64,000 bases of DNA from Swingsia samuiensis (GTDB lineage Bacteria > Pseudomonadota > Alphaproteobacteria > Acetobacterales > Acetobacteraceae), in NCBI RefSeq assembly GCF_006542355.1, contig NZ_CP038141.1:1057501-1121500 (forward strand), in the 5' to 3' direction. Below, piece by piece: positions 1 to 64,000 of the stretch. The notes under the pieces were generated by a model. The model made no database searches and was not told the origin of the DNA. It worked only from the letters and a program-made list of their open reading frames with translations. The number at the start of each line of letters is the position of its first letter. Position 1 is the stretch's first letter. The translations under genes and the position numbers were made by a program.

Positions 1-1553
<1,553 letters not shown>

Positions 1554-1645
1554 TCTCACATCAACACATGCACAGAAATCAGTCACACTCCTCATTCAAT
1601 ACACCAACCCAATCACCACCCTCTCATGATAGGGTGAGCTAGAAG

Positions 1646-1762
1646 ACCTGGTGGCTTTGGCGAGGGATCTACACCCGATCCCATCCCGAACTCGGACGTG
1701 AAAACCCTCAGCGCCTATGATACTGCACCTTAAGGTGCGGAAAAGTCGGTCGCCGCCAGGTC
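1646..1762 (+). rRNA. 5S ribosomal RNA
   Basis: A segment of about 117 nt begins cctggtggctttggcgaggg and ends with the complementary gtcgccgccaggtc, giving the closing helix of 5S rRNA. The conserved loop with cccgatcccatcccgaactc is inside it. It lies about 90 nt after the 23S 3' end and 40 nt before tRNA-fMet, so it belongs to the same rRNA operon. Confidence 0.95.
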
Positions 1763-1801
1763 CCCTAGCTTACCCTCAATCCTTACCAACATATCCACCA
1801 G

Positions 1802-1878
<77 letters not shown>

Positions 1879-1990
1879 TCTTAACGAATTTTCAGATAAC
1901 ACATCAACCGCACGACCTTTCCGGTCCGTTGCGGATTTTTGCGTTTGTGCCGCGTGCAATAATGCCACCAATTTACCCTCAAGCTCAACG

Positions 1991-2245
1991 CTATGTATCC
2001 GCCATCCCATGTGACAATGACACGATCAATCCAGGCTGCGGACTGCCCCCGTGGCCTCCAGACGAATACTCGGGGCGTTGAGCGATGGTCACCAAGGTCG
2101 ATACCTTCGAAGCGTACACAGCGGCGAGGTTATCGGGGAGGGTTGGTATGTGTTGGGGCATGGTCCCATCATGGACCACCATTGTGAAGAGGGGGATGTG
2201 CGCGCTCTGGCGCGCTTTGGGTGTGCGTTTTGTTTTTGTAGCCAT
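1991..2245 (-). CDS. Hypothetical protein, possible remnant of the integrated element
   Basis: An 84-residue frame starts at an ATG (2245) about nine bases after a GGAG. The product starts with a basic stretch (MATKTKRTPKARQ) and then reads HIPLFTMVVHDGTMPQHIP; I recognise no domain. The frame is open for a further 36 codons upstream, so the start is uncertain. It lies just after tRNA-fMet and next to a relaxase fragment on the same strand, so it may belong to a decayed mobile element. A competing open frame on the plus strand (2085-2342) looks less protein-like. Whether either is expressed cannot be judged from sequence. Confidence 0.25.
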   Translation of the reverse strand: MATKTKRTPKARQSAHIPLFTMVVHDGTMPQHIPTLPDNLAAVYASKVSTLVTIAQRPEYSSGGHGGSPQPGLIVSLSHGMADT

Positions 2246-2356
2246 GTCAGGCACTCCGAGATGTTGGGGGAAGAACAGCTTGCGTTCTCTTCTCTTCGTC
2301 ATCTGGGTACACCCCCCCAGGGGAGGGAAGTTGATTATGTAAGAAAAATGCAAACA

Positions 2357-2602
2357 TTATGCTTTTCTTTTGCGCGTTCGTGGTAGGGGTGTGCCCTGTG
2401 GCCAGAGATCGTGTTCCCGTTCCTGTGCCTGCAACATGCGGGTTGCTGGGCCTGTTATAATGAATGGCGGCAATCCATGGTGCCGTGCGCCTAGAATAAC
2501 GGCGTTGTGGCGCTTCCAGCAGATATAGCCTAACCGTGCTCCTGTTTTACCCAGACCCGTGGTGGCGGAGAGGCCACTATGGTTCAAGGAGTAAAGTGCC
2601 AC
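2357..2602 (-). pseudogene. MobA/MobL-type relaxase, N-terminal fragment
   Basis: The 81-residue frame starts at a GTG with MALYSLNHSGLSATTGLG, followed by KTGARLGYICWKRHNAVILG. This resembles the beginning of plasmid relaxases of the MobA/MobL family in acetic acid bacteria, which start MALYSLN and have a GA.L.YI segment. Full relaxases are several hundred residues long and carry a HxHxH metal site. None of that is present, so this is a truncated remnant. The family assignment rests on remembered N-terminal similarity only. Relaxases nick DNA at oriT during conjugative mobilisation, so the fragment supports a mobile origin for the 1.9-10 kb stretch. Confidence 0.4.
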
Positions 2603-2605
2603 GGC

Positions 2606-2950
2606 TCATGGCGTGTATTCGTCGGGATTGCGCGCGAAAATCGTAGATTTTCGCTGAAGTGCGCCCTCTCCCTTTTGGCCTTTCAGCTCCATGGTTGGGT
2701 GTGGTGAAAAAGATGGTGTGACAATGCCGCCTTGATGGCCACCAAGGAAATCATACAATGCTTTGACGCGGTGGAGATCACGCGCAAAATCGGGTAGGGG
2801 AATGTCCAGTTGACGGAGCATACGCCAGAGCGCGTTTTTCTGCTTGGCCCCATTGGGGAAGCCTGCGTCGTAGAAGGCGGCGAGATCAACAATATCGCCC
2901 GGTGTGAGGGTGAGCGCATCGTCTAAGCGGGGGACCGAATTGCGGTATTG
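2606..2950 (-). pseudogene. Unrecognised coding remnant upstream of the relaxase fragment
   Basis: A frame reading RLDDALTLTPGDIVDLAAFY then DAGFPNGAKQKNALWRML is open on the minus strand. It is closed at its 5' end by a stop (2951-2953) before any good start codon; the first usable ATG is at 2821. The sequence looks like real protein (regular helices, balanced composition) but I do not recognise a family. It ends one codon before the relaxase fragment and in the same frame. The missing start suggests a gene truncated at its 5' end, probably when hsdM-side DNA was joined at about 2950-3030. Confidence 0.3.
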
Positions 2951-3029
2951 TCAGAGTGTCGAAATATTGCGAAAATGAGGGATGCCGCAGAAGGCGGCAG
3001 CAGTGCCAGAATGACGAAAGCCTAACGCT

Positions 3030-4643
3030 ATGCCGCGCGGACGCCCACACAAAAATCCTGAAGACGTTACCGTTAAGAAGCCTGCCGCGAAAGCGAAGGC
3101 AAAAGCGACGATGGCCAATTTGGGCTTTGAGGCACAGATGTTTCAGGCGGCGGACAAGCTGCGGAAAAATCTTGGGGCGTCTGATTACAAGCATGTCGTG
3201 CTTGGCTTGGTTTTTTTACGGTATATTTCCACCGCCTTTGAAGCCCGTCATGCTGCCCTGATGGCGGAGGATCCGATTGCGGCGGAAGATGCGGATGAAT
3301 ATCTGGCGGAGAATATTTTCTGGGTGCCGGTTGGGGCACGTTGGTCTCACTTGCAGGCGAATGCGCGTTCGGCCGGGATTGGCAAGATCATTGATGATGC
3401 GATGCTGGAGATCGAGAAGGCTAATCCTGAGCAACTGAAAGGGGTTTTGCCGAAGGATTATGCCCGTCCTTCGCTGGATAGTGTGATGCTGGGAGAGTTG
3501 ATCGACCTGATTGCCAAGATCGGTATGGGGGGGAGTGACGATCAGGCGCTGGACGTGCTGGGCCGCGTGTATGAATACTTCCTTGGAGGTTTTGCGGGGG
3601 CAGAAGGCAAGCGCGGCGGAGAATTTTACACGCCCTCAAGCGTGGTGCGAACTCTTGTTTCGATGATCGAACCCTATAAGGGCCGTGTTTATGACCCGTG
3701 CTGTGGCTCTGGCGGGATGTTTGTTCAGTCTGAGCGCTTTGTGGAAGAACATGGCGGCAAGCTGGGTGATATTGCGATTTATGGGCAGGAGAGCAACCAT
3801 ACCACATGGCGCTTGGCAAAGATGAACCTTGCTGTGCGGGGCATTGGTGCGGATATTCGCTGGAACAATGAGGGTAGCTTCCTGCGCGATGAACTGCGGG
3901 ATCTGCGCTTTGATTATATCCTTGCTAATCCGCCCTTTAACATTTCCGATTGGTGGAATGACGCGCTTGAGGAAGACCCGCGCTGGACGGATTACGGCAA
4001 GCCCCCGGCCAGCAATGCGAATTACGCCTGGTTGCAGCATATTTTATGGCATCTGGCCCCCCATGGGGTAGCGGGTGTGGTGCTGGCCAATGGCTCCATG
4101 TCCTCCAATCAAAACAACGAAGGCGAGATCCGTCGCCGCATGGTGGAAGCCGATGTGGTGGATTGTATGGTCGCACTGCCGGGGCAGTTGTTTTATTCCA
4201 CGCAAATTCCGGCCTGTCTGTGGCTTTTGACCCGGAATAAAAAACCGAAAGACTGGCGTGACCGGTGCGGTGAGATGCTCTTTATTGACGCCCGTAAGCT
4301 TGGCTCCATGGTGGACCGTACTCGTCGGGAACTGACCGATGCGGATGTGGCAAAAATTGCGGCCATCTATCACGCATGGCGCGGCGAGAAAGGGGCGGAG
4401 GACTACGCGGATATTGCCGGGTTCTGCCGTTCTGTCTCGCTGGAGGAGGTCGCGCAGCATGGGTTTGTGTTGACGCCGGGGCGTTATGTGGGCGCAGAAG
4501 AACAAGAAGAAGACAGCGTGCCCTTTGCGGAGCGTTTTGCAGCGTTGGAGAAAACCTTGCAGGAGCAATTCCAGCAAGGGGAGGCTCTGAACGCGAAAAT
4601 TAGCGCATCGTTAAAGCAGATTGTGGCGGAGGGCGCGGAATGA
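3030..4643 (+). CDS. hsdM: Type I restriction-modification system, DNA methyltransferase subunit HsdM
   Basis: The 537-residue protein is an N6-adenine methyltransferase that, with HsdS, modifies the host recognition site and forms the core of the restriction complex. After a basic lead, the HsdM N-terminal helical domain is recognisable ([20 protein letters not shown]). The SAM-binding motif I is [10 protein letters not shown] (from D222), and the catalytic motif IV is NPPF (N300). Length is normal for the family. A second in-frame ATG at 3111 precedes the conserved part, so the basic first 27 residues may be absent in vivo. The stop overlaps the next start (ATGA at 4640-4643), giving tight operon coupling with the HEPN, MNT and hsdS genes. 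Confidence 0.95.
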
Positions 4644-5044
4644 CTTTGTATCTTACCCCCCTAGAGCGTGCGTTGGACCGTTTGATAGAAGGCTGGGCGC
4701 GCCATGCAGGGGAGCCGGATGATGAGCAGTTGCGCGATGGGCTGATTCAGCGTTTTGAATTTACCTATGAGCTTAGTCACAAGACCTTAAAGCGTTTTTG
4801 GGAGAGCATCGCGGCCTCCCCCGATGAATATGACCGCATGGGTTTTCCGGATTTAATCCGCTCCGCCAATGAAGCGGGTTTGCTCAAAAGCGCGTGGCCG
4901 CAATGGAGCGTGTTTCGGAAAATGCGGAACATGACCAGCCATACCTACAATGAATCCTCCGCAAAGCAGGTTGTGGCGACCATTCCAGACTTTATTGAGA
5001 AAGCCCGTTTTCTGTTGGCAGCGTTGAAAGAGCGGGCAGAGTGA
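4640..5044 (+). CDS. HEPN-domain protein (nucleotidyltransferase substrate-binding family), probable toxin
   Basis: The 134-residue all-helical protein is of the HI0074/NTase_sub_bind type. It carries the HEPN ribonuclease signature RX4HXY as R96-N-M-T-S-H101-T-Y103. In characterised HEPN-MNT pairs (HepT-MntA), R and H form the RNase site and the Tyr is AMPylated by the partner nucleotidyltransferase, which silences the toxin. By that knowledge this is the toxin half, though no activity can be proven from sequence. It overlaps hsdM by 4 nt upstream and the nucleotidyltransferase by 4 nt downstream (GTGA at 5041). Its position inside a restriction-modification operon suggests plasmid-style maintenance or a second defence layer. 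Confidence 0.85.
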
Positions 5045-5343
5045 CGGGGCAGGTGGATATTACGCCGGAAGAACGGGCGATTGTGCAGCGTATTTTGCGT
5101 GACATTGTCCCAGACCGGGAGGTGCGCGTCTTTGGGTCCCGCGTGACGGGCAAGGCCAAGCCGTTCTCAGATTTGGATTTGGCGATTATGGGCGATGAGC
5201 CTTTGCCTTTAGCCGTGCGGGCACGGTTGGAGGAGGCGTTTTCTGAGGCTGACCTGCCGTGGAAGGTGGATGTGCTGGACTGGACGCAGGCCGATGCGCG
5301 GTTTCGGGGAATAATTTATAATTCAGGTACTATAATTTTATGA
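5041..5343 (+). CDS. MNT-type minimal nucleotidyltransferase, probable antitoxin
   Basis: The 100-residue protein has the polymerase-beta-like nucleotidyltransferase signature GSX10DXD: G32-S33, then D44-L-D46. Family members paired with HEPN proteins transfer AMP to a tyrosine of the partner (the MntA antitoxin mechanism). The start is GTG, overlapping the HEPN stop. The stop overlaps the hsdS ATG (ATGA at 5340-5343). A third acidic residue expected of the fold may be the D of KVDVLDW near residue 79. The tight coupling means toxin, antitoxin and specificity subunit are translated from one message. Confidence 0.88.
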   Translation: MTGQVDITPEERAIVQRILRDIVPDREVRVFGSRVTGKAKPFSDLDLAIMGDEPLPLAVRARLEEAFSEADLPWKVDVLDWTQADARFRGIIYNSGTIIL

Positions 5344-6638
5344 CTAATTGGCAAGAGAGTACCCTCGAAAGCTGTATTGAGGTTTTGCTGGATTATAGAG
5401 GAAAAAGCCCACCTAAATCGCCAGTGGGAATTCCTGTTTTGTCGGCGAAAGTTGTAAAAACTACGGGACTGCAGCAGCCGATAGAACAAAAAATTCATGT
5501 TGATTATTATACGACATGGATGGTGCGAGGTTTACCTCGTGCTGGTGACGTTGTGATGACTACCGAAGGTCCGATGGGGGAAGTTATTCAGCTTAACGAA
5601 GAAACAGCTAAATATGCTTTGGGGCAGCGCATAGTTTGTTTGCGGGGGAAAGATGGCACTTTAGATAATACGTTTCTCCGTTATCTTTTATCTTCGCCAT
5701 CGCAGCAGAAAATAATCGAGAGTTACTCGACTGGAACAACTGTCCCGGGGATTAGTCAAAAATCTTTACGGTCTATCCCCATTTTTTACCCATCATTTGA
5801 GAAACAAAAATGTATTGGGTCTCTGCTTTCCGCCCTTGACGATAAGATTGATCTGAACCGTCGGATGAATGAGACGCTGGAGGGGATGGCGCGGGCGTTG
5901 TTTAAGGACTGGTTCGTCGATTTCGGACCAACGCGCGCAAAAATGGCCGGGCAAAAGCCTTATCTCGCTCAGGACATCTGGGACATGTTCCCCAATCAAC
6001 TCGATGACGACGGAAAGCCCGTTGGGTGGGTGGTGGTTTCTCTTAAAGACTTGGCTTCTTTATGCAAAGAAACCGTTAACCCTTCGGCTTTCCCAGACAA
6101 AAAATTTGAGCATTATAGTTTGCCAGCCTTCGACAATGGAAAAACTCCAGTGTGTGAGGTGGGAATATCCATAAAAAGTGGAAAGTTTATTGTAGCTCGC
6201 GGTTCTATTCTTCTATCAAAATTGAATCCTGAGATTCAGCGTGTCTGGCTAACAAGTATGCAAAAGCAAGAAAATACCAAGGTATGTTCAACCGAATTTT
6301 TGGTTCTATTACCGCACGCAGAATTATTGCGGTCTTTAGTTTATTGCATTTGTGTAAGTGAAAAATTTCAAGAACAGATAGTGTCTATGGTTACGGGTAC
6401 CTCTAAGAGTCATCAAAGGGTTAAACCGAGTGAAGTTATATTATTGAACGTAAGCGTAGGTTCAAAGGCGATGTTTGAACAATTTTCTCAAATAACAGGA
6501 AGATTTTTTGAGAAAATTGAACAAAATTCGAATGAAATAAGCTCTCTTGCCCAAATGCGCGATCTTCTCCTCCCTAAGCTTATGTCCGGAGAAATACATA
6601 TCAAGGATGCGGAGAAAATGGTGGGGGATATTTTATGA
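5340..6638 (+). CDS. hsdS: Type I restriction-modification system, specificity subunit HsdS
   Basis: The 432-residue protein provides DNA target recognition for the HsdM/HsdR complex. It starts with target-recognition domain 1 (about residues 1-160). The central conserved helical spacer follows (LLSALDDKIDLNRRMNETLE, about 161-195), then FKDWFVDFGPTRAKM. Target-recognition domain 2 covers about 225-395, and the C-terminal conserved helix (ISSLAQMRDLLLPKLMSGEI) closes the protein. Both recognition domains are clearly more AT-rich than the spacer and than hsdM/hsdR, which is common where such domains are exchanged by recombination. The recognition sequence cannot be predicted here. A 51-nt gap separates it from hsdR. 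Confidence 0.93.
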   Translation: MTNWQESTLESCIEVLLDYRGKSPPKSPVGIPVLSAKVVKTTGLQQPIEQKIHVDYYTTWMVRGLPRAGDVVMTTEGPMGEVIQLNEETAKYALGQRIVCLRGKDGTLDNTFLRYLLSSPSQQKIIESYSTGTTVPGISQKSLRSIPIFYPSFEKQKCIGSLLSALDDKIDLNRRMNETLEGMARALFKDWFVDFGPTRAKMAGQKPYLAQDIWDMFPNQLDDDGKPVGWVVVSLKDLASLCKETVNPSAFPDKKFEHYSLPAFDNGKTPVCEVGISIKSGKFIVARGSILLSKLNPEIQRVWLTSMQKQENTKVCSTEFLVLLPHAELLRSLVYCICVSEKFQEQIVSMVTGTSKSHQRVKPSEVILLNVSVGSKAMFEQFSQITGRFFEKIEQNSNEISSLAQMRDLLLPKLMSGEIHIKDAEKMVGDIL

Positions 6639-6689
6639 TGTTTCAGCCTGTTTCTCCGTGCACTATTTGCCTGAAAGCCGCCTAACTCC

Positions 6690-9600
6690 ATGAGCTTCCT
6701 CTCCGAAAACGACATCGAAAATTGGGCCTGCGAGATACTGTGTGAAACAGGATATGCACTGGCGGATGGCTCGGATATCTCGCCCGGTGGCGCGCACCCA
6801 GAGCGGGATTCACTGGCAGATGTTGTGTTGGAGGGGAGGCTAAAAGCCGCGATTGCACGGCTGAACCCGCATTTATCCGAAAGTGAGCAGGATGAAGGCT
6901 TGCGGGCCGTTTTGAGGGAGGACACACCGGACCATGTGGAGGAAAACCGCCGTCTGCATGGTTATCTGATTGACGGTGTGCCGGTCGATGTTGTGCGGGA
7001 GGATGGGACACAATCGGGCGACCGGGTGCGGTTGTTGGATTTTGACGATCCGTGGTCTAATGATTTTCTGGCGGTGCGGCAATTTGTGGTTGAAAAGCCT
7101 GATGTGAACCGCAGGCCGGATATTGTGCTGTTCATTAATGGTATGCCGCTGGGTGTGGTGGAATTAAAAAGCCCAAGCTCCGAACAGGCGACGTTGGAAT
7201 CCGCGTGGAACCAGTTCCAGACCTATCGGCAGTATATTCCATCGCTGTTCCGCTTTAATGAAGCGCTGGTGATTGCGGATGGGACACAAGCGCGGGTTGG
7301 CTCCCTCACGGCGGATTATGACCGTTTCATGCCGTGGCGTACGGTGGATGGTGAGCAGGTTATTGCGAAAAACCACGAAGAGATGGAGACGGTTCTGCGC
7401 GGTGTGTTCGCGCCGGGGTGGTTTCTGCCGTTACTGCGTGATTTTGTGCTGTTTACGGAAAAGGACGGTTGCCCAGTTAAAATTTTAGCGGGGTATCACC
7501 AGTTCCACGCTGCTCGCCGTGCTGTGACGCAGACGGTCCGCGCGACTGGTGGCCTGACGGGGGAGGCTGGGGATAAGAAGGTCGGGGTTATTTGGCATAC
7601 GCAGGGTTCCGGTAAGAGCCTGTTGATGACGTTTTATGCCGGGGTGATTGCGCGACACCCAGAAATGGGCAACCCGACGATTGTTGTGTTGACGGACCGT
7701 AACGATCTGGATGATCAGCTTTTCGCGACATTTTCCGGGGCGCAGGCGCTGTTGCGGCAAAAGCCGGAGCAGGCGGAAGATCGCGCGCAATTAAAGTCGT
7801 TATTGCGACGTGTATCAGGCGGTGTGATTTTTACGACGTTGCAGAAATTCCAGCCGGAAGAGGGCGCAACAGAACTCCCGCTTTTAACGGATCGACGCAA
7901 TGTGGTCGTGATGGCGGATGAGGCGCATCGCAGCCAATATGGGCTGAAGGCGAAAGCTGACAATAAAACCGGTGCTGTGTCGTACGGTTTTGCAAAGCAT
8001 TTGCGGGATGCGCTGCCCAATGCGTCGTTTATTGGCTTTACGGGTACGCCGGTTGAGACGGTGAATTCTAACACGCGCGCCATTTTTGGCGATTATATTG
8101 ATGTGTATGACATCGCGCAGGCGGTGGAAGATGGCGCGACGGTCCCCATTTATTATGAGAGCCGTCTGGCACGGATCCAGCTTGATGAGGATATAGCGGG
8201 CGAGTTGGACGACGAGTTGGCGGAGATCGTCGACGGGCTTTCGGAAAATGAAGAGCACAAGTTAAGCCAGAAATACTCGCGGGTTGAGGCGCTGGTCGGA
8301 GCAGAGCCGCGTTTGCGGAGTGTGGCGGCGGATATTGTGTCTCATTTTGAGGCGCGTCTGACCGCGCTTGATGGCAAGGGCATGATTGTGTGCATGAGCC
8401 GTGCCATTTGCGTGGATTTATACAACGAGATTATCCGCTTACGCCCGGAATGGGGCGGTACAGAAGATCATGATGGTGTGATTAAGGTGGTGATGACGGG
8501 GAGTTCGTCTGATCCACAGGAATGGTTACCCCACATTGGGAAAAAGCCAAAGGATCGTCGGGAATTGCTGGCAAAGCGCATGAAGAATAATGCCGATCCG
8601 CTCAAATTGGTGATTGTGCGGGATATGTGGCTCACCGGGTTCGATGTGCCGTCCATGCACACTATGTATGTTGATAAGCCGATGCGCGGGCATGGGTTGA
8701 TGCAGGCGATTGCGCGCGTCAATCGGGTGTTTAAGGGTAAGCCGGGCGGTTTGGTGGTGGATTATATCGGGCTGGCCCAGAATTTGCAGAAGGCGCTGGG
8801 ACAGTACTCCGCCGGGGACCGGGATCAGGTCGGGATTGATGAGGACGAAGCGATCCGCATGATGCTGGAGCGCTATGAGATTGTGGAGGCGATGTTCAAT
8901 CCGGGTCAGCCGGGAGGATTTGATTATCGCCCAGCCTTAGCGGAGGGGGCGACGCCGCAGAGAAAGTTGCAGGCTATGGCCGGTGCGTTGGATCATGTGC
9001 TGGGACAGCAACAACAGGACATGGTGAAAGCGAAATCCGATGAAGAGCGCAGGGCGGCTGAGCGTCGTTTTCCTGAAGCTGTAAAGGGCTTGTCGGTTGC
9101 TTATGCGCTGGCCTCGGCCAGTGATCAGGCGCAGCTATTGCGTGATGCGGTTGGGTTTTTCGAGGCTGTCCGCGCGGCGTTGATGAAGAAGGTGGCCGAT
9201 GTGAAAGGTGGCCGGAGCGTGCAGGACCGGGAGCTAGCGGTTAAGCAGTTAATCAGTCGCGCTGTCATCTCGACGGATATTATCGATATTATGGAAGCCG
9301 CAGGGATTGGGCGGCCCGATATTTCGATTTTATCGGATGCGTTTTTGCATGAAGTGCGAGAGATGCCGCAGCGTAATTTGGCGATTGAAGCGCTAAAGAA
9401 GCTGTTAGAAGGGCAGATCCGCACGCGGGGTGCGTCTAATATGACGGAGGCTGAACGGTTCTCGGAGCGGTTGGAAAAAGCCGTAGCCCGGTATCATGCC
9501 AATGCTCTGACTTCGGCTGAGATGCTGGAGCAGTTGATTGCCATGGCAAAGGAGATGGCGGAGGCCCGTGATCGGGGCGAAGAGTTGGGTCTATCGCCAG

Positions 9601-9881
9601 AGGAAGTCGCGTTTTACGATGCGCTCTCACGCAATGAGAGTGCGAAAGAGGCGATGGAAGACCCCGCTTTGCGTACGCTTGCCGGTGCGCTTGTCGTCAC
9701 GATCCGCAATAATGCCACGGTGGACTGGACCATCATGGCGCAGGCCCGCGCTAAAATGCGGAAAGAGGTCAAGCGCTTGCTCCGCAAGCACGGATACCCG
9801 CCTGATTTCTCAGAAGAGGCCATCCGCTATATTCTCAAACAGGCTGAAGAGTTCGCTCCCTCATGGGCTGCGAAGGCTTGA
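6690..9881 (+). CDS. hsdR: Type I restriction-modification system, endonuclease/translocase subunit HsdR
   Basis: The 1063-residue motor and nuclease subunit translocates and cuts unmodified DNA. The N-terminal PD-(D/E)xK nuclease core is visible as PDIVLFINGMPLGVVELKSP (about residues 143-162). The superfamily 2 helicase motor follows: Walker A TQGSGKS (about 304-310), DEAH box (about 410-413) and motif III FTGTP (about 450). Helicase C-terminal features include LTGFDVPSMHTMYVDKPM and QAIARVNR. The C-terminal helical domain that docks to HsdM/HsdS fills the remainder. Length is typical. There is no clear terminator directly after it; the attachment-site-like repeat follows 64 nt downstream. 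Confidence 0.95.
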   Translation: MSFLSENDIENWACEILCETGYALADGSDISPGGAHPERDSLADVVLEGRLKAAIARLNPHLSESEQDEGLRAVLREDTPDHVEENRRLHGYLIDGVPVDVVREDGTQSGDRVRLLDFDDPWSNDFLAVRQFVVEKPDVNRRPDIVLFINGMPLGVVELKSPSSEQATLESAWNQFQTYRQYIPSLFRFNEALVIADGTQARVGSLTADYDRFMPWRTVDGEQVIAKNHEEMETVLRGVFAPGWFLPLLRDFVLFTEKDGCPVKILAGYHQFHAARRAVTQTVRATGGLTGEAGDKKVGVIWHTQGSGKSLLMTFYAGVIARHPEMGNPTIVVLTDRNDLDDQLFATFSGAQALLRQKPEQAEDRAQLKSLLRRVSGGVIFTTLQKFQPEEGATELPLLTDRRNVVVMADEAHRSQYGLKAKADNKTGAVSYGFAKHLRDALPNASFIGFTGTPVETVNSNTRAIFGDYIDVYDIAQAVEDGATVPIYYESRLARIQLDEDIAGELDDELAEIVDGLSENEEHKLSQKYSRVEALVGAEPRLRSVAADIVSHFEARLTALDGKGMIVCMSRAICVDLYNEIIRLRPEWGGTEDHDGVIKVVMTGSSSDPQEWLPHIGKKPKDRRELLAKRMKNNADPLKLVIVRDMWLTGFDVPSMHTMYVDKPMRGHGLMQAIARVNRVFKGKPGGLVVDYIGLAQNLQKALGQYSAGDRDQVGIDEDEAIRMMLERYEIVEAMFNPGQPGGFDYRPALAEGATPQRKLQAMAGALDHVLGQQQQDMVKAKSDEERRAAERRFPEAVKGLSVAYALASASDQAQLLRDAVGFFEAVRAALMKKVADVKGGRSVQDRELAVKQLISRAVISTDIIDIMEAAGIGRPDISILSDAFLHEVREMPQRNLAIEALKKLLEGQIRTRGASNMTEAERFSERLEKAVARYHANALTSAEMLEQLIAMAKEMAEARDRGEELGLSPEEVAFYDALSRNESAKEAMEDPALRTLAGALVVTIRNNATVDWTIMAQARAKMRKEVKRLLRKHGYPPDFSEEAIRYILKQAEEFAPSWAAKA

Positions 9882-10063
9882 TGGTTTGAAAACTGCGGTT
9901 TTTGTTGGGTTGGTGGGCCGGGGTTATGTGTTCGCTAAAGTTGGTATCCCACCCCCGCAACCACTTCCCCATCAAAATCTATAATCCCCACAGCCTCATT
10001 AGATTATAATTAAAACTAGAGAGACTGAAAAACGTTGCTTTGTTGCTAGCTGTTTTTACCTTT
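9882..10063. other. Non-coding junction after hsdR
   Basis: I see no gene here. It holds the 18-bp near-copy of the tRNA-fMet 3' end (9946-9963). Composition changes abruptly around 9975, from the moderately GC-rich restriction island to very AT-rich DNA. This is the probable right boundary of the island. Confidence 0.5.
9946..9963 (+). repeat. Putative attachment-site repeat, right
   Basis: The sequence atcccacccccgcaacca matches the 3' end of tRNA-fMet (1861-1878) at 16 of 18 positions, including 12 identical terminal bases. The preceding 60 nt do not form a cloverleaf, so this is not a second intact tRNA. Together with the tRNA copy it brackets the mobilisation remnants and the hsd operon, as attL/attR would. 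Confidence 0.45.
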
Positions 10064-10123
10064 AAGGAACATACAAAAATATTTTTATAATAGCTTAGAA
10101 TGAAATATTTTTGTATGTTCCTT
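10064..10123. repeat. Perfect 21-bp inverted repeat with 18-nt spacer
   Basis: The arms are 10064-10084 (aaggaacatacaaaaatattt) and 10103-10123, an exact reverse complement. The spacer is ttataatagcttagaatg. There is no run of T directly after either arm, so it is not a typical intrinsic terminator. It could be a very small non-autonomous element, a cruciform or operator, or a terminator that relies on the AT-rich stem. It lies 52 nt upstream of the first glycan-cluster gene, at the island boundary. Confidence 0.6.
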
Positions 10124-10174
10124 GAAAATCCTGTTTTGGACTGTGTTTGATATATATATATAAAGGAAAGTTTC

Positions 10175-11356
10175 ATGATGACGAATGATGATATTTCTGC
10201 TTGGGACGCAGTCCGAACTGAAGAAAATGAAGTTTCTACTCAAGAAAACAGAAAAAAAGAACTTATAAAGCTTTTGGATATTAACCCTCGAGCTAAAAGT
10301 GTTTACGACGCTAAAGGTTGTGAGACTGTTGAAGCTTGCTTTGAACTAGCTAATATCCTCCATACAGATGGGCAGGTGCTAGAAGCAGCATCTTTTTATG
10401 GAGAAGGATTTGATTTGCATGATAAAAATCCAGCTCATTATCCTTTAGCGCAGTCATTTCTTCAGACAAAATTGTTGTGTTTGATGAAAGCTGGACATTC
10501 TATTGAAGAAAAAGATCTGGATACTTTGAAATCGTTTTCTATACCATATTATAATTTTATTAAGGGGATACAGTTAGGTTGGCAGCAGAATAATGTTGAT
10601 TTGGCTTTAGAAACTATAGGAAATGCATATGAGGAATTTCATACAGGGGAAGAGATTGATAATCTTTATTTAGAGTTGGCGTTAAAAAAATTTGGAAGTT
10701 CGTTATTTGGAGAGGTAAAAGGAACAAGCATAAAAAAAATACCTAACAACTTGTTCTTTTATTGGGATAAAAATCCCCCAGAAGAAATTCAGCAAAATAT
10801 AGATTATCACCAAAGTATTGAGAGTTTGTCGGTTAAGGTTTTCGATAAAGAAGAAGCTGCTGAATGGCTATATGAAAATTATGGATTAGAAACTAGAGAG
10901 TTATTTTTGAGTGCTCGTCATCCTGCTGAAGCTGCTGATTTTTTAAGGGTGCATGTAATTAATCTTCTTGGTGGGTGGTGGCTGGATGCAGATATCAGGT
11001 TATCTCAGGAAGGTATTAAATTTATTGATAGTGTAAACTCAGAGGGGGTATATTTTTTAACAAGAAAATTTGTTGTTCATAATGATTTTTTTGGCTCTGC
11101 AGAGAATAATCCAATACTTAACGATTGCTTGCTAAGTTTGTATAGGAATAGTTATCTCCATAAGGGTCTATTTATTGCGTATAAAACCGGTCCAGGTGTT
11201 TTTAATCGTGCATTCAATCGTTTGATTCATCGGAGAGATGAGGGATTGTCTATGGAAAATAAAATAGAGATTTATAGCCAAGATGATTTCAATCAGTACA
11301 TTGAAGAGTTTCATACGCCTTACAAACATATTTTACCGTCATGGTATACGGCTTAA
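10175..11356 (+). CDS. Glycosyltransferase with DXD motif (GT32/capsular-polysaccharide-synthesis-like)
   Basis: The 393-residue protein probably transfers a sugar to a surface glycan in the cytoplasm. The first 190 residues are helical, with a tetratricopeptide-like stretch (ACFELANILHTDGQVLEAAS). The catalytic part begins at IPNNLFFYWDKNPP. It includes the family signature AADFLRVHVINLLGGWWLDA, with the metal-binding DXD at D271-A-D273, as in sugar-transferase proteins of the Gly_transf_sug group. There is no signal peptide. The start ATG follows an AAAGGAAAG. Codon use is very AT-rich. It is the first of five same-strand genes with galE and glf, so a galactose or galactofuranose glycan is a reasonable guess. 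Donor and acceptor are unknown. Confidence 0.75.
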   Translation: MMTNDDISAWDAVRTEENEVSTQENRKKELIKLLDINPRAKSVYDAKGCETVEACFELANILHTDGQVLEAASFYGEGFDLHDKNPAHYPLAQSFLQTKLLCLMKAGHSIEEKDLDTLKSFSIPYYNFIKGIQLGWQQNNVDLALETIGNAYEEFHTGEEIDNLYLELALKKFGSSLFGEVKGTSIKKIPNNLFFYWDKNPPEEIQQNIDYHQSIESLSVKVFDKEEAAEWLYENYGLETRELFLSARHPAEAADFLRVHVINLLGGWWLDADIRLSQEGIKFIDSVNSEGVYFLTRKFVVHNDFFGSAENNPILNDCLLSLYRNSYLHKGLFIAYKTGPGVFNRAFNRLIHRRDEGLSMENKIEIYSQDDFNQYIEEFHTPYKHILPSWYTA

Positions 11357-11385
11357 TAAAAAGTACTTTTGGAAGGTAGGCGATC

Positions 11386-12753
11386 GTGCAAAAAAAAATT
11401 CTTATTGCGTTCAGGACGCATTATTGGAATGAAGTTACTGACTTTTTAGCTCGTAAATTATATGCAGCCACCCTGAATTTTGATTTTGTCGTTATGGCTG
11501 ATGAGACTAACGGTATTATTGATACAAAGCACTTTGAAAAAGTTTCACATACATCTGATATGTTTAGCGCAATAGAACTGCCTCATTGGCCTGCTTCGTA
11601 TAATAATTTGCATTATAATGGAGATTACGTTTTATATGATTTAAGAAAAAAGAAGCCTGGTTATGATTTTTATGTGCTAGTAGAAAATGATGCGATAATT
11701 AATTTTGACATTGAAGGTCTATTAGTTACTTCTTTAGAACAAAACATTGATTTTATAGCGAAAGTAGATGAAGTTAATAGCTCCCTTCATGCGCCTTATC
11801 ATGAAAAATCAAAACGATGGTTTAAAAATACAGGGCGATCTTTTTTTCCATTTGTTGCAGTTTCAAGTAACTTTGTTGATGAGTTATACGCTAAGAGGCT
11901 TATGATAAGTAAGGCCATTTCAAATGAAAATGAGTGGCCATATTGTGAAAGTTTTGTAGCTTCATGTGCTCTATCGACTGAAGGTATAAAAATTATTAAT
12001 TTAGATGATATAATTGATACATCTGATTATCAATTTATGAATCATAAATATGTGTTTGATACAAAATATTATAGGAGAAATTCTATATGCCATCCTGTTG
12101 TGGGGAAAGAGTTTTTAGAAAAGAATTTAATTGTTAATCATATAACTGCATTATTTGATAAAAAAACCAGCTTATACAGTGGTGTAAAAGCGATGGCTCA
12201 AGAAGGTGATTTTTCCTTTGTTGAGAAGTTGGAAAATATAATAAAAGAAAAGGATATTAGTCTCTTAGAGCGTTTTAAGGATTTTGCTTTTTCGGAAAAA
12301 TGGATTGAGCATATTCCGGCAATTAATTTGGCCTTGGGAAAACCTGCCACCCAATCATCGGTGTCACATTATTCGACGCATCAATCTGTAGAGAAAGATG
12401 CGGCTCTTTTAGTTGATGGGCGGATTATTCCTGAGACTAAATCTCATACTGCTAAAGAAAAAAATCCTTGGGTTCAAATAGATTTGGAGTTACTCGCGGA
12501 AATAAGATTTGTAGTAATTTATGTGAGACCTGTTAATTTCCATATTTTCAATGACTTTTTTATATCTTTTTCTGAAAATGGATTTGATTGGGAAGTTAAA
12601 TATATGAAAACAGATGGGGTTTTCAAGGATTCTAGTGATTTAAAACCGATTGCGATTAAATTTAAGAGAGGAAACTTTGCGCGTTTTGTTCGAGTAACAT
12701 TAGATGATTATGAGGCTTTGGCGTTAAATCAGATAGAGGTGTATAGCTATTAA
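11386..12753 (+). CDS. Putative glycosyltransferase with C-terminal discoidin (F5/8 type C)-like domain
   Basis: The 455-residue protein starts at a GTG behind GGAAGG. Residues 1-300 begin KKILIAFRTHYWNEVTDF and contain DFYVLVENDAIINFD, consistent with a glycosyltransferase-A-like fold with an acidic metal site. I cannot name the family with certainty. Residues from about 310 to the end form a discoidin-like carbohydrate-binding domain: NLALGKPATQSS, then a LVDG segment, NPWVQIDLELLAEIRFVVIY and a final NQIEVYSY. This domain normally binds glycans outside cells, so fusion to a cytoplasmic transferase is odd and may hold the growing glycan. A second protein in the cluster (15083) has the same architecture. 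Confidence 0.65.
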   Translation: MQKKILIAFRTHYWNEVTDFLARKLYAATLNFDFVVMADETNGIIDTKHFEKVSHTSDMFSAIELPHWPASYNNLHYNGDYVLYDLRKKKPGYDFYVLVENDAIINFDIEGLLVTSLEQNIDFIAKVDEVNSSLHAPYHEKSKRWFKNTGRSFFPFVAVSSNFVDELYAKRLMISKAISNENEWPYCESFVASCALSTEGIKIINLDDIIDTSDYQFMNHKYVFDTKYYRRNSICHPVVGKEFLEKNLIVNHITALFDKKTSLYSGVKAMAQEGDFSFVEKLENIIKEKDISLLERFKDFAFSEKWIEHIPAINLALGKPATQSSVSHYSTHQSVEKDAALLVDGRIIPETKSHTAKEKNPWVQIDLELLAEIRFVVIYVRPVNFHIFNDFFISFSENGFDWEVKYMKTDGVFKDSSDLKPIAIKFKRGNFARFVRVTLDDYEALALNQIEVYSY

Positions 12754-12782
12754 AAGCAGATTATTTCTAAAGGGATTTTGGG

Positions 12783-13766
12783 ATGCGTTATCTTATAACA
12801 GGCGGGGCAGGGTTTGTCGGTAGCCATGTTGTTCTTGCCTTACTTGATGCTGGTCATGATGTAGTAGTGCTTGATAATTTGAGTACTGGCCATCGTAAGG
12901 CAGTTCCCTTAGGTGTTCCTTTTCATCACGTTGATCTTCTCGATTACGAAGCAACTTCTGCCGTTGTTGCGCAAGGACCTTGGGACGGGGTTCTTCATTT
13001 TGCGGCTCTTTCCCTTGTCGGGGAGAGCATGCGGGATCCATTTTATTATTTACGTCAAAATTATCTTACAGCGTTAAACCTTGTTCAGTCTTGTGTCGCG
13101 CATGGAGTGAAAAAGATCGTTTTTTCTTCCACGGCTGCTCTGTTTGGAGGTGACGAGCGTTTAGATCCTATTCCTGAAACTGCGATTGTTCAGCCCGGCT
13201 CCCCTTATGGGGAGAGTAAGTTCATGATCGAACGAGTACTTCACTGGGCGGATTCAATATATGGTTTACGAAGTGCTTGCTTGCGTTACTTTAATGCTGC
13301 GGGAGCAGATCCATTCGGTCGAGCAGGAGAAGATCATCGCCCAGAAACACATTTAATCCCGCTTACGATTGATGCTGCTTTAGGGCGACGTCCAAAACTT
13401 AAGCTTTTTGGCATAGATTATCCGACAAAGGATGGATCATGTATCCGTGATTATATTCACGTTACGGATTTGGCTGAGGCGCATGTTAAGGCATTAGCGC
13501 AAATAGATGATAGAAGTGTCGTATATAATATTGGAAACGGGCATGGGTATTCCAATCTTGAGGTGATTCAAAGCGTTGAGCGTGTAACCGGTCGAAAAGT
13601 CCCGTGGGAGGTAGGACCTAGGCGTGAAGGGGATCCTTCTTTGCTGGTTGCTGATTCAACTACTCTTCGACAGGAGACTGGGTGGACACCACTTTTTGGA
13701 GATTTGGATCGTATTGTGGAAACAGCATTTCTGTGGCGTGAAAAAAATCCAAATGGATATGAGTGA
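12783..13766 (+). CDS. galE: UDP-glucose 4-epimerase
   Basis: The 327-residue short-chain dehydrogenase-type enzyme interconverts UDP-glucose and UDP-galactose using bound NAD. The Rossmann motif is at the N-terminus (LITGGAGFVGSH). The catalytic YxxxK is Y142-G-E-S-K146, and the conserved serine lies in VFSSTAALFG. The substrate-binding YFNAAGADPFGRAGEDH is present. Length is normal. It lies directly before glf, so its UDP-galactose likely feeds UDP-galactofuranose synthesis for the glycan made by the neighbouring transferases. Base composition is closer to the chromosome average than its flanking genes. Confidence 0.95.
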   Translation: MRYLITGGAGFVGSHVVLALLDAGHDVVVLDNLSTGHRKAVPLGVPFHHVDLLDYEATSAVVAQGPWDGVLHFAALSLVGESMRDPFYYLRQNYLTALNLVQSCVAHGVKKIVFSSTAALFGGDERLDPIPETAIVQPGSPYGESKFMIERVLHWADSIYGLRSACLRYFNAAGADPFGRAGEDHRPETHLIPLTIDAALGRRPKLKLFGIDYPTKDGSCIRDYIHVTDLAEAHVKALAQIDDRSVVYNIGNGHGYSNLEVIQSVERVTGRKVPWEVGPRREGDPSLLVADSTTLRQETGWTPLFGDLDRIVETAFLWREKNPNGYE

Positions 13767-13799
13767 TAGTTATACTTCTTTAGCTTATGGAATAGAGTA

Positions 13800-14948
13800 A
13801 TGAGATTTTGCATTGTTGGAGCGGGATTTAGTGGTGCAGTTATTGCGCGGCATCTTTCTGAGCAAGGATATAAGGTTCTTTTGTTAGATGAGCGTTCGCA
13901 TATTGCTGGAAACTGCCATACTGAACGAGATGAAAAAACAGGAGTCATGGTCCATTGTTATGGACCTCATATTTTTCATACAGCAGACCAACGTGTATGG
14001 GATTATGTACAGAGGTTCGGAAAATTTCGTCCTTACACGAATAGGGTAAAAGCCATTTCTCAGGGGCGATTATATACTCTTCCTGTTAATCTTCTAACAA
14101 TTAATCAGTTTTTTAATAAAACTATGTCTCCATTAGAAGCACGAGCTTTTATTGAAGAAAAGGCAGATAAGTCAATTCAAGAACCAAAAAATTTTGAAGA
14201 GCAGGCCCTTTCGATGATAGGGCATGAATTATATGAAGCCTTTTTCCATGGCTATACAAAAAAACAGTGGGGGTTAGAGCCTAAAGAGTTGCCTGCAGCT
14301 ATTCTTAAGAGGTTACCTTTACGTTTTAATTACGATGATAATTATTTCAATCATCCATATCAAGGGATGCCTGAAAATGGATATTCTGAAATTGTTAAAA
14401 ATATTTTGAACTCAAACAATATTGAAATTCGATTAAACACAAAATTTGAAGATGTTGAAGAAGAGTTTCAACATGTCTTTTATACAGGACCGATAGATCG
14501 TTATTTTGATTTTTCTCTTGGAAGATTAGGTTACCGCACATTAGATTTTGAGCGTATTGAGACTGTTGGGGATTATCAGGGAGCTGCTGTGATCAACTAT
14601 TGTGACCAGCAGGTGCCCTTCACTCGTATTTCAGAGCACAAGCATTTTGCTCCTTGGGAAGCAGATTCTTTAGAAAAAACAGTCGCTTTTAGAGAATATA
14701 GTCGCTTGGCAGAACCTAAGGATATCCCTTATTATCCAATTCGTTTGGTTGATGAAAAAACGATGTTAGATAATTATATTTCTTTAGCAAAAAATACATC
14801 CGGTGTATCTTTTTTAGGACGTCTGGGGACGTACCGTTACTTAGATATGGATATAACTATTTCTGAGGCATTAAAGGCTTGTGATCAATTAGATGATCTT
14901 CTGTCCAAGAAGCTTAAGATACCGACTTTTTTTATCGATCCAAGTTAG
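13800..14948 (+). CDS. glf: UDP-galactopyranose mutase
   Basis: The 382-residue flavoenzyme converts UDP-galactopyranose to UDP-galactofuranose. The N-terminal FAD-binding motif is CIVGAGFSGAVIARHL. Family stretches include GNCHTERDEKTGVMVHCYGPH, the FHGYTKKQWGLEPKELPA segment, and the C-terminal FLGRLGTYRYLDMD. The first two-thirds match the known fold well. It is 33 nt downstream of galE. Galactofuranose occurs only in surface polysaccharides and glycolipids, so this gene points to the cluster's product. Confidence 0.95.
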   Translation: MRFCIVGAGFSGAVIARHLSEQGYKVLLLDERSHIAGNCHTERDEKTGVMVHCYGPHIFHTADQRVWDYVQRFGKFRPYTNRVKAISQGRLYTLPVNLLTINQFFNKTMSPLEARAFIEEKADKSIQEPKNFEEQALSMIGHELYEAFFHGYTKKQWGLEPKELPAAILKRLPLRFNYDDNYFNHPYQGMPENGYSEIVKNILNSNNIEIRLNTKFEDVEEEFQHVFYTGPIDRYFDFSLGRLGYRTLDFERIETVGDYQGAAVINYCDQQVPFTRISEHKHFAPWEADSLEKTVAFREYSRLAEPKDIPYYPIRLVDEKTMLDNYISLAKNTSGVSFLGRLGTYRYLDMDITISEALKACDQLDDLLSKKLKIPTFFIDPS

Positions 14949-15082
14949 CGTAAAAGTAAGCTTTTGGTAATTTGATATTGAGTTGTTTTATGTTTTTTAA
15001 TGGTAAGAAGGCCGCATCAAGTTAGGAAATATGACCCAAAAGCTTTAATGACAACGTGGAATAATGATTGTATATTTGTTCA

Positions 15083-16501
15083 ATGGATGATTTAATTAAT
15101 TATAAACAAACTCCTAAAGCTGTTGCACAAAATAAGGGGGAGTGGCCCTCCCCCAAGTATAAATATAGTATCGTGACGACGGCTCGTTGGGAAACGGCTT
15201 ATATTAAAGAGTGGATAGCTTATCATTTATCTATAGGCTTTGAGCATTTTTATATTTATTGCAATGATGATGATCCTAGCGAATTATATAGAGAACTTTC
15301 TCCGTTAATAATTGAAAAAAATTCAAAAATTACCTTTTTGCATTATGGCATTAAAGGCGCTCAATACCAAATGTTTTTGCATTATTTGTATAATTACTCT
15401 CATGAGACGAAGTGGTATATATTTTTAGACGTAGATGAGTTTATTTGCTTAAAAGGTGTGAATAATATTCGAAAATTTGTTGAACACCATGTCAAAAAAT
15501 ATAATGATTTTGACGCGTTGTATTTTAATTGGTCATTATATGGCACGAGTGGGTTTAAAAAACGTCCCAAAGGAGATGTTCTTAATAATTACACTCATCG
15601 AGAGGAAGGGCTGTCTCCACTCACGAAAATTCTGACAAAAGCAAGAGCATTCTCCTATCGTGAGTTTTTCTTAAAGCCTCATGAGGCTATTCATCATAAT
15701 ATAATGAATGTTTCTCCTGATATGCGTGGTATTAATGTATTGGGTGCAGATATGAGAAATTATTATGATGATTTCCCCAATAGAATATGGGCATATTTGA
15801 AAGATGGTGATAATATGCAGCAGATTTTAGATGTGGGCTATATTGCTCATTTTAATGTAAAGTCAGAGCAAGATTTTGAATTGCGATATAATCGAGGGGT
15901 TGCAGGGAATTTCATTCAGCAAAAGCAATGGATCTCTATGAACCAGTTAGAAAGAAACATTTTTTTGACGTTAACCAACAAAGTAGAAGATCGATATCTT
16001 TCTGATTATTGGACGGCCCTCTCAAATAGTCACAAAAAATGTGTATTCCCTTTACCTAAATGGCCATTAATTTCTGATTATGGTTCAGTTACACAATCCT
16101 CAACGGTTTTTCCTATATCTGTAGAAGAAGATGCAGAGCAGGTTTTTTCAGGAAATATTGGTAATTATCCGGCTAACCATACGAAGCAGGAAAATGATCC
16201 TTGGTGGCAGGTGGATTTAGAAAACCGTCATATAATTCATCAGGTTCGCGTTTTTAATCGGCTTGATGATGTTGTAGAGCGGATTGCTAATCTTGCGTTC
16301 TTCTCTTCAGATGATGGTGAAACATGGACTGAGTTTTATAGTAAACGAGATGGTATTCCTTTTGGCGGCGCAGACGGAACGCCTCTTATTTGGACAAGTG
16401 ACGAAGGAATACCTTTGCGGTTTCTTAAAATTGTAGTTCTTGGGAATGATACATATCTTCATTTCACTCAAATACAGATCTACGGGAATAGAGTGGCGTA
16501 A
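15083..16501 (+). CDS. Glycosyltransferase (GT92/GT2-like) with C-terminal discoidin-like domain
   Basis: The first part reads YSIVTTARWETAYIKEWIAY, then HLSIGFEHFYIYCNDDDPSE and FLDVDEF (D116, D118, E119). This is the pattern of the bacterial GT92/Glyco_tranf_2_4 group, in which the DXD binds nucleotide sugar and metal. From about residue 335 to the end is a discoidin-like domain (NDPWWQVDLENRHIIHQVRV, then SSDDGETWTEFY, and a final FTQIQIYGNRVA). The start is uncertain. ATG 15083 is given, but an in-frame TTG at 15068 is better placed behind GTGGA. Very AT-rich. It closes the glycan cluster; the 107 nt that follow hold no gene. Confidence 0.75.
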   Translation: MDDLINYKQTPKAVAQNKGEWPSPKYKYSIVTTARWETAYIKEWIAYHLSIGFEHFYIYCNDDDPSELYRELSPLIIEKNSKITFLHYGIKGAQYQMFLHYLYNYSHETKWYIFLDVDEFICLKGVNNIRKFVEHHVKKYNDFDALYFNWSLYGTSGFKKRPKGDVLNNYTHREEGLSPLTKILTKARAFSYREFFLKPHEAIHHNIMNVSPDMRGINVLGADMRNYYDDFPNRIWAYLKDGDNMQQILDVGYIAHFNVKSEQDFELRYNRGVAGNFIQQKQWISMNQLERNIFLTLTNKVEDRYLSDYWTALSNSHKKCVFPLPKWPLISDYGSVTQSSTVFPISVEEDAEQVFSGNIGNYPANHTKQENDPWWQVDLENRHIIHQVRVFNRLDDVVERIANLAFFSSDDGETWTEFYSKRDGIPFGGADGTPLIWTSDEGIPLRFLKIVVLGNDTYLHFTQIQIYGNRVA

Positions 16502-16608
16502 TGAATGCTTTTATACTCGGTGTTTTTCCTTATTGAATAAAATATTCAATATTTTCTGTTGCTTATTTCCATTCTTGTAGAGTAACTCTCTCCCAATTAT
16601 TGATTTGG

Positions 16609-19600
16609 ATGAAAGTTATTCGAAAGATGAAAAGCCGCTATTTTGCCTTGACTGCTTTTACGGCGTTATGTGCATTTGCACCTTTTTATTCTGCCGTGGC
16701 ACAACGGCAAATACCGGCTTCTTCTGAACAAACAACATTAGGCTTTGTTCGTCTGACCCTTAATACAGGGGGAGAACGACCTGAAGCATGCCTAAGGTTT
16801 GACCAAACGCTCGATAGTACAGCCGTCACACATTACGCAGACCACGTGACGGTGACACCACAAGTGCATCCAGCCCTTCGAGTGGAAGATCATGATTTAT
16901 GTATCGGTGGCCTTGCATGGGGAACACGCTATCGGATAGCGGTTTCTCCCGGAATGGCGGATGCTCACGGAAATCGTCTTTCCGCACCCGTTTCAGTCTC
17001 CGTGATGACAGGAGATCGCAAAGCACAAATCGCGATGGGAGGAGCTGGTTATATCCTTCCCAAGCGGACAGCCTCTGGCATTGATATTCAGACGGTTAAC
17101 ATGGATCGTGTGCGTGTTGCCGTTTGGCGTATGTCACAACCTTCCATAGAGCATTTAATAAAGAATGATGATATTGATCTGGCGGCCTCTTCAGTAACAC
17201 GCTCTCAACTTGACGAGTTACGACAAACACAACTGACAAAAGTTTGGTCCGGTACGCTGGATGTGGATAATGTAAAGAACATAATGTCCACAAAGTCTTT
17301 TCCTCTGGCAGGTGTCGTTCAAGGGCAAAAGGCGGGTATTTATCTTGTAACAGCTGAAGATGCTGCAACTCCAAAAGATAGAAGCTTTATGGCGGACGCG
17401 TCGTCTGAAGCACTATCTGAAGCGGATATTGAAAAGGAGATTGCCGCACATTGGGTTAAAGTATCCGATATGGGGCTCTCGGCTATACGCGGAAGTGATG
17501 GTTTGCACGTTTTTGCACGTTCGCTTGCCACAGCAGAGCCGATGGTGGGAATAAAGATTTCCCTGACGTCGCGAGGATCGGATGAGCTTGGAACGGTCAC
17601 AACAGATGATGCAGGACAGGCGGTTTTTGCATCGGGCCTCATGAATGGGAAAGAAGCTGAAACCCCCAGTTTAATTCTTGCGACTGCTCCTGATGGAGAT
17701 ACTGCAACGATACGCGTGGATGGATCATGGTTTGATTTATCGGATCGTGGAGTCGATGGTCACGAAACTTCCAAGGCTCAGCAAGCGGTTTTGGTAACAG
17801 ATCGTGGCATATATCGCCCAGGAGAGACCGTAAATATCACCGCGTTGTTGCGGGATCATAAGGGTGAGGCTATTTCCTCACAACCGCTCATTCTTGCTCT
17901 TTCTCGACCTGATGGAGTTGAGGTGCGTCGGGTGGTGCTCCCCGCGCAAGCCAGTGGAGGCTTTGTAACGACAGAGCAACTGACCAGCAGTGCTCCTCAC
18001 GGTCGGTGGACGATCAGTGCTTATTCTGATCCGACCTTGCCTCCGATTGGAACGACAGAGATTTCAGTTCAAGATTTTGTTCCTCAAACGCTTGGGGTAA
18101 AATTAACGTCTACAGCAAAGGCTTTTCCTACGTCCGGAGCATTGGATGTTGTATTGGATGGGCAATATCTTTATGGCGCACCTGCTGCCGGATTACACGG
18201 AGATGGCCGGGTAAAAATCTCTCTTGATGATGCGCCAATTGCTGGGTTTGATGATTATAGTTTTGGTTTGAATACAGAACATGTATCGGGAGACGAGCAA
18301 AAGCTTTCCGTTCCAGATGCCGATGCACAAGGACGTTCGGTAATCGCCGTTCATCCTGACATCCCTCAGGGTTTGAGCCTCCCTTTGAAGGCGACGATTA
18401 CGGCATCTATGCAAGACCCGGCTGGCCGAAGTGTTGCTCAAACCCTCACCATGCCGTTAACGCGTACACGTCCGCTGATCGGCCTTAAGGTTAAAGACAG
18501 CGGCGGAGGGGATGATCAGCAAGCTGTATCTGTTCCAATGGATGTTGTTACATTTGGACCAGATAATAAGCCGCAAGCATTGCATAATTTAGCTTGGTCA
18601 ATTGTACGCGAAAATGAAGTGTATGATTGGATCCATGATGATGGTCGGTGGTCTTTTCGCGAGCATGTGATTGATGAACCGGTTCAGCATGGTGCAACCG
18701 ATACAGGAAGTGATGGTCGTGCTCATTTTGCTCCTGCGTTGGTCCCCGCACGGTATCGTTTGATTGTATCAGACCCTGCAACAGGAAGTGCATCTTCTCG
18801 TGAGTTTTATGTTGGTTGGTGGTCTGCGGGGGATGATAAACCCAATGCTCCAGACCGCTTGGTGGTCACACCGAAAGACAAAACCCTTGCGGCAGATGGA
18901 ACAACGACCGTTCATATCGATGCGCCTTTTGCAGGACAGGCGCAGATCGTTATGGCGACGGATCGTGTAGAGTCGGTTCGTAACATTAATGTGCCCAAAG
19001 GTGGGGTCGATGTGCCGGTGACCGCCAGTGCAGACTGGGCCGGTGGAGCGTATATGTTGGTGACGCTGTATCGGTCGCTTCAAACGCCGGCACGTGCGCA
19101 CGAGCCAACACGAGCGGTTGGTGTGGCCTATATTGGGTTGGATCAATCCGCTCATCGCTTAGGGGTATCAATTGATGCGCCAAAAGAAAGTCGTCCCCAA
19201 GGGAAGATGGTTGTTCCTGTCACGATTACGGGAGGGAAGTCTGGCCCAGTCCATGTAACGTTAGCGGCGGTTGATAAAGGTATACTCGGGCTGACGGCTT
19301 GGAAACAACCTGATGTTTTTGATCTGATTTATGGACGGCGTGAGCTGGGAGTGGATGTAACGGATACATACGCTCACCTTCTCTCTCCGACTGGAACGGC
19401 AGGAACTATTCATGAAGGGGGTGATGTTGGCAGTGGAGAAGAGGGGGATACCGCCTCACTTGCCGTGACCTCAACACACATTGTGTCATTATTCTCCGGC
19501 GATGTGACACCTGATGCGAATGGCCATGCTCAAGTTGCGCTTAATGTACCAGACTTTGAAGGAACATTGGGTTTGATGGGCACCGCCTGGAGGGATGATG

Positions 19601-21648
19601 CTGTTGGAACAGGGCAGGCAGAAACGATTGTTCGTGATCCTGTCTTTGCTGATCTGACCTTGCCGCGTTTTATGGCCCCTGGAGATACGGCAACCAGTCT
19701 TGTTTCTTTGGTAAATACAGATGGAGAAGCAGGACATTACACGGTGAGTTTGACCGTAGATGGGCCGCTTACGCTTCCACAAACACATGATTTTGCATCT
19801 GATTTGGCTAAAGGGGAGCGCAAAAGCTTCTCTACAGTGTTAACAGCTCATGAGGCTGGGATTGCTCATCTTCATCTGGCTTTACACGATAAGAATGGAA
19901 AAACAGTTCTAACCCGTTCGTGGGATATTCAGATACGTTCTGGCCATATGCCATTAACGACTTCTGTTATGCATAAGCAGGCATCTGGTGAGAGCTATAC
20001 CGTTGACCCAGCACTTTTAGATTCTTTTGAACCCGGTGCTGCGTTAACGTTGAGTTACTCGGGTGTTGGTGGAATTGATACCGTTGGGTTGCTCCAATCT
20101 TTAGAAAGTTTCTCTTGGGGCTCTTCAGAAAGCCTTGCTTCGGCAGCTCGGCCTTTACTTTTGTTCAAAGGGCATAAGCAACTCGGTTTAGAGACCATTC
20201 CCGGTGGGCCAGATAAACGTGTTCAAGATGCGATTGCGGCCTTGTTGGACCGTGAGGATGAAGGCGGCCGAATTGGGGATTGGCGTTTAAATGACGGTGG
20301 CACATTACCGTGGACACAAATCTATCTGGTTGATTTTCTTTCACGCGCTAAGGCTGCGGGGTATGCGGTGCCTGATGCAGCACTTGGCCATGCGTTAGAC
20401 TGGTTGGAAACGGAGCAGGGCCAAGGGAATGGATCGGACGAAAGCTCCAGCTCTGGTGATATAGCTGTAACGCCTGAAAGCAAGGCATACGCACTTTATG
20501 TGTTAGCGCGTGCAGGGCGTCTGAATACGCCTGCCTTGCGGGCGTTATACGATAACGTCAATACCGAAGGCGGTAGTGGTACCCGTACGCTCTTCTGGGG
20601 AGATGGGCCTGCCAGTGATAAAACGCGAGCAGATGCGTTAGCGCTTGGTCATCTGGCGGGAGGCTTGGCTCTGGCTGGCCAACATAAACAAAGCGACGAT
20701 ACGTTTGGCATGGCGGTCGATGCTCTTGGCCCTACGCGTGTTGGTCGGCCTGGATTGCTTGACTTTGAGTATTGGACGTATGTGCGTGATCTGGCAGGCC
20801 TTACCCCTCTCGCAGCTGAATCTGGCAATCACGGATTAGCACAGAAGTTGGCGGATCGTTTTTCGGGTTTGACTCTTGGCCCTGCAGAATTGTCGGATGA
20901 GAGCAAGATGGATCTGCTTGAAACGGTGGCGGCTATGAACCAGAATGTTTCAGGTGTAGGGATTTCTGTGAATGGGCATGCACAGCCCCAGCCTCTGCAA
21001 TTGCCTTTCTCTGTAACGCCTAAAACATCAGAGCTGAAAGGCTTTACGGTTTCCAATTCGGGCTCGATCCCTTTGTGGCTTGCTGTGACGGTTACAGGCT
21101 CTCCTAAAGATGTTTCCAAGCCAATCACACAAGGGTTTAACATGAATGTATCCACACGTGGGATGCATGGTGAACCCGTGGATGTCACAAAATTACGCCA
21201 GAATGATCGTTTTATCGTTGTGATTGAAGGGAATGTAACAGATCACGATCAGCACCATTGTGTGCTTGTGGATATGTTACCTGCTGGATGGGAAATTGAA
21301 GGGCTTGCTCAAGGAAAGAAACTTGAAGATGATCCTGAAAATCAGATTGGTGCAAAAGACGACACAGACACCAAGAATGAAGGGTATGACTTCTTGGGGG
21401 TAACGAGCGATACCCGCTTTGCTTCGATACAGGATGATCGTTTTGTTGCCGCGTTTGATTTATCTCCTAATGGGGATGCAAACAGCAACATGGAAGATAT
21501 TGGAAGGTCGAGCTTCCGTGTCGCTTATATTGTTCGGGCTGTTACGCCGGGCACGTTCTTGCGCCCAGAAACGGTCGTGAAAGATCAGTACCGCCCAACC
21601 ATGACTGCGCGTTCAGCGGCAGGTGTTACGACGATTACCGCACGATGA
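16609..21648 (+). CDS. Bacterial alpha-2-macroglobulin family protein without thioester
   Basis: The protein is about 1679 residues. A Sec signal peptide (RYFALTAFTALCAFAPFYSA then VAQ) is followed by macroglobulin domains. The MG2-like segment is TDRGIYRPGETVNITALLRD at about residue 395. The A2M signature region is PDFEGTLGLMGTAWRDDA near 980. The alpha-helical thioester domain follows, and a C-terminal domain ends the protein. Where thioester family members have YPYGCLEQ, this one reads FSWGSSESL (about residue 1170), so the reactive Cys-Gln pair is missing, as in the YfaS type. There is no convincing lipobox, so it is probably soluble in the periplasm, trapping proteases or stabilising the envelope. 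It overlaps pbpC (ATGA), the classic partner. The start is uncertain: TTG 16600, ATG 16609 or ATG 16627. Confidence 0.9.
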   Translation: MKVIRKMKSRYFALTAFTALCAFAPFYSAVAQRQIPASSEQTTLGFVRLTLNTGGERPEACLRFDQTLDSTAVTHYADHVTVTPQVHPALRVEDHDLCIGGLAWGTRYRIAVSPGMADAHGNRLSAPVSVSVMTGDRKAQIAMGGAGYILPKRTASGIDIQTVNMDRVRVAVWRMSQPSIEHLIKNDDIDLAASSVTRSQLDELRQTQLTKVWSGTLDVDNVKNIMSTKSFPLAGVVQGQKAGIYLVTAEDAATPKDRSFMADASSEALSEADIEKEIAAHWVKVSDMGLSAIRGSDGLHVFARSLATAEPMVGIKISLTSRGSDELGTVTTDDAGQAVFASGLMNGKEAETPSLILATAPDGDTATIRVDGSWFDLSDRGVDGHETSKAQQAVLVTDRGIYRPGETVNITALLRDHKGEAISSQPLILALSRPDGVEVRRVVLPAQASGGFVTTEQLTSSAPHGRWTISAYSDPTLPPIGTTEISVQDFVPQTLGVKLTSTAKAFPTSGALDVVLDGQYLYGAPAAGLHGDGRVKISLDDAPIAGFDDYSFGLNTEHVSGDEQKLSVPDADAQGRSVIAVHPDIPQGLSLPLKATITASMQDPAGRSVAQTLTMPLTRTRPLIGLKVKDSGGGDDQQAVSVPMDVVTFGPDNKPQALHNLAWSIVRENEVYDWIHDDGRWSFREHVIDEPVQHGATDTGSDGRAHFAPALVPARYRLIVSDPATGSASSREFYVGWWSAGDDKPNAPDRLVVTPKDKTLAADGTTTVHIDAPFAGQAQIVMATDRVESVRNINVPKGGVDVPVTASADWAGGAYMLVTLYRSLQTPARAHEPTRAVGVAYIGLDQSAHRLGVSIDAPKESRPQGKMVVPVTITGGKSGPVHVTLAAVDKGILGLTAWKQPDVFDLIYGRRELGVDVTDTYAHLLSPTGTAGTIHEGGDVGSGEEGDTASLAVTSTHIVSLFSGDVTPDANGHAQVALNVPDFEGTLGLMGTAWRDDAVGTGQAETIVRDPVFADLTLPRFMAPGDTATSLVSLVNTDGEAGHYTVSLTVDGPLTLPQTHDFASDLAKGERKSFSTVLTAHEAGIAHLHLALHDKNGKTVLTRSWDIQIRSGHMPLTTSVMHKQASGESYTVDPALLDSFEPGAALTLSYSGVGGIDTVGLLQSLESFSWGSSESLASAARPLLLFKGHKQLGLETIPGGPDKRVQDAIAALLDREDEGGRIGDWRLNDGGTLPWTQIYLVDFLSRAKAAGYAVPDAALGHALDWLETEQGQGNGSDESSSSGDIAVTPESKAYALYVLARAGRLNTPALRALYDNVNTEGGSGTRTLFWGDGPASDKTRADALALGHLAGGLALAGQHKQSDDTFGMAVDALGPTRVGRPGLLDFEYWTYVRDLAGLTPLAAESGNHGLAQKLADRFSGLTLGPAELSDESKMDLLETVAAMNQNVSGVGISVNGHAQPQPLQLPFSVTPKTSELKGFTVSNSGSIPLWLAVTVTGSPKDVSKPITQGFNMNVSTRGMHGEPVDVTKLRQNDRFIVVIEGNVTDHDQHHCVLVDMLPAGWEIEGLAQGKKLEDDPENQIGAKDDTDTKNEGYDFLGVTSDTRFASIQDDRFVAAFDLSPNGDANSNMEDIGRSSFRVAYIVRAVTPGTFLRPETVVKDQYRPTMTARSAAGVTTITAR

Positions 21649-23645
21649 TCCTGCATATCCGGGGGAAGAGGCGTGTATTCTTTGGAATACGCGCTTTTGT
21701 CCTTGGGGGGGTATGTATAGGAGGGATAGCTTTTGTAGCGGATCGTGTATTCCCTCCTGATTTAAGCCGTGCGCAGGCTTATGCACTGATCCTTCATGAT
21801 CAGGATGGTCATTCTTTGGATGCGCGGGTCAGTGCGGATGGGTATTGGCGTTTACCCATAAAGCCAATGGATATTGATCCGGTATATCAGAAACTACTTT
21901 TAAAAACGGAAGACCGTCGTTTCTGGTGGCATCCAGGGGTCGATCCATTTGCAGTAATGCGCGCCGCAGGCCAATTGGTGATTCGAGGGCATATTGTCTC
22001 GGGTGGGTCTACTCTGGCTATGCAAACAGCACGGCTTTTAACACCACATCGGCATAGTTGGCGTGGCAAGATTGAGGATGCTTTGCGGGCGATTCAGCTT
22101 GTCTGGCGGTATGGTCATAGAGGTGTTTTGAACTTGTATGTCACACTTGCACCAGAAGGAGGGTCAATAGAAGGCGTTCGTATGGGCTCATTACATTGGT
22201 TTGGGCACGAACCGAAATATCTTTCACCTTCTGAGGCAGCATTACTGGTTGCTCTTCCGCGGCGTCCAACTGCTTTACGCCCTGATCGTCACCCCAAGGC
22301 AGCTTTGAGCGCAATGAAGCCGATTATGGCGCATATTCATATGCTGCCCCCTGAATCACTTCCTTTACGATTAGATAAAGGACGTACATGTCATGATGCT
22401 CCCTCATTACTTGCGCATGAATGGCACATGAAGGTGCGTGGGGTTGTGCGGACAACCCTTGATCGGGAGCAGCAGGAAACAGTGCTGCGCATCTTACACA
22501 TGAGTAACCCACCGCGGCGTGGTGGGTGGGCTGCATTGGTTGTTCGTCGTAATGGAACGGTAGCGGCATGGGTCGGTAATGCGGGGAATGAGTGCCCTGG
22601 CTGTGCTGCTGATATGGTACTGGCTTGGCGTTCTCCTGGCTCTACGCTGAAGCCTTTTATTTATGGATTAGCCTTTCAGCAGGGGCTTCTTTCTTCTGAG
22701 ACGTTAATGCAGGATAAAGTTGCTCGTTTTTCAAGTTATACACCCCGGAATTATGATCGTGTTTTCCATGGGGCGACAACGGTACGGACAGCGTTACAAC
22801 AATCCTATAATTTACCGGCTGTGCGCGCTTTGGATCTTATTGGAGCACGTTATTTCACCCAGACTTTATTGGATAGCGGAATAGATATTCGTCTGCCGCG
22901 TGGTGCATCGCCCAATCTCGCCATTGCGCTGGGCGGGGCCGGGGTCAGAATGTTAGATCTAGGGCAGTTATATAATGCTTTGGCTCGTGATGGCTTGAGT
23001 GCTCCTTTAAAAGTGGTTCGGTCGGAAGAGCAGAAGGAACAATCGGTTCGCTTGTTCAGTCGAGAGGTGGCGCAGCAGATTCTTTCTATTTTACGTGGGA
23101 CACCGCTACCGACAGGGATGTTGAATAGTCCCGATCGAAGCTTGGCGTTTAAAACTGGCACATCATACGGTCAACGTGATGCGTGGGCCGCTGGAGTGCG
23201 GCATGGATGGACGGTTGTTGTATGGGGGGGGCGGCCAGATGGTGCGCCAAGCCCAGGTATTACGGGGCTGAGAGTAGCGGCTCCGGTAATGGCACAAATT
23301 ATGGATACTTTGCCAAATGGCCCCCATACACTTGAGCCATTTACGCGGGCTTCCGGGCGGATTGCACCTTCGCTTGCTGCGTTACCAGAAAAATCAGGCC
23401 CACATCTTGTTTCCCCGCCAGATGGAGCGACAGTTGAAAGCTTTTCTGATGATGGCACGGCTACACCGATTGGGTTTGAAGCAACGGGTGGGACTGCCCC
23501 TTACCGATGGATTGTGAATGGGCATGTGTTGAATATACCCACAGGGGGAACCCCTTCTTGGGTACCAGATGGCCCCGGCTTTGTGCATATAACGGTTATA
23601 GACGCAGAGGGACGTAGTGCATCCGCAACTGTTCGGGTGCGGTAG
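21645..23645 (+). CDS. pbpC: Penicillin-binding protein 1C
   Basis: The 666-residue bifunctional peptidoglycan synthase has one N-terminal membrane anchor (FGIRAFVLGGVCIGGIAFVA). The GT51 glycosyltransferase domain shows KTEDRRFWWHPGVDPFA and GGSTLAMQTARLL. The transpeptidase domain shows the three active-site motifs: SPGSTLKPF (STLK), QSYNLPA (SYN) and FKTGTSYG (KTG). The C-terminal 90 residues match the PBP1C-specific C-terminal beta domain (PPDGATVESFSDDG then WIVNGHVL). The ATG overlaps the macroglobulin stop, so the two are translationally coupled. This matches the known yfhM-pbpC pairing, thought to link envelope protection with cell-wall repair. Confidence 0.94.
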   Translation: MILHIRGKRRVFFGIRAFVLGGVCIGGIAFVADRVFPPDLSRAQAYALILHDQDGHSLDARVSADGYWRLPIKPMDIDPVYQKLLLKTEDRRFWWHPGVDPFAVMRAAGQLVIRGHIVSGGSTLAMQTARLLTPHRHSWRGKIEDALRAIQLVWRYGHRGVLNLYVTLAPEGGSIEGVRMGSLHWFGHEPKYLSPSEAALLVALPRRPTALRPDRHPKAALSAMKPIMAHIHMLPPESLPLRLDKGRTCHDAPSLLAHEWHMKVRGVVRTTLDREQQETVLRILHMSNPPRRGGWAALVVRRNGTVAAWVGNAGNECPGCAADMVLAWRSPGSTLKPFIYGLAFQQGLLSSETLMQDKVARFSSYTPRNYDRVFHGATTVRTALQQSYNLPAVRALDLIGARYFTQTLLDSGIDIRLPRGASPNLAIALGGAGVRMLDLGQLYNALARDGLSAPLKVVRSEEQKEQSVRLFSREVAQQILSILRGTPLPTGMLNSPDRSLAFKTGTSYGQRDAWAAGVRHGWTVVVWGGRPDGAPSPGITGLRVAAPVMAQIMDTLPNGPHTLEPFTRASGRIAPSLAALPEKSGPHLVSPPDGATVESFSDDGTATPIGFEATGGTAPYRWIVNGHVLNIPTGGTPSWVPDGPGFVHITVIDAEGRSASATVRVR

Positions 23646-23710
23646 GCAATTTTGGACGATAAGCTACTTGGGCGCCCAACTATACCATAGTATTTTTATT
23701 TTCTGGAAGA

Positions 23711-23786
23711 TGGTGAACCGGGTGGGATTCGAACCCACGACCATTCGATTAAAAGTCGAATGCTCTACCGACTGAGCTACCGGTTC
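23711..23786 (-). tRNA. tRNA-Lys (UUU)
   Basis: On the minus strand a 76-nt cloverleaf has acceptor GAACCGG pairing with CCGGTTC, discriminator A and an encoded CCA. The D-stem is TAGCTCAG, the anticodon loop is cttttaa (anticodon TTT), and the T-arm is GTGGGTTCGAATCCCAC. It stands alone between pbpC and a small hypothetical gene. Confidence 0.97.
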
Positions 23787-23913
23787 ACTATGGCGCGATG
23801 GCTACCTTACATTGGGATGATCGTCAACAGGTAAGAGGCGAAAAAGTCATTATTTGTGGATATTTTTTAGAAAAACATATTGATATGTTATAACATAACT
23901 ATAATATAGCGCA

Positions 23914-24285
23914 ATGCAAACATCTGCTTCCGATAAGAAACCGATATCTTCAGAGCATAATGATCAGACCCTTCGGCATGAAATCTGGCGTCGATATACA
24001 GGGAATGAATGGGATGCGTTCGATGCTCTTCCGGCCTCAATTAAACAGCGTGTGAATGATCATGCTTATAATGCGTGGTCAGTGAATGTGCTGATGCTAT
24101 GGAAGCACTACAAAAGAATCTACGGACGTACCGTGCGCGCTGAGAAAGCGTTAATTCGTTATTTGGATTATTGTGAGCGCCTTGAGCGCAAAGCGTTTGC
24201 GGAGCATTACTATCAAGCGTGTGGAGATGCTTATCCGCATGATGCAGCACAGGCGACAGTGCTGCGCACATTTAAAAAGAAGTAA
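23914..24285 (+). CDS. Small hypothetical protein, predicted helical
   Basis: The 123-residue soluble protein has no signal peptide or membrane segment. The core reads EIWRRYTGNEWDAFDALP, then LMLWKHYKRIYGRTVRAEKA, and ends in a lysine tail. It is rich in Trp, Tyr and charged residues and probably all-helical. I do not recognise a family. It sits between tRNA-Lys and ppiB; ppiB converges on it, ending 37 nt away, so it is not in an operon. The sequence upstream is AT-rich (tatgttataacataactata), with a palindromic ttataacataa that may be part of a promoter. Confidence 0.7.
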   Translation: MQTSASDKKPISSEHNDQTLRHEIWRRYTGNEWDAFDALPASIKQRVNDHAYNAWSVNVLMLWKHYKRIYGRTVRAEKALIRYLDYCERLERKAFAEHYYQACGDAYPHDAAQATVLRTFKKK

Positions 24286-24322
24286 AGGCTCTCTGAACAA
24301 AACATGCCCAGAGAGCTGTATT

Positions 24323-24811
24323 TTAAGCTTCTACGTAAGCTTTAACGATGTGATCAGGATCTTGAACCATTCCAGAGGAACCAGAGCCACGTTTGATTTT
24401 ATCAACGTGTTCCATGCCTTCGATCACTTTACCAGCAATGGTGTACTGACCGTTGAGGGAAGGGACATTCTCAAACATGATGAAGAACTGACTGTTGGCT
24501 GTATGGGGCGCCATGGTGCGTGCCATGCCGAGTGTGCCACGTTCAAATTTAGCTTTGTCGGTGAACTCGGCTTTCAGGTCGGGGTAGTTGCTTCCGCCTG
24601 TACCTGTGCCTGTTGGGTCTCCACCTTGAGCCATGAACCCTTCAATAACACGATGGAACTTTACACCGTCATAGAAGCCTTCAGAAGCAAGAAGCTTTAA
24701 ACGCTCAACAGCAAGGGGAGCCAAGTCAGGGCGGAGTTCTATAATTACTTTATGGCCGTCTTTTAATTCAAAAACGAGCTTATTGCCTTCAGGAACTGTA
24801 GTATTAGACAT
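24323..24811 (-). CDS. ppiB: Cyclophilin-type peptidyl-prolyl cis-trans isomerase
   Basis: The 162-residue cytoplasmic cyclophilin catalyses proline isomerisation during protein folding. Active-site signatures are FHRVIEGFMAQGGDPTGTGT and NSQFFIMF. There is no signal peptide, which points to the PpiB-like cytoplasmic form. It is the third gene of a minus-strand series after gyrA and coaD, 32 nt downstream of coaD, so co-transcription is likely. Confidence 0.93.
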   Translation of the reverse strand: MSNTTVPEGNKLVFELKDGHKVIIELRPDLAPLAVERLKLLASEGFYDGVKFHRVIEGFMAQGGDPTGTGTGGSNYPDLKAEFTDKAKFERGTLGMARTMAPHTANSQFFIMFENVPSLNGQYTIAGKVIEGMEHVDKIKRGSGSSGMVQDPDHIVKAYVEA

Positions 24812-24843
24812 TCTTATAACCTTCCAAAAATATAGGACGCTCT

Positions 24844-25374
24844 CTATGTCGTCCTTTGAGGTAGTTTCGACAAGACGAAATTAGTAACATCTTTGCTGGC
24901 AAAGGGAGAAATATCACCTCCTAAGCGTGCTATTTCTTTAACAATGCGGCTAGATGTTGCATGGTGGCCGTCGGATGATAGGAGGAATATGGTTTCTATT
25001 TCAGGAGCCATACGCCGTAAAACACCGGAGATCTGGCTTTCAAAATCAAAATCTCCAGCGGAGCGAATGCCTCGCACAACCGTTCCAGCGCCTACTTTAC
25101 GAACAGCATCCACTAAAAGTGCTTCAAACCCCATAACCTTGATACGATCTGCGTAGCGTAAGTGCTTTATTTCTTGCCTCATGAGGGTAAGACGCTCGTC
25201 TAATGTCAGAAGTGGGTTTTTACCTTCATTGACGGCAATACCAATATAGAGCTGCTCAAAAAGCGCAGACGCTCTGTTGATAATATCCAAGTGACCAAAA
25301 GTTACCGGGTCAAACGTGCCGGGATAAAACCCGACACGATGATTGAGATTGTTCTTAGGTGTTGGACTGTTCAT
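24844..25374 (-). CDS. coaD: Phosphopantetheine adenylyltransferase
   Basis: The 176-residue nucleotidyltransferase forms dephospho-CoA from 4'-phosphopantetheine and ATP, the penultimate step of coenzyme A synthesis. The N-terminal signature is [16 protein letters not shown] (with the HxGH-like GHLD), and [14 protein letters not shown] follows. The late conserved segment reads [11 protein letters not shown]. Its start lies 20 nt inside the 3' end of gyrA on the same strand, so translation is probably coupled to gyrA. Confidence 0.95.
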
Positions 25375-28216
25375 GACCGGATGTATCGGCTGGAGATGAG
25401 GGGGTATTGCTTACAGCTTCTTCAGATGAAGGGTTTTCATCAAGAGCGTCCCCTTCTTCTCCTTCATCTTCCATGACAGGGAAAACAGAAATGGCTGTTT
25501 CTTTATCATTGAGGCGGAAGAGTGTGACACCACTGGCTTGACGAGACATGACTCGGATTTGCGCTACAGGAAGGCGGATTAACCGCCCTGTGTCTGTAAT
25601 GAGCATTACATCTGTTCCAGGAAGTGTTGGGAGGGTGCCAATCACTTCCTTTCCACGGCGGTTTGCGGAGAAGGTCATGTTGGTGATCCCTTTTCCGCCA
25701 CGTCCGGAAACGCGATAGTCATAAGCGGAAGAGCGTCGACCAAAGCCACCATCTGTCACAGTTAGGAGGATCTCTTCTTGTGCTTCAAGTTCCTCGAAGC
25801 GTTCTTGTGTAAGATCCCCGACGAACTCAAGATTTTCTTCGCCATCTTCATCATCAGAAGGAAGGTTCTCTTCCTCGTTAACCGTTTCGTCCGAAGCATC
25901 TTGAGCGGCAAGAGCTGCATTCTCTGCACGGCGTTTTGCATTTGCCATGCGTAGATAAGCGGCTCTTTCTTCGACCGTCGCTTCAACGTGGTTGAGGATA
26001 CACAATGAAATGACCGCATCGCCCGGTGCTAAGCGAATGCCTCGGACACCAGAACTGCCACGGCCTGCAAAGACGCGTAGAATATCATCCGTAATTTGGA
26101 AACGGACGCAACGCGCATTCTTGGTGGCCAAGAAAACATCCTGCCCAGCCTGACAGGTGGCAACGCCGATGAGGGAATCCCCCTCATCCAGCTTCATGGC
26201 AATTAATCCTGAAGCACGAATATTTTTGAAGTCATTGAGGCGGTTACGCCGCACATGTCCGCTGGCGGTTGCAAAGACGAGGTGTAGATCTTCCCACAAG
26301 TCTTCGTCCTGAGGCAATGGAAGAACGGCTGTAATGGAGTCAGACCCGAGTTCCGGCAGGAGGTTGACTAAAGCGCGTCCTTTGGCGGTCGGAGACGCTT
26401 CGGGCAGATGCCAGACCTTCATGCGGTAGGCTTTACCGCCGGATGAGAAGAAAAGAACCCATTGGTGCGTATGCGCATTGAAGCTTTGCATGATGATATC
26501 ATCACCACGGCGGCCTGCTGCGGTACGGCCACGCCCACCACGGTTTTGAGAGCGGAACATGTCCAGAGGTGTTCTTTTGATAAAGCCATCACGCGTAATG
26601 GTGACAACCATTTGGCCCGGCTCAATCAGGCTTTCATCAGACTGATCCCCAAGCGCATCTGAAATCTCAGATAGGCGCGGGGTTGCAATCTCAGCTCGTG
26701 CAGCAAGCAACTCTTCACGCATGACTTCCATACGACGAACATGGCTTGCAATAATCTTGAGAAGCTCGCCAATTTTGGTTGCAACTTCATCTAACTCACC
26801 TTGGATCTTTTCACGCTCAAGGCCTGTTAGGCGTTGTAAGCGTAGTTCCAAGATGCCGCGTGCCTGTGCTTCTGTCAGACGAACCTTACCATCAATGATA
26901 ACGTTGCCTTCATCTTGAATAAGCTCAAGCAGTGGGATGACTTCGTCTGCATTCCATTGACGCGCCATCAGCTCTGCACGGGCTGTTGCTGCATCGGGGG
27001 CGGCGCGAATTAAAGCGATAACTTCATCAATATTGGCAACAGCAATGACAAGGCCAACGAGCAAATGCCCACGGTCACGCACTTTATTTAAGTCATAACG
27101 AGCGCGGCGTAGAATAACGTCTTCACGGAAACGGATGAAGGCTTGCAAAACATCCATAATCCCCATGGTGCGGGGTTTGCCTTCATCAAGGGCCAGCATA
27201 TTAACGCTGAAGGATGTCTGAAGCTGAGTAAAGCGATAGAGCTGATTAAGAACAACTTCAGGTGTTGCGTCGCGCTTCAGTTCAATAACGATACGCATTC
27301 CTGAACGGTCACTTTCGTCCCGAATGTCAGAAATGCCTTCAATCTCTTTTGAGCGGACAAGATCAGCAATCTTTTCCTGTAGAGTAGCCTTATTTACCTG
27401 ATAGGGAATTTCGGTAACGACAATCGCCTGACGGTCTTTACGAATTTCTTCAATTTCCGCACGTGCACGAACAGGAACAGACCCTCGTCCCGTTTCAAAG
27501 GCTTTGCGAATACCGCTGCGACCCATAATGATTCCACCTGTTGGGAAATCCGGGCCGGGAATAATTTGCATTAACTCTTCAAGGCTAATCTCAGGATTAG
27601 CAATCATCGCTAATGTCGCATCAATTACTTCTGTTGGGTTATGGGTTGGGATGTTTGTTGCCATCCCAACGGCAATACCGGATGCACCATTAACGAGAAG
27701 GTTAGGGTACGATGCGGGGAGAACGGTTGGTTCTGTTTCGCTTTCATCGTAGTTCGGTTGGAAATCAACCGTATCACGATCAATATCGTCAAGCAGGTAG
27801 GAAGCGGCGCGGGCAAGGCGTGCTTCTGTATAACGCATAGCCGCCGGGCTATCCCCGTCAACAGAACCAAAATTCCCTTGTCCATCAATCAATTTGACGC
27901 GCATGGACCAAGATTGTGCCATACGCACCATGGCGTCATAAATCGAGCTATCACCGTGCGGGTGATATTTACCCATCACGTCACCGACGGCGCGGGCCGA
28001 TTTGCGGTAAGGTTTATCAGCGGTAAAACCGCTTTCACGCATGGCGTAGAGAATGCGTCGATGGACAGGCTTTAAACCGTCTCGGACATCTGGCAATGCA
28101 CGCGAAACAATAACGGACATTGCGTAGGCCAGATAAGAGGAGCGCATCTCCTCTTCAATTGTAACAGGGATGCGGCCAGCAGGAATAAGGTCGGTCGGCT
28201 CGTTCAGCTCGGTCAA
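25355..28216 (-). CDS. gyrA: DNA gyrase subunit A
   Basis: The 953-residue breakage-reunion subunit, with GyrB, introduces negative supercoils. The N-terminal part shows [17 protein letters not shown] and the quinolone-determining region [17 protein letters not shown], with Ser and Asp at the positions equivalent to E. coli S83 and D87 (no common resistance change). The active-site Tyr lies in [10 protein letters not shown]. The C-terminal beta-pinwheel includes the GyrA box QNRGGRGR, which marks gyrase rather than topoisomerase IV. An acidic, low-complexity insert ([20 protein letters not shown]) sits between late blades, and the tail is acidic. Promoter elements are not obvious in the 130 nt upstream, which also holds a strong hairpin. 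Confidence 0.97.
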
Positions 28217-28287
28217 GTTCAGTCCACCACGCTAAAATATATTTCTTGTGTTATATCGCATTGGTAGCATTCATGCCACACCTAGCT

Positions 28288-28323
28288 TCAGTCAAAGCTG
28301 GTTTTAAATCCAGCTTTGACTGA
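28288..28323 (-). terminator. Perfect 14-bp hairpin between oprB and gyrA
   Basis: The arms 28288-28301 (tcagtcaaagctgg) and 28310-28323 are exact reverse complements with an 8-nt AT loop. It lies 24 nt after the oprB stop. No long T-run follows, so it may act as a terminator or as an RNA 3'-end stabiliser rather than a textbook terminator. Confidence 0.6.
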
Positions 28324-28346
28324 GAAAACGTGTATTTCCGATTAGA

Positions 28347-29903
28347 TTAAAGGGCAGCTTGCAAGCGTAAGCCAAGGACGGCAGCATCATTGTAGCGGCC
28401 TGCTCCACCCGGACGGAAGACATACTGGAAGTCTGGTACAATGACGATCCCGCGCATGGCATGCAGGCCGTATTGAAGTTCGATGATGGAAGTGTGGGAT
28501 TGAGCCATTTTAGCTGTTCTTGGATCGTCAGATAGTCTGTTTTGAAGCCACTGGCTTTGTTTTGAGTAAATAAACATTAAGCCAGCACTATCTAAAGGAC
28601 GTTTTTTCCAAAACCCACGATCTTCGAAACCGATAAGGCCCATATCCTGATAGATCGATATTTTGTTATTGGTATGAGTGTAGTCTGCAAAGAGAATGAG
28701 GCCTTCGTCAGGGTCGGAGCCGTGGCGAAGGAGCATAACATCGCCCCCTGCCCATTCTGCAAAGTAACCACGATGTTGTTGGGCGTCTCCGCCTCTTATT
28801 GCGAGGATTTGCCCGGTGGTATTGACGGCGACATCTGGGGCAGAGGCGGTAGAGCCGTAGAAGCCTGCTTTTAAATGGATTGGATTTTTGTTTTTGCCAT
28901 AAGAAGGTGTCCAGCCAATTTCAGCGGGGATCATCACGCCATTAACCCCGTGGTTGGACCAATTAAAGCCGGAGTGTCCGCCAAGTTGTCCACCAACGGC
29001 TGAAATACCGGTACGGATATAAGTATTGTAAGGAAGAGTTAGCCCTGTAAAAGCAGCCCAGTTGTGTTGGGGGGGCATAACAAACGCATTGGAACTGCCG
29101 CCTGTAATGGTTCTTGGTGTAGGGCACATACCAAAAGACAGGAAGTGGCAGTAGATGGGCGAAGAGTTGAAATAAACTGCCGCACCCGTTCGGCCTGCTA
29201 TAATTCCAATACGATTTTTCCACAGCATCTGCTGAACATATGCATAGGCTAAATGGGCGACGACGTTGCCGCCGGCCCCATAAATTTCGTTTTCATTGAA
29301 AATGCTATCGCCCACATAGTCACGGCCGGCAGGGCGACCTGATCGGTTCATGAAGAGAACGTGGCTGCTGAAGCCTTTCCAGCCAATAAGGGTTTCCCAG
29401 TTCAGGTCGATTGCTGCTGAAACCTGACCGGCGTAATCTGCTCCTTTACGCATTCCTCCTGAAACGTTTGCGGCCATTTCACCGAGGTAGTTTACGCTTA
29501 GTCCAATACCATTTTTTTCTAAATATGAACGCATTCCCCACCAGTCACCAAAGAGATTATCACTTTTGGAAGGGTCTGTTGTTCGTGTGAGCTGATTGCG
29601 TTTTGTTGTCGTAGGAAGGAGTGGCCACGCAGTATAAATGGAGGCCATTTTCTTATCAGCGATAATTGATTTTTCTCTCTCTTCTGCCCTCTCTTTGGAG
29701 ATAGTAGCCATATGTTGCTCTTGCTGAGGAGAGAGGTGGGGCTTTAATATTTTTTTCTGATGGGAAAGATGTAGCTCATTGTTGGTGAGGGTATTTGCGA
29801 AGCTGTAGGGAGTAATACTTGTTGTAACAAGAAGAACGGAAAGAGCCGCGACCCTCTTTTTGTATCGTGTGACGGATGCCAGAGAGTGACGAAGGATCTT
29901 CAT
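28347..29903 (-). CDS. oprB: OprB-family carbohydrate-selective porin
   Basis: The 518-residue outer-membrane beta-barrel takes up sugars. An N-terminal signal region (VAALSVLLVTTSITPYSFA) is followed by a lysine/glutamate-rich linker of about 70 residues. The family signature follows: FGDWWGMRSYLEKNGIGLSV, then a barrel with many GLNW/FYGS-type strands. It ends in LGLRLQAAL; a terminal aromatic residue is lacking. Porins of this family are multiplied in acetic acid bacteria, where sugars are oxidised in the periplasm. A 12-bp inverted repeat spans its leader (29914-29976). Confidence 0.9.
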   Translation of the reverse strand: MKILRHSLASVTRYKKRVAALSVLLVTTSITPYSFANTLTNNELHLSHQKKILKPHLSPQQEQHMATISKERAEEREKSIIADKKMASIYTAWPLLPTTTKRNQLTRTTDPSKSDNLFGDWWGMRSYLEKNGIGLSVNYLGEMAANVSGGMRKGADYAGQVSAAIDLNWETLIGWKGFSSHVLFMNRSGRPAGRDYVGDSIFNENEIYGAGGNVVAHLAYAYVQQMLWKNRIGIIAGRTGAAVYFNSSPIYCHFLSFGMCPTPRTITGGSSNAFVMPPQHNWAAFTGLTLPYNTYIRTGISAVGGQLGGHSGFNWSNHGVNGVMIPAEIGWTPSYGKNKNPIHLKAGFYGSTASAPDVAVNTTGQILAIRGGDAQQHRGYFAEWAGGDVMLLRHGSDPDEGLILFADYTHTNNKISIYQDMGLIGFEDRGFWKKRPLDSAGLMFIYSKQSQWLQNRLSDDPRTAKMAQSHTSIIELQYGLHAMRGIVIVPDFQYVFRPGGAGRYNDAAVLGLRLQAAL

Positions 29904-29913
29904 ATAAAAAACT

Positions 29914-29976
29914 CTTGTAATGTTATTGGACCTAAGGTTGAGAGATACGCCTTCTGTGGCCCTGTAACATTACAAG
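29914..29976 (-). promoter_or_regulatory. Inverted repeat in the oprB leader
   Basis: The 12-bp arms cttgtaatgtta (29914-29925) and its exact complement (29965-29976) are 39 nt apart. They lie immediately upstream of the oprB start, so the message could fold over the ribosome-binding region, or a dimeric regulator could bind. No known riboswitch was recognised. Confidence 0.35.
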
Positions 29977-30019
29977 AAGTTTAGAGAAGAGTGTAGGTTT
30001 TAATTATTGGTTTTGATGA

Positions 30020-30589
30020 TTAAGATTTTTTGTGTGCTGTAATATCAACATTCACGTTTACTTCTAGTGCAACCCATTGCCCTGTTGCCCAAGGACCTTG
30101 GCCTACGCCAAATTTAGAACGAACAAGCTGTAGGTGGCCAACTGCGTGTGCTGAATCACCAGAAATATCGAGTGTGAATGGAAGTGTTTCAGGTTGAGAG
30201 ACGCCACGGATGGTGAGTGTGCCATGTGCTTCATAAGCGTTACCACCTTTAGATGTGAAGCTGGTTGCTTCGAAAGTGGCTTTTGGGAATTTGGCTACAT
30301 TGAACCAATCTGCGCCGGGCATGGCGCCATCGCGTTGTTGGTCGCCTGTTTTAGCGCTGGTGACGTCAATATTGATTTTCGCGTGACCCGTTTCTGGGTG
30401 GGCTGGGTCAAAAGATATTGTACCGTCAAATGTATTGAATTTGCCGTCGAAAGGGCTACCGGTTTGTGATCCGGAGAAGCCGATTGTGCTGTGAGCAGAA
30501 TCAATACTCCAGTCGGCTGCTAAAGCAGGTGCCGATGTGAAGAAAAATGCTGCAACAAGGGGTAGTCCGCGTTTTAATGAAGAAAGCAT
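30020..30589 (-). CDS. YceI family periplasmic protein (second copy)
   Basis: The 189-residue protein has a Sec signal peptide (PLVAAFFFTSAPALA) and the YceI lipocalin-like beta barrel: DWSIDSAHSTIGFSGSQTGS, a DGTISFDPAH segment, FPKATFEATSF, and GTLTIRGVSQPETLPF. Family members bind isoprenoid/quinone-like lipids. It follows the cytochrome b561 gene by 24 nt and mirrors a first yceI copy upstream of that gene. The three genes look like one operon, which suggests a role in periplasmic quinone handling; that is inference. Confidence 0.92.
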   Translation of the reverse strand: MLSSLKRGLPLVAAFFFTSAPALAADWSIDSAHSTIGFSGSQTGSPFDGKFNTFDGTISFDPAHPETGHAKINIDVTSAKTGDQQRDGAMPGADWFNVAKFPKATFEATSFTSKGGNAYEAHGTLTIRGVSQPETLPFTLDISGDSAHAVGHLQLVRSKFGVGQGPWATGQWVALEVNVNVDITAHKKS

Positions 30590-30613
30590 GCGAAGTCTCC
30601 TATGAGAAGAAGG

Positions 30614-31204
30614 TTATTTTCTTTTAGACGATGGGAGCATTTGGCCCAAAATATGGTCGTGCATAATAAATTGATGTCTAAGGGCTGCTAGAATATGGAG
30701 GGTGATTACTCCAGTAAGAAGCCAAGATGCCCAGTGATGTACGACTTTGAGGGCTGCTTCTACAGGCGCTTTATTGGGAAGTGTCGAAAGGATTGGCAAA
30801 TCAGGCCAAGGAATATGTCCATATAAAACGGTAGGAATGGCGAAAACAGAGGCTGAAACCATCGCCCACCCGCTTAAGGGTAAAAGAATTTGAAAAAGAT
30901 ATAATAAACCATGAGAAATATGTGCTGCACTGCGTTCTGCGGGAGGCATATCGGCAGGAAGCTGAGGGGCGCGATGAGTTAATCTCCACCCTATTCTGAT
31001 AACAACCAGCAGCATCACTGTAATGCCGATGGATTTGTGAAGCTGATAAAGTTGAAAAACTTTCATTGGCGATAGGTGTGCGTGATCCATGATCAGGCCC
31101 ATGCCAATTAAGACAAGGATTCCTAAAGCGATCGCCCAGTGAAGGACGATCGCGCCTGCATCATACCGAGTGACGGGTGTCACTCGTGTCTGTTGCGTAG
31201 ACAT
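30614..31204 (-). CDS. Cytochrome b561 family protein
   Basis: The 196-residue membrane protein has four predicted helices. The first is IVLHWAIALGILVLIGMGLI, and later helices include SIGITVMLLVVIRIGWRLTH and WLLTGVITLHILAALRHQFI. Conserved His residues in helices 1, 2 and 4 (ALHW-type, LHK, LH) would bind two b hemes. This family moves electrons between quinones and periplasmic acceptors. It is only 5 nt after the first yceI gene and 24 nt before the second, so all three are probably co-transcribed. Confidence 0.92.
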   Translation of the reverse strand: MSTQQTRVTPVTRYDAGAIVLHWAIALGILVLIGMGLIMDHAHLSPMKVFQLYQLHKSIGITVMLLVVIRIGWRLTHRAPQLPADMPPAERSAAHISHGLLYLFQILLPLSGWAMVSASVFAIPTVLYGHIPWPDLPILSTLPNKAPVEAALKVVHHWASWLLTGVITLHILAALRHQFIMHDHILGQMLPSSKRK

Positions 31205-31209
31205 TAAAA

Positions 31210-31824
31210 TTAGTCCTGACGTTCAAATGCGCCAGCGATTGTAAGACGAACTTCGTCGCTGACATAAGGAACAAACATTTTTACGCCGAAGTCACTGCGT
31301 TTAATGGTTGTTGTTGCTTGGAAGCCTGTGGTGTATTTTTTATCAAGAGCGTTTACGCCAGCTCCGATAAAGTGAACTGTAAGTGTTTCTGGCTTTGTAA
31401 CACCATGAATGGTTAGATTGCCTGTAACCAATGCATCTTGAGAGCCTTTTGGTGTTACTTTTGTAGAAACGAATTTCGCTGTTGGATATTTTGCAGCGTC
31501 AAACCAGTTTGAACCTTTGAGCTCTTCTGTAAGCTTAGGGCTGGTTGTTTGAACGGAGTCTACAGGAATAGTAACATTCAGGCTGGAAGCTGAAGGATTT
31601 TTTGCGTTGAGCTTCAGCGCGCCGGAGACGTCTGAAAAAAGACCTGAGTAGTTTGTGAAACCAAAGTGAAGAACTGAGAAGCCTACTTGTGTATGAGCAG
31701 GCTCAACAACGTAATTTCCAGATTGAACTTTACCGGGGTTTGGAACGTTTTGTGCGATAGCTGGGACTGTAAGTGACGCAGCAATAACTGAAAGAGCGGA
31801 AAGAGAACGAATAAAGCGGCTCAT
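31210..31824 (-). CDS. YceI family periplasmic protein (first copy)
   Basis: The 204-residue protein has a signal peptide ending PAIAQ and a YceI barrel: NYVVEPAHTQVGFSVLHFGF, a KGSNWFDAAKYPTAKF segment, and GNLTIHGVTKPETLTVHF. It differs clearly from the downstream copy, so the duplication is old. It is the first gene of the yceI-cytochrome b561-yceI operon. A short AT-rich gap (31825-31968) separates it from the LysR gene, which lies on the same strand. Confidence 0.92.
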   Translation of the reverse strand: MSRFIRSLSALSVIAASLTVPAIAQNVPNPGKVQSGNYVVEPAHTQVGFSVLHFGFTNYSGLFSDVSGALKLNAKNPSASSLNVTIPVDSVQTTSPKLTEELKGSNWFDAAKYPTAKFVSTKVTPKGSQDALVTGNLTIHGVTKPETLTVHFIGAGVNALDKKYTTGFQATTTIKRSDFGVKMFVPYVSDEVRLTIAGAFERQD

Positions 31825-31968
31825 GTGAGCATATCCTTAAAATTGATGCTAAAAATACATCGTAAAAAATAACTTACCGAAATTTAAAAGAGCGGTAAGC
31901 CTTGGCATGTGTGTAACCTAGATTCTTTAGTAACAAATGAAAACAGAAATGAAAGAAATAGAACGTTT

Positions 31969-32886
31969 CTATTTTTGAACCCAAGGAGGGTTTTCAAACT
32001 CCTTGATGAGAAAGTCTGTGAAGGCACTCACACGAGCTGGCCGTAGAGGGCTTGGCGGGGTGACAATGTATATCCCGATGGACGGAACTTCCCATTCCGG
32101 CAAGATTTGCTCGAGTTCTCCGCTTTTGAGTTTTTCGCCAATCATAAACTCAGGGAAAAGACCAAAGCCTAATTGAGCATACAGGGCCGGGAGTACAGCT
32201 TCCGCATTGTTCGTTTGTAAACGGGAAGATTGATAAAATGTATAATCTTCCTTTGTTTTAATATGACGCATCTTAATAATGCCGGGGGAGTGGCCGTTTG
32301 TGTAAACAAAAGCTTTTTTAGGAGCCAGTTCAGAGGGGTGAGAAGGACGACCATTTTGGTCTAGCCACGCTGGGCTCGCAACGAGGAGGAGTTTTACGGG
32401 GCATAGATGGCGTGCCCTCAAGGCAGAATCGGATAGAGATGCAATCCGAATAGCTAAGTCCACTCCATTGGCGACAAGATCAATAACTGTATCACTTAGA
32501 TCAAGTGAGATATCAATGTGAGGATATTGCTTAAGAAATTTGGGAAGAATTGGCGCAATGTGCTGAAGGCTAAATGTCATAGGGGCGGCAATGCGCACCA
32601 TTCCAGCTGGTTGTAGAATACTTCCTTTTGCTTCGGCTTCTGCAGCCTCGGCTTCAGCGATAATGCGGTTGGCGTGTTCTAAAACGTGTCGCCCTGTCTC
32701 TGTAAGAGACATTTGACGAGAGTTTCGATTAAAAAGAGAGATGCCTAGTGTTTGTTCAAGCCGGGTAACAGCTTTAGATACCGTTGGTTTTGAAAGTTTA
32801 ATATCTTCGGCGGCGCGTGCGAAAGAGCCGCGTTCAGCGACTTTTGCAAAAATGGCCCATGCTTCAAAATCTGGTAATCTCATCAT
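31969..32886 (-). CDS. LysR family transcriptional regulator
   Basis: The roughly 305-residue regulator has an N-terminal winged helix (DFEAWAIFAKVAERGSFARA then LSKPTVSKAVTRLEQTLGIS) and a periplasmic-binding-protein-like effector domain. The start ATG at 32886 was chosen because it follows CCTTTTAGG and agrees with the family's usual N-terminus; the frame is open 20 codons further. It is divergently transcribed from the pirin gene, with about 100 nt between them, the usual layout for a LysR regulator controlling its neighbour. The effector is unknown. Confidence 0.92.
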   Translation of the reverse strand: MMRLPDFEAWAIFAKVAERGSFARAAEDIKLSKPTVSKAVTRLEQTLGISLFNRNSRQMSLTETGRHVLEHANRIIAEAEAAEAEAKGSILQPAGMVRIAAPMTFSLQHIAPILPKFLKQYPHIDISLDLSDTVIDLVANGVDLAIRIASLSDSALRARHLCPVKLLLVASPAWLDQNGRPSHPSELAPKKAFVYTNGHSPGIIKMRHIKTKEDYTFYQSSRLQTNNAEAVLPALYAQLGFGLFPEFMIGEKLKSGELEQILPEWEVPSIGIYIVTPPSPLRPARVSAFTDFLIKEFENPPWVQK

Positions 32887-32984
32887 TAACCTAAAAGGAA
32901 ACTCACTGTTTCGTTCATTTCTATTTCTTTGCAGGTGTGAGAGCAATATTTTAGCTTCATAGTTTCTGAAGAAAGGAGATATTT

Positions 32985-33692
32985 ATGATAGAAGTTAGAC
33001 CTTTTTCTGGTCTTGGTTCAGCAGACCATGGTTGGTTACAAGCAAAGCACCATTTTTCCTTTGCTAATTATTTTGACCCTAATAGAATGCATTGGGGCGA
33101 TTTAAGAGTATGGAATGATGATACCATTGCGCCGGGCACGGGTTTTCCCACACACCCTCATGCGGATATGGAAATCATAACCTACGTACGTGAAGGGGCC
33201 ATTACCCATCAGGACAACCTTGGGAATAAAGGACGTACTGTTGCAGGCGATGTTCAGGTAATGTCTGCGGGAACAGGGGTTCGTCACAGCGAGTACAATC
33301 TCGAAGACGAAACAACGCGTATTTTCCAGATCTGGATTATTCCAAGTCAGCAAGGTCATAAAGCATCTTGGGGGACGCGCCCGTTTCCAAAAACAGACCG
33401 CGAAGGTGCTTTTACGATTTTGGCATCAGGATATGCAAATGATGGGGATGCCCTTCAGATTCATGCTAATAGTCGGGTTTTGGCTGCCAATTTAAAGGCC
33501 GGTCAAACGGCTGAGTATCATTTAGGCGAAGACCGCTTAGCATATCTTGTCCCTGCAAAAGGGAAAGTGGAAATCCAAGGAAAGACGGTAAATGAACGTG
33601 ATGGGGCCGCCATTTCTAAGACAGATCTTCTCATTGTTAAGGCTTTAGAAGATTCTGAAGTTGTGATGGTTGATACGTCGCCCGTTCAATAA
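32985..33692 (+). CDS. Pirin family protein (YhhW-like bicupin)
   Basis: The 235-residue bicupin has its metal site in the N-terminal cupin: THPHADMEIITYVREGAITH (His-x-His and Glu region), and later GTGVRHSEYN with His and Glu. YhhW-like pirins can act as quercetin 2,3-dioxygenases, but many have no known substrate, so the activity here is uncertain. The start ATG follows AAAGGAG. The divergent LysR gene probably regulates it. A clear hairpin (33700-33727) follows the stop. Confidence 0.92.
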   Translation: MIEVRPFSGLGSADHGWLQAKHHFSFANYFDPNRMHWGDLRVWNDDTIAPGTGFPTHPHADMEIITYVREGAITHQDNLGNKGRTVAGDVQVMSAGTGVRHSEYNLEDETTRIFQIWIIPSQQGHKASWGTRPFPKTDREGAFTILASGYANDGDALQIHANSRVLAANLKAGQTAEYHLGEDRLAYLVPAKGKVEIQGKTVNERDGAAISKTDLLIVKALEDSEVVMVDTSPVQ

Positions 33693-33699
33693 TGTAAAA

Positions 33700-33727
33700 G
33701 CTAGAGTACGAGAAAAAGTACTCTAGC
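33700..33727 (+). terminator. Hairpin terminator after the pirin gene
   Basis: A perfect 10-bp stem (gctagagtac / gtactctagc) with an 8-nt loop starts 8 nt after the stop codon. The trailing sequence is T/C-rich (tctctta). Confidence 0.65.
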
Positions 33728-33878
33728 TCTCTTAGTCTTTGATAAATAAAGAAAAATTATTTTTATTCTTTATTTTTTAACAATCAAATAGAGCTAAATT
33801 GTCATATAATCTTTACTTATAAAAAATATTTTACTATATAAAGCCTATTCACAACTCGGTTATTGAAAGGGCTTTACT

Positions 33879-34841
33879 ATGGCTGATTATGATTATGATT
33901 ATAACGACGATGATTATGACGATGCTAATGATGAGGGCTCTAACTTGAGTTTTAATCCATTTGACCCAGCGAGTGCTAAAAATTTTGGAACTGCTCTTGC
34001 CAGTTCTATTCAAAAATCAATCGCAGCTGCTCAGAAGGCTTCGAACGCTCAGGGTGGTGGGAACAATGTACAGATCTCCACTGGTTCTACAAAAATAAAC
34101 GCGACTATGCTTGGCGTTTCTGTCTCAGTTTCTGGAACAGCTAAAGACCCTGTACCGACTGTGTCAGCAAAAGGTGACACTCTTACTGTTAATGGACAAA
34201 AAGTTGATCTTCATTTGCAGAAAGATCAGCACATCACTTCCATTAATTATAATAATGGTAAGTTGTTAGTGAACGGAACTGAAGTGAAGTTCTCTCCATC
34301 GAATAAGTCTTTTGGTGGCATCACAATTGATAACGGTCATGGTACTATCTCGCATATTGGTCCTGATGGTATAAGTAATGTGAATCTCTTTGGCGGCGGT
34401 AATACGGGCATATCCACCGGGTCTGAGGGCATCCAAATTGGTAATGATTGTGGCAATTCAACAATTAATTTTGGAGTTATAAACGGCCAGAACAGCAATA
34501 ACAGCAATAACACAATTTTTAGTCTGTGGAATGTTGGTTCCGTGGATAAAGTGTCTAATAATAATTCGATCATCGGGTCTGAGAACATCGAATTTGGTAA
34601 TGATGGTGGCAATTCAACAATTAATTTTGGAGTTATAAACGGCCAGAACAGTAATAACAGCAATAACACAATTTTTAGTCTGTGGAATGTTGGCTCCACG
34701 GATAAAGTGTCTAATAATAATTCGACTCAAAAACACTCTTCGACAGACAATGCTAATAAATCTGCTGTAGTTGGAACAAGCCCACAGCATAAAATTGCTG
34801 TAGGTAATTCACACGATAACTACGTTACATTCACTTCGTAA
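33879..34841 (+). CDS. Unrecognised Asn/Gly-rich repeat protein with Asp/Tyr-rich N-terminus (copy A)
   Basis: The 320-residue protein has no signal peptide or membrane segment. The N-terminus is MADYDYDYNDDDYDDANDEG. A Gly/Ser/Thr-rich part holds a short beta-like module (ITSINYNNGKLLVNGTEVKF). Two 50-residue tandem repeats (34419-34568 and 34575-34724) contain GNSTINFGVINGQNSNNSNN and TIFSLWNVGS. The C-terminus is GTSPQHKIAVGNSHDNYVTF plus TS. The downstream gene shares the N-terminal character, the VNG.EV module, one NQNSNNS..SIFS unit and the tail, so they are paralogues with separate terminators. Composition suggests beta-rich or disordered fibres and an extracellular or assembly role, but nothing proves it. 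The ATG follows GAAAGGG. Confidence 0.8.
   Translation: MADYDYDYNDDDYDDANDEGSNLSFNPFDPASAKNFGTALASSIQKSIAAAQKASNAQGGGNNVQISTGSTKINATMLGVSVSVSGTAKDPVPTVSAKGDTLTVNGQKVDLHLQKDQHITSINYNNGKLLVNGTEVKFSPSNKSFGGITIDNGHGTISHIGPDGISNVNLFGGGNTGISTGSEGIQIGNDCGNSTINFGVINGQNSNNSNNTIFSLWNVGSVDKVSNNNSIIGSENIEFGNDGGNSTINFGVINGQNSNNSNNTIFSLWNVGSTDKVSNNNSTQKHSSTDNANKSAVVGTSPQHKIAVGNSHDNYVTFTS
34419..34724 (+). repeat. Two 150-bp tandem repeats (156-bp period) inside copy A
   Basis: The units 34419-34568 and 34575-34724 are nearly identical in DNA, separated by six bases (atcatc). Differences are mostly single bases, so the duplication is recent or maintained by conversion. The unit encodes 50 residues; copy number could vary between strains. 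Confidence 0.85.
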
Positions 34842-34852
34842 GTTAAAGAGTA

Positions 34853-34887
34853 AGTAAGGAGGGGTTAGAGCTTCCTCCTTACTTTTG
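34853..34887 (+). terminator. Rho-independent terminator after copy A
   Basis: The 10-bp perfect stem agtaaggagg / cctccttact has an 11-nt loop and is followed by TTTTG. It ends transcription of the first repeat-protein gene, so copy B probably has its own promoter in the AT-rich 90 nt that follow. Confidence 0.8.
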
Positions 34888-34976
34888 TAAAAAATTAAAA
34901 TTCATTATATTTATTTAAATTAATATTTAATATAGAATTTCTCCCTCGTGATTTAATCCTAAAAAAGGAACATTAT

Positions 34977-35672
34977 ATGCTTCGTTACGAAGACTATGAC
35001 TACGATTATGACTCTGAAGATGGTTATGATAACGATCGCGCTGCTGAAATCGCTCAGAAAGAGGCAGAGAGAGAGCAGGCAAGAGCCGCACGGTTGATGG
35101 AAGCTGAACAGCGTCGTGTTGAAAAAGAGCAGGCAAGAGCCGCGCGGTTAAAAGAAAAAGAACAGCAACGTGCTGAGAGAGAAAAAGCAAAAGCAGCTCA
35201 ACGCGCAGAAAGAGAACGTCAAGCTAAAGAAAACCACAATACATCAATCAGCATCAATTCAGATGGAAATACATCCGGTAATGGCGTTATGATCATTAAC
35301 GGAGTGAGAATTGAAATTCCACCACAAGGGATTTCATCGATGAAAACTGAAAACGGAAAGATCTATGTAAACGGCAAAGAGGTTGGTTCTTTGCCAGCCG
35401 GTCAAGATCCTGGTATCAGCATTGGCGGTAATGAATCTGGATCAGGGTTCCATTTTATTATTGGAAACAACCAAAATTCCAATAATAGTTATACTTCCAT
35501 CTTCAGTGATATACATGATGTGAATTTTACGAGCGATCTGCATCTTAATAATGTGCATCAAAGCTACTCAGAGACAGAGACTATTAATAGATCTGCCGCA
35601 GCAGGAACAAGCCCACAGCATAAAATCGCTGTAGGTAATCAACATGATAACTACGTTACATTCTCTTCTTAA
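34977..35672 (+). CDS. Unrecognised protein with charged helix and shared C-terminal tail (copy B)
   Basis: The 231-residue protein has no signal peptide. The N-terminus is MLRYEDYDYDYDSEDGYDND. Residues about 22-85 form a strongly charged helix of Ala/Glu/Arg/Lys with an 18-residue tandem repeat (EQARAARLMEAEQRRVEK). A beta-like module follows (GVMIINGVRIEIPPQGISSM then NGKIYVNGKEVGSLP), with Gly/Asn-rich sequence, and the tail GTSPQHKIAVGNQHDNYVTF plus SS. Tail, VNGKEV module and N-terminus match copy A. The last 69 bases of both genes are almost identical. The ATG follows AAAAAGGAAC. The charged rod could reach across the periplasm or bind nucleic acid; that is speculation. Confidence 0.8.
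   Translation: MLRYEDYDYDYDSEDGYDNDRAAEIAQKEAEREQARAARLMEAEQRRVEKEQARAARLKEKEQQRAEREKAKAAQRAERERQAKENHNTSISINSDGNTSGNGVMIINGVRIEIPPQGISSMKTENGKIYVNGKEVGSLPAGQDPGISIGGNESGSGFHFIIGNNQNSNNSYTSIFSDIHDVNFTSDLHLNNVHQSYSETETINRSAAAGTSPQHKIAVGNQHDNYVTFSS
35073..35180 (+). repeat. 54-bp tandem repeat encoding an 18-residue helical unit
   Basis: The stretch gagcaggcaagagccgc begins at 35073 and again at 35127, 54 bases later. The encoded units EQARAARLMEAEQRRVEK and EQARAARLKEKEQQRAER are alike and fit a continuous charged helix. Confidence 0.7.
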
Positions 35673-35687
35673 TTAAGATGAGATCGG

Positions 35688-35719
35688 TAAGGGGGCCTAT
35701 TATGGCCCCCTTATTTTTT
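35688..35719 (+). terminator. Rho-independent terminator after copy B
   Basis: The 10-bp stem taagggggcc / ggccccctta has a 6-nt loop and is followed by TTTTTTA. It lies between two convergent genes, just at the end of the OpgH-like gene. Confidence 0.88.
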
Positions 35720-38006
35720 AAGATTGTTTATAGTTATAAAGTCTCAAAATTTCGTCTAACGCTTTTTTCTCAGATAAAGCGGTCATGAACTCATCAATTG
35801 TTAGTTTCTTATTGAGAGTCATTTTTTCCGAAACGTTAGAATAAAAACGAGAAATATGACGCGCCCGTGCTCTCTGCGCAACGTAGAAGTCTGGACTATT
35901 TAACGCGTATTGGATGCAATGCTCCAGATTTTCTGGGTCAGGGATTGTTGATCTAACTTTTTCATCCCATTCCAGCATTTGAGTAATTTCAAGAGGTACT
36001 TCGTGCTCTTCAGGGATCATAAACCATTTAGCTTTAAGAAGAGCAGGGAATGAAAAGCTGGTTAAGCGAGCAATAAACACACTGAAGATAAGCCCTGATA
36101 AAATCGGGAAGAACCAGAAAAGTATACTATTAGGAAGGGCAAAATGTCCGTTCATAAGGTGGAACATTAAGATCGCCTGAGTAGGGATCATGTATAGTTT
36201 GTAGATGAGATACCCTGTGATCAGGATCCCTAAGCTGGAAGTCCATCCAAAATGTTTTAAGCACATTTTCCATGGTAAGGCATCATCATCCCGTTGTTGA
36301 TTGCCCCATGAAATGCTGCGTCTTTTGATCCAAAGCCATGTAAAACGTGTCAGGAATGCCATCATGATCGGGGCAAAAAAGAACGAAAACAGTGTTTCGG
36401 CTAGGGTTGACGCAATCATTTTAATCTTACCACCAAACCGTTGAGATTTAGCATGTGGCAAGTTCTGAAGGATGGCAAAAACGCGGGGGGCAAAAAGGAA
36501 AACAATTGTTGATGCGAGCATCATGATGGAAGGCAGGGATAAAGACCCCATCATATCAAGCGAGAATTGGAATGTTTGAATGTAAAAGGTCATGTACCAT
36601 GCTGAGACAATCAAGAAGATGGCCCATAAAGGCGCTGATACATAGGCCATGACACCGGTGATGAAGGTCTCTCGATGAACGGGACGAATACCTTCAATAA
36701 AAAGGAGACGGATGTGCTGTAAGTTTCCTTGCATCCAGCGGCGTTCCCGAATGAGAAAGCTTAGAAGGTTGGAGGGTATTTCCTCATAACTTCCTTCAAG
36801 TTCTGGTAAAAGCCACACTTCGTAGCCTGCACGAGCCATAAAAGCGGCTTCAATAATATCGTGGCTAAGGGGCTTTCCTCCCCAAGGGCTTGTACCTGAT
36901 AATTCTGGAAGTAGGCAGTGGTCCACAAAAGGCTGTATACGAATGAGGGCGTTATGACCGATGTATGAGGCATGGCCCATATTCATGGCTTGCATACTGT
37001 AGGAGAAAGCCGTGCCATAAAGGCGCCCGGCAAATTGTTGCATTCTCCCAAAAAGGCTTTCACGTAATACAGGCGTTGGGCTGGTTTGTAGAATGCCGAG
37101 GCGGTGATTGCCTTCCATCATGCGAAAGAGTTTTTGAATGGTTGCGCCATTCATGAGGCTATCGGCATCCATGACGAGCATATATTTGAAGCGACTACCC
37201 CAACGTCTGCAAAAATCTGTAACGTTTCCTAATTTGGCGTGATCGTTTGATTTGCGCCACCGGTAATGAATGGAAAAGTTAGGGCAAGCTTTTCGAACTT
37301 GAATTAATGCGGCGAGTTCAGCAATACGATAATTGGCTTGCCGGCTGTCGGACAGAAAGAAAAATTCGTAGTTTTTGATATGCTCAGGCGCATGACGCTC
37401 AAGAGATTTGGCTACAGAAATTATGCCAGCTGATACGCGAGCGGGGTCTTCATGATAAACAGGAAAAAGAACGGCTACCTTGGAATCAGGAAGAGGGTCT
37501 CGCGCAGAGTGACTAGGGTGCCACGGATTGGCATTAGGCCCTCGGAGGGCATGCCAGGTTCCCAAGATTAGTTTTGAAAAGGTTGATATGATAAAAAATA
37601 TCATAACGGTGTAGAGTGCCGTATAAATAGCACTTAACGTAAGAGAAATATGCTCCGAAGAGAGAGTGGATGCAGAAATCCAGCTTAAAATAGCTGTTAA
37701 GGAGAGGGTAACGCATAAAGAGATATGTCTGCGTTTCTCAATAACGTCTGTCCAGCTTGGGGGGCTTCCAACAGGAAGCCCTTGATCGCGCATAGCGTGG
37801 AAGCGCCGGAAAAGAGCAGCCTTCCAGCAGAGATCGAGTTGAGGAGCGCCGATGGAGGTGCGCTTGGCAGATGGTAGCTCCTCATCTTGGGTGTGATGAT
37901 CCATCCAGTGGAAAAAATCTTCCCAAGAATCTAGATTTCTATTCTGCTCATGCGCTTCGGCTTCAGATAAACCGGCTGCTTTTAGATATGCGCGAAAATC
38001 AGTCAT
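35718..38006 (-). CDS. OpgH/MdoH-type membrane glucosyltransferase
   Basis: The 762-residue processive GT2 enzyme uses UDP-glucose to make beta-glucan across the inner membrane. The catalytic loop shows VAVLFPVYHEDP, the metal-binding DADS (in MLVMDADSLMNG), SHDIIEAAFMARAGYEVWLL and the RERRWMQGNLQH motif. Six or more membrane helices flank it, for example MAYVSAPLWAIFLIVSAWYM. OpgH normally sits next to opgG; no opgG was found here. Instead it is the third gene after a KpsE-like and a Wza-like gene on the same strand, so its product may be exported rather than stay periplasmic. That is inference from context. Confidence 0.88.
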   Translation of the reverse strand: MTDFRAYLKAAGLSEAEAHEQNRNLDSWEDFFHWMDHHTQDEELPSAKRTSIGAPQLDLCWKAALFRRFHAMRDQGLPVGSPPSWTDVIEKRRHISLCVTLSLTAILSWISASTLSSEHISLTLSAIYTALYTVMIFFIISTFSKLILGTWHALRGPNANPWHPSHSARDPLPDSKVAVLFPVYHEDPARVSAGIISVAKSLERHAPEHIKNYEFFFLSDSRQANYRIAELAALIQVRKACPNFSIHYRWRKSNDHAKLGNVTDFCRRWGSRFKYMLVMDADSLMNGATIQKLFRMMEGNHRLGILQTSPTPVLRESLFGRMQQFAGRLYGTAFSYSMQAMNMGHASYIGHNALIRIQPFVDHCLLPELSGTSPWGGKPLSHDIIEAAFMARAGYEVWLLPELEGSYEEIPSNLLSFLIRERRWMQGNLQHIRLLFIEGIRPVHRETFITGVMAYVSAPLWAIFLIVSAWYMTFYIQTFQFSLDMMGSLSLPSIMMLASTIVFLFAPRVFAILQNLPHAKSQRFGGKIKMIASTLAETLFSFFFAPIMMAFLTRFTWLWIKRRSISWGNQQRDDDALPWKMCLKHFGWTSSLGILITGYLIYKLYMIPTQAILMFHLMNGHFALPNSILFWFFPILSGLIFSVFIARLTSFSFPALLKAKWFMIPEEHEVPLEITQMLEWDEKVRSTIPDPENLEHCIQYALNSPDFYVAQRARARHISRFYSNVSEKMTLNKKLTIDEFMTALSEKKALDEILRLYNYKQS

Positions 38007-38025
38007 ATCAGAATATCATCCCCAT

Positions 38026-39153
38026 TTAGCGTAAGATGGCTGCTGGGAGTGCCATTTGGAATATTGTGTTAATGACGCGCGCAATAGGAACCATGGGTGA
38101 TTCAGCGACATAGACGACGTCTTTATTTTTGATCGGGAAGTCTTGTGCGGCGATAAGACCATTCCCGTCTTTCCATGAGAAAACATAGAGAGACATTTGA
38201 GAGTTAGGCTCTCTTCTAAAGACAAAGATACGCGTACTATTTGCAGAATTGGGGTTTAAGCCTTGTGCTTGCGCGAGTGTGCCTGACAAGGAAGGAGATT
38301 CACCAAAACCATACAGTCCGTTGTGGTTGATCCCGCCACCCATCACAACGACTTGCACAGGGGATTCTTTCTTGATGATAACTTTGTCTGCGGGTTGAAG
38401 AGCGATGTCTTTTTCCAGAGCGACGGAAATGGGGAGTTGTGCCTCTTGCTCATGCCGAACGACAGATACACGAATGGCATTTGTGTTTTTATCGAGATTA
38501 CTATTCTCGCTTAACGAAGATGTTCCATTGCCGAGTGCTAATGTAATGGCTTGAGAGAGGGACATGCCCCCTGGAGACCATGAGAGAATTTTGGGTTGCC
38601 CGATTGAGCCTGTTACAGTGATTCCGGTTTGGGTGGAGGCAACATCTACGGTTATGTCTGGATCATTGACGATATTGCGTCTCACATAAGAGGACACAAT
38701 AGATCTACGGGCTTGGTCAGGTGTTTTGCCTGCTACGCGAATACTACCGACATAAGGGAGTGTAATATTTCCGGCGGTATTAACCTGGAAAGAGCCGAGC
38801 GCCGTTTTTTGTGGGGCTTGAGACGGGGAGGTTGCAAGAGAACTCTCGTCAGCACCTTGGAAGCTCCATAACGAGATATTTAAAGTATCGCCCGGATGAA
38901 TGGATGTTGTTCTGTAGGGCGAACTATTATTCAGGAAGTAAAGTGCTTCTGTAAGATCTTTCTCTTTTTTCTGGTTCTCTGCCACATTCATTGCGTTCGC
39001 AATTTCAGGCGTTACGTTCACAATATGAACATTGCGTGTTTTTTCAACAGGCTCTGCTAAGGGGCCAGCATTGGGCAGAGAGCATGATGTAAGAGGAAGG
39101 AAAACGAGTCCGCTAAGGAGGGCGACTGAGAGAGGGAGCTGCTTAAGTTTCAT
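38026..39153 (-). CDS. Wza/KpsD-like polysaccharide export lipoprotein
   Basis: The roughly 375-residue outer-membrane lipoprotein has a signal peptide ending in lipobox LTSC (FLPLTSCSLPNAG). The polysaccharide export (Poly_export) domain shows IHPGDTLNISLWSF, NTAGNITLPYVGSIRVAGKT and a PDITVDVAS segment. SLBB-like repeats follow (VTGSIGQPKILSWSPGG, then VVVMGGGINHNGLYGFGE). Such proteins form the outer-membrane channel for capsule or exopolysaccharide. The start was placed at ATG 39153, the second in-frame ATG, because the signal peptide begins there; ATG 39174 is possible. It lies between the KpsE-like gene (upstream) and the OpgH-like gene (downstream). Confidence 0.88.
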   Translation of the reverse strand: MKLKQLPLSVALLSGLVFLPLTSCSLPNAGPLAEPVEKTRNVHIVNVTPEIANAMNVAENQKKEKDLTEALYFLNNSSPYRTTSIHPGDTLNISLWSFQGADESSLATSPSQAPQKTALGSFQVNTAGNITLPYVGSIRVAGKTPDQARRSIVSSYVRRNIVNDPDITVDVASTQTGITVTGSIGQPKILSWSPGGMSLSQAITLALGNGTSSLSENSNLDKNTNAIRVSVVRHEQEAQLPISVALEKDIALQPADKVIIKKESPVQVVVMGGGINHNGLYGFGESPSLSGTLAQAQGLNPNSANSTRIFVFRREPNSQMSLYVFSWKDGNGLIAAQDFPIKNKDVVYVAESPMVPIARVINTIFQMALPAAILR

Positions 39154-39180
39154 CGTAAAGGTCTCGCTGATCATGAAGGT

Positions 39181-40317
39181 TTAGGAAATGACAAAGCGGA
39201 TGAGGAGCGATAGGGCCAACACAATGAGGATGGCTTTTAAGCGATTAGGCCCGGTAGGAGAGTGTGGGGTTGAGGGTTGGCTGATGGTTTGGAGGTAATA
39301 TTGATTTTGCTTGCTCTTAATAACGGCTTCCTGAAGGGCTGTTTCGGCCGTTTCGAGTAGTTTTGCATCGGTATTTTGTTTTAAAATCAGGCTTTCATAG
39401 TTTGTAGCCTGAGAAAAAATAGATTTTGATACTTCTCGTAAATGAGAAGAGTTCTTTTTCAGAATATCTATTCTTGCTTTGAGGGAAGCAACTTTAGGGT
39501 TGTTACTTTCATACAGGTGGCCGATTTGAAAATCGCTATTGAGATCCATTTGCTTTGAATCGAGAGCTAGAGCCTCTTCTGATAAAGCGGCATAGTCTTT
39601 TTCAGGCGCTAAAAGGTTTGTATGTGTGCGCCATGCAGCAATATTGGCTGCATCTAAAGCAACAGCTTTGCGCATATCGGCAACTTCTGTGCGAGCTGAG
39701 GCAACAAAATCTGCACCTTCCAGATCATTTAAATGATTGAGATGATTGGAAACGTCCTTGAGTAACTCAGACGAAATTTTTTCAGATAAGACTGGTGAGA
39801 AAGAATTAACGGAAATTTTTGTAATACCTGTCTGCTCATCGATAGAGACATTCGTATTGTTTTTGTAATAATTCCAGAGTGAAACATCACTTGTACTAAA
39901 GAGACTTTTGAAGCCACCAAAGCGTGAAATGAAGTCTGCGTTAGAATAAACATCATATAAATTAAATTTGGTATTTATAGAGAGAAACTGATCCCACGAT
40001 AGGGCTCTATTTTTAACAATCCATGCCCCAGAGGTATCATCATTATTATCTCCAGAAAGAATGTTTTTTAGGTTTGCTGAAGATTTTTGGGGGCTTTTTA
40101 CTAAAATAATCGATTCAGATTCAAATGTTGGAGTAGCGATAAGCCCGAAATAGGAGATGGCTAAAAGGTTAGGAATGAGCAGTGTGTATAACGTTTTTTT
40201 AGACAAGTTAAACTTGTTGGCTTTTTGAGATTGGAATTTGTTTTTTATGTCAACAGGAATCTCTTTGTTACTGCGTTTTATGAATCGACTGAGCTTTGCG
40301 TCGAATGTTGTTGGCAT
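39181..40317 (-). CDS. KpsE/Wzz-like polysaccharide export inner-membrane protein
   Basis: The 378-residue protein has two membrane segments. The first is near residue 45 (LYTLLIPNLLAISYFGLIA), the second at the C-terminus (LKAILIVLALSLLIRFVIS). A long periplasmic helical region lies between them (about 200-340). The stretch ATPTFESESIILVKSPQKSS matches the Wzz/BexC/KpsE group, which controls chain length and links to the Wza-type channel. No KpsM/KpsT ABC transporter is nearby, which is unusual. It is first in an operon with the Wza-like lipoprotein and the OpgH-type enzyme. The ATG follows GGAGGTATC. Confidence 0.85.
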   Translation of the reverse strand: MPTTFDAKLSRFIKRSNKEIPVDIKNKFQSQKANKFNLSKKTLYTLLIPNLLAISYFGLIATPTFESESIILVKSPQKSSANLKNILSGDNNDDTSGAWIVKNRALSWDQFLSINTKFNLYDVYSNADFISRFGGFKSLFSTSDVSLWNYYKNNTNVSIDEQTGITKISVNSFSPVLSEKISSELLKDVSNHLNHLNDLEGADFVASARTEVADMRKAVALDAANIAAWRTHTNLLAPEKDYAALSEEALALDSKQMDLNSDFQIGHLYESNNPKVASLKARIDILKKNSSHLREVSKSIFSQATNYESLILKQNTDAKLLETAETALQEAVIKSKQNQYYLQTISQPSTPHSPTGPNRLKAILIVLALSLLIRFVIS

Positions 40318-40607
40318 AGATACCTCCTTCGAAAGTCTTTAATCTATTTCCTCAATAATGATTTCTATAAAGTATAGTTTTTATTTTTTTAATAAGTTTA
40401 TCCTTATAAAAAGAACAAAAACAAAAAAAGCATCTTTTTAAGAAAGAAAACAAAATAAAAAAATTTAGTATAGATTTATTATATTGATAATTGTTTATTT
40501 CTTAATGTTTCTACTAGGAAAATGATTTTATGCAATCAAATTCATAATTATTTTTTACTTATTTTTTGACATATATCAATTTTATGACTGCGTCTGATAA
40601 GCATTTT
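40318..40607. other. AT-rich intergenic region
   Basis: These 290 nt lie between the KpsE-like gene start and the pabC stop. The sequence is very AT-rich with several A- and T-runs, for example aaagaacaaaaacaaaaaaa around 40410. It probably carries the promoter of the minus-strand export operon and perhaps a terminator for pabC. I see no gene in it and no clear hairpin. Confidence 0.6.
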
Positions 40608-41417
40608 TCATTCGTTAAATAACAGTGTTGAAATATCTATTGTTTTGTCTTTATTAACTTCTAAACAATATTTACCAACATGGCTTATTTCACGAATAGA
40701 AAGGGCGGATATGAGCCAAATAGACGTGATATTGCTGATTTCAGCAGGGCAAATGGATCGTTCTACACAGGCGTTATTTTGAATAAGTGATTTTCGGGAT
40801 ATTCCAGGTAACGCACCATCCTTTAGAGGAGGCGTGTAAAGGTTATTGTTCATGAGATAGAGAATATTTGCTGAAGTTGAATCCGCAATCGAATTATTAT
40901 GATTTAGCAATATAGCGTCATCGAAACCATCTTGCTGTGCTTTCATTTTAGCTAAAATGAAAGGAAGATAATTGAGTGATTTGACCGCTGTAAGTGGAGA
41001 TAAAGCATCTCTTTTATATTGAGAGTTAATGCAAAGGCGTTCTATTAGCTTTGATTGCGCGCTTTGAGGAAAAACTTGAATAAACACTGTTGGGGAAGAG
41101 GCCGTGGGCGGGGTAATTCCCCTTGGTCCACACCCGCGAGAGAGCGTTAGCCGCAGTGAGCCATTGTGAATATGGTTGAGGGAGATCAGATCGGAAATAG
41201 CTTTTTCCAAAATATGAATACGAGGAGGAGGGAGCATTAAGATACGGCACCCATGCAAAAGCCGTTCAATGTGGTCTGAAAACTTAGGAATATGTCTATT
41301 TTTGATCCGCATGGTTTCAAACAACCCATCCCCTAGCAGGAACCCCCGATCTCGTGGGTGTATGGACGTGTCATTCAGAGGTTGGATATTTCCGTTCAGC
41401 CACACATAGTCCGTCAT
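40608..41417 (-). CDS. pabC: Aminodeoxychorismate lyase (class IV aminotransferase)
   Basis: The 269-residue PLP enzyme most likely converts 4-amino-4-deoxychorismate to p-aminobenzoate and pyruvate in folate synthesis. The class IV fold is seen in WLNGNIQPLNDTSIHPRDRG, then FLLGDGLFETMRI. The catalytic lysine lies in TAVKSLNYLP, followed by DDAILLNHNNSIADSTSANI. From sequence alone it could also be a D-amino acid or branched-chain aminotransferase. The 4-nt overlap with pabB (ATGA at 41414) decides for PabC. Confidence 0.88.
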   Translation of the reverse strand: MTDYVWLNGNIQPLNDTSIHPRDRGFLLGDGLFETMRIKNRHIPKFSDHIERLLHGCRILMLPPPRIHILEKAISDLISLNHIHNGSLRLTLSRGCGPRGITPPTASSPTVFIQVFPQSAQSKLIERLCINSQYKRDALSPLTAVKSLNYLPFILAKMKAQQDGFDDAILLNHNNSIADSTSANILYLMNNNLYTPPLKDGALPGISRKSLIQNNACVERSICPAEISNITSIWLISALSIREISHVGKYCLEVNKDKTIDISTLLFNE

Positions 41418-42739
41418 TTTTGGAAGGCCTTTAAGAGAGGAGCGGCTTTTAGAAGCGTTTCATTATATTCTTTTTGAGGGTCTGAAAGCCATGTAATTCC
41501 CCCTCCTGCTCCGATAGAAAGGTGAGATGGTGTTCTGGAGATACTTCGAATAATGACAGAGCTATCCAATGAGCCGTCTTGCCCAATACGAAAGACACTC
41601 CCACAATACGCTCCGCGACTGGACGTTTCCACTTCATCAATAATTTCGAGGGCCCGTTTTTTGGGAGCCCCAGTAACTGAACCAGGGGGTAAGGTCGCTT
41701 TTAGTAAGTCGATTGCGGTAAAACCTGTTTGAATTTTACCCTGCACGCTGGAGACGAGGTGTAACACATGTTGGAACTGTTCGACGCGCGACAATTCAGG
41801 AACATGTACAGATCCAAGCTGGCTTATTTTACCAATATCATTACGCATTAAATCGGTAATCATCAGATTTTCAGCATTTTCTTTTGGATCTGAGGCAAGT
41901 TTTGCTGTGTAAAATTCTTGCTCTTGTGCAGTTTTGCCAAGAGGGGCTGTTCCCTTAATAGGGCGTGTTTCAATCCGTCCATCCGAACTGAGAGAAATAA
42001 ATCGCTCGACAGAGGCGCTTAGTAAGGAAAAATGAGGTGATTTGAGGTAAGCGCCAAAAGGAGCTGGAGAGGTGGTGCGTAAGATATCATAAGCAGCAAT
42101 TTCATTAAAATCATACGGGATTTTAGCAAACCAGCGCATAGTAAGGTTGGCCTGAAAGATATCACCTGCGCCGATATAATTAATAATCTTTTGAACAGAG
42201 CGCTGATACAATTCAGAGGATTGCTCAGCTTGGAAATCTAGAGAGAGCGGTTGATTTTGAGAGAAGGGATACGGCCATGTTGGCGGTGGAAGCTGATCTT
42301 TACTCACCCACCAGCATTTTTGCTCCTGCCGATCAAAAGCAAGAATATTATTATAAGTCGCGGCGATAAAAAGTGGCGTACATGAGTGATGGCGGGAGAG
42401 AACATTCTCTAAATATAACCCTGCTTCATAAGAAGCCATTCCAATAACACCATTATAAAAAGGAATATGGGTTGAGAGAGTGTGCTGAACGGATTGGGCC
42501 ATTTCTTGTAAATGATCCCATACAGAGCCTGAAACGTATTGATCGTTACGGATAATGTTATTCTTCTCAACGGTTAACGTTTCAGAGGGATAAAGACCAA
42601 TATAGCTCCAACGCCCGCGTTGAGTTTGTGTAGAACCGCCGCTATCGAGAAAAGCAGCCCAAGGCTGATCTTTTAGTAAAGAGAGTGCATCAGAGGGCGG
42701 TTTCCAAGGGAGTTCTTGAACTAACGGATTAATAATCAT
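41414..42739 (-). CDS. pabB: Aminodeoxychorismate synthase component I
   Basis: The 441-residue chorismate-binding enzyme aminates chorismate using ammonia from a PabA subunit not encoded here. The diagnostic PIKGT motif (RPIKGTAPLG) separates PabB from anthranilate synthase, where Ala replaces the Lys. Further conserved segments are AENLMITDLMRNDIG, PPGSVTGAPKKRALEIIDE and GAGGGITWLSDPQKEYNE. Length is normal. It overlaps pabC by 4 nt and forms a folate-precursor operon with it. The upstream gap with the divergent lipoprotein gene is about 70 nt. Confidence 0.93.
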   Translation of the reverse strand: MIINPLVQELPWKPPSDALSLLKDQPWAAFLDSGGSTQTQRGRWSYIGLYPSETLTVEKNNIIRNDQYVSGSVWDHLQEMAQSVQHTLSTHIPFYNGVIGMASYEAGLYLENVLSRHHSCTPLFIAATYNNILAFDRQEQKCWWVSKDQLPPPTWPYPFSQNQPLSLDFQAEQSSELYQRSVQKIINYIGAGDIFQANLTMRWFAKIPYDFNEIAAYDILRTTSPAPFGAYLKSPHFSLLSASVERFISLSSDGRIETRPIKGTAPLGKTAQEQEFYTAKLASDPKENAENLMITDLMRNDIGKISQLGSVHVPELSRVEQFQHVLHLVSSVQGKIQTGFTAIDLLKATLPPGSVTGAPKKRALEIIDEVETSSRGAYCGSVFRIGQDGSLDSSVIIRSISRTPSHLSIGAGGGITWLSDPQKEYNETLLKAAPLLKAFQK

Positions 42740-42811
42740 TTTTTAACTTATATTGAATGCGGTCATAGGCGTATAACATAAGAGAATATATATAATTGGA
42801 AGGTATTAGAC

Positions 42812-42970
42812 GTGAAAATTAGATTAGTTTTTGCCTTGATCTTATTAACATCTCTTTCTGCATGCGGCCCTGATTATGGAAGCCAAGGCACTCGGCAGTT
42901 CCGAGGCGATGGCTTTGGGAATGTTGGGGTCGGTGTCAGTAGTTATGGGTATCAAGGCGGACCAGTATAA
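42812..42970 (+). CDS. Small lipoprotein, 52 residues
   Basis: A GTG start 8 nt after GGAAGG begins KIRLVFALILLTSLSACG, a complete lipoprotein signal peptide with lipobox LSAC. The mature part has only about 35 residues and is Gly/Tyr-rich (DYGSQGTRQFRGDGFGNVGV then SSYGYQGG). I recognise no family. The gene is divergent from pabB and convergent with sucA, whose stop lies 2 nt beyond. It probably anchors in the outer membrane. The case rests on the clear start signal and lipobox. Confidence 0.65.
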   Translation: MKIRLVFALILLTSLSACGPDYGSQGTRQFRGDGFGNVGVGVSSYGYQGGPV

Positions 42971-42972
42971 AA

Positions 42973-45636
42973 CTAGGGTTGTAAGGCCTCTTTGATGAGT
43001 TTTTCTTGTTGAACAATGTGTGCTCCCGGTAGTCCTGTTGCGGGCGATGCTGCACTTGGCCGCCCTACATACCGGGGGCGTGTCACTTTGTGCTGCGCTT
43101 CACGAAGTGTATGTTCAATACGACGGTCAACAAAGGTCCATGCTCCATTATTTTCAGGCTCTTCTTGGCACCAGATGATATCATCAGCCTCTGGGTAGAG
43201 AGTGAGCTGGGCTAAAAGAGCATGATGAGGGAAGGGGTAAAGCTGCTCAAGTCGAATAATCGCGGTTTGTGTCTGGCCTGAACTCTTCCGTTCCGCAACT
43301 AAATCATAAAAAACTTTCCCCGAACATAGGATGATTTTGCGAATATGTTCTGGGTTAGGGAGTTCTGGGTCTGGCAGAACGGGTTGAAAACGTGTGTGTG
43401 GCCCCATTTCAGCCAAAGAAGAGACTGCTTCTTTATGTCTGAGAAGAGATTTGGGGGTGAAAACAACAAGAGGTTTACGGCAGCGACGAACAATTTGTCG
43501 GCGTAAGGCATGAAAGTAATTCGCGGGAGTAGTAATATTACAGACCCGTAAATTATTTTCGGCACAGAGTTGTAAAAAACGCTCAGGGCGTGCGGACGAA
43601 TGTTCTGGTCCTCCGCCTTCATATCCATGAGGAAGAAGTAGTGTAAGCCCGGATGTTCTTAGCCATTTGGTTTCGCCGGAAGCAATAAATTGATCGATGA
43701 TGATTTGTGCACCATTGGCAAAATCTCCAAATTGAGCTTCCCATAAAACCAAAGCCTCATGGTTGCCTAAAGAATAGCCATATTCAAAACCCAGCACACC
43801 AAATTCAGAAAGAGGGGAGTTCCATAATTGGATAGGAGCTTGATGGGGAGCAATATGAGAGAGCGGAACCGCCTCATGGCCCGTTTTTTGATCAAAGAGA
43901 GTCGCGTGTCTTTGGCTAAATGTTCCGCGTTTGCTGTCTTGCCCCGAGAGACGGACAAGATGGCCATCGATAGACAAAGTACCGATTGCCAAAGCCTCTG
44001 CTGTGGCCCAATCAATTGGTCCTTCGTTTTGAACAGCTGTTCCACGCGCAATAATTTGGCGTGAAAGCCGTGAATGAATTGTAATATCCGCAGGAATGGT
44101 GCCGATGGCTTCACCAACCATTTTTAGGCGGGGCAGTGGAACGCCTGTCATGGGTTGAATGCGCTCTGGCTCATCTTGCAGGCGTGTCGGGTCTTGAGGG
44201 CTATCGAGCCAATCGGTGATGTTGGGTTGATAGTTCTCAGATGCTTTAAATTGTTCTTCCAGTTCTTTTTGGAAGTTGAGCCACATATTTTCTACTTCAG
44301 AAGAAGATAGAATACCTCTCTCGACAAGCTTTTGAGCATAGAGCTGTCGGGTAGGCCGTTGTGACTGAATAGCCTGAGCCATGAGAGGTTGTGTAAAAGC
44401 CGGCTCATCAGTTTCATTATGCCCATGGCGACGGTAACACACCACATCAAGCACGATATCGGTATGAAACTCTTTGCGCCATTTATGAGCGAGTGATGCT
44501 GCTCGTACTACGGCCTCAGGGTCATCTCCATTAACGTGGAGGATAGGAGCCTGAATTGTTTTGGCAATATCGCTGTTATGAAGGCCAGAATGTGCATCAG
44601 ATGGTAGAGTGGTAAAACCGATTTGATTATTGATGATGACATGTACCGTCCCTCCCGTTTGGTATCCCTTTAGCTTGGAGAGAGAGAGGGTTTCATACAC
44701 AACGCCTTGGCCAGCGAAAGCTGCATCCCCATGAATAAGAATACCCAGATGCTGGTTACGATCTTTATCTTTTGTCCGATCTTGATCTGCGCGAACACGT
44801 CCAATTACAACCGGATCCACGGCTTCGAGATGGGATGGGTTCGGCAGGAGAGAGAGACGCATGCTGTGTCCAGCGTCTTGCATCGTGGTTGCTGTGCCAA
44901 GATGGTATTTAACGTCTCCAGAGCCTTCAATATGCTCTGGTTTAAAAGAGGCTCCAGAAAATTCACTAAAAATGGCAGCAAAAGGCTTACATAAGATATT
45001 CGCCATGACGTTAAGACGGCCACGGTGAGGCATGCCGAAAGAAATAGATTTTACGTTGTCGCGATAGGCGGAGTTGACGAGTGTTCGCAGAGCAACGATC
45101 AGGCTTTCTCCCCCTTCAAGACCAAAGCGACGCATACCGATGAAGCGTTTCTGGCAGAAAAACTCGAATCCTTCTGCGCGTGTGAGCGTCCATAGGATTT
45201 CTTTTGGGTCTAAAGAAAAAGATGATGGGGGGGTATTTTCAAACTGGTCAATCCACCATTGGCGCTGAGTTGGATCTTGAATATGCATGAACTCAATCGC
45301 GAGAGTTCCGCTGTAAGCACGGCGTAGTTTTTCTTTTAAACCTGCATCTGCCTGAGCTGGGTCAAGTTCTGGAATGTGTGGCGTAGGTGCAAGTTTTAAG
45401 GGATCCAGTTGAGCTATGGAATGACCACGCAGGCGGTAAGATTCTTTAAGGAGTTCAGCTTGATCGTTTGAGCCACTGGACGCAAGAGGGAGCTGTTCCG
45501 ACCCAAGGGTTTCAAAGAGAGCTGCAAAAGTAGGGTCCACAGACGATGGATCATTTTGCCAGCGTGCATGTAATTCTGCCAGATAAACAGTGTTATTGCT
45601 GTTAATAGCATCCCGATCGTCGCGATGATCACCCAT
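42973..45636 (-). CDS. sucA: 2-oxoglutarate dehydrogenase E1 component
   Basis: The 887-residue thiamine-diphosphate enzyme decarboxylates 2-oxoglutarate in the TCA cycle. N-terminal segments include VYLAELHARWQNDPSSVDP. The cofactor site has the GDGN/ILIHGDAAFAGQG motif and NNQIGFTT. Later segments include RRHGHNETDEPAFTQPL, SGQDSKRGTFSQRHATLFDQ and LPHGYEGGGPEHSSARPERF. The length is slightly short for the family (about 930). The E2 and E3 subunits (sucB, lpd) are not adjacent, which differs from the usual sucAB operon. Confidence 0.96.
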   Translation of the reverse strand: MGDHRDDRDAINSNNTVYLAELHARWQNDPSSVDPTFAALFETLGSEQLPLASSGSNDQAELLKESYRLRGHSIAQLDPLKLAPTPHIPELDPAQADAGLKEKLRRAYSGTLAIEFMHIQDPTQRQWWIDQFENTPPSSFSLDPKEILWTLTRAEGFEFFCQKRFIGMRRFGLEGGESLIVALRTLVNSAYRDNVKSISFGMPHRGRLNVMANILCKPFAAIFSEFSGASFKPEHIEGSGDVKYHLGTATTMQDAGHSMRLSLLPNPSHLEAVDPVVIGRVRADQDRTKDKDRNQHLGILIHGDAAFAGQGVVYETLSLSKLKGYQTGGTVHVIINNQIGFTTLPSDAHSGLHNSDIAKTIQAPILHVNGDDPEAVVRAASLAHKWRKEFHTDIVLDVVCYRRHGHNETDEPAFTQPLMAQAIQSQRPTRQLYAQKLVERGILSSSEVENMWLNFQKELEEQFKASENYQPNITDWLDSPQDPTRLQDEPERIQPMTGVPLPRLKMVGEAIGTIPADITIHSRLSRQIIARGTAVQNEGPIDWATAEALAIGTLSIDGHLVRLSGQDSKRGTFSQRHATLFDQKTGHEAVPLSHIAPHQAPIQLWNSPLSEFGVLGFEYGYSLGNHEALVLWEAQFGDFANGAQIIIDQFIASGETKWLRTSGLTLLLPHGYEGGGPEHSSARPERFLQLCAENNLRVCNITTPANYFHALRRQIVRRCRKPLVVFTPKSLLRHKEAVSSLAEMGPHTRFQPVLPDPELPNPEHIRKIILCSGKVFYDLVAERKSSGQTQTAIIRLEQLYPFPHHALLAQLTLYPEADDIIWCQEEPENNGAWTFVDRRIEHTLREAQHKVTRPRYVGRPSAASPATGLPGAHIVQQEKLIKEALQP

Positions 45637-45855
45637 GAATTACGTCTCCAGCTCCAGCAGGGAGGAGACTTTTAGCCGATCATAAGGAGTGGGGAAACAG
45701 GGTTTGATGATAAGAGACAAAAGAAAGTGAAGAGAGTGGTCTTTTCTTGAAATGTGAGGAGTGTTTACCGCACACTTGCGAAGGCTTTGGGTTCAACAAA
45801 AGAGTTTTTTAATTGTTTTGATGTTTATATTGCAGAGATGAATTATGAGGGGAGT

Positions 45856-46164
45856 ATGCGCAATTGGTTTATCATTTTTGTATTGTTAGAAATAATACAA
45901 ATATCATCAGCTTGGGCTGATCGTTCCACGCAGCATCTACCCGTTGTAAGAGGTGCCCATGTTATGGGGTATCAACTGTTTCAGCTTGAGCGTAATATAT
46001 TGAAGTGTAATGGCGTTCCCAAATTATGGCATGTGGCTGATATTAAGCCACGCGAGCAAGAGAGTTCTTTTTGCAAAGGGCGTGTTATCCGTGGAGAGAG
46101 AGTTACACCTCATTATTTGCCTAATTTTAAAATGCCGAAATTTAAAGTTTCTTTAAAAGGGTAG
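45856..46164 (+). CDS. Small secreted hypothetical protein
   Basis: The 102-residue protein starts at an ATG right after GAGGGGAGT. It has a signal peptide (RNWFIIFVLLEIIQISSAWA, cleavage after AWA) and a mature part with two cysteines (ILKCNGVP and SSFCKGRV) that could form a disulfide. I recognise no domain. The frame is open upstream, with ATGs at 45838 and 45754, but these would bury the signal peptide. It lies between divergent sucA and the oxygenase gene on the same strand. Confidence 0.6.
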   Translation: MRNWFIIFVLLEIIQISSAWADRSTQHLPVVRGAHVMGYQLFQLERNILKCNGVPKLWHVADIKPREQESSFCKGRVIRGERVTPHYLPNFKMPKFKVSLKG

Positions 46165-46234
46165 TTTAACTCACCGAACATAGCGTACACATATGGTTCT
46201 TGTACGGTTGTTTCAGTGAGGGTAGCCTCTGGTC

Positions 46235-46873
46235 ATGTCTGAAGTATCGCTTGATTATCATGCTCTGCAAACGACTCCTGTTGCGGAGAAGCCATTCCCG
46301 CACGTGGTCGTAAAGCATTTTATTAATAACACAGATTTAAAATCGATTGTGGCAGAGTTGCCGGCGATGCAAAGCGGTGGGTCTTTCCCTCCTGAAGCGT
46401 TAAAACTGAGCCCACGCGTTTCCGCCTTGTTAGCAGAACTACAGGGGCCAAAATTAAAAGGAATCGTAGCCGAAAAATTTGGGCTGGATCTTGTGGGTGC
46501 ACCGACCATGTTAACGATGCGTGGTAAAACAAGAGAGAAAGATGGTCGGATACATCGTGATTCTGACGCAAAGCTTGTGACTATTTTATTGTATTTAAAC
46601 CCACGGGAAGAAGACTGGTCATCCAAAGGGGGGTGTTTACGCCTGTTAAATGGCCCAGACGATGTGGAAGACTATGACGTTGAGATTGTACCGGCAGAAG
46701 GAGCGTTAGCCATATTCCCCAATGGTCCTACGACGTGGCATGGACACAGACAGTTTGTCGGAACGCGGTATACAATCCAGCTTAATTATATGGCGACGAG
46801 TAAGAAAGCACAGTATGAACTTCGTCGACATCGTTTTTCCTCATGGTTAAAAAGACTGCCATTTGTTGGTTGA
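46235..46873 (+). CDS. 2-oxoglutarate/Fe(II)-dependent oxygenase
   Basis: The 212-residue protein has the double-stranded beta-helix fold with the iron triad H107-R-D109 in the segment RIHRDSDAKLVTILLYL. The distal histidine is in TTWHGHRQF (H169 or H171). The co-substrate-binding arginine is in GTRYTIQLNY. The substrate is unknown. Family members hydroxylate proteins, peptides or small molecules. It is 24 nt upstream of asd on the same strand, so the two are probably co-transcribed. No signal peptide. Confidence 0.88.
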   Translation: MSEVSLDYHALQTTPVAEKPFPHVVVKHFINNTDLKSIVAELPAMQSGGSFPPEALKLSPRVSALLAELQGPKLKGIVAEKFGLDLVGAPTMLTMRGKTREKDGRIHRDSDAKLVTILLYLNPREEDWSSKGGCLRLLNGPDDVEDYDVEIVPAEGALAIFPNGPTTWHGHRQFVGTRYTIQLNYMATSKKAQYELRRHRFSSWLKRLPFVG

Positions 46874-46897
46874 ATTGTAAGAAGAAAGTGTGAGTTT

Positions 46898-47938
46898 ATG
46901 GGTTATCGAGTTGCAGTTGCGGGTGCTACAGGAGCGGTAGGGCGTGAGTTACTCCGCATTTTGGCAGAGCGGAATTTTCCTATTGATGAAATTGTAGCTT
47001 TGGCGTCCCCTAAATCTGTAGGGCGGGAAATTTCTTTTGGTGATAAGAAGGTTTTGAAAGTTCAAAATCTTGAAACGTTTGATTTCAAGGGATGGGATTT
47101 AGCTCTTTTTTCTCCAGGTGGAGCTGTTTCTGCAAAATATGCTCCTAAGGCAGCAGAAGCGGGCTGTATTGTTATTGATAATACATCCCACTTTCGCATG
47201 GAGCCGGGTATTCCGCTGGTTGTGCCAGAAGTGAATCCGACATCACTCCAAAAAGCGAAACGTGGGATTATTGCAAACCCGAACTGCTCGACAGCTCAAA
47301 TGGTTGTGGCGCTAAAGCCCCTCAATGATTTGTTTAAGATTAAGCGTGTTGTTGTGTCGACGTATCAGGCAGTCTCGGGGGCTGGCAAAAGTGGAATGGA
47401 TGAGCTTTTTGCTCAGTCAAAGGGCTCATTTGTTAATGATCCACCGGCCGTAGAGCAGTTTACCAAGCAAATTGCTTTCAACGTTATTCCACATATTGAT
47501 CGTTTTATGGAAGATGGAGCGACTAAAGAAGAGTGGAAGATGGCTGTTGAAACACGCAAAATCTTGGATCCAGATATTCAGGTTTTTGCAACATGCGTGC
47601 GTGTTCCCGTCTTTATTGGCCATTCAGAGGCTGTGAGCATCGAATGTGAGAAGCCTGTTGATTTGAAGAAAGCGCGTGAAGCTTTGAGAAATGCGCCGGG
47701 CGTTATTTTACGTGATGAGCGAGAAGATGGTGGCTATGTCACACCGATTGAGTGTGTTGGTGAAGACGCAACCTATGTTTCTCGTTTGCGGGTTGACCCA
47801 ACGGTTGAGAACGGACTCGCTTTTTGGTGTGTCTCAGACAATCTGCGTAAAGGGGCTGCATTGAATGCGGTTCAGATTGCAGAGAGTCTGGTGGAGCAAG
47901 GTTTGGTTAAGAAACACGCTGACGCTTCAAACGCATAA
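46898..47938 (+). CDS. asd: Aspartate-semialdehyde dehydrogenase
   Basis: The 346-residue enzyme reduces aspartyl phosphate to aspartate semialdehyde for lysine, threonine, methionine and diaminopimelate synthesis. The NADP-binding motif is VAVAGATGAVGRELL. The catalytic cysteine is in the IIANPNCSTAQMV segment, and the conserved QAVSGAGKSGMDEL and FATCVRVPVFIGHSEA are present. dapB, further along, uses the pathway's product. A terminator follows at about 47964. Confidence 0.96.
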   Translation: MGYRVAVAGATGAVGRELLRILAERNFPIDEIVALASPKSVGREISFGDKKVLKVQNLETFDFKGWDLALFSPGGAVSAKYAPKAAEAGCIVIDNTSHFRMEPGIPLVVPEVNPTSLQKAKRGIIANPNCSTAQMVVALKPLNDLFKIKRVVVSTYQAVSGAGKSGMDELFAQSKGSFVNDPPAVEQFTKQIAFNVIPHIDRFMEDGATKEEWKMAVETRKILDPDIQVFATCVRVPVFIGHSEAVSIECEKPVDLKKAREALRNAPGVILRDEREDGGYVTPIECVGEDATYVSRLRVDPTVENGLAFWCVSDNLRKGAALNAVQIAESLVEQGLVKKHADASNA

Positions 47939-47963
47939 AGCCTGTTGCTTTTAAAGCTGAGTA

Positions 47964-48002
47964 AAAAACCCTTTCCTTTCAGTACGAGAGGAGGGGGTTT
48001 TT
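47964..48002 (+). terminator. Terminator after asd
   Basis: A hairpin of aaaaccctttcct against aggagggggttttt ends in TTTTTATTG, 26 nt after the asd stop. The outer stem is clear; the inner part has bulges. Confidence 0.65.
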
Positions 48003-48133
48003 ATTGTCTTTGAGGGGTGAAATAAAAAAATATACGGGAATGCATTTTTTTCTTGAAATAGAGGAAAAAGGGGTTCAGTCTCATAATTGAACCTACAGAG
48101 AATTTTCTTTCAAAGGGTTCAAAGGAGGCAAGT

Positions 48134-48265
48134 ATGGCTCTGTTAAATACTCTAACGCCTTATACAGCTTCAATTGGAATTCTAGCGGTGGCTTTTGCTT
48201 GTATTACCGCACAGAAGACACAACGCCGCAGCCTCTCATATGTGAGAGTAAGGCACCGAAGATAG
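48134..48265 (+). CDS. Small membrane peptide, 43 residues
   Basis: The ATG lies 5 nt after a near-perfect ribosome-binding site (AAAGGAGG). The peptide reads MALLNTLTPYTASIGILAVA then FACITAQKTQRRSLSYVR and ends with a basic tail RVRHRR. One hydrophobic helix (about residues 9-27) is followed by a positively charged tail, the pattern of small membrane proteins that act as regulators or subunits. The family is unknown. Hairpins follow at 48265, 48344 and 48421, the last with a T-run terminator. The region has no other gene before hemH. Confidence 0.6.
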   Translation: MALLNTLTPYTASIGILAVAFACITAQKTQRRSLSYVRVRHRR

Positions 48266-48283
48266 CGTCCTTGCATAGGACGC
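48265..48283 (+). promoter_or_regulatory. Small hairpin overlapping the 48134 gene stop
   Basis: A perfect 7-bp stem gcgtcct / aggacgc with loop tgcat sits directly at the end of the small membrane-peptide gene. No T-run follows at once, so it may stabilise the message or be a weak terminator. Confidence 0.4.
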
Positions 48284-48343
48284 GACTAAAAGTTGAATAA
48301 TAATTAAGTTAAATTTTTTTAGATTGTAGATCATCACCATTTC

Positions 48344-48378
48344 CTGAGAGAGTATAATTTTAGATTATATTCTCTCAG
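48344..48378. promoter_or_regulatory. 14-bp hairpin upstream of hemH
   Basis: The arms ctgagagagtataa (48344-48357) and ttatattctctcag (48365-48378) pair with one G-U-type mismatch; loop ttttaga. Function unknown. It may be part of an RNA structure between the small membrane peptide gene and hemH. Confidence 0.45.
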
Positions 48379-48420
48379 TTGAGATCGGGGTTTGAACCTC
48401 AAAAAAGAAATTTATAAAAA

Positions 48421-48446
48421 AGGCGCTATAAGGCGCCTATTTTTTT
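48421..48446 (+). terminator. Rho-independent terminator upstream of hemH
   Basis: The stem aggcgc / gcgcct has a 6-nt loop and is followed by a run of seven T bases. It separates the 48134 transcript from hemH, so hemH needs its own promoter in the roughly 90 nt that follow. Confidence 0.8.
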
Positions 48447-48540
48447 GCTTGTCTTAAAAAAACGAAACACGATGTTAAGGTTTTAAACTATTCAAGAGAA
48501 TTATTGATGGCTTACAATTCCTAGATAACAAAGGGACTTT

Positions 48541-49578
48541 ATGAAATTTTTATATAAGAAGCCTCGCGTCACTCCGCCTGTGGAAGGCCGTACAGGAGTA
48601 ATGATTGTAAATTTAGGGACTCCAGAAGGGACGGATTATTTTTCTGTTCGGCGTTATTTAAGCGAGTTTTTATCTGATCAACGTGTGATCGAGAGTTCTC
48701 CTTTTATTTGGCAGCCTATTTTGCAGGGAATCGTGCTGGCAAAACGTCCCTTTGTCAGTGGAGAAAATTATGCTCGGATTTGGGATCGGGAGGAAAATGC
48801 TTCGCCTCTGCGGGTGTACACGCAAAGGCAAGCAGAGAAGTTGGCAAAACGATTTAAAAAGGATGGTGTGCCTGTTGAGTGGGGTATGAGGTATGGAAAG
48901 CCGTCAGTCTCTCAGGCATTGGATCGCTTAATGGATCAAGGGTGTGACCGAATCATCAGCATCCCACTTTACCCACAATATTCTGCCACGACGACAGCGA
49001 CCGCAAATGACCAGTTGTTTCGTGCTTTAATGAAAAGGCGTTATCAACCTTCCGTCTTGACCGTGCCGTCTTTCCCTGACCATCCATTATTTATCAAAGC
49101 ACTAGAAAATTCGGTAAGAGAAACCTTACAGGGTTTGGATTTTAAACCTCAAAGAATTGTTGCTTCTTTCCACGGTCTTCCAAAGACATGTGTTGATAAA
49201 GGGGATCCGTATCAGAAAGAATGTTATCGAACCGCAACGGCTCTTAGAGAAGCTTTAGATTTAAGAGAGGAGCAAATGCCTGTTACATTCCAGTCGAGGT
49301 TTGGGCCTTTAGAATGGATACAGCCTTATACAGCACCATTTGTAACGGATTTGCCGAAACAGGGAATTACAAAAATTGCCGTCATTATGCCCGGGTTTAT
49401 ATCGGACTGCATTGAGACGCTGGATGAAATTGGAAATGAATTACGAGAAGAATTTTTAGAAGCAGGAGGAGAGAAGTTTGCGATGATCCCTTGTTTAAAT
49501 GATACGGACGATTCAATTAATTTGTTAGAGAAATTATCACGCGATGCACTACAGGGGTTTCATCCCTCTGAAGGCTAA
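48541..49578 (+). CDS. hemH: Ferrochelatase
   Basis: The 345-residue enzyme inserts ferrous iron into protoporphyrin IX, the last step of heme synthesis. Recognisable segments are GVMIVNLGTPEGTDYFSVRR, a KRPF segment and ISIPLYPQYSATTTATANDQ. The metal-binding His lies in ASFHGLPKTCVDKGDPYQKE; TFQSRFGPLEWIQPYT and the DCIETLDEIGNE glutamates follow. Length is normal. Acetic acid bacteria need much heme for their periplasmic oxidase chain. A strong bidirectional terminator (49594-49626) follows. Confidence 0.96.
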   Translation: MKFLYKKPRVTPPVEGRTGVMIVNLGTPEGTDYFSVRRYLSEFLSDQRVIESSPFIWQPILQGIVLAKRPFVSGENYARIWDREENASPLRVYTQRQAEKLAKRFKKDGVPVEWGMRYGKPSVSQALDRLMDQGCDRIISIPLYPQYSATTTATANDQLFRALMKRRYQPSVLTVPSFPDHPLFIKALENSVRETLQGLDFKPQRIVASFHGLPKTCVDKGDPYQKECYRTATALREALDLREEQMPVTFQSRFGPLEWIQPYTAPFVTDLPKQGITKIAVIMPGFISDCIETLDEIGNELREEFLEAGGEKFAMIPCLNDTDDSINLLEKLSRDALQGFHPSEG

Positions 49579-49593
49579 TATTGGCTGAGATAT

Positions 49594-49626
49594 AAAAAAC
49601 ATCCGCAGTTTATACGGATGTTTTTT
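49594..49626. terminator. Bidirectional terminator between hemH and the glycine-zipper gene
   Basis: A perfect 12-bp palindrome, aaaaaacatccg / cggatgtttttt, has a 9-nt loop. It gives a T-run on both strands and so ends both convergent genes (49578 stop and 49636 stop). Confidence 0.92.
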
Positions 49627-49635
49627 ATATAAGAT

Positions 49636-50061
49636 TTAGTGTTGAGCAGCAGGTGCTGCTGTTGGAGCTGCCGGAGCAGTTGATGCTGGGGGAGTAGCAG
49701 GAGCTGGTTTTGCAGGAGTAGAGCTTGCATTACCATTATCAGGATGCTCTGCCTCATACCATTCTGCTTTTTGCTTTACAGAAGCAGAATCGTGGTGACG
49801 TTGCCACCAGCTTGCATTTGGGTCACCAGGATGTTCTTTATCCCAAAGAGCAGCTTTTTCACGCATATCTTTACGGTAAGCGTGCCGACGATACATTCCT
49901 GTTGCACAGCCGCCTGCTGCTCCTAGAACGCCATGATGAGCTAAGTGACCTGCAACAGCTCCCGCTGCACCGTATTTAAGGCAGCCACCGGGTTCAGCAA
50001 GGGCTGGAGATGCAGATAGAACTGCTACTAAAGCGAGTGTAGAACGTATTTTTAAAGACAT
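49636..50061 (-). CDS. Secreted glycine-zipper protein with Ala/Pro-rich tail
   Basis: The protein has about 141 residues. The start ATG at 50061 begins SLKIRSTLALVAVLSASPAL, a signal peptide with cleavage near ALA-EP. The mature part has a glycine-rich helix (KYGAAGAVAGHLAHHGVLGA then AGGCATG) typical of glycine-zipper envelope proteins. A Trp/His/Lys segment (EKAALWDKEHPGDPNASWWQ) appears twice in related form (QKAEWYEAEHPDNGNAS). The tail is Ala/Pro-rich. The frame is open 10 codons upstream, but ATG 50061 fits the signal peptide. The function is unknown; an envelope role is likely. Confidence 0.7.
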   Translation of the reverse strand: MSLKIRSTLALVAVLSASPALAEPGGCLKYGAAGAVAGHLAHHGVLGAAGGCATGMYRRHAYRKDMREKAALWDKEHPGDPNASWWQRHHDSASVKQKAEWYEAEHPDNGNASSTPAKPAPATPPASTAPAAPTAAPAAQH

Positions 50062-50233
50062 AAAACGCCTATATGTATACCGTAATCTCAATCAATGAGA
50101 TTTTCTGATAGTAAGAGTAGGATTATTTCACATTGTTTTCAATGTAATGTGTCATTTTACACATTTTATAAGAATAAAATCTTAACGTCATTGGACGTAG
50201 GAGAGGGTTCTTCCTCTTCGTTTTAATTAGTAG

Positions 50234-50266
50234 ATGAGGTTGCTTTATATTTTAAAGCAACCTCAT
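50234..50266 (-). terminator. Hairpin downstream of etfA
   Basis: A perfect 14-bp stem, atgaggttgcttta / taaagcaacctcat, with a 5-nt loop lies 11 nt after the etfA stop (minus strand). No long T-run follows, so it may act with Rho or stabilise the 3' end. Confidence 0.55.
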
Positions 50267-50276
50267 TGGGGCGGCG

Positions 50277-51182
50277 TTAGAGTGCTTTTTCGAGTTCTGG
50301 AAGAACGTCAAATAAATCTCCAACGATTCCATAATCAGCAATACGGAAAATTGGCGCTTCCGGATCTTTATTAATTGCCACAATGACGCGGCTGTCTTTC
50401 ATCCCAGCCAAATGTTGGATAGCCCCCGACAGACCAACGGCAATGTAAAGTTCAGGAGCAACAATTTTTCCTGTTTGCCCGACTTGCATTTCATTGGGGG
50501 CAAAGCCTGCATCTACTGCGGCACGGGATGCGCCGATAGCGGCTTTCAATTTGTCGGCAATCGGCTCAAGAAGTTTGAAGTTTGCTTCGTCTTTCATTCC
50601 TTTCCCGCCAGAAATTACAACACGAGCAGATTCTAATTCCGGGCGGCCGGAGTTTGAAAGTTCAACTTTTACGAATGTTGATTTATTATTCGTAGGAGCT
50701 TCTACAGTTTTAACAGCGGCATTGCCGCCGTTCGGTGCCGCAGGGTCAAAGTTGGATGCCCGTACAGTTAGAATTTTCACGGTATCAGACGAACGAACCG
50801 TTGCGAGAGCGTTGCCTGCATAAATAGGGCGTACAAACGTATCCGCATCCTTAATTTCAATGACGTCTGGAATGGGTTGAGCATCCAGTAATCCAGCAAG
50901 GCGCGGGAGAACGTTTTTACCGTTGGCGGTCGCAGAAGCAATAATGTGGCTGTAATCTTTAGCGAGCGTGGCAAGAATATCTGCTGAAGGTTCAGCTAAT
51001 TCGTGAGTTAGGCCTTCGACTGAGAAAACGTTTTTAACATGTGGCAATTGAGCGGCAATGTCTGCTCCTTTACCAAAAACAATGGCATCGACTTCCCCAA
51101 ATTTGGTAGCAGCCGTAAGGGCTGAGCGTGAAGCTTGACGAACTTCGCCGTTCTCAATCTCAATAACAACAAGAGCAGTCAT
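50277..51182 (-). CDS. etfA: Electron transfer flavoprotein, alpha subunit
   Basis: The 301-residue subunit, with EtfB, carries electrons from acyl-CoA and other dehydrogenases to ETF-ubiquinone oxidoreductase. The C-terminal FAD-binding part is clear: [20 protein letters not shown], then [20 protein letters not shown] and [20 protein letters not shown]. The N-terminal half has the weaker ETF fold. Its start overlaps the etfB stop by one base (TGATG), so the two are translationally coupled. ETF-QO lies upstream on the same strand, completing the electron route into the quinone pool. Confidence 0.95.
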
Positions 51183-51931
51183 CAGATCACCTTCGCTTCA
51201 GTTTTTAGTTTTTCAACAAGTTCAGCAGCATTATTTAACTTTATGCCTTCTTTTCTTTCTGGGGGCTCAACAACAGAGACCGTTGTTAAACGAGGCGCCA
51301 GATCAAGCCCAAGCTCAGAAGCTTCGAGTGTTTCAAGAGGCTTTTTGCGTGCCTTCATGATGTTAGGAAGGGACGCATAGCGCGGTTCATTGAGGCGCAG
51401 ATCCGCTGTAATGACGGCTGGAAGTGAAAGGGAGATGGTTTCAACACCGCCATCAATTTCACGGATGACCTCAATCTTCCCATCGGCAACATTGATGTTG
51501 CTAGCAAAGGTTCCTTGCGGCCAGCCCAGCTTTGCAGCAAGCATCTGTCCCGTTGCATTCATATCATCGTCGATTGCTTGCTTACCCATGCAGACAAGGT
51601 TGGGTTGCTCACGGTCTACGATGGCTTTTAAGGCATTTGCGACTGCGCGCGGTTCAAGTGCATCGTCCGTGCGAACAAGGATAGCACGGTCTGCCCCCAT
51701 TGCCATGGATGTTCTGAGAACATCTTGTGCAACTTGTTGGCCGATTGTAACGACAACCACTTCTTTCGCAACGCCTTTTTCACGGAGGCGAAGTGCTTCT
51801 TCAACAGCAATTTCATCAAATGGGTTTAAGGACATTTTCAGTCCTTGTGTTTCAACGCCACTGTTGTCGGCTGCAACTCGAACTTTGACGTTGTAATCAA
51901 CCACCCGTTTAACTGGGACTAAAATTTTCAT
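51182..51931 (-). CDS. etfB: Electron transfer flavoprotein, beta subunit
   Basis: The roughly 249-residue subunit holds AMP in ETF. The N-terminus [19 protein letters not shown] matches EtfB proteins. ATG 51931 gives this usual start; an ATG two codons earlier (51937) is also possible. Later conserved parts are [18 protein letters not shown], a [20 protein letters not shown] segment and [20 protein letters not shown]. It precedes etfA in an operon with coupled translation. ETF-QO is 83-89 nt upstream, likely co-transcribed. Confidence 0.95.
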
Positions 51932-52019
51932 TGTCATCTTTCGCTGCTATTGCTGCTCATAATTGCTGCCATGGTAACTGAAAAATTTTAGCAAGTCACA
52001 TTATAAGTAGATGGAAATA

Positions 52020-53660
52020 TTACATTCCAACCGGATAATTGGGGCCACCGCCACCCTCTGGTGGGCACCATTCGATATTTTGGGCAGGGTCTTTAATATC
52101 GCACGTTTTGCAATGCACGCAGTTTTGAGCATTGATCCGTAATTCCCAATGATGTTCGCTTTTTTCTTCCTGCTCGTAAACGCCAGCAGGACAGTAGCGA
52201 CTTTCGGGCGAATCAAACACATCATGATTGATGGTTTTCCAAATCGCTTTTTTGCGTAGCTTTAAATGGGGTGGTTGGTTTTCTTCATGGTTCGTTCCGC
52301 TCAAAAAAACAGAACTAACACGATCAAACGTTAAGACATTATCGGGTTTAGGATAATTGATGCGCTCCGATAAAGAAGCGGCCCGCAAGGTTTCGTTATC
52401 GGCATGGGGGTGATGTAACGTCCAAGGAGCGCGTCCACGGAAAATCATGCTGTCGATGCCCGCGTAGAGCGCGCCTGCTTTCATGCCCCATTTAGAGAAA
52501 GCTGGGCGAATATTGCGTGCCATCCGAAGTTCTGACCAAAGCCAAGAATCCCGAACGCGTTGTGTTAAAGAAGAGGCCTCCGAACGATCCGTCTTTAAAG
52601 CTTCAGCCACAGCATCCGCCGCAAGAATCCCGGATTTCATAGCGGTATGCGTGCCTTTGATTTTTGGCATATTGAGAAAGCCAGCGGAATCCCCAGCAAG
52701 AACCCCACCGGGGAAGGTGAGGCGTGGAATAGACTGAAAACCGCCTTCATTGAGCGCACGTGCGCCGTAGATAATTCTTTTTCCACCTTTGAAGTGTTCT
52801 TTAAATGCAGGATGTAACTTGGTGCGCTGCATTTCTTCAAAAGGAGAAAGGTAAGGGTTGCTGTAATCAAGCCCAGTCACAAAACCATAGCTGACAAGAT
52901 TATCACCAAAATGATAGAGCCATGCGCCACCATAGGTGTGGTCGTCTAATGGCCAGCCAAAACTGTGTTGAACAAAGCCTGGGCGATGGTTTTCTTTGGG
53001 AACCTCCCAAACCTCTTTCACGCCGAGACCATAAGTTTGCGGATCCACCCCGCGGCGTAAACCAAAACGTTTCATGGCCTGTGCACTTAACGAGCCGCGC
53101 GCTCCTTCGGTGAGAACCGTTTGCTTGGCTTTTAAAATCATACCGGGAGTAAAGTTGGGCCCGTGGGAACCGTCTTTATCGATCCCCATATCACCTGTAA
53201 TTACCCCTGCGACACGGTTATTTTCAATAAAAAGCTCTGCTCCTGCAAAGCCAGGATAAATTTCTACCCCTAACGCCTCAGCTTGCTCTCCCAACCAACG
53301 GCATACTTCTCCTAAGGAGACAACAAAGTTCCCGTGGTTGTTCATATGGGGCATGAGAAGATTAATATAAGGAATTTGAAAAGAACGTTTCTCTGTCAGG
53401 AAGAGAACACGCTCTTCGGAAACGGGCGTTCTTAACGGAGCATTAAGTGTCTCTAAGTTAGGAAAAAGTTCTTGAAGGGCACGCGGCTCAATCACCGCTC
53501 CTGAGACGATTTGAGCGCCAATCTCGCTTCCTTTTTCAATCAGACATACAGATGTTTCTGGTGTGATCTGTTTTAGACGAATTGCCGTAGCAAGGCCTGC
53601 TGGCCCTCCACCAACCACAACAACATCGAATTCCATTTCGTCGCGTTCGATTTGGGTCAT
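52020..53660 (-). CDS. Electron transfer flavoprotein-ubiquinone oxidoreductase
   Basis: The 546-residue protein takes electrons from reduced ETF and passes them to ubiquinone in the membrane. The N-terminal FAD motif is VVVVGGGPAGLATAIRL. The ubiquinone-binding region is in the middle. The C-terminal 4Fe-4S ligands are Cys residues in QNCVHCKTCDIKDPAQNIEW (C-x2-C-x2-C and a later Cys). Length is normal. It precedes etfB-etfA on the same strand. The trmB stop lies 49 nt upstream. Confidence 0.95.
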   Translation of the reverse strand: MTQIERDEMEFDVVVVGGGPAGLATAIRLKQITPETSVCLIEKGSEIGAQIVSGAVIEPRALQELFPNLETLNAPLRTPVSEERVLFLTEKRSFQIPYINLLMPHMNNHGNFVVSLGEVCRWLGEQAEALGVEIYPGFAGAELFIENNRVAGVITGDMGIDKDGSHGPNFTPGMILKAKQTVLTEGARGSLSAQAMKRFGLRRGVDPQTYGLGVKEVWEVPKENHRPGFVQHSFGWPLDDHTYGGAWLYHFGDNLVSYGFVTGLDYSNPYLSPFEEMQRTKLHPAFKEHFKGGKRIIYGARALNEGGFQSIPRLTFPGGVLAGDSAGFLNMPKIKGTHTAMKSGILAADAVAEALKTDRSEASSLTQRVRDSWLWSELRMARNIRPAFSKWGMKAGALYAGIDSMIFRGRAPWTLHHPHADNETLRAASLSERINYPKPDNVLTFDRVSSVFLSGTNHEENQPPHLKLRKKAIWKTINHDVFDSPESRYCPAGVYEQEEKSEHHWELRINAQNCVHCKTCDIKDPAQNIEWCPPEGGGGPNYPVGM

Positions 53661-53709
53661 GATGTAGAAACTCGCTCAATATGCTTGAGAAAAAGGAAGA
53701 GGAATGGAC

Positions 53710-54405
53710 TTAGGGTCGTCGTTTAAAAGTCCAATAAAAAGGCTGTCGGCCTTCACGGAAAGCTTTTGCTTCATAACGTGTAGGCGACCATCCTTCAGGG
53801 CGTTCTTTTTCGGGAGGGGTGTTAACGAAAAGATCCTGTTGGCTCATAACGTCTATAACCCAGTCTTGGTAGACAGGATGATCACTGGCAACACGCCAAG
53901 TCCCACCGGGTTTAAGAACGCGATGTAACTCTTGTAAGTTTTCTGGGTGAACAAAGCGCCGCTTTGCATGACGTGCTTTGGGCCACGGGTCAGGAAACAT
54001 CAGATAAGCACGATCCAGACTATGGTCTGGCATGGCTTTTAAAAGCTGCCGAGCATCTTCTGGCCATATGCGAAAGCGAGAAGGGGGTTGGGCTGTCGCT
54101 TCCTCATTCTCTGGGACGAGGCGCGACAAAACCGAGCATAATCCATTTTCAAAGACTTCAGACGCAATATAGCCTGTGTCTGGATTAAGCTCAGATTGGG
54201 AAACGGCATGTTCGCCGCTTCCAAAACCGATCTCTAGAAAAACCCGTGATACAGGTTCAGAGAACCCTTGTGCAGGATTGTCTGCTGAGGAGAAGGTAAA
54301 GCGAGGCAACGCTTGATCGAGAAGATATTGTTGCCTTGCCCGGAGCGGATGCCCACGTTGACGTCCGTAAAGCCGCTCCGGTTGTGGTTTGAGAGACTGT
54401 TTCAG
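53710..54405 (-). CDS. trmB: tRNA (guanine-N7-)-methyltransferase
   Basis: The roughly 231-residue enzyme methylates G46 in the variable loop of tRNAs. The SAM motif is FLEIGFGSGEHAV, and the catalytic/RNA segment is MFPDPWPKARHAKRRFVHPE. The N-terminal PERLYGRQRGHPLRARQQ matches alphaproteobacterial relatives. The start is unclear. After the metK stop (54410) there is no ATG, GTG or TTG before the conserved region. CTG 54405 is used here; in-frame TTG 54474 and ATG 54525 would overlap metK by 65 and 116 nt. The overlap or near-overlap suggests coupling to metK. Confidence 0.88.
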   Translation of the reverse strand: MKQSLKPQPERLYGRQRGHPLRARQQYLLDQALPRFTFSSADNPAQGFSEPVSRVFLEIGFGSGEHAVSQSELNPDTGYIASEVFENGLCSVLSRLVPENEEATAQPPSRFRIWPEDARQLLKAMPDHSLDRAYLMFPDPWPKARHAKRRFVHPENLQELHRVLKPGGTWRVASDHPVYQDWVIDVMSQQDLFVNTPPEKERPEGWSPTRYEAKAFREGRQPFYWTFKRRP

Positions 54406-54409
54406 GGTC

Positions 54410-55594
54410 TTACCGGTTAAAAGCGTTGCGAAGAGTATCGACGAGATCCGTTTGTTCCCACGTGAAGTTATCAAGCGCAGGATCAGGGACGCGGCCAAAA
54501 TGTCCGTATGCAGATGTCGGAACATAGATAGGACGGTTTAGACGCAGATGCTTGCGGATACCACGTGGTGAAAGATCGACGATCTGGTTTAGGATAGCTC
54601 CCAAACGCGCTTCATCAATGTCTTTACCTGTACCATCGAGGTCAACATAGACGGACAAAGGCTTTGACACACCGATCGCATAGCTAAGCTGAATTGTGCA
54701 GCGATCCGCTAAATCAGCCGCGACAACGTTCTTAGCAAGATAGCGCGCTGCATAAGCAGCGGAACGGTCCACCTTGGTTGGGTCTTTTCCAGAGAAAGCA
54801 CCACCACCATGAGGAGCTGCACCACCATAGGTATCAACGATGATCTTACGACCCGTTAAACCAGCATCCCCATCAGGCCCACCAATAACGAAGTTACCTG
54901 TTGGGTTGATGTAGAACTCTTCTTCTGGGCACATCCAGCCATTTGGAAGAACCTCGCGCACTACTTCACGAAGTGTTTCACGAATAGTGTGCTGGCTCAT
55001 CCCTTCAACGTGCTGCGTTGAAATGACGACAGATGTAACACCAATCGGCTTACCATCGACATAACGCAGAGTAACTTGGCTTTTTGCGTCAGGTAGAAGG
55101 CCAACACCACGAGGGTCACCATTCTTGCGGTAATCGCGGATGGTTTCCAAAATGGTTTGAGCGTAAAAAAGAGGAGCGGGCATCAAGTTTTCAGTTTCGC
55201 GTGTTGCAAAACCAAACATGATTCCTTGGTCACCCGCACCTTCATCTTTATTATCAGCACTATCAACGCCTTGAGCGATGTCAGCAGACTGAGCATGAAG
55301 GTATGAGGTGATCTCAGCGGTTTTCCAAGAAAAACCTTCCTGATCATATCCAATGTCTTTGATTGCTTCGCGGGCGCGATCAATCAGAGTATCTTCAACA
55401 GCTTTAGGGCCTCTTACTTCACCTGCCAAAACAACACGATTGGTTGTGACAAGCGTTTCACAGGCAACGCGTGATTCTGGATCAGCCTCAAGGTAGGCGT
55501 CCAGAACAGTATCAGAAATGCGGTCAGCTACTTTATCGGGATGGCCCTCGGAAACAGATTCAGAGGTAAATAGAAAATCGCCGTAATTGCGCAC
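54410..55594 (-). CDS. metK: S-adenosylmethionine synthetase
   Basis: The 394-residue enzyme makes SAM from methionine and ATP. Signatures: [18 protein letters not shown] (ATP/metal), [16 protein letters not shown], and [20 protein letters not shown] (P-loop). The start is a GTG, with GAGG 7 nt before. Length is normal. It is first in a pair with trmB, which uses its product. The 290-nt leader holds a 9-bp hairpin (55629-55659) but no SAM riboswitch I could recognise. Confidence 0.97.
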
Positions 55595-55884
55595 TCAGGG
55601 ACCTCGCAGGGAATGAGTGGTGAAAAGGATCATAGTTTCATGAAGAGAGGAACTATGATGTTCAAAGAAAGAAGAGACGGCTTGGCTTAAATGTGCGTCA
55701 GGGTCAAGAGTTTTGGTAAAAAACTATCAATTTTTCTTAAAGAGGCGGTCTGAAGAAAGCGAGGAACAAAGGATTTAGTTTGGAAGAAAAACCATACTAA
55801 AACGTGCTTAACAACACAACGAATCGTCTTTTTAAAAATTGCGCAGGGATGTGAAGGTTAAAATCCCCCTGCGCAACCGTCATT
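55595..55884. other. metK-dapB intergenic region with a hairpin
   Basis: These 290 nt lie between metK's start and dapB's stop (both minus strand). A 9-bp stem (atcatagtt at 55629-55637 / aactatgat at 55651-55659) with a 13-nt loop is in the probable metK leader. A TTGACC element appears about 110 nt before the GTG. No conserved SAM-I, SAM-II or SAM/SAH riboswitch core was recognised. I see no gene. Confidence 0.4.
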
Positions 55885-56625
55885 TTATCCCTTTAAGACG
55901 TCACTCATCCCGTAAAGGCCGGGACGCTGATGAGGAAGCCAGCGTGCAGCCATAACAGCCCCTCGCGCAAAAACACGCCGATCTAACGCACGATGTGAAA
56001 GGGTTATTTGTTCATCGGCAGCAATAAACATAAGGTCATGCTCGCCAACAATTTGCCCTCCACGAATGGAGGCGAAGCCAATAGCATCGTCAGGACGGCG
56101 AGAGTTTTGGTCAAAACGAGCGACTTTATTGAAATCAGCTTGTCTTCCCTCAGCAACAGCACGCCCAATCGCTAAAGCAGTACCAGAAGGGGCATCAATT
56201 TTTTGACGATGATGGGCTTCGATAATCTCTGCATCATATTCGGGTAACGCTTTACCCAGTTGGCGTGCTAATTCAAGGAAGAGAGTGAGTGCTGGCGAAA
56301 AATTAGCGGCTTGTAAAACTGGAATATGTTGAGCTGCCTCTTCTACAGCGGCTTGTGCTTCTTCTGCGAGGCCTGTTGTTCCTAAAACCCAAGCGCATTT
56401 TGCTTGTGTGAAAGCGCGCGCATGGGAGATAACCTGAGACGCGTGGCTTACGTCTATAATAACATCACTCATCTCAGCGAGAAGAGTAGGCTGGGTTACA
56501 ATATGACGTTTAGAATCTTCCTGACGGGAGAGGCCACCAACCAGTTCTGTTCCGGCCTCTTCTGCGCAAAGTGAACCGAGACGTCCTGTAATTCCTGCGA
56601 TACCAATGCGAAGAGGGCGTGTCAT
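55885..56625 (-). CDS. dapB: 4-hydroxy-tetrahydrodipicolinate reductase
   Basis: The 246-residue enzyme reduces the DapA product in lysine and diaminopimelate synthesis. Motifs: N-terminal nucleotide-binding GIAGITGRLGSL; active-site segment EIIEAHHRQKIDAPSGTALA (His-His and the following Lys); FASIRGGQIVGEHDLMF. Length is normal for alphaproteobacteria. It follows dnaJ on the same strand by 64 nt, so it may belong to the same transcript; asd in this window supplies an earlier step. Confidence 0.95.
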   Translation of the reverse strand: MTRPLRIGIAGITGRLGSLCAEEAGTELVGGLSRQEDSKRHIVTQPTLLAEMSDVIIDVSHASQVISHARAFTQAKCAWVLGTTGLAEEAQAAVEEAAQHIPVLQAANFSPALTLFLELARQLGKALPEYDAEIIEAHHRQKIDAPSGTALAIGRAVAEGRQADFNKVARFDQNSRRPDDAIGFASIRGGQIVGEHDLMFIAADEQITLSHRALDRRVFARGAVMAARWLPHQRPGLYGMSDVLKG

Positions 56626-56689
56626 ACTCAGTGTGTCCTCAATTTATATTGTGTCACTCCTTAAAACGGGAGCGACACAACAAGATGTT

Positions 56690-57826
56690 TTAACGGCCTT
56701 CAAAAAAATCCCGGACTTTTGCGAAAAATCCACTGCTTTCCGGGTTGGCTTTTGTGTGATCATCACCTGCTTCGGTTTCGAATTCTTCTAACAGTTCGCG
56801 CTGACGCTTGGTGAGGTGGTGCGGTGTTTCAACGCCCACATTGATATACATATCCCCTCGGGCAGAGGAACGAAGAACAGAGAAGCCTTTGCCCCTTAGG
56901 CGGAAAGTCTCTCCTGTTTGTGTGCCTGATGGAATCCGAACTTTGGTGCGTGTTCCATCAATGACAGGTACTTCAACTTCTGTTCCAAGGGCAGCTTGTG
57001 TCATGCGTAGAGGAACACGGCAATAGATGTTGGCACCGTCGCGTTGGAAGATCTCATGAGACATCACCGCCACATGGACATATAGGTCTCCAGGTTGAAC
57101 ACCATCACCGCCAGCTTCTCCTTTGCCAGCCATACGGATGCGTGTGCCATCTTCTACGCCCGCAGGGATATCAACGGAGATTGTTTCTTTTTTGGCTTCT
57201 GTCCCTGATCCATGGCAGGTTTTGCATGGATTTTGTACTGTACGTCCAGAGCCGTGGCAGGTTGGACACATTCTCTCGACCAAGAAGAAGCCTTGTTGAG
57301 CACGTACTTTTCCAGCCCCATGGCATGTAGCGCATGTTGTCGTACTTCCGCTAGGATCAGCCGAGCCGGTGCCATGGCATGTTTCACACGTAATCCGTGT
57401 TTGGATTTCAACATCTTTATTAATGCCAGAATAGGCTTCTGTAAGACTAATTTCGACCTGAACTTGAATGTCTGCGCCAGTACGACGGGCGCCTCCTCGG
57501 CGGCCTCCCATCATATCGCCAAACATCTGATCAAATATATCACCAAGGCCACCAGCGCCGAAGCCGCTAAAGCCGCCGCCCATTCCTCCCATGCCGCCTT
57601 CGAAAGCATCATGACCATAGCGGTCATAGGCCGCACGTTTTTGATCGTCTTTTAGAACGTCGTAAGCTTCATTGATTTCTTTGAATTTTTGTTCAGCTGT
57701 TTCATCCCCTTGGTTACGGTCAGGATGATAACGCATCGCTTGCTTACGATATGCTTTTTTGAGGTCTCCTGAGGAGACTGTACGAGAAACCTCAAGGATT
57801 TCGTAATAATCAATTTTGATAGACAT
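56690..57826 (-). CDS. dnaJ: Chaperone DnaJ (Hsp40)
   Basis: The 378-residue co-chaperone stimulates DnaK's ATPase. The J domain has YRKQAMRYHPDRNQGD with the HPD motif. A Gly/Phe-rich stretch (GGMGGMGGGFSGFGAGGLGD) follows. The zinc domain has four CxxCxGxG units: CETCHGTG, CATCHGAG, CPTCHGSG and CKTCHGSG. The C-terminal substrate domain ends the protein. It follows dnaK by 120 nt with a GC-rich hairpin between, and both are likely heat-induced. Confidence 0.97.
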   Translation of the reverse strand: MSIKIDYYEILEVSRTVSSGDLKKAYRKQAMRYHPDRNQGDETAEQKFKEINEAYDVLKDDQKRAAYDRYGHDAFEGGMGGMGGGFSGFGAGGLGDIFDQMFGDMMGGRRGGARRTGADIQVQVEISLTEAYSGINKDVEIQTRITCETCHGTGSADPSGSTTTCATCHGAGKVRAQQGFFLVERMCPTCHGSGRTVQNPCKTCHGSGTEAKKETISVDIPAGVEDGTRIRMAGKGEAGGDGVQPGDLYVHVAVMSHEIFQRDGANIYCRVPLRMTQAALGTEVEVPVIDGTRTKVRIPSGTQTGETFRLRGKGFSVLRSSARGDMYINVGVETPHHLTKRQRELLEEFETEAGDDHTKANPESSGFFAKVRDFFEGR

Positions 57827-57861
57827 GTGTCGGTCCTTATCTGAGGGCCGGAAATAAAAAT

Positions 57862-57890
57862 GGCGCCCATTCCGGATGGGAACGGGCGCC
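57862..57890 (-). promoter_or_regulatory. GC-rich hairpin between dnaK and dnaJ
   Basis: A perfect 7-bp stem ggcgccc / gggcgcc contains an alternative nested stem cccat / atggg with loop tccgg; the two are mutually exclusive. It lies 36 nt before the dnaJ start. Similar structures attenuate or stabilise dnaKJ transcripts in other bacteria. No T-run follows, so it is not a full terminator. Confidence 0.5.
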
Positions 57891-57946
57891 CGTTAAAGGT
57901 TACCGAGCAAGGGGCTTATGCACCTTGTTCGAAGAAGTCACCCGAC

Positions 57947-59842
57947 TTAGTGCTTCTTATGGTCGTCAACATCTTCGAAGTCTGCATCGACGATGTCTTC
58001 TTCCTTGTGGCCGCCTTCAGAGGCTTCTGCACTAGGTTGAGCTTGTTGTTGCGCAGCTTGGCCAACCTTCATCGCAGCTTGTGTCAGTTTCTCACTCGCT
58101 GATTTGATGGCTTCAGCATTGTCGCCCGCAATCGCTTCACGTGCGGCAGAAATTGCTGCTTCAGCTTCAGATTTATCAGCAGCAGGAACCTTATCACCAG
58201 CTTCCGTTAGAGATTTCTCTGTCTGATGGATGAGGCTCTCTGTGCTGTTGCGAAGTTCAACCAGTTCACGTTTCGCTTTGTCAGCAGAAGCATTTGCTTC
58301 AGCTTCTTTAACCATACGATCAATATCAGAGTCGGATAGACCGCCAGAAGCCTGAATCTTGATCTGTTGTTCTTTGCCTGTTGCTTTGTCTTTTGCTGAA
58401 ACGTTGACGATACCGTTTGCATCAATATCAAATGTAACTTCGATCTGAGGGACACCGCGTGGGGCAGGTGCAATTCCTTGCAAGTCAAAGTTACCAAGCA
58501 GCTTGTTATCCGCTGCCATCTCACGTTCACCCTGATAGACCTTAATGGTCACAGCGCTTTGGTTGTCTTCAGCAGTGGAGAATGTCTGGCTTTTCTTGGT
58601 CGGAATAGTTGTATTCCGGTCAATCAAGCGTGTGAAGACACCGCCAAGCGTTTCGATACCAAGGGAAAGTGGGGTAACGTCAAGAAGAAGAACGTCTTTA
58701 ACATCACCTTGAAGAACCGCACCCTGAACAGCTGCACCAATAGCTACAACTTCGTCTGGGTTAACGTTACGAGCTGGCTCTTTACCGAAGAATTCCTTAA
58801 CGGTTTCGATGACCTTTGGCATACGGGTCATACCACCAACCAAGATGACCTCATCGATCTCTTTGTTGGAAATGTCAGCATCTTTAAGAGCTGCACGACA
58901 TGGGCCCAATGTGCGTTGGATCAGATCTTCGACAAGGCTTTCGAGCTTTGCGCGTGTCAATTTAACGACAAGGTGCTTTGGCCCAGAAGCGTCAGCTGTG
59001 ATGAACGGCAGATTGATTTCTGTTTCCATGGAGGAAGAGAGTTCAATCTTCGCTTTTTCAGCAGCTTCTTTTAGGCGTTGCAGAGCAAGCTTGTCGCTAC
59101 GTAGGTCGATGCCTTGATCTTTTTTGAATTCATCAGCGAGGTAGCCGATGATGCGGTTATCGAAGTCTTCACCACCAAGGAATGTATCACCGTTTGTGGA
59201 TTTAACTTCGATCACGCCGTCAGAGATTTCAAGGATGGAAACGTCGAACGTACCACCACCCAAGTCATAAACAGCAACCGTACCAGAATCACGCTTACCA
59301 AGACCGTAAGCAAGAGCGGCTGCTGTTGGCTCATTGATAATTCTTAGAACTTCAAGACCAGCAATTTTACCAGCATCACGGGTAGCCTGACGCTGAGCAT
59401 CATTGAAGTATGCTGGAACAGTGATAACAGCCTGAGTTACCTTTTCACCGAGGTAAGATTCAGCTGTTTCCTTCATTTTACCAAGAACGAAGGCAGAAAT
59501 CTGGGCAGGTGAGTAATCTTTTCCGCGTGCGCGAACCCAAGCATCTCCGTTATCGCCTTTTACGATTTCGTAAGGGACCATTTTCTGGTCTTTGGCAACG
59601 GTCGGATCGTCAAAACGACGGCCAATAAGACGCTTTACTGCATAAAGTGTGTTTGTAGGGTTGGTAACAGCCTGACGTTTTGCTGCTTGCCCGACAAGGC
59701 GCTCACCGCTCTCGGTGAAAGCGACCATAGATGGCGTGGTACGTGCGCCTTCGCTGTTTTCGATAACCCGGTTTTCATCTCCTTCGCGGATCGCGACGCA
59801 GGAGTTGGTTGTACCAAGGTCAATACCAATAACTTTTGCCAT
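57947..59842 (-). CDS. dnaK: Chaperone DnaK (Hsp70)
   Basis: The 631-residue ATP-dependent chaperone begins [20 protein letters not shown]. Its nucleotide-binding domain shows the phosphate motifs ([18 protein letters not shown] and [14 protein letters not shown]). The substrate-binding domain starts after the linker [19 protein letters not shown]. The C-terminal lid ends in an acidic tail ([14 protein letters not shown]). dnaJ follows on the same strand. A candidate heat-shock promoter lies upstream at 59950-59983. Confidence 0.98.
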
Positions 59843-59949
59843 AATATTATGTCCTTTTCAGCGGTTTTCTTCAGCCCTGTTAGGCACTAAACAAAACCCT
59901 TGCGACTTAAGATTTGGGAAACTTTCTTTAGAATCCCATACTCTAGGTA

Positions 59950-59983
59950 GCAATTTAAGCAGACTATCTTCTTCTTTCAAGGG
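59950..59983 (-). promoter_or_regulatory. Candidate sigma-32 (RpoH) promoter of dnaKJ
   Basis: On the minus strand CCCTTGAAAG is followed after about 15 nt by CTTAAATTG. The -35 part fits the RpoH consensus CTTGAA well; the -10 part fits only loosely. The site is about 110-140 nt upstream of the dnaK start. This is pattern-based only. Confidence 0.35.
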
Positions 59984-60084
59984 CTTTAATTAATTTCTGC
60001 TCGAATGAAGAAGGTGTGTTGTGAAATTATAGGGAAACGATCATAAATTAAGTTCTCCAAAGCGAAGGCCCTTCATTTATCTTT

Positions 60085-61221
60085 ATGAAAAGACACGTAA
60101 TTATAATTATTAGAGCTGTGATCAGCGCTGCTATCATGAGTGCTTCAGCATGTGGGCCTATTGGCCCTTCTCATTTGCAGCATGATCCGTTGGAGTATTC
60201 CAGTGCTTTGGGGGATACGCAAAAGCACGAGATGTTACTGAATATTGTACGTATTCGTTATGCTGATCCGCCGACATTTTTGGATACGACGCAGGTTATT
60301 GCAGGGTATAGCGTTTCTAAAAGTGTAAGTGGCGGTTTTTACGCTTATCCAGCATCGGCAATAGGAAATTATTTGTTTGGTACTGGAACCGTAACAGCGG
60401 GGGAAAACCCAACTTTTACGTATCAGCCCGTGACAGGCGAGCAATATGCTGAAAATATTGTTCGGCCTATTTCGCCAACGGTCATTATGCCGTTAAGCCT
60501 TGGGGGAATGCCGATTGATACGCTTTTGCGGCTTACCGCCCAATCAATTGATGGTTTGTCGAATGTTCGTGGCTTAGGGGCAGGGCCATTTGGTGGAGGC
60601 TCTGTCCGGTTTTATTTGCTTTTGCATGATCTGCGGCAATTACAGATTGCAGGGGCGATGACTATTCGTATTACGACAGATGGGGATGATACGGGTTCCA
60701 GCTTAGGGGCATCAAAAGATGCGCATAAAGAAGATCATCACAGTGATAAGAAGGAGCGCTCCTTCCTTGTTTTATCAAGTACGTCAGATAATAACTTATT
60801 AGCTATTCAGGCGGAGGTGCGTCGCCTTCTTCATTTGGATCCACACGCAACAGAAGCAGAAATTGTGTATGGCCCGTCTCCTAAAAGGCCGGGGCAAATA
60901 GCGATCTTAACACGCTCTATGTTAGCGATGCTTACTCAGTTGGCCTATGAGGTGGAAGTTCCAGATGAAGATGTTCGAGTTGGTCGAACCCCTCCGACGA
61001 TTGATCAGGTTGGAATTGAAAACAGACCAGAAGTGGTCATTCATGCAGGTAAGCGTCCCCCTACGCGTCGGTATGCTGCCGTGCGTTATAATGATGTATG
61101 GTTCTGGATTGATGAAAAAGACTTTCAGAGTAAGTTGGCCTTTACTCTTGTTCAGGTTTTAAGTGCTTTGGCGGCGACAAATCATAGCCCAGGGGCTGTT
61201 GTAACAATCCCCGCGGGCTAA
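60085..61221 (+). CDS. Hypothetical lipoprotein
   Basis: The 378-residue protein has an N-terminal hydrophobic segment (VIIIIRAVISAAIMSASACG) with lipobox SASAC, so it is probably lipid-anchored. The conserved-looking start of the mature part is LLNIVRIRYADPPTFLDTTQ, then VIAGYSVSKSV; later parts include the PFGGGSVRFYLLLHDLRQLQ stretch. A charged low-complexity segment (DGDDTGSSLGASKDAHKEDH) is inserted around residues 200-230. I do not recognise a named family. It is divergent from dnaK, and sldB follows 135 nt downstream on the same strand. Possible co-regulation with the polyol dehydrogenase is unproven. Confidence 0.75.
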   Translation: MKRHVIIIIRAVISAAIMSASACGPIGPSHLQHDPLEYSSALGDTQKHEMLLNIVRIRYADPPTFLDTTQVIAGYSVSKSVSGGFYAYPASAIGNYLFGTGTVTAGENPTFTYQPVTGEQYAENIVRPISPTVIMPLSLGGMPIDTLLRLTAQSIDGLSNVRGLGAGPFGGGSVRFYLLLHDLRQLQIAGAMTIRITTDGDDTGSSLGASKDAHKEDHHSDKKERSFLVLSSTSDNNLLAIQAEVRRLLHLDPHATEAEIVYGPSPKRPGQIAILTRSMLAMLTQLAYEVEVPDEDVRVGRTPPTIDQVGIENRPEVVIHAGKRPPTRRYAAVRYNDVWFWIDEKDFQSKLAFTLVQVLSALAATNHSPGAVVTIPAG

Positions 61222-61356
61222 AATAGAGCAGAAGTAAAAACAAAGTTTCGTGATAAAGGAACACGTTTTTTTTATCACTATACTACTATATTGTAATGGA
61301 CTTTTTTGGCTGAAAAAATATAGCGTCTCTTTACTATAAAAAGAGGGGGCATTTCT

Positions 61357-61737
61357 ATGCCAGAGAAGGGAAGTTCAAAAACACTTGGTTGGTGGCTAGT
61401 GCTACTTTTGGGTGTTTTTATTTTTGTAACAAGCGTGTTCTTTATCAGGCTAGGCGGTGAGTTAGCCTATGAGGGTGGGACAACATATTACATTATCTGC
61501 GGTGTTTTATTGCTTGTTTCATCTGTTTTGACCGTTTTAGGCCGTGTGAGCGGTGCATTATTATACTTTATAGCGCTTATTTATACATGGATATGGGCAT
61601 TTTATGAGATTGGGTTGGATGCCAATCAACTCATGCCGCGTGTTTTTGGGCCTACATTAATCGGTATTCTTTTTGTGTTTGCTCTTCCCGCATTACGGCG
61701 CATGCAAGCGCGTCGTGCAGTTAAAGGGACTGTCTGA
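61357..61737 (+). CDS. sldB: Polyol (glycerol/sorbitol) dehydrogenase, small membrane subunit SldB
   Basis: The 126-residue membrane protein with about four to five helices (GWWLVLLLGVFIFVTSVFFI, then YYIICGVLLLVSSVLTVLG, ALLYFIALIYTWIWAFYEIG) resembles the N-terminal membrane domain of PQQ glucose dehydrogenase. In Gluconobacter SldB is 126 residues and is encoded directly upstream of sldA, exactly as here. It anchors SldA and is needed for its activity. The stop overlaps the sldA start by one base (TGATG). Confidence 0.9.
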   Translation: MPEKGSSKTLGWWLVLLLGVFIFVTSVFFIRLGGELAYEGGTTYYIICGVLLLVSSVLTVLGRVSGALLYFIALIYTWIWAFYEIGLDANQLMPRVFGPTLIGILFVFALPALRRMQARRAVKGTV

Positions 61738-63932
61738 TGAAACGGTTTTATCTTCTCGCAACGGTTGCTGGTCTTTCTGTTGCGTCTATGACGGGGGCGG
61801 CTTACGCACAGGTACAACCCTCTGATACTGTTCCAGATGTCAGCAATAGTGAGCCAACGGATAAAACAGATGCTCCATCTGGGAAGTTTGCTGCACCTTC
61901 TCCGTATGCTCCGCAAGCGCCCGGCGTAAATGCAGCGAATTTGCCAGATATTGATTCGATTGATCCGTCTCAGCTTCCTGCAATGGTTCCTCAGCAAAGC
62001 GCGCATCCCGCCTCAGGTGATTGGGCTGCCTATGGGCATGATGATACGCAGCAAAGATATTCATCTCTTTCTGAAATTACACCTGAGAATGTCGGCCAGT
62101 TGAAGGTTGCATTTGTTTACCATACGGGAAGTTATCCCCGCCCTGGTCAGGTGAATAAATGGGCAGCGGAAACAACTCCCATTAAGGTGGGGGATGGTCT
62201 TTATACCTGCTCTGCCATGAATGACTTGATTAAGCTGGATCCTGCAACGGGTAAGCAAATCTGGCGCAGAGATGTGGATGTGAAATATCACTCCATTCCT
62301 TATACAGCCGCCTGTAAAGGTGTAACGTATTTTACATCTTCTCAGGTTCCGGAAGGCCAGCCTTGCCACAACCGTATTATTGAGGGGACGCTGGATATGC
62401 GTCTTATTGCGGTTGATGCAGCAACGGGACAGTTCTGTCCTAATTTTGGACATAACGGCCAAGTGAACTTGATGCAGGGAATGGGTGAGTCTGTTCCCGG
62501 GTTTGTAGCAACGACAGCTCCTCCACCTGTTATTAATGGTGTGGTCGTTGTTAATCATGAAGTGTTGGATGGCCAGCGTCGTTGGGCGCCATCGGGTGTT
62601 ATTCGTGGGTATGATGCTGAAACAGGCAAGTTTGTTTGGGCATGGGATGTCAATAACCCCAATGATCATAGTCAACCTACAGGGGATCATCATTACAGCC
62701 GCGGCACACCCAATTCTTGGGCGGCGATGACGGGTGATAATGAACTTGGTCTGGTTTACGTCCCTACAGGGAACTCCGCGGCGGATTATTATAGTGCATT
62801 GCGGAGCAGTGAAGAAAACAAGGTATCCTCCGCAGTTGTGGCGATTGATGTAAAAACGGGTTCACCAAGGTGGGTTTTCCAAACGACTCATAAAGATGTT
62901 TGGGATTATGATATTGGCTCTCAAGCAACTCTTATCGATATGCCGGGGCCAGACGGGAAAACAATTCCTGCTTTGATTATGCCAACCAAGCGTGGTGAGA
63001 CGTTTGTTCTTGATCGCCGTACAGGCAAGCCTGTTCTTCCTGTAGAAGAGCGTAAAGCGCCATCTCCCGGTATGATCCCAGATGATCCAAGAGCGCCGAC
63101 ACAACCTTGGTCTGTCGCAATGCCTCAACTCAAAATGCCGGATCTGAAAGAGACGGATATGTGGGGGATGACACCGATTGATCAGTTGTTTTGTCGTGTA
63201 AAGTTCCGTCGTGCGCATTATGTGGGTGAATTCACCCCGCCGAGCCTTGATAAACCATGGATTGAATATCCAAGCTATAATGGTGGTAGCGATTGGGGGT
63301 CTATGTCTTATGATCCACAATCAGGGATCTTGATCGCCAACTGGAATAATATGGCGATGTATGATCAGTTGGTAACCAGAAAACAGGCAGATAAGCTTGG
63401 TTTGATGCCGATTGATGATCCTAACTTCAAACCCGGCGGTGGTGGTGCTGAAGGGAATGGCGCCATGGCTGATACACCTTATGCCATTGTGGTCTCACCT
63501 TTTTGGAACCAGTATACAAAAATGCTGTGCACCAAGCCTCCTTATGGGATGATCACGGCAATTGATATGAAGCATGGTCACAAGGTGTTGTGGCAACATC
63601 CGCTGGGAACAGCGCGCGCTAATGGACCATGGGGCTTGCCAACGGGTCTTCCTTGGGAAATTGGAACACCGAATAACGGTGGATCTGTTGTGACCGCTGG
63701 TGGATTGATTTTCATTGCTGCGGCAACGGATAATATGATCCGTGCTATTGATGAGAAAACAGGGAAAGTGCTTTGGAGTGCTGTGCTTCCAGGCGGCGGC
63801 CAAGCTAATCCTATGACGTATGAAGCCAATGGTCACCAATATGTAGCGATCATGGCAGGGGGGCATCACTTCATGGCTACTCCTGTAACAGATCAGTTGG
63901 TTGTTTTTGCTTTGCCTGACGCAAAGAAATAA
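61737..63932 (+). CDS. sldA: PQQ-dependent polyol (glycerol/sorbitol) dehydrogenase, catalytic subunit SldA
   Basis: The 731-residue periplasmic quinoprotein oxidises glycerol, sorbitol, arabitol and related polyols to ketoses and passes electrons to ubiquinone. A signal peptide (LLATVAGLSVASMTGAAYAQ) is followed by a Pro/Ala-rich linker, then the beta-propeller: GDWAAYGHDDTQQRYSSLSE, then LDPATGKQIWRRDVDVKYHS and CKGVTYF. Later come VWDYDIGSQATLIDMPGPDG and the C-terminal TGKVLWSAVLPGGGQANPMT. PQQ/Ca2+ ligands cannot be placed exactly. The length matches SldA (about 740). A glucose or quinate dehydrogenase is less likely because the membrane domain is a separate gene. Confidence 0.9.
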   Translation: MKRFYLLATVAGLSVASMTGAAYAQVQPSDTVPDVSNSEPTDKTDAPSGKFAAPSPYAPQAPGVNAANLPDIDSIDPSQLPAMVPQQSAHPASGDWAAYGHDDTQQRYSSLSEITPENVGQLKVAFVYHTGSYPRPGQVNKWAAETTPIKVGDGLYTCSAMNDLIKLDPATGKQIWRRDVDVKYHSIPYTAACKGVTYFTSSQVPEGQPCHNRIIEGTLDMRLIAVDAATGQFCPNFGHNGQVNLMQGMGESVPGFVATTAPPPVINGVVVVNHEVLDGQRRWAPSGVIRGYDAETGKFVWAWDVNNPNDHSQPTGDHHYSRGTPNSWAAMTGDNELGLVYVPTGNSAADYYSALRSSEENKVSSAVVAIDVKTGSPRWVFQTTHKDVWDYDIGSQATLIDMPGPDGKTIPALIMPTKRGETFVLDRRTGKPVLPVEERKAPSPGMIPDDPRAPTQPWSVAMPQLKMPDLKETDMWGMTPIDQLFCRVKFRRAHYVGEFTPPSLDKPWIEYPSYNGGSDWGSMSYDPQSGILIANWNNMAMYDQLVTRKQADKLGLMPIDDPNFKPGGGGAEGNGAMADTPYAIVVSPFWNQYTKMLCTKPPYGMITAIDMKHGHKVLWQHPLGTARANGPWGLPTGLPWEIGTPNNGGSVVTAGGLIFIAAATDNMIRAIDEKTGKVLWSAVLPGGGQANPMTYEANGHQYVAIMAGGHHFMATPVTDQLVVFALPDAKK

Positions 63933-63950
63933 AAGAACCTTATAAAAGAA

Positions 63951-63993
63951 AGCCCGTTTTTCTTAGCCAGTAAGAAAGACGGGCTTTTTTTTG
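63951..63993 (+). terminator. Rho-independent terminator after sldA
   Basis: A 15-bp stem with one mismatch (agcccgtttttctta at 63951-63965 against taagaaagacgggct at 63971-63985) has loop gccag and is followed by eight T bases. It ends the sldBA operon. Confidence 0.93.
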
Positions 63994-64000
63994 TTTAGAA

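Follow-up and report, generated by a model that had tools for sequence, protein, structure and literature searches.

A seemingly real and duplicated orphan gene pair with a common C-terminal tail in Swingsia samuiensis

Substrates of type I secretion carry an uncleaved C-terminal signal, and their genes commonly, if not universally, lie beside those of the ABC/HlyD exporter. Together with TcaA, a protein that has a membrane span, and with autotransporter-like beta-repeat proteins, they are the described systems closest to the two proteins considered here. These are encoded by two open reading frames, A and B, in a 64,000-nucleotide stretch of the Swingsia samuiensis genome (the window, to which positions refer unless a contig is named). 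Both frames were found where the initial annotation had placed them (33879-35672), on the same strand and separated by a gap of 135 nt, and they look like a real and duplicated orphan gene pair with the following features:

33879..34841, + strand: gene A, 320 aa, Asn/Ser/Gly-rich orphan protein (open reading frame)
33879..33938, + strand: A, acidic Asp/Tyr-rich N-terminus, residues 1-20 (sequence)
33966..34043, + strand: A, predicted helix, residues 30-55, low confidence (AlphaFold2 single-sequence model)
34161..34292, + strand: A, VNG beta module, about residues 95-138 (alignment; model blocks at pLDDT 66-73)
34416..34727, + strand: A, two tandem copies of a 52-residue Asn-rich unit, period 156 nt (repeat analysis)
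34485..34523, + strand: A, GQNSNNSNNTIFS, first copy (sequence)
34641..34679, + strand: A, GQNSNNSNNTIFS, second copy (sequence)
34773..34838, + strand: A, 22-residue C-terminal tail GTSPQHKIAVGNSHDNYVTFTS (sequence)
34852..34884, + strand: terminator-like hairpin 3' of A (folding and hairpin scan)
34977..35672, + strand: gene B, 231 aa, predicted helical rod and A-like C-terminal region (open reading frame)
34977..35036, + strand: B, acidic Asp/Tyr-rich N-terminus, residues 1-20 (sequence)
35022..35240, + strand: B, predicted long charged helix, residues 16-88 (AlphaFold2 single-sequence model)
35283..35390, + strand: B, VNG beta module, about residues 103-138 (alignment; model blocks at pLDDT 55-76)
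35469..35507, + strand: B, NQNSNNSYTSIFS, single copy (sequence)
35604..35669, + strand: B, 22-residue C-terminal tail GTSPQHKIAVGNQHDNYVTFSS (sequence)
35686..35715, + strand: terminator-like hairpin 3' of B (folding; absent from the hairpin scan)

An RBS-like AAAGGG stands 5' of A and an RBS-like AAAAGGA 5' of B, both read from the sequence. The hairpin 3' of A folds at -17.5 kcal/mol over 34840-34895 (z -3.45) and that 3' of B at -23.5 kcal/mol over 35670-35725 (z -3.88), with 0/200 shuffles as stable in either case. The motifs follow one another in the same order in both products, namely acidic Asp/Tyr N-terminus, helix, VNG beta module, QNSNNS...IFS unit and tail. The elements first noticed by eye upstream of the tail are borne out: DYDYD runs occur at both N-termini, the VNG.EV module follows the pattern VNG...NGK..VNG.EV in A and B (18 invariant of 76 alignment columns), and NQNSNNS/GQNSNNS...IFS units are present in A/B. 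The tail, described initially as identical over 23 residues, is indeed common to both proteins, but it is near-identical (20/22) and 22 residues long.

The calculated pI is 4.85 for A and 5.33 for B, and the 551 residues of the two proteins include one Cys, a scarcity that export would allow but that falls short of significance (P = 0.11, with the Cys rate taken from 30 window genes). The GC and GC3 of A (0.391 and 0.340) and of B (0.418 and 0.328) are low, yet within the values shown by the 32 genes listed for the window, of which 29 have a GC3 of 0.24-0.46. Elsewhere in the window, the methylase and restriction genes of a type I restriction-modification locus (3030-9881) have a GC of about 0.555 and a GC3 of 0.615 and 0.624, against that range of 0.24-0.46, which suggests recent transfer.

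We think that A and B are tandem paralogues, because their similarity exceeds that of shuffled sequences even without the tail: the local BLOSUM62 score is 228 for the entire proteins (shuffle mean 42.6, sd 7.1) and 117 once the last 23 residues of each are removed (shuffle mean 39.3, sd 6.2), and 0/1000 shuffles reach the score in both comparisons. The N-terminus (residues 1-60), the module and the pre-tail segment, tested separately, likewise gave 0/1000 each, the N-terminal figure being the weakest since shuffling preserves composition but not low-complexity order. The best tail-free local alignment pairs A 175-296 with B 88-207, setting the B module against the first repeat of A; as it is not colinear, the case for colinearity is made by motif order and by the separate segment tests. 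In the (G/N)QNSNNS segment, chosen by eye, A and B use different synonymous codons at 5/6 conserved residues whichever A copy is taken, as an old divergence under protein selection would give.

Within A, the two copies of the Asn-rich unit are 94% identical in DNA, with six non-synonymous and two synonymous differences among the 51 codons compared, and this 52-residue internal duplication is recent. The Asn-rich repeats that had been proposed for A thus exist, although as two copies of a unit of 52 rather than 50 residues. The rod of B contains an 18-residue tandem duplication (35067-35174; 54 nt, 78%), so that the spacer changes by duplication in both genes, by 52 aa in A and by 18 aa in B.

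That the two proteins belong to no recognised family holds after the searches made here, in which no profile, sequence or fold match was credible or above a curated cut-off. No Pfam or NCBIfam family reached its cut-off for A or B, and neither protein had a credible match in PHROGs, PADLOC or PDB sequences. Weak matches in Pfam (TcaA_3rd_4th at 0.0019 and DUF3472 at 0.36 for A, Laminin_G_3 at 0.019 for B) and in PHROGs (best 0.32 for A and 0.0098 for B) were rejected as helix or hairpin composition. Composition was also the reading given to NCBIfam RipA for B (0.0036, 16.4 bits against a cut-off of 625; A had no match in NCBIfam), to the best PDB sequence matches (0.93 for A, 0.12 for B and 0.14 for the module profile) and to a PADLOC match of A at 0.7, B having none there. 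The tail profile matched no PDB sequence at 10, and Foldseek returned 0 matches to the B model at E 0.001 (best E 0.77 in the PDB and 0.13 in BFVD).

The genomes searched comprised one per species, the family (396) and phylum (397) sets being even, partly overlapping samples of larger groups. Whole A had no match at E 0.01 in 99 other genomes (25 of the same genus), and those 25 yielded neither A nor B. In the same 99 genomes whole B had one match (G095, E 0.0067, residues 17-88), rejected as covering the charged helix only, as was a match to a Desulfobacterales locus among the genome contigs (L007, 43%, residues 36-85). A match to B in its own genome, at C1:877253-877753 (E 0.001, residues 34-200), lies in a porin-like frame of 582 aa with an N-terminal coiled coil; it was set aside too, at 23% identity to B and with the VNG, QNSNNS and tail motifs unmatched. 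With the tail profile, the 396 other family genomes gave only a 37-aa frame in GC-rich DNA (G386, E 0.009, 21 positions), which was rejected, and the 397 other phylum genomes gave none at E 0.001. With the module profile, three matches at E 0.32-0.76 in the 25 other genus genomes were rejected, and the 396 other family genomes gave one weak match at E 0.01 or below (G304, E 0.0053). No relatives of A or B were found in viral contigs, plasmids or phages, and a literature search at listing level returned nothing apparent that bears on the pair. The tail and module profiles have two rows each and may overlook remote relatives; within the reach of these searches, the family appears restricted to one species. 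Within the genomes searched the tail is absent elsewhere, an absence that the initial annotation had named as half of a case against its reading.

No N-terminal signal is evident in either protein as judged by hydropathy and charge, which supports the earlier view that both lack a signal peptide: no hydrophobic segment was found (best 19-residue Kyte-Doolittle mean 0.82 in A and 0.74 in B), and the first 25 residues carry a net charge of -10 in A and -8 in B. Predicted as monomers by AlphaFold2 from single sequences (mean pLDDT 41.5 for A and 54.1 for B), the two models agree in layout, with an acidic N-terminus, a helix, a small beta module and a very-low-confidence C-terminal part. The charged helical rod that had been suggested for B corresponds to the long charged helix predicted at residues 16-88, with pLDDT 74-84 in blocks 21-70 and 68 and 48 at the helix end; in A, the ten-residue blocks of residues 21-60 are at 55, 64, 59 and 40. 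Block pLDDT in the C-terminal parts is 24-40 in A and 26-38 in B, and no structure is therefore claimed for them. N-glycosylation sequons number 14 in A against 10.1 by shuffling (191/2000 shuffles reach 14) and 6 in B against 2.7 (77/2000 reach 6), the excess in B being at most suggestive.

The explanation that we tentatively place first is that A and B are a structural pair without leader sequences, restricted to their lineage, and that the C-terminus they share is used in assembly or export. Common descent, signs of protein constraint, the recent duplication in A and separate transcription signals are supported by the sequences; as no credible homologue of the pair turned up in the searches, the mechanism is one that we infer. 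A and B would be leaderless, acidic, low-complexity structural proteins acting together, in which the middle part—the helical rod of B and the Asn-rich repeats of A—would be a tolerant spacer of a length varied by duplication, and the beta module, QNSNNS...IFS unit and tail would be the working end. Such a layout suits structural proteins that associate through a conserved end. This end might mediate co-assembly of A with B, or be recognised by an exporter of the kind guided by C-terminal signals, for example type I secretion; as no export signal is evident, the two options would be cytoplasmic assembly and export through a C-terminal signal. The tail is a possible sorting, secretion or assembly tag, as initially proposed. 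Against this explanation, two paralogues with a common tail need no tag. Proteins of the same genome that share the tail had been suggested as a check, and none besides A and B carries it. As other segments are also common to A and B, which makes them look like duplicates, the tail is weaker evidence for a tag than it would be on unrelated proteins.

In another account, possible though on the unlikely side, A and B are plain lineage-specific orphans: young, fast-evolving duplicates whose tails are identical through recent gene conversion and have little or no selected function. It agrees with the lack of credible relatives in the genomes searched, with AT-rich surroundings (GC 0.374 at 34000-34999) and with the codons of the tail, which are unusually alike. 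The tail DNA is identical at 63/69 nucleotides including the stop, and the same codon is used at 17/20 identical residues, where 8.1 are expected from window codon usage; the figures are 11/21 just before the tail (8.5 expected) and 6/18 in the module (7.1 expected). The same-codon share of the tail exceeds that of module and pre-tail segment together (17/20 vs 17/39; Fisher P = 0.0025, in a comparison chosen post hoc). With codon identity this high, part of the tail identity may come from recent homogenisation or from DNA/RNA constraint, and not only from protein selection. DNA identity, however, is 27/30 for both of the final 30-nt blocks, the stop codon included, and drops to 8/30 in the block directly after it, where a blind conversion tract need not end. 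The synonymous divergence in the QNSNNS unit and the RBS-like sequence 5' and hairpin 3' of each gene also speak against plain orphans.

The position of the pair is again what such orphans might show, since we infer that A and B sit where gene order has changed between relatives. The pirin and LysR genes, on the side of the pair away from the glucan operon, are adjacent in two genomes without A/B (G007 and G011). The distance between pabB and pirin is 8 kb in the S. samuiensis genome. Of the 13 other genomes in which pabB is matched strongly (E < 1e-150), nine have it 98-262 kb from the listed pirin and four have it on another contig. The pirin of the window (32985-33692) has a second copy in the genome at C1:2114041-2114736 (74% identity), and with two pirins in this genome the pirin listed elsewhere may match the other copy where LysR is not seen beside it.

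Less likely still is cytoplasmic co-assembly, in which a homotypic C-terminal contact and a helix or repeat spacer would give an internal filament or condensate with no export at all. The want of an evident export signal in A and B, the long predicted helix in B and the acidic Asp/Tyr-rich N-termini are all in its favour. The B helix itself argues the other way: by inspection it has no clear heptad pattern, and its i,i+4 charge pairs do not exceed those of shuffled sequences (net -3 against a shuffle mean of 0.3, P = 0.82), a negative result on which a single alpha helix was also rejected for the rod. Its i,i+3 pairs are 15 opposite vs 6 like, as a raw count without shuffle comparison.

A more specific picture—a species-specific fibre or matrix of two leaderless proteins, exported by way of a C-terminal tag unlike known C-terminal sorting signals—seems improbable. 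For the export option of the explanation placed first, a type I exporter is the candidate partner, and one HlyD of the genome, among ten matches, is above the NCBIfam type I cut-off (331.2 vs 208.65 bits); 13 of 14 control genomes had a HlyD match, and in one of the 14 it was over the cut-off. The HlyD above the cut-off is encoded at C1:1234922-1236193, about 142 kb from A/B. Its region (L090:6515-17386, C1 ~1232500-1243400) holds an ABC exporter with HlyD and, after them, a Sel1-repeat protein and glycosyltransferases; no obvious substrate gene was seen in 19 kb around ABC exporter and HlyD, and proteins of 299 aa and 141 aa near the exporter are possible substrates. Type I HlyD occurs in 26/26 genomes of the genus and A/B in 1/26. 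Since 25 of these genomes lack A/B, its substrates should include other proteins, and no observation connects A/B with it, so HlyD would not be a partner specific to the pair. In having no N-terminal signal or membrane span, as judged by hydropathy and charge, A and B resemble type I substrates; neither gene lies beside an ABC/HlyD exporter, and across the genus their occurrence does not follow that of the exporter.

It is very doubtful that A and B are surface or matrix partners of the adjacent glucan synthesis and export operon, a link that the initial annotation had itself called positional. Convergent genes for an MdoH-type synthase, a Wza-like polysaccharide export protein and a KpsE-like protein do adjoin the pair downstream. 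The same trio, however, is present in G021 (synthase 52% identity), in G008 (45-46%) and distantly in G001 (30-31%), no relatives of A or B were found in these genomes, and the surroundings of the trio differ in each (frames read by eye); the link is thus unsupported. The identity in G001 is near the level of genus-wide MdoH paralogues, so that G001 may hold a different set. In G021 the trio lies at one end of a 14 kb contig that also encodes proteins resembling transposases, integrases and ParA (named by eye), and in G008 it lies between other genes. Recurring as it does in different surroundings, the glucan set of the window (35718-40317; MdoH-type glucosyltransferase, Wza-like and KpsE-like) may be a mobile synthase-plus-export set.

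Among other features of the window, two proteins encoded near polysaccharide genes have a C-terminal F5/8 type C (discoidin) match: at 11386-12753 it is just below the cut-off (27.9 vs 28.2 bits), and at 15068-16501 it is fused to a family 2 glycosyltransferase. At 16600-23645 a bacterial alpha-2-macroglobulin adjoins a penicillin-binding protein with a BiPBP_C domain, a pairing that is already known.

Least probable of all is that the tail is conserved as DNA or RNA rather than as protein, by folding, in the mRNA, into a small hairpin (CCCACAGC...GCTGTAGG) that would act in regulation: the high codon identity of the tail and the prediction of this hairpin in both genes (in A at z -3.09, 1/200 shuffles as stable) would fit, but the hairpin is drawn from two sequences only and reaches just z -1.30 in B (22/200 shuffles as stable).

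A leaderless structural pair with a C-terminus used in assembly or export is the explanation we keep in first place, tentatively; a tail that proved to direct export or assembly would represent a new type of tag, short and transferable. A and B are in any case a well-delimited orphan pair, and modular orphan pairs are useful for studying the origin of new proteins.

Compared with known systems, A and B are like type I substrates in their lack of an evident leader, their acidity, their common C-terminus and their near absence of Cys, and the genome carries a type I HlyD. They differ in that the tail is without glycine-rich RTX repeats (as read from the sequence), that the genes are not beside the exporter, and that HlyD is conserved where A/B are absent. 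A likeness to autotransporter-like beta-repeat proteins comes from the weak module match in G304, which lies in a 2425-aa frame with Asn/Gly/Ser-rich repeats; the autotransporter label is a reading of part of this frame, A and B are without an evident signal peptide, and shared composition best accounts for the match. The TcaA third/fourth domain (PF22820) is matched in both A and B when the VNG module is searched alone, best in A (E 1.3e-4, 22.3 bits, positions 10-41 of 73), and in B only in that search. Against a cut-off of 27, whole A scores 18.5 bits and its module alone those 22.3, below membership; A covers 32/73 positions, under half of the domain, and unlike TcaA neither protein shows a membrane span. 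The likeness is best read as one of beta hairpins with NG turns.
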